Assembly: GCA_029582155.1 (NCBI GenBank)
Contig: CM055896.1
Span: forward strand, 26,193,184 to 26,257,183
Direction of reading: 5' to 3'
DNA from: Panopea generosa
Lineage: Eukaryota > Mollusca > Bivalvia > Adapedonta > Hiatellidae
Length of the DNA: 64,000 bases
In this document: piece by piece, positions 1 through 64,000 of the stretch
Layout of the letters: each line of letters starts with the position of its first letter
Position numbering within the stretch: position 1 is the stretch's first letter
Notes under the pieces: generated by a model
Seen by the model: the letters and a program-made list of their open reading frames with translations, nothing else
Database searches by the model: none
Told to the model about the DNA's origin: nothing
Translations under genes and position numbers: made by a program

Positions 1-3000
1 TGAAGATAAAGTATTGTAGGGCCAGCTTGCTATCACCGATATCTGTAACCCCTGATGTATGAAGATAAAATATTGTGGGAACAGCTTGCTACCTGCGACA
101 TCTTTAATCCCTGGTTTCTGAAGATAATGTACTGTGAAAACAGCTTACTACCAGCAACATCTGTAATTCCCGGTTGCTGATGATAAAGTATTGTGGGGAC
201 AGCTTGCTACCAGCTACATCTCTAATCCCTGTTGTCTGCAAATGAATTATTGTGATAACAGCTAACTACCTGCCACATATGTAATCTATGGTGTCTTAAG
301 ATAAAGTATTGTGTAGACAGCTTACTAACTGCTACATCTGTAATCCTTGGTGTCTGCAGATAAAGTATCATGGTGACAGCTTGCTACCTACGATATTTGT
401 AATCCCTGGTGTCTGAAGATTAAGTATTTTGTAGTAAACTGCTACTTGCGTTATCTGTAATCCCTGGTGTATGCAGATAAAGTATTTCGAAACAGCTTGC
501 TACCTGCTACATCTGTAATCCCTGGTGTCTGCAGATAATGTATCATGGTGACAGCTTGCTACCTGAGACATCTGTTATCTCTGGTGTCTGACGATGAAGT
601 ATTTTGTAGAAAATATGATACCTGCGTTTTCTGTAATCCCTGGTGTCTGAAGATAAAGTATTGTGTAGACAGCTTGCTACATGCTATATCTGTAATCCCT
701 TGTGTCAGCAGATAATGTATCATGGTGACAGCTTGCTACCTGCGAAATCCGTAATTCCTGGTGTCTGAAGATAAAGTATTATAGGGACAGCTTGTAACCT
801 GCGACATTTGTAATCCCTGTTGTCTGAAGATAAAGTGTTATGGAGAAAGCTTGGTACCTGCGACAGCTTTAATCGCTGGTGTCTGAAGATAAAGTGTTGT
901 GTTGACAGCTTGCTACTTGCGACATCTGTAATCCCCGGTGTCTGAAGATAAAGTGATGTCAAGACACCTTGCTACCTGCGACATATGTAATCCCTGGTGT
1001 CTGAAGATAAAGTATTCGTAGAACAGCTTGGTACCTGCAATATCTGTAATCCCTGGTGTCTGAAGATAATGTGCTGTGTAGACAGCTTGCTACCTGCGAC
1101 ATTTGTAATCCCTGGTGTTTGGAGATAAAGTATTGTGGGAACAGATTGCTACTTACGACATCTGTAATACCTGGTGTCTGAAGATAAAGTATTGTGGGGG
1201 CAGCATGTTACCTGCGACATCTGTAATCCTGGTGTCAGGAGATAAAGTATTGTGGGAACAGCTTGCTACCTACGACATCTGTAATACCTGGTGTCAGAAG
1301 ATAAAGTATTGTGGGGACAGCATGTTACCTGCGACATCAGTAATTCCTGGTGTCAAGAGATAAAATATTGTGGGAACAGCTTGCTACCTACGACATCTTT
1401 AATCCCTGGTGTCAGGAGATAAAGTATTGTGGGAACAGCTTGCTACCTACGACATCTTTATTCCCTGGTGTCTGATGATAAAGTATTGTGGGGACAGCAT
1501 GTTACCTGCGACATCTGTAATTCCTGGTGTCAGGAGATAAAGTATTGTGGGAACAGCTTGGTACCTACGACATCTGTAATACCTGGTGTCTGAAGATAAA
1601 GTATTGTGGGGGCAGCATGTTACCTGCGACATCTGTAATTCCTGGTGTCAGGAGATAAAGTATTGTGGAAACAGCTTGCTACCTACGACATCTGTAACCC
1701 CTGGTGTCTGACGACAAACTGTTGTGAAGACCGCTTGCTACCAGCGACATCTGTAATACCTTGTGTCTGAAGATAAAGTATTGTGGGGACAGCATATTAC
1801 CTGATAAATCTGTAATCCCTGATGTCTGAAAATAAAGTATTGTTTGGACAGCTTGCTACCTGCGACATCTGTAGTCCATTGTGTCTGAAGATAAAGTATT
1901 GTGATAACAGCTTGCTACCTGTGACAACTGCAATACCTTGTGTCTAAAGATAAAGAATGAGGAAACAGCTTGCTACCTACGACATCTGTAATCCCTGGTG
2001 TCTGAAGATAAAGTATTATGGGTACAGCATGTTATCTTCGACATCTGTAATTCCTGGTGTCTGGAGATAAAGTATTTTGGGAACAGCTTGCTACCTACGA
2101 TATCTGTAATACCTGGTGTCTGAAGTTAGTATCTTGGTGGCAGCATTTTACCTGCGACATCTGTAATCCCTGATGTATGAAAATAAAGTATTGTGGGGAC
2201 AGCATGTTTCCTGCGAAATCTGTTATACCTAGTGTCTGAAGAAACAGTTTGTTCCTGCAACATCCGTAATCACTGGTGTCTGAAGATAAAGTATTGTTGG
2301 GATAGCTTGCTACGCGCGTAATCTGTAATCTCTGGTATATGAAGATAAAGTATTTTAAGGAAAGCGTGTTGTCTGCGACATCTGTAATTCCTGGTGTCTG
2401 GAGATAAAATATTTTAAGAACAGCTTGCTACCTACATCTGTTATCCCTGGTGTCTGAAGATAAAGTGTTGTGTAGACTGCTTGCTACCAGCGACATCTGT
2501 TATACCTGGTGTCTGAAGATAAAGTATTGTGGGAACAGCTTGCTACCAGCGACATCTGTAATCCCTGGTGTTTGATGATAATGTGTTGTGGTGACAGCTT
2601 GCTACCTGACACATATGCAATCCCTGGTGTCTGAAGATAAAGTATTGTCGGAACAGCTTGCTACCTGCAACATCTGTAATCCCCTGCGTCTGAAGATAAA
2701 GTGTTGTGTAGACAGCTTGCTACCTTCGACATCTGTAATTCCTGGTGTCTGGAGATAAAGTATTGTGGGAACAGCTTGCTACCTACGACATCTGTAATCG
2801 CTGGTGTCTGAAGATAATGTGTTGAGAAGATCGCTTGCTACCTGCGACATCTGTAATACCTGGTGTCTGAAGATAACGTATTGTAGCGACAGCATGTTAC
2901 CTACGACATATGTAATACCTGGTGTGTGAAGATAATGTAGTGTGGGAACAATTTGCTACCTGCCACATTTGTAATCCCTGGCGTCTGAAGATATAGTGTT

Positions 3001-6000
3001 TTGGAGACAGCTTGCTACCTGCGACATCTGTAATCCCTGGCGTCTGAAGATAAAGTGTTGTGTAGACAGCTTGATACCTCCGACATCTGTAATTCCTGGT
3101 GTCTGAAGATAAAGTATTGTGTGAACAGCTTGCTACTTACGACATCGGTAATACCTGGTATATGAAGATAAAGTCTTGAGGGGACAGCATGTTACCTCCG
3201 ACTTCTGTAATTCCTGGTGTCTGGAGATAAAGTATTGTGGGAACAGCTTGGTACCTACGACATCTGTAATTCCTGGTGTCTGAAGATAAAGTGTTGTGTA
3301 GACCGATTGGTACCAGCGACATCTGTAATACCTGGTGTCTGAAGATAACGTATTGTTGTGACAGCTTGTTATCTGCGACATCTGTAATCCCTGGTGTCTG
3401 AAAATAAAGTATTGCGGGGACAGCATGTTACCTGCGACATCTGTAATTCCTGGTGTCTGGAGATAAAGTATTGTGGTAACGGCTTGTAACCTACGACATC
3501 TGTAATCCCTGGTGTCTGAAGATAAAGTGTTGTGTAGACCGCTTGCTACCAGCGACATCTGTTATACCTGGTGTCTGAAGATAACGTATTGTTGGGACAG
3601 CATGTTACCTGCGACATCTGTACTCCCTGGTGTCTGAAAAAAAGTATTGCAGGGACAGCATGTTATCTGCGACATCTGTAATACCTGGTGTGTGAAGATA
3701 ATGTATTGTGGGAACAGTTTGCTACCGGCAACATTTGTAATCCCTGGTGTCTGAAGATAAAGTATTGTGGGGACAGCTTGCTACTTGCGACATCTGTAAT
3801 CACTGGTTTCTGGAGATTAAGTATTGTGGGAACAGCTTGCTACCTGCCACATCTGTAATCCCTGGTGTCTGAAGATTAAGTGTTGTGCAGACCGCTTGCT
3901 ACTAGCGACATCTGTAATACCTGGTGTCTGAAAAAAAGTATTGTGGGGACATCTTGCTACCTGGGACATCTGTAATCCCTGGTGTCTGATAATAAAGTAT
4001 AGTGGGAACAGCTTGTTACATTCGTCATCTGTATTACCTGGTGTCTGAAGATAAAGTATTGTGAAAACAGTATGCTACCTGTGACAACTGCAATCCTTTC
4101 TGTCTGAAGATAAAGAATGTTGGAACAGCTTGCTACCTGCGACATCTGTAATCCCTGGTGTCTGAAGATAAAGTATTGTGTAGACAGCTAACTACCTGCG
4201 ACATTTGTAATACCTGGTGTATGAAGATAAAGTGTTGTGTAGACTGCTTGCTACCTGCGACATCTGTAATACCTGGTGTCTGAAGAAAAAGTATTGTGTA
4301 GACAGCTTGCTACCTGCAACATCTGTAATCCCTTGTGTCTGAAGATAAAGTATAGTGAGAAGAGCTTGTTACCTTCGTCATCTGTATTACCTGATGTCTG
4401 AAGATAAAGTATTGTGATATCAGTTTGCTACCTGTGACAACTGCAATCCCTTGTGTCTGAAGATAAAGAATGTTGGAACAGCTTGCTACCTGCGACATCT
4501 GTAGTCCCTGTTGTCTGAAGATAAAGTTTTCTGGGGACAGCTTACTACCTGCGACATATGTAATCCCTGGTATATACACATAAATTATTGTGTAGACAGC
4601 TTGCTACCAGCTACATCTGTAATACCTGGTGTCTGAAGATAAATCATAGTGGGAACAAGTTGCTACCTGCGACATCTGTAATCCCTGTTGTCTGAAGATA
4701 ATGTATTGTGAGAAGAGCTTGCTACCTGCAACATCTGTAATCCCTGGTTTCTGAAGATAAAATATTGGGGGAACAGTCTGCTACCATCGATATCTGTATC
4801 CCCTGATGTCTGAAGATATAATATTGTGGGAACAGTTTGCTGCCTGCGACATCTGTAATCCCTGATTTCTAAACATATAGTGTTGTGTAGTCAGCTTGCT
4901 ACCTGCGACATATGTAATACCTGGTTTCTAAACATATAGTGTTGTGTAGTCAGCTTGCTACCTGCGACATATGTAATCCCTGGTGTCTACACATAAAGTA
5001 TTTCATAAACAGCTTGCTACCAGCTACATCTGTAATACCTGGTGTCTTCAGATAAAGTAAAGTGGGAACAGCTTGCTACCTGCGACATCTGTAATCCCGG
5101 TTGTCTGAAGATAAAATGTTGTGTAGACAGCTTGCTACCTGCGACATCTGTAATTCCTGGTGTCTGGAGATAAAGTGTTGTGGGAACAGCTTGTTACCTA
5201 CACAATCTGTAATACCTGATGACTGAAGATAAGTATTGTGGGGACAGCATATTACCTGCGGCATCTGTAATTCCTGGTGTCTGAAGATAAGATATTGTGG
5301 GAACAGCTTGCTACCTACAACATCTGTAATCCCTGGTGTCTGAAAATAAAGTGTTGTGTAGACCGCTTGTTAGCAGCGACATCTGTAATACCTGGTGTCT
5401 GAAGATAAAGTATTGTGGGGACAGCATATTACCTGCTACAACTGTAATCTCTGATGTCTAAAGATAAAGTCTTTTGTAGGAAACTTGCAATCTTCGACAT
5501 ATGTAATCCCTGGTATCTGGAAAAATAAAGTATTGTGGACACAGCTTGTTACCTGCGAAATCTGTAATCCCTGATGTCTGGAGATAAAGTATTGTGTAGA
5601 CAGCTTGCTACCTGCGACATCTGTAATACATTGTGTCTGAAGATAAAGTATTGTGGGGACAGCTTGCTATGTGCGACATCTGCAATATCTGGTATATGAA
5701 GATAAAGTATTGTGAGTACAGCGCGTTGCCTACGACATCTGTTATTCCTGGTGTTTTGGGATAAAGTACTGTGAGATCAGCTTCTACCTACGACATCTGT
5801 AATACCTGGAGTTTGAAGATAAAGTATTGTGAGGACAGCTTGCAACTTGGGACATCTGTAATCCGTCGTGTCTGAAGATAAAGTATAGTGGGAACAGCTT
5901 GGTATCTTCGCCATTTGTAGTCCCTGGTGTCTAAAGATAAAGTATTGTGATAACAGCTTGCTTCCTGCGACATCTGGAATTCCTGGTGTCTGAAAATAAA

Positions 6001-9000
6001 GTATTGTAGAGACAGCGTGCTACCAGCGACATCGGTAATCCCTGGTGTCTGATGGCAAAATGTTCTGGAGACAGCTTGCTACCTTCGACATCTGTAATCC
6101 TTGGTGTGTGAAGATAAAGTGTTGTGGAGATAGCTTGGTGCCTGAGACATCTGTAATCCTTGGTGTGTGAAGATAAAGTGTTGTTTCGACATCTTGCTAC
6201 CTGACATATCTGTAATCACTGTGTCTGATGAAAAGGTTTTGTCGAGACATCTTGCTACCTGCGACATATGTAATATCTGGTGTCTGAAAATAAAGTATTG
6301 TGGGGACAGCGTGTTACCTGCGAAATCTTTAATACCTGATGTCTGAAAATAAAGTATTGTGGGGACAGCATGTTACCTGCGAAATCTCTAATACCTAGTG
6401 TTTGAAGAAAAAGGTATTGTGGGAACAGTTTGCTACCTGCAACATCCGTAATCCCTGGTGACTGAAGATAAAATATTGTGGGAATAGCTTGCTACCTGCA
6501 ACATATGTAATCCCTGGTTTCTGAAAATAAAGTATTATGGGGACAGCTTACTACCTGCGACGTCTGTAATCTCTGATGTCTGAAGATAAAGTATTGTGGG
6601 AACAGCTTGCTATCTGCGACATCTGTAATCACTGGTGTTTGAAGATAAAATATAGTAGGAACAGCTTGCCACCTGCGACATCTGTTATCCCTCGTGTCTG
6701 AAGATAAAGTGTTTTGGAGACAACTTGCAACCTGCGACATCTGTAATCCCTGGTGTCTGAAAATAAAGTGTGGGGATAGCTTGCTACCTGCGACATATGT
6801 AATCCCAGGTATCTGAAGATAAAATATTGTGTAGACAGCTTGCTACCTGCGTTATCTGTAATCCCTGGTGTCTGCAGATAAAGTATCATAGAGACAACTT
6901 GCTACCTGCTACATCTGTAATCCCTGGTGTGTGCAGATAAAGTATCGTGGTGATAGCTTGCTACCTGTGAGATCTGTAATCCCTGATGTCTGAAGATAAA
7001 GTATTGTGATAACAGCTTGCTGCCTGCGACACATGCTATTCCTTGTGTCTGAAGATAAAGTGTTTTGGAGATAGCTTGCTAACTAATGTGTTTTGGAGAC
7101 AGCTTGCTACCAGTGACATATGTAATCCCTGGTGTCTGAAGATAAAGTATTGTGATAACTGCTTGTTGCCTGCGACATATGCAATTCCTTGTGTTTGAAG
7201 ATAAAGTGTTTTGGAGATAGCTTGCTTACTGCGACATCTGTAATGTCTGGTGTTTCAAGATAAAGTATTCTGTAGAAAACTTGCTACCAGCAACATCTGT
7301 AATCCCTGGTGTCTGCAGATAAAGTGTTGTGTAGACAGCTTGCTACCTGCGACATTTGTAATCCCTGGTGTCTGTAGATAAAGTATTGTGTAGACAGCTT
7401 GCTACCTGCGACATCTGTAATTCCTGGTGTATGCAGATAAAGCATTGTGTAGACAGCTTGCTACCTGCTTTATCTGTAATCCCTGGTGTCTGCAGATAAA
7501 GTATCATGGAGACAACTTGCTACCTGCTACATCTTTAATCCCTGGTGTCTGCAGATAAAGTATTGTGGTGATAGCTTGCTACCTGTGACATCTGTAACCT
7601 CTCGTGTCTGCAGATAAAGTATTGTGTAGACAGCTTGCTGCCTGCGACGTCTCTAATACCTGGAGACTGCAGAAGAAGTATACACAGATACAGTATTGTG
7701 GAGTCAGTTTGGTACCTGAGACATTTGTAATCTCTAGTGTCTGAAGATAAAGTGTTGTGAGGACAGCTTCTATCTGCGACAAATGTAATCCCTAGTGTCT
7801 GCAGATCAAATATTTTGGGAATAGTTTGCTACCTGGGACATCTGTAATCCCTGGTGTCTGAATTTAAAGTATTGTGGAGACAGCTTTCTATCTGCGACAT
7901 CTGTAATTCCTGGTGTCTGAAGATAAAGTATTGTAGGGATAGCTTGCTACCAGCGACATCTGTAATCGCTGGTGTCTGAAGATAAAGAGTTGTGGAGATA
8001 GTTTGATACCTGTAACATCTATAATCCCTGGTGTCTGAAGATAAAATATTGTGTAAACATCTTGCTACCTGGGATATCTGTAATCCCTGGTGTCTGAAAA
8101 TAAAGTATTGTGGAGACAGCTTTCTACCTGCGACATCTGTAATTCCTAGTGTCTGAAGATAAAGTATTGTAGGGACAGTTTTCTACTTGCAACATCTGTA
8201 ATTCCTGCTGTCTGAAGATAAAGTATTGTAGGGATAGCTTACTTCCAGCGACATCTGTAATCCCTGGTCTCTGATGATAAAATGTTGAGGAGACAGCTTG
8301 CTACCTGTGACATCTGTAATCCCTGGTGTCTGAAGATAAAGTATTGTGGAGTTAGCTTGGTACATGTACCTGCGACGTCTGTTATCCCTGGTGTCTGAAG
8401 ATAAAGTGTTGTGGTGACAGCTTGCTACCTGCGACATATCTAATCACTGGTGTCTGAAGATAAAGTGTTGTCGAAACAGCTTGTTAAATCGCTGGTGTCT
8501 GAAGATAAAGTGTAGTGTACACAGCTTGCTACCTGCGCCATCTGTAATCGATGATGTCTGAAGATAAAGTTGTGTGGAGATATTTTGGTACCTGCGCCAT
8601 CTGTAATCGCTGGTGTCTGAAGGTAAAGGTATTGTAGGGATAGCTTTCTACATGCAACATCTGTAATTCCTGGTGTCTGAATGTAAAGTATTGTAGGGAT
8701 AGCTTACTATCAGCAACATCTGCAGTCCCTGGTCTCTGATAATAAAGTGTTGAGGAGACAGCTTGCTACCTGTGACATCTGCAATCCCTGGTGTCTGAAG
8801 ATAAAGAGTTGTCGAGAAAGCTTGCTAAATCGCTGGTGTCTGAAGATAAAGTGTAGTGTACACAGCTTGCTACCTGCGACATCTGTAATCCCTGGTGTCT
8901 GAAGTTAAAGTGTTGTGAAGAGAGCTTAGCACCTGCAACATCTGTAATCCCTGGTGTCTGAAGATAAAATATTGTGGGAACAACTTGCTTCCTGGGACAT

Positions 9001-9122
9001 CTGTAATCCCTGGTGTCTGAAAATAAAGTATTGTGGAGACAGCTTTCTACCTGCAACATCTGTAATTCCTGGTGTCTGAAGTTAAAGTTTTTTAGGAACA
9101 GCTTGCTGCCAGCGACATCGTT
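1..9122. repeat. 59-bp minisatellite array, left part
   Basis: Direct repeats with a 59-bp period, about 155 monomers, already running at the window edge. Recognisable blocks are AGATAAAGTATTGTG, ACAGCTTGCTACCTGCGACA and TCTGTAATCCCTGGTGTCTG. Divergence between copies is moderate. Short open frames on both strands inside it are products of the periodicity, not genes. Confidence 0.97.
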
Positions 9123-11307
9123 AATTAGTTTAAACATATTTTATTTCAACATGAAATGGGGTTGGGCCACAAGTTCTTTCAACATTAGGTTCGACCCGTC
9201 CCCTACATATTTTACAAATTTACATTTAATATCAAAATGACATATTTTATCAATTTTTTCTTAACCTATAACTTGAGAATAGAAAAAGGTAGGAATGGAA
9301 AGAAAGTAATACATAGTAAAACAAACACATATCATTTCTTCTTTATGTCGTCCATACGCATGTATCCTGTGTCCCCATTTCGGTAGCACCCCAGTGAGAA
9401 AATCAGATTAGTAAATAAGAAAGCACAAAAATAGATCGAAGTAATATAGTACAGTTAAAAACAAGACAGGAAAACATAAATGAGATTATGCAAAGCGTTT
9501 AGTTTCTTTGATATAGTATTGTACCGCTTTGACTATGATAATATTGCTAACATCAGTCTTTCATCTCCATATAGAAGGCGATGTGTACTTAGATTGTGAA
9601 ATGATCTTGTCGAGTTGAATAATGTTAATCTTTGGGTTCTGTATGTTGTGCATTTAAAAAAGTAATGCTCAGCATCTTCAATATTACCACAATGTGGACA
9701 ACAAGAATCAGTTCTAATATGGTTACGGAACAAGTCATTACTGCAATTATTTCTTAATCTTGCTAATATAACTGAAAATTTTCTATTTCCATAATAAAAT
9801 TGTTGAGGTATTGTAATTATTTTGTTTTCTCATGGAGTGTTTAAACGCAGTTAAAGAAGCGGCAGACTTAAAGTTGTTATCTAAGTGGTTCCATAATATA
9901 ATTGAGGAAGGTATACATGACTTTCTCATGATTTCAGTTCTCGAAAACGGTATAGTGATGTCTCTGCTATTTCTTAGAGTGTACGTTGTTCTTTCATTAA
10001 CATTTGGTGGGAACAAATCAACTATGTAAGATGGAACCATATTTTTGCTACTCTTATACATAAAGTAATATTGCTGTAATGTTCTGCGATAAGAAAGAGT
10101 TTCCCGTCTACATTCTATAAATATTCAATAGATACTGATCTGGTTAAGCCAGTGACTATACGTGCAGCTTCATTTTGTAATTTATCGAGTGAATTCGATG
10201 TTTGATCAGTGCAATTGTTCCAGACTAGAGAGGAATATTCAAGAATTGGTCGAACAAACGAAATGTAAATTTGATTGAGGGATTTACGACAGAGTGAGTT
10301 TTTAAGGCAACACATTATACCTATCGTTTTTGAAGCAGATTTTAAGATATTATCAGTATGATCGGTCCATTTTCCGTCTTTACTTAAAGTTACACCTAGA
10401 TGTTTATGAGATTCTACAAATTGAATTTCTACGTTATTAAATGTTTATAAGGTAAGTAATTGTTATCTCTTAAAGAAAAAAACATAGTTTCGGTTTTGTT
10501 AGGGTTGAAATTTACTAACCATTGTTTAGCCCACTGGGATTTTATTAGAAGATCATGATTAATTAAACATTCAATATCACTTACTGATGGGGCTGAATAG
10601 TATAATGAACTGTCGTCAGCATACAAACGTGTCAAACTGAGTAAATTGTTCGCTATATCATTAACATAAAATAAGAATAATAAAGGTCCAATAACGGATC
10701 CTTAAGGCACTCCTGCATTAAGAGATTTTAAATTGGAATATGTACCCTGAAAAACTACCCGTTGGGATCGATTTGTTAAGTTATCAGAAACCCATTCTAA
10801 AAGTTGACCATTTATACCGTTTTCCTGAAGTTTAAATAGTAAACCCTTATGCCAGACTCTGTCAAAAGCCTTCGATATGTCACCATACATGAATACCATA
10901 CATGAATACTGTTTGTTATCAAAGGTTTGACAAATGTGATGATATATGTCTATAAGTTGATAGGTAGTAGAGTGATTTGGCAAAAAGCCTGACTGGTATT
11001 AATTTTATAAATCAAATTATTATCAAGAAAAAAGTTATACATATTCTTAAAAACAAAAAACAAGCCTTTCAAAAAGTTTTCCGACACAACTAAGTACAGA
11101 CACAGGTCTATAATTTGACACCAATTACTTGTCTCCCTTTTTAAAAATAGAAGTTGCATTTGCAATCTTCCACAAATCGGGATATATACCTTCACTTAAA
11201 GAACGGTTAAATAAAATTGAAAGTGGTTTTGAAATTACTTTCGACACATATTTCAGCATTCTGTGATTGATCATATCATGACCACAGGCCTTATTTACTG
11301 GTAAAAT
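9123..11307 (-). mobile_element. 5'-truncated non-LTR retrotransposon (Jockey/CR1-like)
   Basis: Read on the minus strand, this is the 3' part of a LINE: the reverse-transcriptase domain, a connector, a C-terminal zinc-knuckle-like motif, then a ~400-bp 3' UTR at 9123-9530. There is no endonuclease domain. The sequence starts inside the region before the RT fingers, which fits the 5' truncation usual in target-primed insertion. It sits inside the 59-bp array. AGCTTGCT..C.GCGACATC occurs at both borders (18 of 20 identical), a possible target-site duplication, though the repeats around it make this ambiguous. Confidence 0.88.
9533..11299 (-). pseudogene. Broken reverse-transcriptase ORF of the LINE
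   Basis: Pieces in different minus-strand frames give, in order: a W.IAN...IFKKGDK and NYRPVS region (~11190-11100); QSGFLPNHSTTYQLIDIYHH (~10990); GDISKAFDRVWHKGLL (~10870); AGVP (~10710); then GSVIGPLLFLFYVNDI; YADD (10612-10623), the catalytic motif; SFVRPILEYSSLVWN (~10250); and CPHCG....HYFFKC near 9690-9640. Breaks: an in-frame TAA at 11125-11127, TAA in place of the Gln codon of VPQGS at 10702-10704, and at least one frameshift between 11100 and 10985. The element cannot make its own RT. Confidence 0.88.
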
Positions 11308-11960
11308 ACTAATAAGCTTGCTACCTGCGACATCTGTAATCCCTGGTGTCTGAAGATAAAGTATTGTTGGAACAGCTTGCTACCTGCGACATCTGTAGTC
11401 CCTGGGTGTCTGAAGATAAAGTGTTGTGTAAACAGCTTGCTACCTGCGACATCTGTAATTCCTGGTTGCTGAAGATAAAGTGTTTAGTAGACAGCTTGCT
11501 TCCAGCGACATCTGTAATCCCTGGTGTCCGAAGATAAATTATTGTGTTGACAGCTTGCTATCTGCGACATCTGTAATACCTGGTGTCTGAAGATAAAGTA
11601 TTGTGTAGACAGCTAACTACCTGCGACATTTGTAATACCTGGTGTCTGAAGATAAAGTGTTGTATAGACAGCTTGCTACCTGCGACATCTGTAATACCTG
11701 GTGTCTGAAGATAAAGTATTGTGTAGACAGCTTGCTACCTGCGACATCTGTAATCCCTGGTGTCTGAAGATAAAGTATTGTGTAGACAGCTTACTACCTG
11801 CGACATCTGTAATCCATTGTGTCTGAAGATAAAGTATTGTATAGACCGCTTGCTACCTGCGTCATCTATAATACCTGGTGTCTGCAGTTAAAGTATTGTA
11901 TGGACAGCCTGCTACCTGCGACATCTGTAATCACGGTATCTGCAGATAACGTACTGTTGT
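11308..11960. repeat. 59-bp minisatellite array, right part
   Basis: The same monomer and orientation as at 1-9122, about 11 copies. It resumes right after the retrotransposon insertion, showing that one continuous array was split. It decays into unique sequence near 11955. Confidence 0.95.
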
Positions 11961-12609
11961 CTGCGAGGGAATAATAATGTTATGTTTGGAATTTCGCGAT
12001 TGAAGCCTGGTATTGCCAGCGTATTCACTTGCATGCTTTAGCTGGTTTTGGTGAAAAAGATACAGCATGACCGTAAACACTTGTGCTGCAATAATTAATT
12101 TTGGTGCGGCTTGCAGCATCAATGTTATTTCAATTTTTTCTACATTTTAGCTCATTTCCAATCTTTTTTACTTTCATTTTGTATGCAATTACTTCCTAAT
12201 TATTCTTGTTTTATAATTCGGACAATTTGTCATTACTGATTCTATTCGAACAAATCAACATTTTAGAATTGATTACAAATTTTGTAAAATATTTAGCGGC
12301 ACTTATATCAAATTCGTGTGTGCGCCCTAGTATGGTATACAGGTAAAAATGGAAGACCGTATGGTAATGCATTATTTTATACATTGATAATATATCACCT
12401 TTCATATAATGATTTACAATTAAGGTTGGTGGGAAATTAATTTCTTATCTGATGGCGGCGACCAGCTGTCGGTTACACATACACTAGCTGTAGTTCGTGA
12501 GTTTACAGATGTAACTGTTGTAAATGACTGTGTCTTCAGTTGTATGTTCAGATGGGTACTATTATGGTACTAAAGACGATTCATGTTCCCGGATTAACGC
12601 AATAGGTTA
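11961..12609. other. Unique spacer between two arrays
   Basis: About 650 bp of AT-rich non-repetitive sequence separates the 59-bp and 56-bp arrays. The minus-strand open frames at 11931-12122 and 12211-12405 show no recognisable domain and are probably chance. Confidence 0.6.
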
Positions 12610-15600
12610 ATTATCTAAATGTCCCTAGTGTACTCTCGCTCTGCAGTGGTTAACATAATGGATCAATGATCTAAATGTCCCGATTGTCCTCTCGCGCTGC
12701 AGTGGTTAACATAATGAATTAATGGTCTAAATGTCCCGATTGTCCTCTCGCGCTGCAGTGGTTAATATAATGGATTAATGGTCTAAATGTCCCGATTGTC
12801 CTCTCGCGCTGCAGTGGTTAACATAATGGATCAATGATCTAAATGTCCCGATTGTCCTCTCGCGCTGCAGTGGTTAACATAATGGATTAATGGTCTAAAT
12901 GTCCCGATTGTCCTCTCGCGCTGCAGTGGTTAACATAATGGATCAATGGTCTAAATGTCCCGATTGTCCTCTCGCGCTACAGTGGTTAACATAATGGATT
13001 AATTATCAAAATGTCCCGATTGTACTCTCGCGCTGCGGTGGTTAACATAATGGATTAATTATCTAAATGTTCCAAGTGTTCTTGCGCGGTGCAGTGGTTA
13101 ACATAATGGGTTAATGTCCTATATGCCGCAAAAGTTCTCTCGCGTTGCAGTGGTTAACATAATGGTTTAATGTTCTAAGTGTCCCAAGTGTCCTCTCACG
13201 CTGCAGTGGTTAACTTAATGGGTTAATAATCTAAATATCCCAAGTGTTCTCGCACGCTGCAGTGGTTAACTTAATCATCTCGAGCTGCAGTAGTTAACAG
13301 AATTAGTAAATGATCAAATACACCAAGTGTCATCTCGGGCTGCAGTGGTTAACATAATGAGTTGATGATCTAGATTTCCCGAGAGTTCTCTCGCTCTACA
13401 GTAGTTAACAGAATGGGTTAATGTTCTAAATGTCCAGAGAATTCTCTTGCGCTGCAGCGGTTAATATAATGGGCTAATGGTCTAAATGTTCCGAGTGTCC
13501 CCTCACGATGCAGTGGTTAACATAATGGGTTAATGATCTAAATGTCCCGAGAGCTCTCTTGCGCTGCAGTGGTTAATTTAATGGGTTAATGATCTAAATG
13601 TCCCAAAAGTCTTCTCGCGCTGCAGTGGTTAACATACTGGGTTAATAATCTAAATGTCCCGAGGGTCATCTCGCGGTGCAATAGTTAACATAATGGGTTA
13701 ATATTTTAAATGTCCCAAGGTTTCTCGTGCAATGCAGTGGTTAACATAATTGATTAATGACCTATATGCCGCAAAAGTTCTCTCGCGCTGCAATTGTTAA
13801 CATAATGGTTTTATGTTCTAAATGCCCCAAGTGTCCTCTCACGCTGCAGTGGTTAACTTTATGGGTTAATAATCTAAATATCCCAAGTGTTCTTGCGCGC
13901 TGCAGTGTTTAACTTAACCATCTCGAGCTGCAGTGGTTAACAGAATAAGTTAATGATCAAATATGCCATGTGTCATTTCGGGCTGCAGTGGTTAACATAA
14001 TAACTTGATGATCTAAATTTCCAAGAGTTCTCTCGCGCTGCAGTGGTTAACAGGATGGGCTAATGTTCTAAATGTACCGAGAATTCTCTTGCGCTGCAGC
14101 AGTTAGTATAATGGGTTAATGATCTAAATGTCCCGAGTTTTCCTGCTGCACTGCAGTGGTTTAACAATGGGTTAATGATCTAAATGTCCCGAGAATTGTC
14201 TTGCGCTGCAGCGGTTAATATAATGGTTTAATGATCTAAATGTCCCGAGTGTCCTCTTACGCTGCAGTGGTTAACATAATGGGTTAATTATCTAAATGTC
14301 CCGAGTGTCATCTTGTTGTACAGTTTTTAACATGCTGAGCTACTGATCTAAAAGTCCCGAGTGTCCTCTCTAGGTGTAGTGGTTAATATACTGAGCTACT
14401 GATATAAATGTCCCGAGTGTCATCTCATGATAAAGTGGTTAATATGCTGAGCTTCTGAACTAAATGTCCCGAGTGTCCTCTCTAGGTATAGTGGTTCACA
14501 TGCTGGGCTACTGATCTAAATGTCCCGAGTGCCCTCTCTATGTATAGTGGTTCACATGCTGGGCTACTGATCTAAATGTCCCGAGTGTCCTCTCTAGGTA
14601 TAGTGGTTAACATACTGAGCTTCTGATTTAAATTTCCCTAATGTCCTCTCTAGGTATAGTGGTTCACATGCTGGGCAACTGATTTAAATGTCCCGAGTGC
14701 CATCTTTTGGTACAGATTTTAACATGCTGAGCTACAGATCTAAATGTCCCGGGTGTCCTCTCTAGGTATATAGGATCACATGCTGTGCTACTGATCTAAA
14801 TGTCCCGAGTGTCATCTCATCTCGTGGTAAAGTTGAAAACTTACTGGGCTACTGATCTGAATGTCCCGTGTGTCATCTCACGGTACAGTGGTTAACATGC
14901 AGGGATACTGATCTAAATGTCCCGAGTGTCATCTCATCTCGTGGTACAGTTGTAAGCATACTGGGATACTGATCTAAATGTCCCGAGTTTCATCTTGTTG
15001 TACAGTTTTTATTATACTGAGCTACTGATATAAATGTCCCGAGTGTCCTCTCTAGTTATAGTGGTTCACATGCTGGGTTACTGATCTAATTGTCCCGAGT
15101 GTCATATTGTTGTACAGTTTTTAACATGCTGGGCTATTGATCTTAATGTCCCGAATGTCCTCTCTAGGTATAGTGGTTAACATGCTGAGCTTCTGATCTA
15201 AATGGCCCGAGTGTCCTCTCTAGGTATAGTGGTTAACTTGCCGGGCTACTGATCTAAATGTCCCGAGTGTCATCTTGTTGTTCAGTTTTTAACATGCTGA
15301 GCTACTGATATAAATGTCCCGAGTGTCCTCTCTAGTTATAGTGGTTCACATGCTGGGTTACTGATCTAATTGTAACCGAGTGTCATCTTGTTGTACAGTT
15401 TTTAACATGCTGGGCTATTGATCTAAATGTCCCGAGTGTCATCTCGTGGTACAGTAGTTATTATGCTGGGATACTGATCTAAATGTCCCGTGTGTCATCT
15501 TGTTGTACAGTTTTTAACATGCTGGGCTACTGATCTAAATGTCCCGAGTGTCCTCTGTAGGTATTGTGGTTCACATGCTGGGTTACTGATCTAAATTTCC

Positions 15601-17587
15601 CGAGTGTCTTCTTGTTGTACAGTTTTTAACAAGCTGGGATACTGATCTAAATGTCCCGGGTGTCATCTCATCTCGTGGTACAGTTGTAAACATACTGGGC
15701 TACTGATCTAAATGTCCCAAGTGTCATCTTGTTGTAAATTGTTTAACATGCTGGACTACTGATCTAAATGTTCCGAGTGTCATCTTGTTGTACAGTTTTT
15801 AACATGCTGGGCTACTGATCTAAATGTTCCGAGTGTCATCTCATGGAAAAGTGGTTAATATGCTGAGCTTATGATCTAAATGTCCCGAGTGTCATCTCGT
15901 GGTACAGTTGTAAACAAACTGAGCTACTGATCTAAATGTCCCGAGTGTCATCTCGTTGTACAGTAGTTAACATGCTGGGCTACTGATCTAAAATGTCCCG
16001 AGTGCCATCTCATGGTAAGGTGGTTAATATTCTGAGATTCTGATCTAAATGTCCCGAGTGTCATCTCACGGTATAGTGGTTAACATGCTGGGCTACTGAT
16101 CTAAATGTCCCGAGTGTCCTTTCTAGGTACAGTGGTTCACATGCTGGGCTACTGATCTAAATGTCCCGAACGTCATCTCATGGAATAGTGGTTAACATAT
16201 TGGGCTACTGATCTTAATGCCACGAGTGACATCTCATGGAATAGTGGGGAATATGATGGGCTTCTGATCTAATTGTTCCGAGTGTCATCTCGTGATACAG
16301 TGGCTAACATGCTGGGCTACTGATCTAAATGTCCCGATTGTTATATCACGGTATGGTGGTTAATATGCTGAACAGCTGAACTTAATGCTCTAGTGTCATA
16401 CATGTATCACGGTATAGTGGTTAACATGCAGTGCTACTGCTCTAAATGTCCCTGTTGTCATTTCACGATATATTATTTAACATGCTGGGCTACTGATATA
16501 AATGTCCGGAGTGTCTTCTCAAGGTATAGTGGTAAACATCCATGGCCGCTGATCTAAATGTCTCGAATGTCATCTCGCTGTGCAGTAGTTAAACATGCTG
16601 AGCAACTAATCTAAATGGCCCGATTGTCATATCATGGTTAAGATGTTAAAATGATGGGCTACTGATCTAAATGTTCGGAGTGTCATCTCACGGTTTAGTG
16701 GTTAATATGCTTGGCTACTGATCTAAATGTCCCGAGTGTCATTTCATGTTATAGTGCTTAACATGCTGGTCTACTGATCTAAATGTCCCGACTGTCATCT
16801 CGTGTTACAGTTGTAAACATAATGGGCTACTGATCTAAATGTCCCGACTGTCATCTTGTGATACAGTAGTTAACATGCTGAACAACTGATCTAAATGTCC
16901 CGAGTGTCATCTCACGGTTAAGTGGTCAATATGATGGGATACTGATCTAAATGTCCCGAGTATCATCTCATGGTATAGTGCTTAACATGCTGAGCCACTG
17001 ATCTAAATGTCTCGAATGTCATTTCACGGTATACTCGCTAATATGCTGGGCTATTGATCTAAATGTCCCGAGTGTCATCGTATGGTATAGTGGATAATAT
17101 GCTTAGCTACTTATCTAAATTTTCAGAGTGTCATCTCACGGTAAAGTGGTTAACATGCTGAGCAACTGATCTAAATATCCCAAGTGTCATCTCGTGATAC
17201 AGTGGTAAATATGCCGGGCTACAGATCTAAATGTTCCGTGAGTCCTCTCGGGATGCAGTAGTTAACATGCTGAGCAACTAATCTCAATGACCCGAGCGTC
17301 ATCTCATGGTAAAGATGTTAAAATGCTGGGTTAACGATCTAAATGTCCCGAGTGTCATCTCACGGTAAAGTTGTTTATATGCTTGGATACTGATTTAAAT
17401 GTCCCGAGTGTCATTTCATAATATAATGCTTAACATGCTGGGCTTCTGATCTAAATGTCCCGAGTGTCATCCCGTGTTACAGTTGTAAACATAATGGGCT
17501 ACTGATCTAAATGTCCGAGTGTCATTTCATGGTAAAGTGGTTAATATGCTGGGGTCCTGATCTAAATGTCCCGAGTGTCATCTTACG
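12610..17587. repeat. 56-bp minisatellite array, two subfamilies
   Basis: A 56-bp period, about 89 copies, with the core GATCTAAATGTCCCGAGTGT. Up to about 14320 most monomers carry CTCGCGCTGCAGTGGTTAAC (with a PstI-type palindrome) followed by ATAATGGGTTAAT. From there on they carry CATCTCATGGTATAGTGGTT followed by AACATGCTGGGCTACT. No coding content. Confidence 0.96.
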
Positions 17588-17851
17588 GTGATCGGATGAG
17601 ATGACGAGACGAGATGACAGAATGAGATGACAAGATGAGATAACAAGATGAGATGACGGGATGACATGAAAGGATGAGATGACGAGATGCGATGACGAGA
17701 TGAGATGACGGGATGAGGTGATGGGATTAGATGACGAGATGAGTTGACGAGATGAGGTGACAATATGAAATGACGAGACGAGATGATGGAATGAGATGAA
17801 ATGATGAGATGACGGGATGAGATGACTGGATGAGATGAAGAGATGATATGT
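17588..17851. repeat. GAGATGAC/GATGA simple-repeat tract
   Basis: An imperfect short-period repeat of GATGAGATGACGAGATGAGA-type units directly abuts the 56-bp array. Long minus-strand open frames here (Ser/His-rich) are low-complexity artefacts. Confidence 0.92.
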
Positions 17852-18823
17852 CACTGACGTTGATTAAGAACGCCCAAGAAAATTACTCCGATTTATAAGT
17901 TTAAATCTTTATATATTGTCTTTTACCAGCAGGTCATTAATCGACTGATGAAATGGAGAATTATCCTGATGGACATATGTCCATATATTAAGGTTGTGCC
18001 TACGACAAACGTTTGAGCACAAGTTGCTGGGGCATACACCTAGCCATGTCCTTCGTTGATAAAGTTGGCATTAATGGTAGTCTAGATTAATCTTGCATTT
18101 CTATGCATTTAAATGCTTCAAATGTCATGAATAAATAATGATTTAATTAAGACTTTGATATACATTTTCTGATAAGCGTTATTTAAGTATCTCTGTCGAG
18201 ATGTATTTGATTGTTTAATGGTTATACGTGTCGTCTGATCCTCTTGCCATAGTCGGATGGATCAATACGGCCGATATTTTATTGTCATTCCTGCAGTTTG
18301 TATCAAAGACGTTATTCACAAGACGAGGACGAGAACAGATTCCCAGTCGTATCGCTAATGTGTCCTACCAATCAGCGACTATCATCGCATGACAAAACTA
18401 CCTACGGTTAAACCTGTCTCATTATATTTAGACTACCAAAGTAGCTAACAAAAGTCAAACTTTGTAAAACAAACGGATTTATATTTAGATTTTGAAAATG
18501 GATAAAGAGAACGAGCCTGTGATGTGAACATGTTTACAAGGTGAAAGCCATCATCACACCTGCATGCATTTGATGTGTGTCCGGTTTTGCAAAACCCTTT
18601 TGAACGCACAGTGTCTGCTATTTAATACAGTTGTTGTAAAACTGGAACATTATATTCATCTACGAAATAAAACTGATGAAATATTGAGAAGTGGTGAATG
18701 TACATCCACACGAAGCGTGGACAGCTTTTGTCATGAGATAAGACGTTACAATTAAGCGTGAAGTTGTTTCAAAAGCGAATATAATTGATATACATTTGTG
18801 CTGGACTTGTTGGATTTATAAAC
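17852..18823 (+). promoter_or_regulatory. 5' flank and putative 5' UTR of the SLC7 gene
   Basis: This is non-repetitive sequence between the GATGA-type repeat and the start codon. It must hold the proximal promoter and 5' UTR unless an upstream noncoding exon exists. I see no convincing TATA box or initiator and could not place the transcription start. A small open frame at 18564-18755 has no recognisable similarity. Confidence 0.4.
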
Positions 18824-19424
18824 ATGACGGAAGAAAACGTTCGAACCGGATTATTAAACGGGAACAGTGAAAGTCTAAGTATTACAAAAAGGAATACTTT
18901 ATCTAAAAGTTTAAACAATGTCTCTGTGAACGATTTGAAACCCGATACACCTGTCAGTCCGAAAGAAATCGGACTTCTTAACAACAGTTCAGACGATATA
19001 AAGATAGAAACCGTCGTAACATTGAAGAAACAAATTGGTCTTTTACAATCTGTTTCAATCATAGTGGGTATTATAATTGGGTCAGGTATATTTGTTTCTC
19101 CAGTCGGCATTCTAATTAATGTTAAATCCGTCGGCATGTCATGCATTATGTGGGCGGTATGCGGTGTATTTTCAGGACTTTGTGCATTATGTTATGCGGA
19201 ATTAGGTGCGTGTATACCGCAGTCGGGTGGTGAATATATTTACATAAAACGCGCATTTGGAGACTTTCCAGGATTTTTGTGTCTGTGGATAAACTTTATC
19301 ATCATTTGTCCTGTCGGGATAGCGGCATCTTCGCTTATATTTGCTACTTATGTGTTACAACCATTATTTCCCGACTGCGAGCCACCGGCGACAGCACTGC
19401 GATTGTTAGCCGCAGTAGTTGTGA
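18824..19424 (+). CDS. SLC7: SLC7 exon 1 (start codon, residues 1-200)
   Basis: This is the first in-frame ATG after an in-frame TAA at 18782-18784, in an AAC-ATG-A context. The exon codes for the N-terminal tail, TM1 to TM3 and Cys185. Two overlapping GTGAGT donors lie at 19421 and 19425. Only the second leaves the single base needed to read a Thr codon and then CLVSINC with exon 2, so it is preferred. An (AG)n run starts about 90 bp into the intron. Confidence 0.93.
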
Positions 19425-19508
19425 GTGAGTATACTTTGAAATCATATAGTTGCTTAAATATAAAAGTAAAGAATGCTTTGTGTTGCATTTCACATCATGG
19501 ATTATATT

Positions 19509-19566
<58 letters not shown>

Positions 19567-22500
19567 ACAATACGATATTAAGTAACTATAGAGTCATATA
19601 TATACTTATAACGAAAAGTTGCGTTCTTTACATTTCGTCGATAAAAGCAGAGAACGTATACATGCGTCGCTAAAAGTTCAAATTTGATCAGATAAAACGT
19701 CTTAAATATCACATAGTTTCCACACCTTTGTTATCATTGTGCTATATTGTGACAGATCTCAACACCTGAAATGTTTATATACTTCTCGTTGAGAATGCTA
19801 CTCAGGCTCAAAATGCCAAATCGTTACCATGGTTACACCATGTTATCTTAACTACACAAGGATATATTATGTATATAGACATCAACTAGATCGATAGAGC
19901 AAACACCAAGACGGGGTTTTGATATGTATCACTCTTGGGTCCCTTTTCTAGGTAGAAACATAGTTGTTTTTTAGAGACCAAAGGGTCGAGTTTGGATCCG
20001 AAATCTGGCATGAGCGGCCAGTGATATCGAGATCACTACTACCCCGCTTGTCAAGTATTGTGCGAAAGGCAGAAAAACACTAGTTTCTCTCCATCAAGTG
20101 AAATATGCGCATTGGATCAAATCTGACCTTCAAAATAAACCCAGTGTACAACTAAGAAAACTATGTTATTCTCGGTGACACATATCTCCGTTGTAAGCGG
20201 ATTGGTAGGGATGAGTATGTGCATGGTAGTCTTTAACATGGTCTGCGATATGATTTGGGATACTTAGAAAGCCGTGTGAAGCTCCAAACTTCCTGGACGC
20301 ATTTCTTGAGGTTGATGACAGCAAGAATGAACTTCTGATCAACCTGTACAATAATAGGTACATGACTGTAGTATATGTGTTTCAAACAATCACAGATACG
20401 GTCTGCCACTAAATGTATATGAAAGGTCATGATAGAAAGCAGTTGATACATATGTCCTGGTATAAGCCATTGATTTAAGTTGGCTGATTTGAGTGTGAAT
20501 TGGGTTGGATTTTGGAACTGGAAGATACTTGTCGAATGCATACCGTTTCATATTAACTTGATAAAGAGAGGATGAGGTCCCTGCCAGCATTCCATTCATT
20601 CACGGTGTGTGTACAAACTTATTCATTATTTAGTGGGAAAGGAAAACTATAGAACAATAAGGCATTTGAAACTATATTCACTACTATCTCTAAAGAATCC
20701 ATAAGAGTGCAATGCCATTTATAGAGTGATTTGTAGTTTAGTTTACACTTATTTATTTTACTTCGATTGCGAAACAAGTTCTTACAACTTATACAAATTA
20801 CGTTCGAACTCTTCCTCGGTTGAACCAGTACTAAGCATATGCGGAAAAGGAGTCTTGCTCAAGGTTACCTACCACACATGGCCGTGGTGGATGATCAAAC
20901 CGACCATGGGTTCGGTGCTCTACCACTGATCCACGTGGTACACAAATGATTTGTATTTGTCCCAACAATTACTTCTTCAAATGTAAAGTGTTCACATATA
21001 AAGATGACCAACCTCAGACAGCTCAGCTATAACGCACCAAACGAACAGCTTATCAAGTATTTTCCTTATCAAGTATCATCATTCAAAGCCCAAAAACAGA
21101 TTGGAAAACGTATAGGAACCAATCTGGTCGTCCCTCTACATGCTGAAAAATGGTATTTCAAAAGATGTAAACGTACCAAGGCATAATTGTGTACATTAAA
21201 GTAATATACCAGTAGCTGTTGATTACAAACTGTACAATGATTACACACTGTACGATAATTACACACTATACAATGATTACGAACTGCAAAATGAATACCC
21301 ATGTACAATGAGTACACACGTACAATGATTACACACTGTACAAGGATTGCGTATTACACGCTGACCAATGACTACACACAGTTCATTGATTAAACATTTT
21401 ACAACGGTTACACAAGGTACACAAATTGATTACACACCGTACACGAATTACACACCGTACAATGTTCACACAACGTATATTAATTACACACCGTACAATG
21501 ATCACACACTGTGCATTGATTAAACGCCATACAATAATTACATACTGTACATTGATTACACACCGTACAATGACTACACACTGTGCATTGATTACACACC
21601 GTACAATGATCACACACTGTGCATTGATTAAACGCCATACAATGATTACATACTGTACATTGATTACACACCGTACAATGACTACACACTGTGCATTGAT
21701 AACACACCGTACAATGATCACGTACCGTACATTGATAACACACCGTACAATGATCACGTACCGTACATTGATTACACACCGTACAATGACAATACACTGT
21801 GCATTGATTATACACCATACAATGACCACACACACCTTACATTGATTACACACTGTGCATTGATTACACACCGTACAATGACAATACACTGTGTATTGAT
21901 TATACATTGTACAATGACTACACACTGTGCATTGATTACACACCGTACAATGATTACACACTGTGCATTGATTACATACCGTACAATTATTACACAATGT
22001 GCATTGATAACACACTGTACAATGATCACATACCGTACAATGATTACACAACGAACAATGATCACACAACGTACAATGATTACGTACTGTACATGATTAC
22101 AAACTGTACAATGATTACACACGTACCATGATTACAAACTATACAATGATTACACACGTACAATGATTACAAACTGAACAATGATTACAAACTGTACAAT
22201 GATTACACACTGTACAATGATTACACATGTACAATGATTACAAACTGAACAATGATTACACACGTACAATGATTACACACTGTACAATGATTACACACTG
22301 TACAATGATTACACACGTACAATGATTATAAACTGAACAATGATTACATACGTAAAATGCTTACACACTGTACAATGATTACACACGTACACTGCTTACA
22401 CACGCACACGTACAATGCTTACACACAGTACAATTATTACACACGTACAATGCTTACACACTGTACAATGCTTACACACGTACACTGATCACACACGTAC

Positions 22501-25500
22501 AATGATTACACACGTACAATGCTTACACACTGTACAATGATTACACACGTATAATGATTACAAACTGAACAATGATTACACACGTACAATGATTACAAAC
22601 TGTACAATGATTACACACGTACACTGATTACACACGTACAATGATTACACACTGTACAATGATTACACACGTACACTGATTACACACTGTACAATTATTA
22701 CGAACTGCAAAAAGATTGCCCACGTACAATGATTACACACGTACAATGATTACAAACTGTACAATGATTACACACGTACAATGATTACAAACTGTACAAT
22801 GATTACACACTGTACAATAATTACAAACTGTACAATGATTGTACACGTACAATGATTACAAACTGTACAATGATTACAAAATGAACAGTGATTATGCACT
22901 GTACAATAATTGCACACTGGACAATGATTACTCTCTGTTCAAAGATTACAAACTGTACAATTATTACTCACTGTACAATGATTACGCACTAATCAATACA
23001 GTGAATACACACTGAACAATTATTACAAACTGTACACTGATTACTTACTGTACAGTGATTACGCACTTTACAATGATTACGCATTGTACAATGATTACAT
23101 ACTATTCAATGATTACAAACTATACAATGATTACGTACTGTACACAATCGTGAAACATCGGGTATTTCCGTATCCTCTGTAGAATACACCTCGTGTATAG
23201 CTCTAGAATACACCAACGCGAATCGCCTGTGTTACAAGTCTGTGTTCATTCGCGTGAAAGTAACAAATTATGTATCCGTCATTAAGTTGATTATATATGG
23301 CGTTGTTATATCGATTTTATTATTTATAAACTCGACATGGGTCATATTTATAGGGAAATTTAAAATATCAGCCTTGATTAACAAACGTTTATATTTTCAA
23401 CGTACATGTATATAAGGGGGCCGCCATTTTACTTTATCATGTGACTGAAAGTATTTCCAAAATGGCGCCTTATTATGTCAGAGGTCTATTGCGTAGCATA
23501 AAGGCCGAGGTGATCAGATTGGTACTGTACAATGATTACAAACTGTACAATGAACATTCACTGGCGATTTATTACATACTGTACAATGATTACACACATA
23601 CAATGGTTTCAAATTGTACAATGGGTACACACTGTACCAAAACAAAGATTCCATTTTAATAAGAATTAGTCAATAGAAAACAAAGATTCCATTTTAATGA
23701 GAATTAGTCAACAGTAAACAAAGATTCCATTTTAATGAGAATAAGTCAACAGTAAACAAAGATTCCATTTTAATAAGAATTAGTCAACAGAAAACAAAGA
23801 TTCCATTTTAATGAGAATTAGTCAACAGTAAACAAAGATTCCATTTTAATGAGAATAAGTCAACAGTAAACACAGATTCCATTTTAATGAAAATTAATGC
23901 ACAGAAAATGAGAATTAGTCAACAGTAAACAAAGATTCCATTTTAATGAGAATAAGTCAACAGTAAACAAAGAATCCATTTTAATGAGAATTAGTCAACA
24001 GTAAACAAAGATTCCATTTTAATGAGAATTAGTACACAGAAAATGAGAATTAGTCAACAGTGAATAAAGATTCCATTTTAATGAGAATTAGTCAACAGAA
24101 TACAAAGATTCCATTTTAATGAGAATTAGTCAACAGAAAATGAGAATTAATCAACAGTAAACAAAGATTCCATTTTAATGAGAATTAGTCAACAGAAAAC
24201 AAAGATTCCATTTTAATAAGAATTAGTCAACAGAAAACAAAGATTCCATTTTTATGAGAATAAGTCAACAGTAAACAAAGATTCCATTTTAATGAGAATA
24301 AGTCAACAGTAAACAAAGATTCGATTTAAATGAGAATAAGTACACAGAAAATGAGAATTAGTCAACAGTAAACAAAGATTCCATTTTAATGAGAATAAGT
24401 CAACAGTAAACAAAGATTCTATTTTAATGAGAATTAGTCAACAGTAAACAAAGATTCCATTTTAATGAGAATTAGTACACAGAAAATGAGAATTAGTTAA
24501 CAGTAAACAAAGATTCCATTTTAATGAGAATTAGTCAACAGAAAACAAAAATTCCATTTTAATGAGAGTTAGTCAACAGAAAACAAAGATTCCATTTTAA
24601 TGAGAATAAGTCAACAGAAAACAAAATCAACAGAAAACAAAGATTCCATTTTAATGAGAATTAGTCAACAGAAAACAAAGACTCCATTTTAATGAGAATT
24701 AGTCAACAGTAAACACAGATTCCATTTTAATGAGAATTTGTCAACAGGAACAAATATTCCATTTTATTTTAATGAGAATTAGTAAACAGTAAACAAAGAT
24801 TCCTTTTAATGAGAATTAGTCAACAGAAAACAAAGATTCCATTTTAATGAGAATAAGTCAACAGTAGACAAAGATTCCATTTTAATGAGAATTAGTACAC
24901 AGAAAATGAGAATTAGTCAACAGTAAACAAAGATTCCATTTTAATGCGAATTTGTAAACAGTAAACAAAGATTCCATTTTAATGAGAATTAGTCAACAGA
25001 TAACAAAGATTCCATTTTAATGAGAACTAGTAAACAGTAAACAAAGATTCCATTTTAACGAGAATTAGTCGAGAACTAGTAAACAGTAAACAAAGATTCC
25101 ATTTTAACGAGAATTAGTCAACAGAAAACAAAGATTCCATTTTAATGAGAATTAGTCAACAGTAAACAAAGATTTCATTTCAATGAGAATTAGTCTACAG
25201 AAAACAAAGATTCGATTTTAATGAAAATTAGTCAACAGAAAACAAAGATTCCATTTTGATGAGAATTAGTCAACAGTTAACAAGGTCAGATACTTAACAT
25301 AGTGGTTGAGTGCATACATTACATTATACCATTAGTCCATTTGAGTGCATACATTACATTATATGATTAGTCCATTTGAGTGCATACATTACATTATACC
25401 ATTAGTCCATTTGAGTGCATACATTACATTATACCATTAGTCCATTTGAGTGCATACATGACATAATACCATTAGTCCATTTGAGTGCATACATTACATT

Positions 25501-28500
25501 ATACCATTAGTCCATTTGAGTGCATACATTACATTATACCATTAGTCCATTTGAGTGCATACATTACTTAATACCATTAGTCCATTTGAGTGCATACATT
25601 ACATTAAATCATAAGTCCATTTGAGTGCATACATTACATTATACCATTAGTCCATTTGAGTGCATACATGACATAATACCATTAGTCCATTTGAGTGCAT
25701 ACATTACATTATACCATTAGTCCATTTGAGTGCATACATGACATAATACCATTAGTCCATTTGAGTGCATACATTATATTATACAATTAGTCCATTTGAG
25801 TGCATACGTTACATTATACCATTAGTCCATTTGAGTGCATACATGACATAATACCATTAGTCCATTTGAGTGCATACATTACATTATACCATTAGTCCAT
25901 TTGAGTGCATACATTACATTAAATCATTAGTCCATTTGAGTGCATGCATTACATTATACCATTAGTCCATTTGAGTGCATACATGACATAATACCATTAG
26001 TCCATTTGAGTGCATACATTATATTATACAATTAGTCCATTTGAGTGCATACATTACATTATACCATTAGTCCATTTGAGTGCATACATTACATAATACC
26101 ATTAGTCGATTTCAGTGCATACATTACATTATACCATTAGTCCATTTGTAATAACATATTCACGCTTGCTTCACCTTTAATACCGCAAGAAATACTATGG
26201 TGTCGAAACCTAGTTCGTCCTTTGTTTCCATTCAATTATGTACATTCTTTGGTTATTGTTTGTGACAATTGCCTGTGCATATGCATCGGTATGCAAGCAC
26301 TATTTAAAGTGCATAACATATAGAGAAAGTTTCCATTGGCAGTTTTTTATGTATAATTTGTCAAGATGCTCCCTTTAACACAGAAAAATTATCAAACGAT
26401 AGTATCTCATTAGAGTTTGCTATTTAGTGTTGGATAAAAACGGGTAACATATCTTCTCTGTTTCCCCAGCATGTCTGGTCAGCATCAACTGTATCAATGT
26501 AGAGTGGTCAACAAAAGTGCAAGTCGTCATAACAGCGAGCAAGTTGGCCGCCCTCGTCATGATAATCATCATTGGTTTCATCAACATTGGCAAAGGTTTG
26601 TAAATAGTATTGTTCATTCACATGCATAGGTGTGCTCTGGTTGACGTTATACACACGTATCACGGATGCACGACGCACGCACTACGCACTCAAGCATATA
26701 CATTTGAATGGGGTTTTTAATGTCACTTCCAACACATGCCAGGTTATATTATAAGATATTACGTTTGTTTGAGGTTCGGATAGAAAATTCCGTCTAGATG
26801 GATTACTGTTTTGGCGGAATGGGAACGAGGCTATGTCAAGTTACCGCGTAATCAGTTATCCCAAGGACGAAATACATATCCACTGAAAAAGCCACGGATT
26901 ATTCTTTTTCTTGCATATGGTGACATCTCTCTCACATTCGAGCATTGCACAAACCACTTATTCAAATGGTTATGCTAATATCAGTAAGTGGTCATCTGGT
27001 TGAAAAAGTCATTTAGTGCCCTGTCCTGCCACCATCTTCTTAGACTGAGTGATGTCAGCACCCAGATGTCAAATTAAGGGTTCTGAATGTGCTAATGATA
27101 GAAATACGAAAGTTGATAAATAAACATGGATTTTTGTAATATATTTTGAGCGATATGCTCCATTTATTTCATAATTTAACATCAGAGAGTTTAATATGTC
27201 TTGAATAAATGTACAAAATACCATTATAGTATCACCAGTAGTTAAAAAAGAGTTTCAACCAGTCGGTGTGAGGCTTCATCATTCTTCTAAAACATTTTCA
27301 GCGTGAGATAACGCTTCTTTGTTGTGTTTTCAAATTGACAAATATTTCGAGTTTTTACAAAACACCACCTCCCTTTCCACCTCCACTTTTTGACTTTTCT
27401 CTCTGGTTGGCTTAGAGTTACAAAATATATTTATACTTCATTACTTCTCTCTAAGTGTTTATCACAAGGATTGTCTCAAGAGGTACAGTTAGTGTCCTAT
27501 CATACTTCATTACGTCTCTAAGTGTTTATCACAAGGATTGTCTCAAGAGGTACAGTTATTGTCGTATCATACTTCATTACGTCTCTCTAAGTGTTTATCA
27601 CAAGGATTGTCTGAAGAGGTACAATTATTGACCTACATACTCCATTACTTCTCTCTAAGTGTTTATCACAAGGATTAACTCAAGGGCTACAATTATTGTC
27701 CTATCATACTTCATTACTTCTCTCTAAGTGTTAATCCCAAGGACTGTCTCAAGAGATACAATTATTGTCTTATATACTTCATCACGTCTCTAAGTGTTTA
27801 TCACAAGGATTGTTTCAAGAGGTACAATTATCGTCCTATATAGTTCATTACGTCTCTAAGTGTTTATCACTAGGATTATCACAATGATTGTATCAAGAGG
27901 TACAATTGTTGTCCTATATACTTCATTAAGTCTCTAATTGTTTATCACTAGGATTATCACAATGATTGTTTCAAGAGGTACAATTGTTGTCCTATTATAT
28001 ATCATTATGTTTGTCGAGTTCACCATATTCTGTGGCGGTATTTTTTGCCAGATAAGTGGAAAATTAGCTTATTAGGATTCAATTTGTTTGAATATTTGGC
28101 AAAAATAAACATTGGCCATTTTCAAAGCAATCTTAACTTTAGTTTTCTATTTGTTTGAATTGTTGACAAAAATAAAAATTACCTATTTTTCAGTCCAATC
28201 TAGAGTTTAGTTTTCTATTTTCACCAGTTCAGTTTTCTATTTTTCCATACATAGTAAGACAGAGCCAGTGCTTAGTTGTGAACAAACATTTTATTAAAAT
28301 TTTACGTGTAAAACTAGAAACTAAACAGATAATTTTAAAATATACACTTTCACAATTATGAACATAAAAATGTATGTGTTTATACACGGAATATTTAAGA
28401 AAGAAACAACTGTATCGGAATTTGTAAAATGTCCGCCCTAACAAATGCAAAACAAAAATATTAGCGAACGCATATTTTTACTAGACACAAACTCATAATG

Positions 28501-31500
28501 GTTGAAAAACAAATAGACAATCAGAAAAAAGTAAACTTTTAATTGATCCCTGCATGTGTAATTAATTAAGAAGGTCTTTGTCTCAATTCAAATACGTCTT
28601 ACTTTATTATATCAAATGAAATTGCTATCATCCATCGCCTTTATTTCTAAACCAATTTTGTCTTCTTCGATCCTAAATGAGCTAAGCTGTTCTGTGGCAG
28701 GTTCTACCAGAAGAGCGGCTTTATCGTGATCTAGTGGTATTGATTGAACATAAAACTAAATTAGATTTTGTCGTTCAAAGACCAGAGTCTGGCAAACTTA
28801 CCTTATACATTCAAATCTAATTATACAGTGAGCGATAGTTATGTGATTGTCAAGGAGCACCTTGTTTTGCTTTATATACGGATTTTGTTCCGTCAAGAAA
28901 TAATCTTCAGTATTAGTATACATTTTGTTTAACTTATGTTTAGAAAACATTATCTTTAGATTGTTTAATAGTTTTTACAATGTAAACATTGCTCGATAAT
29001 ATCATACACATAAGGCTCATTTGTTATGTTTATGTTATTAATGAACTTAATTAATTAATAACATATAGATAAAGGTTCCATTGGCAATTTTTATGTATAT
29101 TTTGTCAATATGCTCCATTTAACACAGAAACATGACCAATCGTCTTCACATGTTACCATACATGTATAATGTTAACTATCATATAGGCGAGGTGGAAAGT
29201 TAATAGTCATCACATGTTATCGTACATGTATAATGTTAACTATCATATAGGTGAGGTGGAAAATTAATCATCATCACATGTTAGCTTACATGTATAATGT
29301 TAACTATTATATAGGCGAGGTGGAAAGTTGATAGCCATCACATGTTACCGTACATGTATAATGTTAACTATCATAAACGCGAGGTGGATAGTTAATAGTC
29401 ATCACATGTTATCGTACATGTATAATGTTAACTATCATATAAGTGAGGTGGAAAGTAAATGTTCATCACCTGTGATCGTACATGTATAATGTTAACTATC
29501 ATATAGGCGAGGTGGAAAGTTAATCGTCATCACATGTTACCGTACAAGTTTAATGTTAACTATCATATAGGCGAGGTGGAAAGTTAATCGTCATCACATG
29601 TTACCGTACATGTATAATGTTAACTATCATATACGCGAGGTGGAAAGTTAATCGTCATCACATGTTACCGTACATGTATAATGTTAACTATCATATAGGC
29701 GAGGTGGAAAGTTAATAGTCATCACATGTTACCGTACATGTATAATGTTAACTATCATAAAGGCGAGGTGGAAAGTTAATCGTCATCACATGTTACCGTA
29801 CATGTATAATGTTAACTATCATAAAGGCGAGGTGGAAAGTTAATCGTCATCACATGTTATCGTACATGTATAATGTTAACTATCATATAGGCGTGGTGGA
29901 AAGTTAATCGTCATCACATGTTATCGTACATGTATAATGTTAACTATCATATAGGCGAGGTGGAAAGTTAATCGTCATCACATGTTATCGTACATGTATA
30001 ATGTTAACTATCATATAGGCGAGGTGGAAAGTTAATCGTCATCACATGTTACCGTACATGTATAATGTTAACTATCATATAGGCGAGGTGGAAAGTTAAT
30101 CATCATCACATGTTATCGTACATGTATAATGTTAACTATCATATAGGTGAAGTGGAAAGTAAATCGTCATCACATGTTACCGTACATGTATAATGTTTAC
30201 TATCATATAGGCGAGTTGGAAAGTTAATAGTCATCACATGTTAGCTTACATGTATAATGTTAACTATCATATAGGTGAGGTGGAAAGTTAGTCGACATCA
30301 CATGTTATCGTACATGTATAATGTTAACTATCATATAGGCGAGGTGGAAATTAGTCGTTATCACATGTTACGGTACATGTATAATGTTAACTATCATATA
30401 GGCGAGGTGGAAAGTTAATCGTCATCACATGTTATCGTACATGTATAATGGTTACTATTATATAGACGAGGTGGAAAGTTAGTCGTCATCACATGTTACT
30501 GTACATGTTAAATGCTAAATATTATATAGGCAGGGTGGAAAGTTAATCTTCATCACATGTTATCATACATGTATAATGTTAACTATCATATAGGCGAGGT
30601 GGAAAGTTAGTCGTCATCACATGTTACCGTACATGTATAATGTTAACTATCATATAGGCGAGGTGGAAAGTTAATCGTCATCACATGTTACCGTACATGT
30701 ATAATGTTAACTATCATATAGGCGAGATGGAAAGTAAGTCGTCATCACATGTTACCGTACATGTATAATGTTAAATATCATACAGGCGAGGTTGAAAGTT
30801 AGTCGTCATCACATGTTATCGTACATGTATAATGTTAACTATTATATAGGCGAAGTGGAAAGTTAGTCGTCATCACATGTTACCGTACATGTATAATGTT
30901 AACTATCATATAGACGAGGTGGAAAGTTAATCGTCATCACATGTTACCGTACATGTATAATGTTAACTATTATATAGGCGAGGTGGAAAGTTAATCTTAA
31001 TCACAAGTTACCGTACATGTATAATGTTAACTATCATATAGGCGAGGTGGAAAGTTAATATTCATCACATGTTATCGTACATGTATAATGTTAACTATCA
31101 TATAGGCGAGGTGGAAAGTTAGTCGACATCACATGTTACTGTACATGTATAATGTTAACTATCATATAGGCGAGGTGGAAAGTTAATAGTCATCACATGT
31201 TATCGTGCATGTATAATGTTAACTATTATATAGACGAGGTGGAAAGGTAGTCGTCATCACATGTTATCGTACATGTTAAATGTTAACTATCATATAGGCG
31301 AGGTGGAGGTAATTCTTCATCACATGTTATCGTACACGTATAATATTTCCTAACATTTATGCGAGGTGGAAAGTTAATCTTCATCACATGTTACCGTACA
31401 TGTATAAAGTTAACTATTATATGGCGAGTTGGAAAGTTAATCGTCATCACATGTTATCGTGCATGTATAATGTTAACTATCATATAGGCGGGATGGAAAG

Positions 31501-34500
31501 TTAATCGTCATCACATGTTATCGTACATGTATAATGTTAACTATCATATAGGCGTGGTGGAAAGTTAATCGTCATCACATGTTACCGTACATGTATAAAG
31601 TTAACTATCATATAGGCGAGGTGGAAAGTTAATCGTCATCCCATGTTACCGTACATGTATAATGTTAACTATCATATAGACGAGGTGGAAAGTTAATCGT
31701 CATCACATGTTACCGTACATGTATAATGTTAACTATTATATAGGCGAGGTGGAAAGTTAATCTTAATCACAAGTTACCGTACATGTATAATGTTAACTAT
31801 CATATAGGCGAGGTGGAAAGTTAATATTCATCACATGTTATCGTACATGTATAATGTTAACTATCATATAGGCGAGGTGGAAAGTTAGTCGACATCACAT
31901 GTTACTGTACATGTATAATGTTAACTATCATATAGGCGAGGTGGAAAGTTAATAGTCATCACATGTTATCGTGCATGTATAATGTTAACTATTATATAGA
32001 CGAGGTGGAAAGGTAGTCGTCATCACATGTTATCGTACATGTTAAATGTTAACTATCATATAGGCGAGGTGGAGGTAAATCTTCATCACATGTTATCGTA
32101 CATGTATAATATTTCCTAACATTTATGCGAGGTGGAAAGTTAATCTTCATCACATGTTACCGTACATGTATAAAGTTAACTATTATATGGCGAGTTGGAA
32201 AGTTAATCGTCATCACATGTTATCGTGCATGTATAATGTTAACTATCATATAGGCGAGATGGAAAGTTAATCGTCATCACATGTTATCGTACATGTATAA
32301 TGTTAACTATCATATAGGCGTGGTGGAAAGTTAATCGTCATCACATGTTACCGTACATGTATAAAGTTAACTATCATATAGGCGAGGTGGAAAGTTAATC
32401 GTCATCACATGTTATCGTACATGTATAATGTTAACTATCATATAGGCGAGGTGGAAAGTAAATCTTCATCACATGTTACTGTACATGTATAATGTTTACT
32501 ATCATATAGGCGAGGTGGAAAGTAAGTCGTCATCACATGTTACCGTACATGTATAATGTTAACTATCATATAGGCGAGGTGGAAAGTTAATCGTCATCAC
32601 ATGTTACCGTACATGTGTAATGTTAACTATCATATAGGTGAGGTGGAAAGTAAGTCGTCATCACATGTTACCGTACATGTATAATGTTCAATATCATATA
32701 GGCGAGGTTGAAAGTTAATCGTCATCACATGTTATCGTACTTGTATAATGTTAAATATTATATAGGCGAGGTGGAAAAGTTATCGTCATCACATGTTACC
32801 GTACATGTTATAATGTTAACTATCATACAGGCGAGGTGGAAAGTTAATCGTCATCACATGTTATCGTACATGTATAATGTTAACTATCATATAGGCGAGG
32901 TGGAAAGTTAGTCGTCATCACATGTTAATGTACATGTATAATGTTAACTATCATATAGGCGAGGTAGAAAGATAGTCGTCATTACATGTTGTCGTACATG
33001 TATAATGTTAACTATCATATAGGCGAGGTGGAAAGTAAATCTACATCACGTGTTATCGTACATGTATAATGTTTCCTATCATATTGGCGAGGTGGAAAGT
33101 TAGTCGACATCACATATTACCGTACATGTATAATGTTAAATATCATATAGGCGAGGTGGAAAGTTAATCGTCATCACATGTTACCGTACATGTATAATGT
33201 TAACTATCATATTGGCGAAGTGGAAAGTTAATATTCATCACATGTTATCGTACATGTATAATGTTAACTACCATATAAGCGAGGTGGAAAGTTAGTCGAC
33301 ATCACATGTTATCGTACATGTATAATGTTAACTATCATAAAGGCGAGGTGGAAAGTTAATAGTCATCACCTGTTATCGTACATGTATAATGTTAACTATT
33401 ATATAGACGAGGTGGAAAGTTAGTCGTCATCACATGTTACCGTACATGTTAAATGTTAACTATCATATAGGCGAGGTGGAAAGTAAATCTTCATCACATG
33501 TTATCGTACATGTATAATGTTTCCTAACATATAGGCAAGGTGGAAAGTTAATTGTCATCACATGTTATCGTACATGTATAATGTTAACTATTATATAGGC
33601 GATGTGGAAAGTTAATCGTCATCACATGTTATCGTACATGTATAATGTTAACTATTATATGGAGAGGTGGAAAGTTAATCGTCATCACATATTACCGTAC
33701 ATGTATTATGTTCAATATCATATAGGCGAGGTGGAAAGTTAATCGTCATCACATGTTATCGTACATGTATAATGTTAAGTATTATATAGACGAGGTGGAA
33801 AGTTAGTCGTTATCACATGTTACCGTACATGTATAATGTTAACTATCATATAGGCGAGGTGGAAAGTTAATAGTCATCACCTGTTATCGTACATGTATAA
33901 TGTTAACTATTATATAGACGAGGTGGAAAGTTAGTCGTCATCACATGTTACCGTACATGTTAAATGTTAACTATCATATAGGCGAGTTGGAAAGTTAATC
34001 GTCATCACATGTTATCGTACATGTATAATGTTTCCTAACATATAGGCGAGGTGGAAAGTTAATTGTCATCACATGTTATCGTACAAGTATAATGTTAACT
34101 ATTATATAGGCGATGCGGAAATTTAATCGTCATCACATGTTATCGTACATGTATAATGTTAACTATCATATAGGCGAGGTGGAAAGTTAGTCGTCATCAC
34201 ATATTACCGTACATGAATAATGTTAAATACCATATAGGCGAGTTGGAAAGTTAATTGTCATCTCATGTTACCGTACATATATAATGTTAACTATCATATA
34301 GGCGAGGTGGAAAGTTAATCATCATCATCACATGTTACCGTACATGTATAATGTTAACTATTATATAGACGAGGTGGAAAGTTACTCTTAATCACATGTT
34401 ACCGTACATGTATAATGGTAACTATCATATAGGCGAGGTGGAAAGTTAATAGTCATCACATGTTACCGTACATGTATAATGTTAACTATTATATAGACGA

Positions 34501-37500
34501 GGTGGAAAGTTAATCTTAATCACATGTTACCGTACGTGTATAATGTTAAATATCATATAGGCGAGATGGAAAGTTAATCGTCATCACATATTACCATACA
34601 TGTATAATGTTAACTATCATATAGGCGAGGTGGAAAGTTAATATTCATCACATGTTATCGTACATGTATAATGTTAACTATCATATAGGCGAGATGGAAA
34701 GTTAGTCGACATCACATGTTACTGTACATGTATAATGTTAACTATCATATAGGCGAGGTGGAAAGTTAATAGTCATCACATGTTATCGTGCATGTATAAT
34801 GTTAACTATTATATAGACGAGGTGGAAAGTTAGTCGTCATCACATGTTACTGTACATGTTAAATATTAACTATCATATAGGCGAGGTGGAAAGTAAATCT
34901 TCATCACATGTTATCGTACATGTACAATGTTTCCTAACATATAGGCGAGATGGAAAGTTAATCGTCATCACATGTTATCGTACATGTATAATGTTAACTA
35001 TTATATAGACGAGGTGGAAAGTTAATCTTCATCACATGTTACCGTACATGTATAAAGTTAACTATCATATAGGCGAGGTGGAAAGTTAATAGTCATCACA
35101 TGTTATCGTACATGTATAATGTTAAATATCATATAGGCGAGATGGAAAGTTAATCGTCATCACATGTTATCGTACATGTATAATGTTTCCTAACATATAG
35201 GCGAGATGGAAAGTTAATCGTCATCACATATTACCGTACATGTATAATGTTAACTATCATATAGGCGAGGTGACAAGTAAATCGTCATCATATGTGACCG
35301 TACATGTATAATGTTAACTATCATATAGGCGAGGTGGAAAGTTAGTCGTCATCGCATGTTACCGTACATGTATAATGTTAACTATCATATAGGCGAGGTG
35401 GAAAGTTAATATTCATCACATGTTATCGTACATGTATAATGTTAACTATCATATAGGCGAGGTGGAAAGTTAATCGTCATCACAAGTTACCTTCAATGTA
35501 TAATGTTAACTATCATATAGGCGAAGTGGAAACTTAATCGTCATCACATGTTACCGTACGTGTATTATGTTAACTATCATATAAGCGAAGTGGAAACTTA
35601 ATCATCATCACATGTTACCGTACGTGTATAATGTTAACTATCATATAGGCGAGGTGGAAAGTAAATCTTCATCACATGTTATCGTACATGTATAATGTTT
35701 CCTAACATATAGGCAAGGTGGAAAGTTATTTGTCATCACATGTTATCGTACATGTATAATGTTAACTATTATATAGGCGATGTGGAAAGTTAATCGTCAT
35801 CACATGTTATCGTACATGTATAATGTTAACTATTATATGGAGAGGTGGAAAGTTAATCGTCATCACATATTACCGTACATGTGTTATGTTCAATATCATA
35901 TAGGCGAGGTGGAAAGTTAATCGTCATCACATGTTATCGTACATGTATAATGTTAAGTATTATATAGACGAGGTGGAAAGTTAGTCGTTATCACATGTTA
36001 CCGTACATGTATAATGTTAACTATCATATAGGCGAGGTGGAAAGTTAATAGTCATCACCTGTTATCGTACATGTATAATGTTAACTATTATATAGACGAG
36101 GTGGAAAGTTAGTCGTCATCACATGTTACCGTACATGTTAAATGTTAACTATCATATAGGCGAGTTGGAAAGTTAATCGTCATCACATGTTATCGTACAT
36201 GTATAATGTTTCCTAACATATAGGCGAGGTGGAAAGTTAATTGTCATCACATGTTATCGTACAAGTATAATGTTAACTATTATATAGGCGATGCGGAAAG
36301 TTAATCGTCATCACATGTTATCGTACATGTATAATGTTAGCTATCATATAGGCGAGGTGGAAAGTTAGTCGTCATCACATATTACCGTACATGAATAATG
36401 TTAAATACCATATAGGCGAGTTGGAAAGTTAATTGTCATCTCATGTTACCGTACATATATAATGTTAACTATCATATGGGCGAGGTGGAAAGTTTATCAT
36501 CATCATCACATGTTACCGTACATGTATAATGTTAACTATTATATAGACGAGGTGGAAAGTTAATCTTAATCACATGTTACCGTACATGTATAATGGTAAC
36601 TATCATATAGGCGAGGTGGAAAGTTAATAGTCATCACATGTTACCGTACATGTATAATGTTAACTATTATATAGACGAGGTGGAAAGTTAATCTTAATCA
36701 CATGTTACCGTACGTGTATAATGTTAAATATCATATAGGCGAGATGGAAAGTTAATCGTCATCACATATTACCATACATGTATAATGTTAACTATCATAT
36801 AGGCGAGGTGGAAAGTTAATATTCATCACATGTTATCGTACATGTATAATGTTAACTATTATATAGGCGAGAGGGAAAGTTAGTCGACATCACATGTTAC
36901 TGTACATGTATAATGTTAACAATCATATAGGCGAGGTGGAAAGTTAATAGTCATCACATGTTATCGTGCATGTATAATGTTAACTATTATACAGACGAGG
37001 TTGAAAGTTAGTCGTCATCACATGTTACTGTACATGTTAAATGTTAACTATCATATAGGCGAGGTGGAAAGTAAATCTTCATCACATGTTATCGTACATG
37101 TACAATGTTTCCTAACATATAGGCGAGATGGAAAGTTAATCGTCATCACATTTTATCGTACATGTATAATGTTAACTATTATATAGACGAGGTGGAAAGT
37201 TAATCTTCATCACATGTTACCGTACATGTATAAAGTTAACTATCATATAGGCGAGGTGGAAAGTTAATAGTCATCACATGTTATCGTACATGTATAATGT
37301 TAAATATCATATAGGCGAGGCGGAAAGTTAATCGTCATCACATGTTATCGTACATGTATAATGTTTCCTAACATATAGGCGAGATGGAAAGTTAATCGTC
37401 ATCACATATTACCGTACATGTATAATGTTAACTATCATATAGGCGAGGTGGCAAGTAAATCGTCATCATATGTGACCGTACATGTATAATGTTAACTATC

Positions 37501-40500
37501 ATATAGGCGAGGTGGAAAGTTAGTCGTCATCGCATGTTACCGTACATGTATAATGTTAACTATCATATAGGCGAGGTGGAAAGTTAATATTCATCACATG
37601 TTATCGTACATGTATAATGTTAACTATCATATAGGCGAGGTGGAAAGTTAATCGTCATCACAAGTTACCTTAAATGTATAATGTTAACTATCATATAGGC
37701 GAAGTGGAAACTTAATCGTCATCACATGTTACCGTACGTGTATTATGTTAACTATCATATAAGCGAAGTGGAAACTTAATCATCATCACATGTTACCGTA
37801 CGTGTATAATGTTAACTATCATATAGGCGAAGTGGAAACTTAATCGTCATCACATGTTACCGTACATGTATAATGTTAACTATCATATAGGCGAAGTGGA
37901 AACTTAATCGTCATCACATGTTACCGTACGTGTATAATGTTAACTATCATATAGGCGAAGTGGAAACTTAATCTCATCACATGTTTCCGTACGTGTATAA
38001 TGTTAACTATCATATAGGCGAAGTGGAAACTTAATCGTCATCACATGTTACCGTACATGTATAATATTAACTATCATATAGGCGAAGTGGAAACTTAATC
38101 GTCATCACATGTTACCGTACGTGTATAATGTTAACTATCATATAGGCGAAGTGGAAACTTAATCGTCATCACATGTTACCGTACATGTATAATGTTAACT
38201 ATTATATAGACATGGTGGAAAGTTAATCTTAATTACATGTTAGCGTACATGTATAATGTTTACTATCATATAGGCGAGGTGGAAAGTTAATATTCATCAC
38301 ATGTTATCGTACATGTATAATGTTAACTATCATATATGCGAGGTGGAAAGTTAATCGTCATCACAAGTTACCGTACATGTATAATGTTAACTATCATATA
38401 GGCGAAGTGGAAACTTAATCGTCATCACATGTTACCGTACGTGTATAATGTTAACTATCATATAGGCGAAGTGGAAATTTAATCGTCATCACATGTTACC
38501 GTACGTGTATAATGTTAACTACCATATAGGCGAAGTGGAAACTTAATCGTCATCACATGTTACCGTACATGTATAATGTTAACTACCATATAGGCGAAGT
38601 GGAAACTTAATCGTCATCACATGTAACCGTACGTGTATAATGTTAACTATCATATAGGCGAAGTGGAAACTTAATCGTCATCACATGTTACGGTACGTGC
38701 ATAATGTTAACTATCATATAGGCGAAGTGGAAACTTAATCGTCATCACATGTTACCGTACGTGTATAATGTTAACTATCATATAGGCGAAGTGGAAACTT
38801 AATCGTCATCACATGTTACCGTACGTGTATAATGTTAACTATCATATAGGCGAAGTGGAAACTTAATCGTCATCACATGTTACCGTACGTGTATAATGTT
38901 AACTATCATATAGGCGAAGTGGAAACTTAATCGTCATCACATGTTACCGTACGTGTATAATGTTAACTATCATATAGGCGAAGAGGAAAGTTAATCGTCA
39001 TCACATGTTACCGTACATGTATAATGTTAACTATCATATAGGAGAGGTGGAAACTTAATCGTCATCACATGTTACCGTACGTGTATAATGTTAACTATTA
39101 TATAGTCGAGGTGGAAAGTTAATCGTCATTACAAATATATATATAGATATTATAGACTTTTTGTTAACAAAATTAACATCATTTTGGACAGAAGCTTTTA
39201 AATTCAGAAACAATCTGATATATTATGTATAACATTTCACATACATAGATATGTATTATATTATAAACTAGATTTGCCAATATAATTTTGTTTAAGCCAC
39301 TCTCACCAATATTGATTACAACTATGTATAATATTGTAACCAACCCATTGCATGCATTGTAAATGTTTGTATAATTTATGACGATTAGTTACGATTCTCT
39401 AAAAAAAATATCTTCTGCTCTATTCTGTTCTGTTAACACTCATACAGGCGAGGTATAAAAATTCATTGCATAACATGTTATTGTACATTAACACGGTTAA
39501 TTATCCTATTATCGGAGTCCTGGAATATTTTTGTCATAAAGTTTTGTTGTACATGTGTAATGTTAATAATTATCGGAGTCCTGGAATGTTTTTGTCCATA
39601 GACTGTTGTTGTACATGTGTAATGTTTACTATCCTATTACGGGTGATCTGTAATATTTTTGTCATAGACTGTTGCTGTACATGTGTAATGTTTACTATCC
39701 TATTATCGGCGACCTGGAATATTTTTTTCATAAAGCTTTGATGTACATGTGTAATGTTAACTATCCAATTATCGATGTCCTGGAATATTTTTGTCATAAA
39801 GTTTTGTTGTACATGTGTAATGTTAACAAGTATCGGAGTCCTGGAATATTTTTGCCATAGACTGTTGCTGTACATGTGTAATGTTAACTATCCTATTAAT
39901 ATCGGTGACCTGGAATATTTTTGTCATAGACTGTTGTTGTACATGTGTAATGTTTACTATCCTATTATCGGCGACTTGGAATATTTTTGTCATAAAGTTT
40001 TGATGTACATGTGTAATGTTAACTATCCAATTATCGATGTCCTGGAATATTTTTGTCATAAAGTTTTGTTGTACATGTGTAATGTTAACAAGTATCGGAG
40101 TCCTGGAATATTTTTGCCATAGACTGTTGTTGTACATGTGTAATGTTAACTATCCTATTACGGGTGACCTGGAATATTTTTGACATAAACAGTTGTTGTA
40201 CATGTGTAATGTTAACTATCCTATTATCGGTGACCTGGAATATATATTTTGTCATAGACTGTTGTTGTACATGTGTAATGTTAACTATCCTATTATCTGT
40301 GACCTGGGATATTTTTTTACATAAACTGTTGTTGTACATGTGTAATGTTAACTTTCCTATTATCTGTGACCTGGGATATTTTTTTTACATAAACTGTTGT
40401 TGTACATGTGTAATGTTAACTTTCCTATTATCTGTGACCTGGGATATTTTTTTTACATAGACTGTTGTTGTACATGTGTAATGTTAACTATCCTATTATC

Positions 40501-43500
40501 TGTGACCTGGGATATTTTTTTTACATAAACTGTTGTTGTACATGTGTAATGTTAACTTTCCTATTAGAGGTGAACTCGAGTATATTTTACACAAACTGTT
40601 GTTGTACATGTAATGTGAACTATCTTATTACAGGCAAAGTAGACAGTTTTAAGGATTCCTTTGCTGACAGCGATTACAGTGCGGGATCCATCGCCATTGC
40701 CTTTTACTCTGGCTTCTGGGCGTTTGGTGGATGGTGGGTAAATATTTCCTTCATCATTGGTTGTAGATTATTAAAGTGTTTTGTACTGGTAAATAAAATG
40801 TCCCTATTCGCTGTAATGATTTTATGCAATTAATTTACTATTGTGAAGCCGATGAGGATTTGCTGATTGTAAAAGATAAATACATTTCTTAATGCTTTAT
40901 ATCAAAAGGTTTTATATTGCAATCACGCGTATGTGAATATCCATTAATCACGTTATTAAAAAACAGGTACTTGAAGTATCCATTAATCATGTATATTACA
41001 AAAACCGTGTACTTGAAGTATCCATTAATCACGTATATTACAAAAAACGTGTACTTGAAGTATCAATTAATCACGTATATTACAGAAAAAGGTACTTGAA
41101 GTATCAATTAATCACGTATATTACAAAAACAGTGTGCTTGAAGTATCAATTAATCACGTATATTACAAAAAACAGGTAAATGAAGTATCAATTAATCACG
41201 TATATTACAAAAACAGTGTACTTGAAGTATCTATTAATCATATATATTACAAAATACGTGTACTTGAAGTATCCATTAATCATGTATATTACAAATACGT
41301 GTACTTGAAGTATCCATTGATCACGTATATTACAAAATACTTAATCACGTATATTACAAATACGTGTATTTGAAGTATCCATTAATCACGTATATTACAA
41401 ATACGTGTACTTGAAGTATCCATTAATCACGTATATTACAAATACGTTTACTTGAAGTATCAATTGATCACGTATATTACAAACAAACGTGTATTTGAAG
41501 TATCCATTAATCACGTATATTACAAATACGTGTACTTGAAGTATCCATTGATCACGTATATTACAAATACATGTACTTGAAGTATCCATTAATCACGTAC
41601 ATTCCAAATACGTGTACTTGAAGTATCCATTGATCGCGTATATTACAAACAAACGTGTATTTGAAGTTTCCATTAATCACGTATATTACAAATACGTGTA
41701 CTTGAAGTATCCATTGATCACGTTTATTACAAAAAAACGTGTGCTTGAAGTATCCATTAATCACGTATATTACAAAAAACGTCTACTTGAAGTTTCTATT
41801 GCTATGCATATAACGAAAAACATGTATCTTGAGTATCCGTTTTACCATGTACACACATGTAACGAAATTTGCTTTTCATATAGTCAAATAGTGTTATGAT
41901 ATCCGTAGCATGTTTATATAGGTACCACCGCAGCTCCAAATATATAACAATTAGAAAGGAAAAAATAATACTAAATAGTAAAAACTCGCGTAAAATCTTA
42001 TATTATTGAAGAAGCGCCATCTATGTCTACGTATGTATATTCAATAATAGAATGCGCGCAAATGTTAGGGATTTAAATACACTTACATTGGAAAAGAAGC
42101 AACAAATCGCGGAAACATTGACACAACAATTGGCTATACAGGTTTGTATTAACCAAGTTTGAGTGCAAGAATCTTGCTACGGTGAGGAAAAAGGGGCGTA
42201 ACTGTGTAGTGAGATCTAAAGTACCCGTTGACGATGTACACGACGAAGCACGTGTAGTTGAAATGTCCAGTGACAGCGTACATAACGAATACCAAGAAAA
42301 TGTGTATGTTTTTATGTTTTTTCAGGAGCTACTTGAATTTCCTCACCGACGAACTGATTGAACCTCACAGGTTAGTATTTATTGGTACTAAAGCTTGTTT
42401 GGGTGTGAATTTTGGAACACAGTGTCACTTACTTTTATAATTACATTAGAACGAGCTCATCGTGTTTACTTCAAATTTATTCAAAATTTACCTGCATATA
42501 CAAGAACGGACATTGCAGTTGGCATTACATGTATTAATTCAGAAAATGATTATATAAAAATGCAATTGCTTGCACGATTGTGTACACTCCCTTATAAATG
42601 TATTACTAAGCAAATATTCACCAACCGACCAAAGCGTTATTTAAATGATGATAATCAAACACAAGGGTTTATAACAGATACTTACAGGTTAATAATGAAA
42701 CACAATGGTTTATACCAGATACTTACAGTATTTACATGTTATTAATCAAACACAATGGTTTATACCAAATACTTACAGGTTAAAAATGAAACACAATGGT
42801 TTATACCAGATTCTTACAGGTTAATAATGAAACATAAGGGTTTATACCAAATACTTACAGGTTAATAATGAAACACAATGGTTTATACCAGATACTTACA
42901 GGTTAATAATGAAACACAATGGTTTATACCAGATACTTACAGGTTAATAATGAAACACAAGGGTTTATACCAGATACTTACAGGTTAATAATGAAACTCA
43001 ATGGTTTATACCATATACTTACAGTTTATTAATCAAACACAATGGTTTTTATCAGATACTTACAGGTTAATAATGAAACTCAATGGTTTATACCAGATAC
43101 TGACAGGTTAATAATCAAACACAAGGGTTTATACCAGATACTTACAGGTTAATAATGAAACTCAAGGGTTTAGACCAAAAACTGACAGGTTATTAATGAA
43201 ACACAATGGTTTATACCTGATACTTACAGGTTAATAATGAAACACAAGGGTTTATACCAGATACTTACAGGTTAATAATGAAACACAATGGTTTATACCA
43301 GATACTTACAGGTTAATAATGAAACACAAGGGTTTATACCAGATACTGACAGGTTTATAATGAAATTCAATGGTTTATGCCAGATACTTACAGGTTAATA
43401 ATGAAACACAATGGTTTATACCAGATACTTACAGGTTAATAATGAAACTCAATGGTTTATACCAAATACTTACAGGTTATTAACCAAACACAATGATTTA

Positions 43501-46500
43501 TACCAGATACTTACAGGTTAATAATGAAACTCAATGGTTTATACCAGATACTGACCGGTTAATAATCAAACACTCGGTTTTATACCAGATACTTACAGGT
43601 TAATAATGAAACTCAAGGGTTTATACCAGATACTTACAGGTTAATAATGAAACACAAGGGTTTATACCAGATACTGACAGGTTAATAATGAAACTCAATG
43701 GTTTATACCAGATACTGACAGGTTAATAATCAAACACTCGGGTTTATACCAGATACTTACAGGTTAATAATGAAACTCAAGGGTTTATACCAGATACTTA
43801 CAGGTTAATAATGAAACAAAAGGGTTTATACCAGATACTGACAGGTTAATAATGAAACTCAATGGTTTATACCAGATACTTACAGGTTAATAATGAAACA
43901 CAATGGTTTATACCAGATACTTACAGGTAAATAATAAAACACAAGGGTTTATACCAAATACTTACAGGTTAATAATGAAACACAAGGGTGTATACCAGAT
44001 ACTTACAGGTTAATAATGAAACACAAGGGTTTATACCAGATACTGACAGGTTAATAATGAAACTCAATGGTTTATACCAGATACTTACAGGTTAATAATG
44101 AAACACAATGGTTTATACCAGATACTTACAGGTTAATAATGAAACACAAGGGTTTATACCAGATACTTACAGGTTACTAATGAAACACAATGGTTTATAC
44201 CAAATACTTACAGGTTAATAATGAAACTCAATGGTTTATACCAAATACTTACAGGTTATTAACCAAACACAATGATTTATACCAGATACTTACAGGTTAA
44301 TAATGAAACTCAATGGTTTATACCAGATACTGACAGGTTAATAATCAAACACTCGGGTTTATACCAGATACTTACAGGTTAATAATGAAACACAAGGGTT
44401 TATACGAAATACTTACAGGTTATTAATCAAACACACGGGTTTATACGAAATACTTACAGGTTAATAATCAAACACAAGGGTTTATACGAAATACTTACAG
44501 GTTAATAATCAAACACAAGGGTGTATACCAGATAGTTACAGGTTAATAATGAAACACAAGGGTTTATACGAATTACTTACAAGTTATTTATCAAACACAA
44601 CGGTTTATACCAGATACTTACAGGTTATTAATGAAACTCAATGGTTTATACCAGATACTTACAGGTTAATAATGAAACACAAGGGTTTATACCAGATACT
44701 TACAGGTTAATAATGAAACTCAATGGTTTATACCAGATACTTACAGGTTAATAATGAAACTCAGTGGTTTAAACCATATACTTACAGGTTATTAATCAAA
44801 CACAATGGTTTATACCAGATACTTACAGGTTTATAATGAAACTCAATGGTTTATACCAGAAACTGACAGGTTAATAATCAAACACAAGGGTTTATACCAG
44901 ATACTTACAGGTTAATAATGAAACTCAATGGTTTAGACCAAATACTGACAGGTTATTAATGTAACACAATGGTTTATACCTGATACTTATAGGTAAATAA
45001 TAAAACACAAGTGTTTATACCAGATACTTACAGGTTAATAATGAAACACAAGGGTGTATACCAGATATTTACAGGTTAATAATGAAACACAAGGGTTTAT
45101 ACCAGAAACTGACAGGTTAATAATGAAACTCAATGGTTTATACCAGATACTTACAGGTTAATAATGAAAAACAATGGTTTATACCAGATACTTACAGGTT
45201 AATAATGAAACACAAGGGTTTATACCAGATACTTACAGGTTAATAATGAAACACAATGGTTTATACCAAATACTTACAGGTTAATAATGAAACTCAATGG
45301 TTTATACCAAATACTTACAGGTTATTAACCAAACACAATGATTTATACCAGATACTTACAGGTTAATAATGAAACTCAATGGTTTATACCAGATACTGAC
45401 AGGTTAATAATCAAACACTCGGGTTTATACCAGATACTTACAGGTTAATAATGAAACTTAAGGGTTTATACTAAATACTTACAGGTTATTAATCAAACAC
45501 AATGGTTTATACCTGATACTTACAGGTTAATAATCAAACACAAGGGTGTATACCAGATACTTACAGGTTAATAATGAGACATAAGGGATTATACCAAATA
45601 CTAACAGGTTATTAATCAAACACAATGGTTTATACCAGATACTTACAGGTAAATAATGAAACTCAATGGTTTATACCAGATACTTACATGTTAATAATCA
45701 AATACAAAGGTGTATACCAGATACTTACAGGTTAATAATGAAACACAAGAGTTTATACGAAATACTTACAGGTTATTAATCAAACACAAGGGTTTATACG
45801 AAATACTTACAGGTTAATAATGAAACACAAGGGTTTATACGAAATACTTACAGGTTAATAATCAAACACAAGGGTGTATACCAGATACTTACAGGTTAAT
45901 AATGAAACACAAGGGTTTATACGAAATACTTACAGGTTAATAACCAAACACAAGGGTTTATACCAGATACTTACAGGTCATTAATCAAACACAAGGGTTT
46001 ATACCAGATACTCACTGGTCATTAATCAAACACAACGGTTTATACCAAATACTTACAGATTAATAAACAAACACAAGGGTTTATACCAGATACTTACTGG
46101 TCATTAATCAAACACAATGGTTTATACCAGATACTTACAGATTAATAAACAAACACAAGGGTTTATACCAGATACTTACAGGTTAATAACTATAGTCTGT
46201 TTGATTATTTACTAACCTTTATAGAAACGTCACAACTTCCATCTAAACAAGCATGGTACATTATTTTAAAAGAGAAGATATATGAAGATAATTATATTCA
46301 AATGTCAAATCGACTCTCCTCAGTGATGGAAGAGGTTCAAACTGTTAATATGTTTAAGATTCTAAATCCATGTCATATATGGTAATCATATCGAGGCAGA
46401 CCGGATATGAGACCCCAATGTCAAACAGCCGTTTTAGTTCTTGCACAATTATTTTCGTTTGTTCGTCCAGATATATGTAAACATAATGTTGTTGAAAATA

Positions 46501-49500
46501 AAGTCGTTCATATTGTCCATATGTTTTCCGAAAATAATGCAATACGAAATCTGGACACCCATCATTGAGAGTCTGGAGGTGTTCAGTAAATACCGATCAA
46601 AACAACCAAAGGCGCATATATACGATCTACTTGTAGGTTTCGGACAATACGTCATGGATGACGATCAGTTGCTGGTGACAATCATTAATAAAGTTTTCAA
46701 AATGATAACATACAAAAAAAGTTTTAGTTTAAAGTAACTATAAAGTATCAGGCGTTAATTACATGCTTACTTATCTTAATGTTTGTTAATTAAGTTTCAT
46801 GTGATTATATTTGGTATGTTTTTTGTGTTTTTTGTGTTTTTTTTATGATATCGTCATGTACATACTGTATTTTTAATTTAATATTATGGTTTGTCAAATT
46901 GTAAATGTTCTGTCTTTTAAGGTAGTTCGCGGCGTTCCTATTGGATTTTTTTACATCTGGCGTAATTTATCAAAAATCTGAACAATTGATACCTGAAGTC
47001 TCAGATTTCGTTTAAACATTGTTTTATTATATATAGTACCGCAGTTTTTCGTTAATACCGCCTCCTAGTGGTACGTATTTTTCGGACGATGTTCGCTGTT
47101 TTTCCCTTGTTAAATAATCAGTATTTATTTAAAATTGTTTTTAATAACATTATTAAATAACTAATTTTATTTCCCGTAATAAGATCTGAACTGAACTCTC
47201 ATCCAGATAAAATATAATTTGTGTTACCTTCACATATAATTATTACGCCGGAGTTGATTTTAAAAACAACGAATTTTGAAGGTTCACGCCTGATTGCACA
47301 AAAAATGCGCTGGTACAAGTTCTTGAAATTTACATATATCAAACAGGTGTTACGGGATGAACTAGTAAGTATACCAGGACAGGTGTTACGTACTGGATGG
47401 ACGAGTAAGTATACCAGGACATGTGTTACGTACGGGATGAACGAGTAAGTATACCAGGACATGTGTTACGTACAGGATGGACGAGTAAGTATACCAGTAC
47501 AGATGTTACGTAAGGGATGTACGAGTAAGTATACCAGGACAGATGCTACGTACTGGATGGACGAGTAAGTATACCAGGATATGTGTTACGTACGGAATGG
47601 ACGAGTAAGTATACCAGGATAGATGTTACATACGGGATGAACGAGTAAGTATACCAGGACAGATGTTACGTACGGGATGAACAAGTAAGTATACCAGGAC
47701 AGGTGTTACGGGATGGACGAGTAAGTATACCAGGACATGTGTTACGTACGGGATGGATGAGTGTTACGTACGGGATGGACGAATAAGTATACCAGGACAT
47801 GTGTTACGTACGGGATGAACAAGTAAGTATACCAGGACATGTGTTACGTACGGGATTGACGAATAAGTATACCAGGGCATATGTTACGTACGGGATGGAC
47901 GAACGAGTAAGTATACCAGGACATGTGTTACGTACGGGATGAACGAGTAAGTATACCAGGACAGATGTTACGTACGGGATGAACGAGTAAGTATACCAGG
48001 ATATGTGTTACGTACGGGATGAACGAGTTAGTATACCAGGACAAGTGTTACCTACGGGATGAACGAGTAAGTATACCAGGACAGGTGTTACATGTACGTA
48101 CGGGATGGATGAGTAAGTATACCAGGACAGATGTTACGTACGGGATGGACGAGTAAGTATACCAGGACAGATGTTACGTACGGGATGTACGAGTAAGTAT
48201 AACAGGACAGATGTTACAATTGGGATGAACGAGTAAGTATACCAGGACATGTGTTACGTACGGGAAGGACTAGTAAGTATACCAGGACAGATGTTATGTA
48301 CGGGATGGACGAGTAAGTATACCAGGACAGATGTTACGTACGGGATGAACGAGTAAGTATACCAGGACATGTGTTACGTACGGGATGAACGAGTAAGTAT
48401 ACCAGGACAGATGTTACGTACGGGATGGACGAGTAAGTATACCAGGACAGATGTTACGTACGGGATGAATGAGTAAGTATACCCGTTACGGTTTAAAACA
48501 GTTGTACTCTCAATGTCATGTATGCATATGTAAAACACTAATCACATTGTACATTTTGAAAATTGTATCAAATTTAATTCTGTTTCAGAAATCTCCCACG
48601 TGCAATCATAATATCCATCGCCATAGTTACGGTGGTGTACTTGATCGCCAATATCGCCTACTTTGCCGTCCTTACTCCTTCCGAGATGCTGGCATCATCA
48701 GCAGTAGCCGTCGTAAGTGGACATTTCATAAGAAATAACGGATGCATTTCTGTTTAATAACATATAATGGATGTGGCATATTCACCACGAAGAAATACCA
48801 CTTCGTTATTGTTAACACCTTAAAAGGCGAGTATACAACCTTTTTTCTTCGGGACCACGTAAGCGTTTGGGGGGGGGGGGGGGGGGGGGGGGGGGGCGTG
48901 GAGGCGGGGGCAGAGGTAGCATAAACTTTTTTGCTCCCCTTATTTTAGTAAAAAAGTTTAAAAGTAACACAAAAAAAAAGCATCTGAAATAAATGACAAC
49001 CATTACTTTTTATCATAAAGGTGTAATCCCACCATTGATTTTTGAAAGCTTGTCATCATTCATAGAGAGACCAAAATGAAAGAAGTGAAACTTGCATTTT
49101 ACTGTTGGTCAACCTCTGCACTACCAAAATATGATGAGAAAAGTAGGGGTCATGTGTCATACAAGGGATTTTTTTTTCTGCTTGACAATGCTCACAAAAT
49201 GTTCAAATTCCAGGGGAGGCCATCATACTGCCGCCATCCCCTTCCTTACTTTCCCACACGTTTTGGCTCGCAATGCGTGAGTGTTTGAAACACGGTGGCG
49301 GTTCACGGTGGCGGTTCACATTTTAATACATCTTATATTTTTTGGTTTTTAGAGTGTTTGTGTATAATAAAAAACGACACAAAATACAGGAGTAAATAAA
49401 ATAATAGTCTGTGTGTGTGTGTGTGCATGCGTGCGTGCGTGTGCGTGCGTGTATGTGTGGACCCACCCCCTCTCCAATCATTGAAATTATATACGTATAT

Positions 49501-52500
49501 ATATACATATACATCGAGTTGTATCGAAATATTTTATTTCGTTCCAGACATTTTCTGACCAGACGATACCATCAGCAGCCTGGGTGACCCCAATTCTTAT
49601 AGCTATATCCGTTATGGGCGGTATCAACGGGAACTCGCTTTCAATGTCAAGGTCAAACTGCATTCAATCGCGTTTATTTAGTTTTAATATAACCTTTAAA
49701 TAAGCCTGTTTAAAACTGCACTGAGTTTATTAAAACTAAAGTTAAACCAAATGTGTGAGGCAAAACACTTATGCTAAAATGAAACACGTATGCACGCACG
49801 CACGCTCAGATACAAACGACAACGTTTATTGTATCCGCAATACAGTGGCAAAGAACGTGAATCGTGCGTTTTGACTGTTTTGCAGTATATGATATAACAT
49901 TTACACAATGTTACACTGTTAGAAAACCTAATAATGAAACTTTTATTACGTGATCGATAAGTTTCTTATAAATTCTAATATTTACATAAAAACAGTAATA
50001 TTCCCTGGATATTATGTATGCATTTCGCAAACCCAGTTACACAGATATGATATCATAATTAATATAATATATTATGTATATATCATACACTCGGTTTTCA
50101 GACATGACCATATACAGTTACACCGAGTCACAGTATGCCTATTTCTGCATACACACTGTCGTACTATAAGCAACTTTTTGAAAATTTTACATTTTAATCA
50201 ACATGCCATGTTTCCATTAATGGAAAATCAATAAACGTTTACGAATAAATATATGTGTTTTCTAATCAGGCTTTTTATGACGGGTGCAGAAAATAATCAT
50301 CTTCCCAGCTTTATCTCGATGATCAACATCAAATATCTGACACCAGTGCCGTCCCTGCTTGTCATAGTAAGTGTATACGCACGAATGTGCTTTATTTTCT
50401 CTCTTGAAAACATATATCAACAAAACTAGTTTTCGTTTACTTGTCAGACTATTCCGTATATTATTGTTCCACATCAGTTTACTTGTCGGACTATTCAGTA
50501 TATTATTGTTCCACATCAGTTTACTTGTCAGACTATTCCGTATATCGTTGCTCCACATCAGTTTACTTGTCAGACTATTCCATTTATAATTGTTCCACTT
50601 CAGTTTCCTTGTCAGACTATTCCGTATATTGTTGTTCCACATCAGTTTACTTGTCAGACTATTCCGTATATAATTGTTCCACATCAGTTTACTTGTCAAA
50701 CTATTCCGTATATTATTGTTCCACTTCAGTTTCCTTGTCAGACTATTCCGTATATTGTTGTTCCACATCAGTTTACTTGTCAGACTATTCCATTTATTAT
50801 TGTTCCACATCAGTTTACTTGTCAGACTATTCCGTATATTATTGTTCCACATCAGTTAACTTGTCAGACTATTCAGTATATTATTGTTCCACATCAGTTT
50901 ACTTGTCAGACTATTCCGTATATTATTGTTCCACATCAGTTTACTTGTCAGACTATTCCATATGTTATTGTTCCACATCAGTTTACTTGTCAGACTATTC
51001 CGTATATTATTGTTCCACATCAGTTTACTTGTCAGACTATTCCATATATTGTTGTTCCACATCAGTTTACTTGTCAGACTATTCCGTATATCGTTGTTCC
51101 ACATCAGTTTACTTGTCAGACTATTCCATTTATTATTGTTCCACTTCAGTTTCCTTGTCAGACTATTCCGCATATTGTTGTTCCACATCAGTTTACTTGT
51201 CAGACTATTCCATATTATTGTTCCACATCAGTTTACTTGTCAGACTATTCCGTATATCGTTGTTCCACATCAGTTTACTTGTCAGACTATTCCATTTATT
51301 ATTGTTCCGCTTCAGTTTCCTTGTCAGACTATTCCGTATATTGTTGTTCCACATCAGTTTACTTGTCAGACTATTCAGTATATTATTGTTCCACATCAGT
51401 TTACTTGTCAGACTTTTCCGTATATTATTGTTCCACTTCAGTTTCCTTGTCAGACTATTCCATATATTGTTGTTCCACATCAGTTTACTTGTCAGACTAT
51501 TCTATTTATTATTGTTCCACATCAGTTTACTTGTCAGACTATTCCGTATATTGTTGTTCCACATCAGTTAACTTGTCAGAATATTCAGTATATTATTGTT
51601 CCACATCAGTGTACTTGTCAGACTATTCCATATATTATTGTTCCACATCAGTTTACTTGTCAGACTATTCCATATATTATTGTTCCACATCAGTTTACTT
51701 GTCAGACTATTCCATATATTATTGTTCCACATCAGTTTACTTGTCAGACTATTCCATATATTATTGTTCCACATCAGTTTACTTGTCAGACTATTCCATA
51801 TATTATTGTTCCACATCAGTTTACTTGTCAGACTATTCCATATATTATTGTTCCACATCAGTTTACTTGTCAGACTATTCCATATATTATTGTTCCACAT
51901 CAGTTTACTTGTCAGACTATTCCATATATTATTGTTCCACATCAGTTTACTTGTCAGACTATTCCGTATATTATTGTTTCACATCAGTTAACTTGTCAGA
52001 CTATTCAGTATATTATTGTTCCACATCAGTTTACTTGTCAGACTATTCCGTATATTGTTGTTCCGCATCAGTTTACTTGTCAGACTATTCCGTATATCGT
52101 TGTTCCACATCAGTTTACTTGTCAGACTATTCCATTTATTATTGTTCCACTTCAGTTTCCTTGTCAGACTATTCCGTATATTGTTGTTCCACATCAGTTT
52201 ACTTGTCAGACTATTCCATTTATTATTGTTCCACATCAGTTTACTTGTCAGACTTTTCCGTATATTGTTGTTCCACATCAGTTTACTTGTCAGACTATTC
52301 CATTTATTATTGTTCCACATCAGTTTACTTGTCAGACTATTCCGTATATTGTTGTTCCACATCAGTTTACTTGTCAGACTATTCCATTTATTATTGTTCC
52401 ACATCAGTTTACTTGTCAGACTATTCCGTATATTGTTGTTCCGCATCAGTTTACTTGTCAGACTATTTTGTATATTATTGTTCCACATCAGTTTACTTGT

Positions 52501-55500
52501 CAGACTATTCCGTTTATTATTGTGGGTGTTTAGATGCTTATCTGCATCTTACATGTAAGAGTGGGTGCTTAGATGCTCATCTGTATCTTACATGTAAGAG
52601 TGGGTGCTTAGATGCTCATCTGCATCTTACATGTAAGAGTGGGTGTTTAGATGTTCAACTGCATCTTACATGTAAGAGTGGGTGTTTAGATGTTCATCTG
52701 CATCTTACATGTAAGAGTGGGTGCTTACATGCTCATCTGTATCTTACATGTAAGAGTTGGTGCTTACATGCTCATCTGCATCTTACATGTAAGAGTTGGT
52801 GCTTACATGCTCATCTGCATCTTACATGTAAGAGTTGGTGCTTACATGCTCATCTGCATCTTACATGTAAGAGTTGGTGCTTACATGCTCATCTGCATCT
52901 TACATGTAAGAGTTGGTGCTTACATGCTCATCTGCATCTTACATGTAAGAGTTGGTGCTTACATGCTCATCTGCATCTTACATGTAAGAGTTGGTGCTTA
53001 CATGCTCATCTGTATCTTACATGTAAGAGTTGGTGCTTACATGCTCATCTGTATCTTACATGTAAGAGTGGGTGCTTAGATGTACATCTGTATCTTACAT
53101 GTAAGAGTGGGTGCTTAGATGCTCATCTGCATCTTACATGTAAGAGTGGGTGCTTAGATGCTCATCTGCATCTTACAAGTAAGAGTGGGTGCTTAGATGC
53201 TCATCTGCATCTTACATGTAAGAGTGGGTGCTTAGATGCTCATCTGCATCTTACAACTTAATAAACATAATCAACATTACATTAATACTTTGGCTTTGAA
53301 ATGCAGTATTCCATGTCTTAGTCAATAAAACAAAGCCCATATGAGCATTTGAAGTAAGTTTGATATTAGTTTTTCTTCTTTCGATATTTAAGAATGTCAG
53401 TCATTTTATACATTGAATAGTGTATTTACTTCATCTACCTAAACTACTATTTTACATATTGCATAGCAAAATTTCTTTATGTACCTAAACTAATAATTTA
53501 CTCATTGCATAGTGTAAGTACTTTAGTAACCTAAACTAATGTTTTACACATTGCATAGTGTAAGTACTTTAGTAACTTAACTAATGTTTGACACATTGCA
53601 TAGTGAAAGTACTTTAGTAACCTAAACTAATGTTTTACACATTGCATAGTGTAAGTACTTTATCTACCTAAATTACTATTTTGCACATTGCATAGTGTAT
53701 GTACTTTATCCACTTAAACTAATATTTTACACATTGCATAGTGTAAGTACTTTATCTACCTAAACTAATATTTTACACATTGCATAGTGTATGTACTTTA
53801 GTAACCTAAACTACTATTTTACACATTGCATAGTGTAAGTACTTTATCTACCTTAACTAATAGTTTACACATTGCATAGTGTATGTACTTTAGTAACTTA
53901 AACTACTGTTTTACACATTGCAAAGTGTAAGTACTTTATCTACCTAAACTAATATTTTACACATTGCATAGTGTATGTACTTTATCTACCTAAACTAATA
54001 GTTTACACATTGCATAGTGCCTGTACTTTATCTACCTAAACTAATATTTTACACATTGCATAGTGTATGCACTTTATCTACCTAAACTAATAGTTTACAC
54101 ATTGCATAGTGTCTGTACTTTATCTACCTAAACTAATATTTTAAACATTGTATAGTGTATGTACTTTAGTAACCTAAACTAATATTTTACACATTGCATA
54201 GTGTAAGTACTTTATCTACTTAAACTAATATTTTACACATTGCATAGTGTCTGTACTTTATCTACCTTAACTAATATTTTACACATTGCATAGTGTATGT
54301 ACTTTAGTAACCTAAACTAATATTTTACACATTGCATAGTGTATGTACTTTATCTACCTTAACTCATAGTTTACACATTGCATAGTGTCTGTACTTTATC
54401 TACCAAAACTAATATTTTACACATTGCATAGTGTATGTACTTTATCTACCTAAACTAATATTTTACACATTGTATAGTGTAAGTACTTTATCTACCTTAA
54501 CTAATAGTTTACACATTGCATAGTGTCTGTACTTTATCTACCTCAACTAATATTTTACACATTGTATAGTGTAAGTACTTTAGGTACTTAAACTAATATT
54601 TTACACATTGCATAGTGTATATACTTTATCTACCTAAACTAATAGTTTACACATTGCATAGTGTAAGTACTTTATCTACCTAAACTAATATTTTACACAT
54701 TGCATAGTGTCTGTACTTTATCTTCCTTAACTAATATTTTACACATTGCATAGTGTATGTACTTTATCTACCTAAACTAATATTTTACACATTGTATAGT
54801 GTAAGTACTTTATCCACTTAAACCAGTATTTTACACATTGCATAGTGTATGTACTTTATCCACTTAAACTAATATTTTACACATTGTATAGTGTAAGTAC
54901 TTTATCCACTTAAACTAATATTTTACACATTGCATAGTGTATGTACTTTATCTACCTAAACTAATATTTTACACATTGTATAGTGTAAGTACTTTATCCA
55001 CTTAGACTAATATTTTACACATTGCATAGTGTATGTATATTATCCACTTAAACTAATATTTTACACATTGTATAGTGCAAGTACTTTATGTACTTAAATT
55101 AATAGTTTACACATTGCATAGTGTATGTACTTTATCTACCTAAACTTATATTTTACACATTGTATAGTGTAAGTACTTTAAGTACTTAAACTAATATTTT
55201 ACACATTGCATAGTGTATGTACTTTATCCACTTAAACTAATAGTTTACACATTTCATAGTGTAAGTACTTTAGGTACTTAAACTAATATTTTACATATTG
55301 CATAGTGTCTGTACTTTATCCACTTAAACTAATTGTTTACACATTGCATAGTGTAAGTACTTCATCCACTTAAACTAATTGTTTACACATTGCATAGTGT
55401 ATGTAATTTATCTACCTAAACTAATATTTTACACATTGTATAGTGTAAGTACTTTATCCACTTAAACTAATTGTTTACACATTGCATAGTGTATGTAATT

Positions 55501-58500
55501 TATCTACCTAAACTAATATTTTACACATTGTATAGTGTAAGTACTTTATTTACTTAAACTAATTGTTTACACATTGCATAGTGTAAGTACTTTATCTACC
55601 TCAATTAATAATTTACACATTGCATAGTGTAAGTACTTTATCTACCTCAACTAATTGTTTACACATTGCATAGTGTAAGTACTTTAGTTACCTAAACTAA
55701 TAATTTGCATATTGCATAGTGTATGTACTTTAGTTACCTAAACTAATAATTTGCACATTGCATAGTGTAAGTACTTTAGTTACCTAAACTAATAATTTAC
55801 ACATTGCATAGTGTATGTTATTTATCTACCTCGACTAATATTTTACACATTGTATAGTGTATATACTTTATCTACCTAAACTACTGTTTTACACATTGCA
55901 TAGTGTCTGTAATTTATCCATTAAAACTAATATTTTACATATTACTTAGTGCATGTACTTTATCTGCCTAAACTACGATTTTACACATTGCATAGTGTCT
56001 GTATGTTATCTACCTAAACTAATATTTTACACATTGTATAGTGTTAGTACTTTAGGTACTTTAACTTATATTTTACACATTTCATAGTGTAAGTACTTAA
56101 GTTATCTTAACTATAATTTTACACATTGCATAGTGTCTGTACTTTATCCTTCTTTATGTATATTTTACACATTACATAGTGTATATACTTTATCTACATA
56201 AAATAAAAATTTTACATATTGCATAGTGTCTGTACTTTATCTACATAAAATAATATTTTACACATTGCATAGTGTCTGTACTTTATCTACATAAAATAAT
56301 ATTTTACACATTGCATAGTGTCTGTACTTTATCTATCTAAACTACTATTTTACACATTGCATAGTGTCTGTACTTTATCCTACCTATACTATTCTATTTT
56401 ACACATTGCATAGTGTATTTACTTTATCTACCTTTTAAACTAATATTTAATCCTAGCATGGTGTCTGTATTTCATCTACATGTACTTATGCTACTGTTTT
56501 ACACATTGCATAGTGTCTGTTATTTATCCACCTAAACTAATATTTTACATATTGTATAGTGTATGTACTTTATCTACCTAAACTACTATTTTACACATTG
56601 CATAGTGTATGTACTTTATCTACCTACCTACCTACCTACCTACCTATGTACTAGTTTACACATTGCATAGTGTTTATACTTTATCCACCTAAACCAATGT
56701 CTTACACATTGCATAGTAAGTGTATGTACTTTATCCACCTCAACTTATATTTTACACAATGCATAGTGTATATTATACTTTATCTCAATAAACTTCTATT
56801 TTATACATTCTATAGTGTATATACTTGATCTACATACACATTGCATAGTGTCTGTACTTTATCTATCTTAACTACTATTGTACACATTGCATTGTGTCTG
56901 TACTTTATCTATCTAATCTACTATTTTACACATTGCATAGTGTCTGTACTTTATCTACCTATACTACTATTTTACACATTGCATAGTGGCTGTAACATAA
57001 GAAAAAAACATAGAAATAGAGTTTGTGTACCCGTCGGTTTGGTAATCTGTTTTAAACATTTTTTCAAGACAATCTGAATATTTTAAAGGAAGTATATCAG
57101 CATTTTTTTCAAATTTTTAGTATTTGCATAAAACATTTGTTCAATATATCCTGCCTATATATACTCACTGACCCCGTATCCTGCCTATATATACTCACTG
57201 ACCCCGTATTGCCATATTGATATATTTTAAACATGCAAAAATAAAATATTGAAAAGAAATTTTCTATCTAGACCTACACGCTCAGGTTAGACTAAAGTAG
57301 ATTTCCTGTTTATAATTGCAGCGTACATTGTGATGTATTAAAGTGTCACCTGATTCGATTTCAATTTGATTTTCGTACTTGTTTACATATTGTAGAATTC
57401 ATTTCACCTAAGAAAGAGTCCAAATGACAATGTGAAGGTCATCAAACAGTATTTAAGTGTTGTCTATTTTTAGAATGAGGATTACGTTTTGAGTTTAACA
57501 CTCTGATTAAAACATATTTTTGTCGCATTTTGGTGGAATTGATATAAATTTGGATTTTTATCTATTTATGATAATGAGGTATCTTTTATAAATATTATTT
57601 TAAACAGTTATAGTGTTGTTCTGGATATACTACCTTTAAGTTCCTTCATTTTTTATAGATGGTGCTGACAGTGATGATGCAGAGTTTTGAGGAGATCTTC
57701 TACCTGATAGAGTTGATGGGGTTCGGATTCTCCGTGGTCCTCACCTGTGTGTTTGCTGGTCAGATATATCTGAGATACAAGGAACCTGATCTTCATAGAC
57801 CCATTACAGTATGCAAGATATCAAATATATTACAGGCAGTGGGGGACTGACTCATTTAAATATATACATGGTTACTGTTTAAATATAGACTACAACTTAG
57901 TTATCATTTGTTAATTAAAGAGGCATGGCCTTTAAGTCCAATTTTTTAAGGATAAAATATTTAACACTGATTATTTAAATGCTATCATATAAATAAAACT
58001 ATTTTATGAACTTTTTTGTTCAGAAACATGTGTTCTTTTCTGTTTCTGTAATGCGTGTTTTACAGTCAGAATGTTCTTGTCAATTAAATTGCTTCCTAAG
58101 ATAAATTCATCAACAACTATCCTAAATCCGATAATTCCTGATGGTCTTACAATAGCATTGTCCCTGATATTTTGTCTGCATATTTATAAATAATGTGTAG
58201 TTGAGTCTCCACTGATCATAATTGTACTAGTATATAAATAATGTGTAGTTTTGTGTCCACTGATCATAACTGTACTAGTATATAAATAATGTGTAGTTTA
58301 ATGTCCACTGATCTTGTCTGTACTAGTATATAAATAATGTGTAGTTTAGTGTCCACTGATCATAACTGTACTAGTATATAAATAATGTGTAGTTTAGTGT
58401 CCACTGATCATAACTGTAATAGTATATAAATAATGTGTAGTTTAGTGTCCGCTGATCTTGTCTGTACTAGTATATAAATAATGTGTTAGTATATAAATAA

Positions 58501-61066
58501 TGTGTAGTTTAGTGTCCACTGATCATAACTGTACTAGTATATAAATAATGTGTAGTTTAATGTCCACTGATCTTGTCTGTACTAGTATATAAATAATGTG
58601 TAGTTTAGTGTCCACTGATCTTGTCTGTAATAGTATATAAATAATGTGTAGTTTTGTGTCCACTGATCATAACTGTACTAGTATATAAATAATGTGTCGT
58701 TTAATGTCCACTGATCTTGTCTGTACTAGTATATAAATAATGTGTAGTTTAGTGTCCACTGATCATAACTGTACTAGTATATAAATAATGTGTAGTTTAG
58801 TGTCCACTGATCTTGTCTGTACTAGTATATAAATAATGTGTAGTTTAGTGTCAACTGATCATAACTGTACTAGTATATAAATAATGTGTAGTTTAGTGTC
58901 CACTGATCTTGTCTGTATTAGTATATAAATAATGTGTAGTTAAGTGTCCACTGATCATAACTGTAATAGTATATAAATAATGTGTAGTTTAATGTCCACT
59001 GATCTTGTCTGTATTAGTATATACATAATGTGTAGTTTAATGTCCATTGATCTTGTCTGTACTAGTATATAAATAATGTGTAGTTAAGTGTCCATTGATC
59101 ATAACTGTAATAGTATATAAATAATGTGTAGTTTAGTGTCCACTGATCTTGTCTGTACTAGTATATAAATAATGTGTAGTTAAGTGTCCACTGATCATAA
59201 CTGTAATAGTATATAAATAATGTGTAGTTAAATGTCCACTGATCTTGTCTGTACTAATATATAAATAATGTGTAGTTTAGTGTCCACTGATCATAACTGT
59301 AATAGTATATAAATAATGTGTAGTTTAGTGTCCACTGATCATAACTGTAATAGTATATAAATAATGTGTAGTTTAATGTCCACTGATCTCGTCTGTACTA
59401 GTATATAAATAATGTGTAGTTTAGTGTCCACTGATCATAACTGTACTAGTATATAAATAATGTGTAGTTTAGTGTCCACTGATCATAACTGTAATAGTAT
59501 ATAAATAATGTGTAGTTTAGTGTCCACTGATCTTGTCTGTACTAGTATATAAATTATGTGTAGTTTTGTGTCCACTGATCATAACTGTACTAGTATATAA
59601 ATAATGTGTAGTTTAGTGTCCACTGATCATAACTGTAATAGTTAGTATATAAATAATGTGTAGTTTAGTGTCCACTGATCTTGTCTGTACTAGTATATAA
59701 ATTATATGTAGTTTTGTGTCCACTGATCATAACTGTACTAGTATATAAATAATGTGTAGTTTAGTGTCCACTGATCATAACTGTACTAGTATATAAATAA
59801 TGTGTAGTTTAGTGTCCACTGATCTTGTATGTACTAGAATATAAATAAGGTGTAGTTTAGTGTCCACTGATCATAACTTTAATAGTATATAAATAATGTG
59901 TAGTTTAGTGTCCACTGATCTTGTCTGTACTAGTAGATAAATAGTGTAAGTTTGCATCATGTCTATATTGTACAGGAGATTTACCTGAGAACCATTGTAA
60001 ACATAATCAGGTATCTTATTATTGATTTAGGGGGTTGCAGGTTTAAATGCCTATGTTAAGCTTCATCGAACCTTAGTAGTATTCAACAGTCATCGTGGCG
60101 TCCCAGAATTTAATATATTTTTTGCTTTCTACAGACTGAACTAAATGCATTTTATTTATTTCTCACTTTATTACTAATATATAATTAAATATTATGTAAG
60201 ACAGGCACGATTTACTTAATTTACCTATATCAAAATGCAGTGACCGCATCTCATTTGCATTCAAATTTGAATCGACTGTAGTCTTCTTTATTCAATCGCA
60301 AACAATAAATATTATTCAGCTTCCCATTGCCCTGCCGATATTTCTGCTGGTTAGTAGCATCGTGATATTGGTACTGACTGTATACCAGAAACCCACGGAG
60401 AGCGGACTTGGTCTCATTTTTATGGCATCTGGAGCACCACTCTATATCTTCTTTGTCTATTGGGAAAACAAACCAAAACCAGTCAGATATGTATTACGTA
60501 AGTTGATTTTGTTTGTAAACAGAGACTTTGTTAATTAGCCTATATTAATCACATAATTTACAGTCAGGGTACTGTTTCACTAAGTATCAAAACGTGTACA
60601 ATTTATTATATAATTTATCAAACTCTCACACAATGTATTTTCGCCAACTCATTTAATAAATTCGTTAAGATATAAGCACTACTGCAAGATCCTCCTTTAA
60701 TGACTATAACTTTTGATTGTAAACTTCAGCCAATGATGACCACTATGTCGGTCAGCAGTTAGACATAGCTAATGTTTATTGTGTTAGATCTCAAGCAAAC
60801 TGTAAATAAAATTTTGTAAATACATTTTAATATTCCTCTGTAATTGTATTAAAAATGCTTTGTTATATCTTTCAAAGTCTAGTTTGACTCATCTTTGGTA
60901 ATATCCCTTTGTTAAAACATTATATGATAATTATGATTTATTACAAACAAACTTGAATTTGAACATATTCAATTTAATTTGCATTTATTTTTCAGAGAAT
61001 ATGACCCAGTTTCTGCAGAAGATCATGTATGTCTGTCCGTCTGATGTTAAAGAACGTTCCCTCTAA
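18824..61066 (+). CDS. SLC7: SLC7-family heteromeric amino-acid transporter light chain (10 coding exons, 531 aa)
   Basis: Ten exons join in phase into a 531-residue, roughly 12-TM APC-superfamily transporter. Seen: a hydrophilic N-terminus (1-70); TM1 with the GSGIFVSP motif (86-93); a YAELG/SGGEY stretch (124-139); Cys185 in FPDCEPP before TM4; TM6 ending AFGGW (272-276); [10 protein letters not shown] (277-286); RNLPRAI (291-297); [11 protein letters not shown] around residue 440; and a short C-tail ending KERSL. In LAT, xCT and b(0,+)AT proteins the Cys at this position makes the disulfide with an SLC3 heavy chain (4F2hc or rBAT), so a plasma-membrane heterodimer that exchanges amino acids is expected. 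The length is usual for the family (about 500-535). The C-terminal third looks most like xCT (IYLRYK.PD.HRP, NKP after TM12). The TM6 gate has Trp271, which I recall as b(0,+)AT-like, so the substrate cannot be assigned. The exons are intact, so this is likely a working gene. Family assignment is strong; subtype is uncertain. Confidence 0.93.
19425..20735 (+). other. Intron 1, proximal unique part
   Basis: This is intronic and non-repetitive apart from the (AG)n run. The minus-strand open frames at 20166-20599 overlap in several frames and resemble nothing I know. The stretch 19900-20060 (around GGGTCGAGTTTGGATCC) has an old interspersed-repeat look, but I cannot assign it. Confidence 0.55.
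19512..19563. repeat. (AG)n microsatellite
   Basis: An uninterrupted run of about 26 AG dinucleotides in intron 1, close behind the exon 1 donor. It makes the exon frame appear to continue into an Arg-Glu repeat, which is an artefact. Confidence 0.97.
20736..20946 (-). mobile_element. tRNA-derived SINE
   Basis: On the minus strand the ~211-bp element starts with a tRNA-like head: an A-box-like TGGATCAGTGGTAGAGC, a stem ACCGA/TCGGT in the anticodon-arm place, and a degenerate B-box-like GGTTTGATCATCC. It continues with a body (TACTGGTTCAACC...TTCGCAATCGA) that I recall from bivalve SINEs, and an AATAAATAAGTG-type tail. TGATTTGTA occurs at 20727-20735 and again at 20947-20955, a 9-bp target-site duplication exactly at the borders. 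Confidence 0.72.
20956..21219 (+). other. Intron 1 unique segment
   Basis: About 260 bp without a recognisable feature between the SINE and the 16-18 bp array. A 60-codon open frame at 21004-21186 has no domain signal. Confidence 0.5.
21220..23143. repeat. 16-18 bp minisatellite (TACAATGATTACACAC type)
   Basis: Short direct repeats built on GTACAATGATTACACA, in 18-bp (ACTGTAC) and 16-bp (ACGTAC) versions. In 21480-22010 the monomers pair into a 36-bp dimer alternating CATTGATTACACACCG and TACAATGACTACACACTG. The 18/36-bp periods are multiples of three, so Cys/Val/Thr-rich frames stay open on both strands. These are not genes. Confidence 0.96.
23144..23523. other. ~380-bp non-repeat segment inside the 16-18 bp array
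   Basis: Unique sequence interrupts the array, which resumes at 23524. It contains GGCCGCCATTTTA (~23420) and AAAATGGCGCC (~23459) as an imperfect inverted pair, and GTACTGTACA at both borders. It may be an insertion of a small non-autonomous element or an old piece of intron, and no family is recognisable. Confidence 0.5.
23524..23636. repeat. Distal remnant of the 16-18 bp array
   Basis: About six degenerate copies of TACAATGATTACA-type units continue the array beyond the 380-bp interruption and abut the 38-bp array. Confidence 0.85.
23637..25284. repeat. 38-bp minisatellite array
   Basis: A 38-bp period, about 43 copies: AAACAAAGATTCCATTTTAA followed by TGAGAATTAGTCAACAGT. Truncated monomers (ACACAGAAAATGAGAATTAG) are interspersed at irregular intervals. 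Intron 1. Confidence 0.97.
25307..26149. repeat. 35-bp minisatellite array
   Basis: A 35-bp period, about 24 very similar copies: TTGAGTGCATACATTACATT followed by ATACCATTAGTCCAT. The high homogeneity suggests recent expansion. Intron 1, ending about 320 bp before exon 2. Confidence 0.97.
26150..26469 (+). other. Intron 1 distal unique segment
   Basis: Non-repetitive intron that ends in the exon 2 acceptor. The part 26306-26386 recurs as a diverged copy at 29043-29130 in intron 2. Confidence 0.7.
26470..26595 (+). CDS. SLC7: SLC7 exon 2 (residues 201-243)
   Basis: The acceptor is TTTCCCCAG and the donor is AAAG|GTTTGT. The frame reads CLVSINC, then [16 protein letters not shown], then a run of Ile ending GFINIGKG, which corresponds to TM4-TM5 of LAT proteins. 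The length of 126 nt keeps phase 1 at both ends. Confidence 0.93.
26596..27436 (+). other. Intron 2 proximal unique segment
   Basis: No gene is seen. An imperfect inverted repeat pairs ATTCCGTCTAGATGGATTAC (from 26787) with CAGTTATCCCAAGGACGAAA (from 26853), with a loop of about 45 bp. It is a possible hairpin or MITE relic. Confidence 0.5.
27437..28005. repeat. ~69-bp short tandem array
   Basis: About eight diverged copies of a unit containing CTTCATTACGTCTCTCTAAG, GTTTATCACAAGGATTGTCT and CAAGAGGTACAATTATTGTC. Two units near 27870-27970 carry an internal duplication of GGATTATCACAATGATTG. Confidence 0.92.
28006..29136 (+). other. Intron 2 unique segment before the giant array
   Basis: AT-rich intron. 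About 28076-28232 holds a diverged pair of ~65-bp units (TTTGTTTGAAT.TTGGCAAA / TTAGTTTTCTATTT). 29043-29130 is the second copy of the pre-exon-2 segment. No coding signal; the minus-strand frame at 28229-28450 is AT-rich and unrecognised. Confidence 0.6.
30891..32422. repeat. 766-bp higher-order tandem duplication inside the 64-bp array
   Basis: Diagnostic variants recur at an exact 766-bp offset: CTTAATCACAAGTTACCG at 30996 and 31762, and AGGTGGAGGTAA at 31301 and 32067, each followed by the same ATTTCCTAACATTTATGCGA variant. About 12 monomers were copied as a block. The outer borders are approximate. Confidence 0.88.
33483..37838. repeat. 2178-bp higher-order tandem duplication inside the 64-bp array
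   Basis: Rare variants recur at a constant 2178-bp offset: GTAAATCTTC at 33483 and 35661, GGAGAGGTGG at 33661 and 35839, ATCATCATCA at 34321 and 36499, and TATGTGACCG at 35291 and 37469. This is one block of about 34 monomers duplicated head to tail with few differences, so it is recent. Confidence 0.92.
39135..39435 (+). other. Unique spacer between the 64-bp and 66-bp arrays
   Basis: About 300 bp of AT-rich intron with no gene or repeat visible. It ends in a monomer-like stretch (GTTAACACTCATACAGGCGA, from 39432) that looks intermediate between the two arrays. Confidence 0.6.
39436..40633. repeat. 66-bp minisatellite array ending in the exon 3 acceptor
   Basis: A ~66-bp period, about 18 copies: GACTGTTGTTGTACATGTGT, AATGTTAACTATCCTATTAT and CGGTGACCTGGAATATTTTT. 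It shares the core GTACATGTNTAATGTTAACT with the 64-bp array. The last, shortened monomer (40598-40633) is the splice-acceptor region of exon 3. Confidence 0.95.
40634..40733 (+). CDS. SLC7: SLC7 exon 3 (residues 243-276)
   Basis: The acceptor is TTATTACAG|GC. The frame reads [20 protein letters not shown], then [11 protein letters not shown], which corresponds to the loop and TM6 of the family with the substrate-gate aromatic (Trp271). The donor GTGGGT at 40734 gives phase 2 and joins TG to G for Trp276. The alternative donor GTAAAT at 40738 would break the frame. The acceptor region is itself the last monomer of the 66-bp array. Confidence 0.9.
40929..41800. repeat. ~41-bp minisatellite array of intron 3
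   Basis: A ~41-bp period, about 21 copies: AATCACGTATATTACAAATA followed by CGTGTACTTGAAGTATCCAT. Copy length varies by 1-2 bp through the A-run. Open frames on both strands are periodicity artefacts. Confidence 0.95.
41801..42325 (+). other. Intron 3 distal unique segment
   Basis: Non-repetitive intron before exon 4. A decayed monomer-like stretch (CGTGTAGTTGAAATGTCCA, near 42251) resembles the array to its left. Nothing else is recognised. Confidence 0.55.
42326..42370 (+). CDS. SLC7: SLC7 exon 4 (45-nt short exon, residues 276-291)
   Basis: The acceptor is GTTTTTTCAG and the donor is CACAG|GTTAGT. It codes for [15 protein letters not shown], the conserved segment after TM6 (compare the YLNFVTEE-type motif in LAT/xCT). 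Phase 2 is kept at both ends. A retrotransposon remnant begins about 13-25 bp after the donor. Confidence 0.92.
42383..42680 (+). pseudogene. Non-LTR retrotransposon ORF remnant, upstream half
   Basis: One plus-strand frame reads [20 protein letters not shown], then [18 protein letters not shown], then [20 protein letters not shown]. The GCE.WN / LE.AHR...K.IQ.LP..TRTD / RLC.LP order is typical of the region after the reverse-transcriptase domain in molluscan LINE ORFs. Its last codons (QTQGFI.DTYRL) run straight into the 41-bp array, which is an expansion of that very segment. Confidence 0.68.
42660..46195. repeat. 41-bp minisatellite of intron 4, grown inside a LINE ORF
   Basis: A 41-bp period, about 86 copies: AGGTTAATAATGAAACACAA followed by GGGTTTATACCAGATACTTA and C. 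Higher-order blocks recur: the variant TTATTAACCAAACACAATGA occurs near 43478, 44257 and 45323 with offsets of 779 and 1066 bp (19 and 26 monomers). In one frame a monomer reads [13 protein letters not shown], matching the flanking ORF halves. Confidence 0.97.
46180..46736 (+). pseudogene. Non-LTR retrotransposon ORF remnant, downstream half
   Basis: After the last monomer the frame reads [20 protein letters not shown], then [20 protein letters not shown] and a NPCHIW end with TAA. Shifted frames continue with [20 protein letters not shown], then [15 protein letters not shown] and [17 protein letters not shown]. The PS...W / F..L...W / W..I...... / LLG order fits the C-terminal end of the same kind of LINE ORF. 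At least one stop and one frameshift break it. Together with 42383-42680 this is one fossil element. Confidence 0.6.
46737..47346 (+). other. Intron 4 unique segment
   Basis: AT-rich, possibly including the 3' end of the LINE remnant. No gene or repeat is visible. 47220-47345 leads into the 40-bp array and carries an open frame without recognisable similarity. Confidence 0.5.
47347..48484. repeat. 40-bp minisatellite with a 5' splice-site motif in nearly every copy
   Basis: A ~40-bp period, about 28 copies: ACGAGTAAGTATACCAGGAC followed by ATGTGTTACGTACGGGATGG. Nearly every copy has GAGTAAGTAT, close to the 5' splice-site consensus, followed by ATACCAGG. It lies in intron 4, just upstream of exon 5. 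Confidence 0.96.
48589..48712 (+). CDS. SLC7: SLC7 exon 5 (residues 291-332)
   Basis: The acceptor is TGTTTCAG and the donor is GTC|GTAAGT. It codes for [20 protein letters not shown], then [14 protein letters not shown] and SSAVAV, which is TM7 and the following loop with the family's YF..L...E.L.S.AVAV pattern. It begins by completing Arg291 and ends in phase 0. Confidence 0.93.
48869..48896. repeat. Poly-G run (28 G)
   Basis: An uninterrupted run of G followed by more G-rich sequence (GGAGGCGGGGGCAGAGG). It could form G-quadruplexes. The exact length is uncertain because such runs are error-prone in assemblies. Confidence 0.9.
49410..49458. repeat. (GT)n/(GCGT)n microsatellite
   Basis: A compound GTGTGT and GCGTGCGT tract in intron 5, about 90 bp upstream of the exon 6 acceptor. 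Confidence 0.9.
49548..49651 (+). CDS. SLC7: SLC7 exon 6 (residues 333-367)
   Basis: The acceptor is CGTTCCAG and the donor is TCAAG|GTCAAA. It codes for [20 protein letters not shown], then [15 protein letters not shown], which is TM8 with the family's G..NG....SR ending. It leaves phase 2. Confidence 0.91.
49652..50269 (+). other. Intron 6
   Basis: A 618-bp AT-rich intron with a short ACGCACGCACGC tract near 49793. No repeat array and no gene. Confidence 0.75.
50270..50366 (+). CDS. SLC7: SLC7 exon 7 (residues 367-399)
   Basis: The acceptor is TCTAATCAG and the donor is ATA|GTAAGT. It codes for [18 protein letters not shown], then [14 protein letters not shown], matching the family's REGHLP..LSMI....TP.P intracellular loop. 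A 42-bp minisatellite begins only about 65 bp after the donor. Confidence 0.93.
50433..52521. repeat. 42-bp minisatellite array of intron 7
   Basis: A 42-bp period, about 50 copies: TTTACTTGTCAGACTATTCC followed by GTATATTATTGTTCCACATC and AG. Because 42 is a multiple of three and no frame-specific stop occurs, several frames on both strands stay open for hundreds of codons. These long frames are artefacts. 51590-51960 is a nearly homogeneous block. Confidence 0.97.
52522..53258. repeat. 39-bp minisatellite with a palindrome in each unit
   Basis: A 39-bp period, about 19 copies: GTAAGAGTGGGTGCTTAGAT followed by GCTCATCTGCATCTTACAT. The unit junction CTTACATGTAAG is a perfect 12-bp palindrome. 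It abuts the 42-bp array without a spacer. Two subtypes exist (GGGTGCTTAGATGCTC and TGGTGCTTACATGCTC). Confidence 0.97.
53420..57000. repeat. 47-bp minisatellite array of intron 7
   Basis: A 47-bp period, about 76 copies: TTTTACACATTGCATAGTGT, ATGTACTTTATCTACCTAAA and CTAATAT. Copies become more diverged toward both ends. A TACC microsatellite (about 56620-56645) has grown inside one monomer. Confidence 0.97.
57001..57658 (+). other. Intron 7 distal unique segment
   Basis: Ends at the exon 8 acceptor. It contains one perfect 30-bp tandem duplication (ATCCTGCCTATATATACTCA... at about 57148-57207). No gene visible. Confidence 0.6.
57659..57808 (+). CDS. SLC7: SLC7 exon 8 (residues 400-449)
   Basis: The acceptor is TTTTTTATAG and the donor is ACA|GTATGC. 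It codes for [19 protein letters not shown], then TM10 and [17 protein letters not shown]. The last motif is the hallmark region before TM11. Phase 0 at both ends. Confidence 0.93.
57809..58179 (+). other. Intron 8 proximal unique segment
   Basis: About 370 bp of AT-rich intron after the exon 8 donor, with nothing recognisable. Confidence 0.6.
58180..59945. repeat. 48-bp minisatellite array of intron 8
   Basis: A 48-bp period, about 36 copies: TATATAAATAATGTGTAGTT, TAGTGTCCACTGATCATAAC and TGTACTAG. Two monomer types differ at one block (ATCATAAC versus ATCTTGTC) and often alternate. Confidence 0.97.
59946..60319 (+). other. Intron 8 distal unique segment
   Basis: AT-rich intron up to the exon 9 acceptor, with no feature seen. 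Confidence 0.6.
60320..60497 (+). CDS. SLC7: SLC7 exon 9 (residues 450-509)
   Basis: The acceptor is ATTATTCAG and the donor is TTAC|GTAAGT. It codes for TM11 ([16 protein letters not shown]), the [10 protein letters not shown] segment, TM12 and the cytosolic [13 protein letters not shown]. It leaves phase 1. Confidence 0.93.
60498..60995 (+). other. Intron 9
   Basis: A 498-bp AT-rich intron without arrays or genes. Confidence 0.75.
60996..61066 (+). CDS. SLC7: SLC7 exon 10 (C-terminus and stop)
   Basis: The acceptor is TTTTTCAG. It completes Gln509 and codes for [20 protein letters not shown], then SL and TAA at 61064-61066. The amphipathic LQ..M..VCPSD tail corresponds to the C-terminal helix and VVPEE-like end of xCT/b(0,+)AT proteins, which is known to matter for trafficking. 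Confidence 0.9.
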
Positions 61067-61540
61067 ACTCGTCTAGTTGGCACTTATTTATCAGTTGTGC
61101 ATGACAACATTATTGTGTTTAATTATGGGTCCATACCTATGAAATATGACATGAATGTTTAGTTGCCACAGGAAAACCCCTAAAACACACGTTATTAAGT
61201 GTAACTTTGTGAGCTGTTTATTTACTTTTTAACGATACTCATTAACAGTTGTTTCACATAGATAATAATCACAAAACGACATTGTAATATTATTCTATAA
61301 TAGTTAAAAAATTATTAGATAATACCCCATGGTATATTTCATGTAAACATGATTGCAAGCATTGGTAAGTCAAAGGTTGTGCTACCGAATGTTTAGTTAA
61401 AACTGTTCAGTTTTGCCATACAAATATAGTTACTTTTCTCGAAAAGAAATGTCAATTATGCTCATCTAACCTTTTTAAAATTTTGTATAAGTTAGTCAAC
61501 AATCACAGGTACTGTTCTGAAGAATCACACGAATAAATTA
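61067..61540 (+). other. Putative 3' UTR with AATAAA at 61532-61537
   Basis: AT-rich non-coding sequence follows the stop codon. The first clear AATAAA lies at 61532-61537, about 466 nt after the stop, and another is at 61823-61828. Which one is used is not visible. Confidence 0.4.
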
Positions 61541-62070
61541 GCTTAATTGTAAATTTAGTTGAGACCTTTATGCTTGCATACAGACCGTAATCCGTTCTAT
61601 TACACCAAACGAACGCAAATGAAACGAATATCAAACACATTTTAAACGTTATACAAATGGACCAAAAATGTGAACGAAACGATAACCGAAATGATACATG
61701 GACTCAACAGGACGAAAATCCACGAACGATACAAAATGATAATGCAAACATTAAATGCAACAAAGATTAAAGACTCGGATATTCTCTAATATTATCATAG
61801 TTATATTGACAACGAAATAATTAATAAAACGAAATGGTTGCTCCCTTTGTCATTTAAAGTCTTTAAATTGCTTTTACCTGTAACTTTAATTTAATTTCTT
61901 TATTATAAGTTTTAATCCCGAATTATCCATAAAAAAAAACATTACCTCGGTCATCGTTTCTTTGCTTGTAAAAGTGTGATAAAACAATCAGGTGACGCAT
62001 GGCCTGCTTACACAACTCCCCCAATTAACTGATCTAATTATCTGAGCACAAATTTATGTTGCTGTTCTGT
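61541..62070 (+). other. Downstream flank
   Basis: AT-rich, non-coding. It may still be 3' UTR if a later polyadenylation site is used. No repeat or gene is visible. Confidence 0.5.
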
Positions 62071-62119
62071 TATATGATGGACAATTAGGAAAAATTTTAA
62101 CGCTGTTTTAGAAAATCTG

Positions 62120-62154
<35 letters not shown>

Positions 62155-62435
62155 GTCCAGATGTGTTGCATGTAATTCCATAGTATATAAGTCATGGTCA
62201 ACACCAAATTTATTGGTTTGGCAGAGGCTTTGATATTGTATCTATGGTTTGCATTGTAGCTAGGCGCACTCGCCGTAGTCTGGTCTGTTTATTTATGTCT
62301 TGGTTATTCACAATTAAATATACATGAGCTAATTTTATATACAATTCTGGAAAAGCCCTAAGTGGAAAAGTTTTGATGTAACAAACAGATTTTCTAAAAT
62401 AGCATGAAAACTTTTCCTAATTGTCCATCATATAT
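62071..62435. mobile_element. MITE-like element with ~50-bp terminal inverted repeats
   Basis: The left arm (62071-62121) reads TATATGATGGACAATTAGGA and on to TTTTAGAAAATCTGTT. The right arm (62385-62435) is its reverse complement with few mismatches (AACAGATTTTCTAAAAT ... CCTAATTGTCCATCATATAT). The ~260-bp interior has no ORF but holds an (AT)n run at 62123-62150. Size, long inverted repeats, lack of coding and TA at both ends fit a MITE; the superfamily is not identifiable. Confidence 0.72.
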
Positions 62436-64000
62436 AAATAAACACACGTAAAGGTTAGTGTTTGTTTGTAACTGGTTGTCTTCTAAAATGTTTATTTTCA
62501 ATATAGCCATTTGTTAAAAAAAAGATTACTATTAAACTGATAGAGAGTTGTTTATAACTATACATACCTAAATTTATGTACCGAATGGACACGCTGTCCC
62601 TTTCACTATCACCTTGTGCCAATGTCCAATGAAGTCACCAGTGAAACAAACATTTTATTCACTAAGTGGGTATCTTGGAAATTTTTGATGGAAGGATATC
62701 AAAGGAATTCTATCGGTGTAATGTAATAAAAGTCCTTGAAAGTGTCAGATATGTTTATGTCATTTATTTACAAAAATTTAAACACGTGTCAGATTTCGTA
62801 GGAAATATATAAAAATAATGGACTAAAGTTAAGGCAATGATGATAAACCGGTATATAAATTCTATTTTAATTTCAAATGCTTTATATATTTTGTTTATGG
62901 TGAGTATGCATCAATGCACTTTTGTGGTGGTGGTGGTGGTGGTGGTGGGGTATTTCCCGTAACACGGCTTGTGGATCAAAGAAATTACTGATCAAACACA
63001 TTTCGGTCCAATATGGTTCACTGATCACATACAAGAAGTGTGCTATTTATATTACGATTGACTCTTCCGATAGTTTCCCTACTATCTGTAATGGTTCAGC
63101 CTAATTTGTCCATTTCATACGCCCCCACCCCCGCCTCTCCCCATGCATTTACCTTAGTGAAATAGAAAGCGACATAAAATGACGCAAGAAACTGTCAGAG
63201 TTTCGACATTGCACATTGGCATAAGGTAAAAAATTAATTGTGTCGGAGTTATAGACATAAAGCATGTGCATTCGCTACATAAATTAAGGCATGTGTATTT
63301 GTAAATATATTTATCTTTGCGGATTATGTAAATTCTTTTGTTTAATGAATTGTTATAATTGTTTTACATGACAATCTATCGAAATTCATAACTGAAATTA
63401 TAATTGGAAAATTACCTGTAAATAATGCACTATTCCTGTATTTAAGATAAATACTTGCCGAGACATCTATACTCTGTTTCTTGCATAATAGCAAATTATA
63501 CACCACTCCAGATATAAAAACACAGACTGGTTCACATTTATTTATTTATTATATACTTTTTTGATACTGTAATGTTAACTTTAGTGTAAATCAGTCTGGC
63601 ATTGTTTGGCCATCTAATGATTATGTGACTGTAACGTGTTTATCTGATGAAATTGACATGACGTGCTAACCGTGTGTATTAAATTTCAATGATTGAGTTT
63701 TATTAACATATTAATATGCTGTCACTCTACAAATCATCACCTATATGGTAGACCATATCTAAAATAGGGTGGCGTAGTTAGCAATATTTCAGAAAGATTT
63801 TAATCAATATCATTTTAATTTATTTAATTAATATACTATCATATAAAACCCTGCGATTTCGTTAAATATATAGTTCTTACTATTTATTCTACAGCGGTGT
63901 TACAATTGGACAACCAGAGATGATGCAATTGGTGAACACGCCGTTTAAACGATAAATTGTAAAAGATACACGGTAAACGATTCAAATGCAAACCCAGGCT
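62436..64000 (+). other. Downstream intergenic sequence
   Basis: AT-rich, with a (GGT)n run at 62922-62947 that creates a short Trp-rich open frame, and a C-rich patch near 63121. No exon, RNA gene or array is visible up to the window edge. Confidence 0.55.

Follow-up and report, generated by a model that had tools for sequence, protein, structure and literature searches.

A mirage-type minisatellite of unusual length in intron 2 of an SLC7-type transporter gene, with the exon 3 acceptor as its last unit

The window, i.e. the whole analysed stretch of 64,000 nucleotides, carries on its plus strand a gene for an amino-acid transporter of the SLC7 type (LAT-like). At least nine coding exons, with putative ends read from the sequence, join into an open frame of 508 codons; neither a stop nor a further exon was located. 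The best relative of solved structure is 7ccs chain B (E 2.3e-86, obtained with a slightly misjoined query). Intron 2 (26596-40633) ends at the boundary CTTATTACAG/GCAAAGTAGACAGTT (here and below, the slash marks the exon-intron boundary), with the acceptor AG at 40632-40633, and contains two arrays and a degenerate unit between them. The exons and the elements of intron 2 are as follows:

18824-19424, plus strand: exon 1
26470-26595, plus strand: exon 2, donor GGCAAAG/GTTTGT, phase 1
29138-39133, plus strand: 64-bp array, 156 units (156.2 copies), copies of the intron end and the first ~15 exon bases
39430-39500 (approximate), plus strand: degenerate 64-type unit between both arrays, CTCATACAG/GCGAGGTA (score 66, 0 of 2000 shuffles)
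39496-40630, plus strand: 66-bp array, 17.2 copies, 17 units upstream of the real junction
40589-40648, plus strand: the real acceptor junction of intron 2 and exon 3, which closes the series (multiple alignment, scored match)
40634-40733, plus strand: exon 3, 33 protein letters
42326-42370, plus strand: exon 4
48589-48712, plus strand: exon 5
49548-49651, plus strand: exon 6
50270-50366, plus strand: exon 7
57659-57808, plus strand: exon 8
60320-60497, plus strand: exon 9

Large minisatellites lie within introns 1, 2, 3, 4, 7 and 8; most of the large introns and the region upstream of the gene are packed with minisatellites of 18-69 bp (1-17583, 21220-26148, 27433-28220, 40934-41838, 42651-48483, 50435-56994 and 58185-59947). 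On the minus strand, positions 9190-11313 hold frames with a YADD box, which we take to be reverse-transcriptase-like and which apparently belong to a LINE-like element; beside them lies a 59-bp array that recurs at 11315-11957.

A second assembled copy of the gene was found on a 653-kb contig (C29), with exons 1 and 3-9 99-100% identical to those of the window; exon 2 was not found within the stretches of C29 that were read. This copy contains at least 194 complete 64-bp units (an N gap lies on their 5' side), compared with 156 in the window, while the 66-bp array is about equally long in both. C29 presumably represents the other haplotype, assembled from pieces in the wrong order and apparently also the wrong orientation; alternatively, it may be a recent duplication. 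On C29, exon 1 is found past exon 9 and on the minus strand, and the N gap falls at the 64-bp array (places of interest at 262.5-263.0 kb and 310.0-310.5 kb).

The preliminary description of this locus had proposed that both arrays copy the intron 2/exon 3 junction, and this was borne out by alignment of the monomers to the junction against shuffled controls; the positions given there also proved correct. The 64-mer consensus aligns from about -44 (intron) to +15 (exon) with a score of 50.5 on the window copy and 58.5 on C29, compared with a shuffle mean of 19 and maxima of 41 and 42.5 (0 of 5000 shuffles as high); none of 11450 overlapping non-array segments of 65 bases came as high either (best 38.5). 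When the intron half fixes the alignment, the exon part of the 64-mer agrees with exon 3 of the window at 11 of 15 positions (12 of 15 in the second comparison). Among 1510 15-mers of coding sequence a single one reaches 10 or more, namely the true junction, and letter shuffles reach 11 of 15 in 35 of 200000 cases, or 10 of 14 in 69 of 200000 if the first G is omitted. The 66-mer, which had been said to share the intron half, indeed matches the junction there and only there (scores 64.5 and 72.5 on the two assembled copies, reached by none of 5000 shuffles; of the 11450 real segments, 13 score 40 or more, with a maximum of 46), the 66-bp units being weak in the exon half. The two monomers are homologous to each other round the full repeat unit (score 83, reached by none of 2000 shuffles). 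The multiple alignment places the 64-mer consensus, the 66-bp units, the degenerate unit and the real acceptor in one series, at the edge of which the real exon 3 acceptor stands as the last of the 66-bp units, just as had been claimed. As judged by these alignments, the 64-bp and 66-bp arrays are one repeat family, the last unit of which is the real exon 3 acceptor.

When all 16 arrays were compared with 17 junctions (272 pairs), the 64-mer and the 66-mer scored 50 and 64 against the intron 2 acceptor, and only these two monomers exceeded their shuffles over the nine exons with flanks (0 of 60 each; 15 of the 16 arrays tested, the 67-bp array omitted). None of the remaining 14 arrays is linked to a junction of its own intron (among the 12 intronic ones tested, the lowest p is 0.083; the other two lie upstream of exon 1 and hence have no such junction), and therefore junction copying is not a rule for the arrays of this gene. 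The 41-bp array as a copy of the exon 4 donor and the 42-bp array as a copy of the exon 7 donor were considered as candidates and rejected (p = 0.11 and p = 0.57, respectively).

Could the likeness between arrays and junction have arisen by chance between AT-rich sequences? Three further array-junction pairs, none of them within its own intron and all unrelated, also lie at the shuffle floor (1/301), but with scores of 25-30, and the highest score among the other 270 pairs is 34, compared with 50.5-58.5 for the 64-mer, which neither the 5000 shuffles nor the best real segment reach; chance is hardly conceivable as an explanation, and is refuted for the 64-mer and for the intron half of the 66-mer. 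Another explanation is capture, in which a repeat, pre-existing or mobile, inserted at the end of the intron and supplied the exon 3 acceptor. That the last 66-type unit is the real acceptor would be expected from such a capture as well, and the surrounding genome is rich in minisatellites. However, a search of the 1.47-Gb genome for a 37-base stretch of the 64-mer, with up to 3 mismatches allowed, gave 294 forward and 0 reverse matches (control 0), and separate counts gave 130 for the window and 164 for C29:237000-286999; at this threshold, which would miss copies with more than 3 mismatches in 37, no satellite-like or transposon-borne copies dispersed to other genomic places were found. Since 294 equals 130 plus 164, the monomer is not a dispersed repeat, and its close copies are confined to intron 2 of the two assembled copies. 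Moreover, an intron occurs at the same place and in the same phase in five paralogues (L016, L070, L073, L074 and L077): the nearest one, L016 (C3:26102078, 63% identity over its exon 3), reads TTCAG/GAGAGACTGAAAGTT, and the other four have CAG at this place. Neither L016 nor L073 (viewed as L020) carries an array there within flanks of 1.5 kb, whereas L070, L074 and L077 were viewed with about 100 bases of intron only; a 168-bp array further upstream in intron 2 of L016 is unrelated to the junction. Because the paralogues share the place and phase of the intron, the junction is very probably older than the array, and a direction from junction to array is supported by this comparison. The exon half of the monomer also reads SLC7-like codons, G-E-V-E-S. 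Capture is thereby largely refuted and appears very improbable. Of the two origins offered in the preliminary description, amplification of a splice junction has stood; derivation of the acceptor from a repeat has not, given the confinement of the 294 matches, the intron shared by five paralogues and the lack of an array in L016 and L020.

The exon half of the monomer gives a further indication of its history. In its exon half the monomer has G-E-V-E-S, against G-K-V-D-S in exon 3 and G-E-T-E-S in L016; at both codons that differ between monomer and exon 3, the monomer is joined not only by L016 but also by L070 and L073 (G-E-T-E-H) and by L077 (G-E-Y-E-N), while L074 (G-N-T-E-H) sides with it at one of the two. 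At the nucleotide level, identity to L016, L070, L073, L074 and L077 amounts to 11, 9, 9, 5 and 8 of 15 for the exon half of the monomer, 8, 6, 7, 7 and 7 of 15 for exon 3 of the window, and 9, 7, 8, 7 and 6 of 15 for exon 3 of C29, i.e. the monomer is closer than exon 3 to four of the five paralogues, and L074 shows the opposite (5 versus 7 of 15). Other loci decide nothing: L063-L069, L071 and L076 read G-G/R-T-H/Q-Y and L072 reads G-Y-T-Y-Q, with other residues, and L075 has other residues or another alignment. Of the copies that lack the intron or contain stops, L018 and L062 show E at the second site and L019 shows D, as exon 3 does, and L046 (six stops) reads K-V-E-N, i.e. the K of exon 3 at the first site and E at the second. 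The monomer is thus probably a fossil of an older start of exon 3, for which two or three polarisable sites give fair, not overwhelming, support.

A junction-derived array was found also in a sister gene about 127 kb upstream on the same contig (C3:26085626-26086625; locus L056, also L042, with L041 on C29), this time at a donor. The array of 11.3 copies of an 89-bp unit starts with the real exon 1/intron 1 donor, i.e. 66 exon bases followed by GTAAGTAATCTGATTTACTGTA, and each of the ten additional donor sites that were found has TT in place of GT; in the exon part, 8 of 10 copies have CTGTAGGGA for CTGTTGGGA. Aligned to its own donor the unit reaches a score of 152, compared with no more than 24 for six other exon edges of the sister gene, and the same array on C29 is alike at 996 of 1000 bases.

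The amphioxus genome comprises about 0.5 Gb, with which the 1.47 Gb found here do not agree. "Mirage" minisatellites, a rare kind of repeat, have been described from amphioxus in Adh3 and in the globin genes BflGb6 and BflGb9, with 6 and 3 units of 150-160 bp in BflGb6 and units of 10-72 bp in Adh3 (PMC3087553). As that report presents them, they resemble the present case in that tandem units extend across the intron-exon boundary beside the real junction, that 5' and 3' boundaries are both affected, and that AG or GT is kept in many but not all copies (PMC3087553). The amphioxus arrays also differ in length between haplotypes (PMC3087553); here the two assembled copies differ in length, C29 being cut by an N gap and only presumably the other haplotype. 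The boundary-spanning unit, the real junction as edge unit and the partial retention of the splice dinucleotide are all found at our locus, and the intron 2 arrays are a "mirage" minisatellite, an unusually long one, probably in a phylum other than that of amphioxus. They differ from the amphioxus mirages in size, with 156 units of 64 bp in the window and at least 194 on C29 (about 10 kb or longer) in a genome of 1.47 Gb, and in the mostly AG-less sub-array that separates the AG-bearing array from the real acceptor. For lancelet PGBD5, splice sites have been reported to be overlapped by, or to coincide with, imperfect tandem repeats of 60 and 108 bp; they are placed at splice sites as here, but the 108-bp repeat has three copies (PMC3902484). 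Human genes in segmental duplications contain internal tandem repeats that average 4 units of 30 bp and are coding in half of the cases. These are likewise minisatellites, some of which lie at an exon-intron boundary and alter gene structure, but the boundary repeats are said to create new introns (PMC2812944), whereas here the intron very probably predates the array. A C. elegans minisatellite lies near alternative exons and does not represent a copied junction (PMC4039745). Among the titles and opening lines of abstracts surveyed for open-licence articles in PMC, no junction-spanning array outside lancelets was found except for the human boundary repeats (PMC2812944).

We consider it highly likely that intron 2 contains a mirage-type minisatellite in which a segment of the junction was amplified in tandem within its own intron. 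The first event would have been a tandem duplication, at the real junction, of a segment of about 64-66 bp (~48 bases from the end of intron 2 plus ~15 from the start of exon 3), upon which the exon-derived part of every upstream copy would have become intron. One lineage of copies, which stayed beside the real acceptor, would have lost the AG in all but one unit and given rise to the 66-bp array; the other, further upstream, would have mostly kept it and grown, presumably by unequal exchange, to the 156 and at least 194 copies of the 64-bp array. In this array, units at a distance of 34 resemble each other more than units at any other spacing do, with a mean of 0.913 and 19 exact pairs; an exchange of blocks would produce such a pattern. 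Mirages are characterised by a homogenised interior and diverged edge units; here the ends of the 64-bp array are no more diverged than its middle (0.96 and 0.95 in the terminal bins of 13 units, 0.91-0.95 between them); the diverged units of the series are the degenerate orphan, the 66-type units and the real one. Part of the resemblance could be secondary, if gene conversion from the array had partly overwritten the true junction. Over 193 bases round the junction, 3 sites distinguish the window copy from C29, and the C29 state is present in array units at all 3 (at -17 in both types, at -9 in the 66-mer only and at +5 in the 64-mer), but the G at +5 occurs also in three of the five paralogues (L016, L070 and L073), and C29 may keep the older state there; such conversion is an unlikely, though not far-fetched, contribution. 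The array AGs might instead act as decoy or poison acceptors, which lower or delay the splicing of intron 2 with a strength set by the length of the array. Consistent with such a role, an AG stands at the acceptor place in 140 of the 156 64-mers of the window (AGG in 120) and in 185 of 194 on C29, translation from 130 of the 156 would meet a stop codon within 8 codons if indels between units are disregarded, the array is of unequal length in the two assembled copies, and the 66-bp unit adjoining the real acceptor keeps its AG (at 40566). The share of pyrimidines at -20 to -4 is 0.53 in the 64-mers and 0.41-0.88 in the eight acceptors of the gene; low pyrimidine content as a sign of weak array AGs was therefore rejected, and, as it fails to separate them from real acceptors, the array sites are not shown to be dead by sequence alone. 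However, the adjoining unit is the only AG-keeping one of the 17 upstream 66-bp units, and the 16 without AG belong to the array nearest to the real acceptor; the ten extra donors of the sister gene have lost their GT, and RT-PCR suggested that regular splicing is undisturbed by the amphioxus mirages (PMC3087553). We regard a decoy role as decidedly improbable. The some 170 acceptor-like units of the preliminary description are therefore an overestimate: AG is kept in about 141 of 173 units in both arrays together and is lacking in 16 of the 17 66-bp units.

The downstream last copy is most likely still the acceptor used in splicing, because the reading frame continues there, uninterrupted, into conserved SLC7 protein sequence. 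From this conservation across the true junction, and by analogy with the RT-PCR results for amphioxus (PMC3087553), we infer that the array AGs are silent. The loss of AG in the 66-bp units and of GT in the sister donors suggests that copies without a splice signal are favoured or neutral.

Junction-derived minisatellites provide a concrete route of intron growth, and more than 100 near-copies of a junction allow splice-site choice to be tested; the arrays may furthermore record exon sequence that was freed from coding constraint. If the animal is not a lancelet, this long case and the donor case of the sister gene would extend the phenomenon to another group, in which its frequency would be worth measuring. 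Perhaps introns of this animal lineage have even grown repeatedly by junction amplification, independently of amphioxus, with donors and acceptors repeatedly seeding minisatellites that are tolerated once their founders lose the splice signal and that keep coding fossils; we offer this as a tentative suggestion, and rather doubt it. A scan of 29 SLC7-like loci (including some places twice or as second copies) for arrays with units of at least 20 bp over a matched exon edge found no further case, only exon 1 of the sister gene, in its two copies. At C7:48.6-48.9 Mb there is a cluster of alike copies of an SLC7-like exon 3, which mostly read G-G-T-H-Y-L-E-N-S-F, many of them about 43 kb apart and with a CAGCAG double acceptor.
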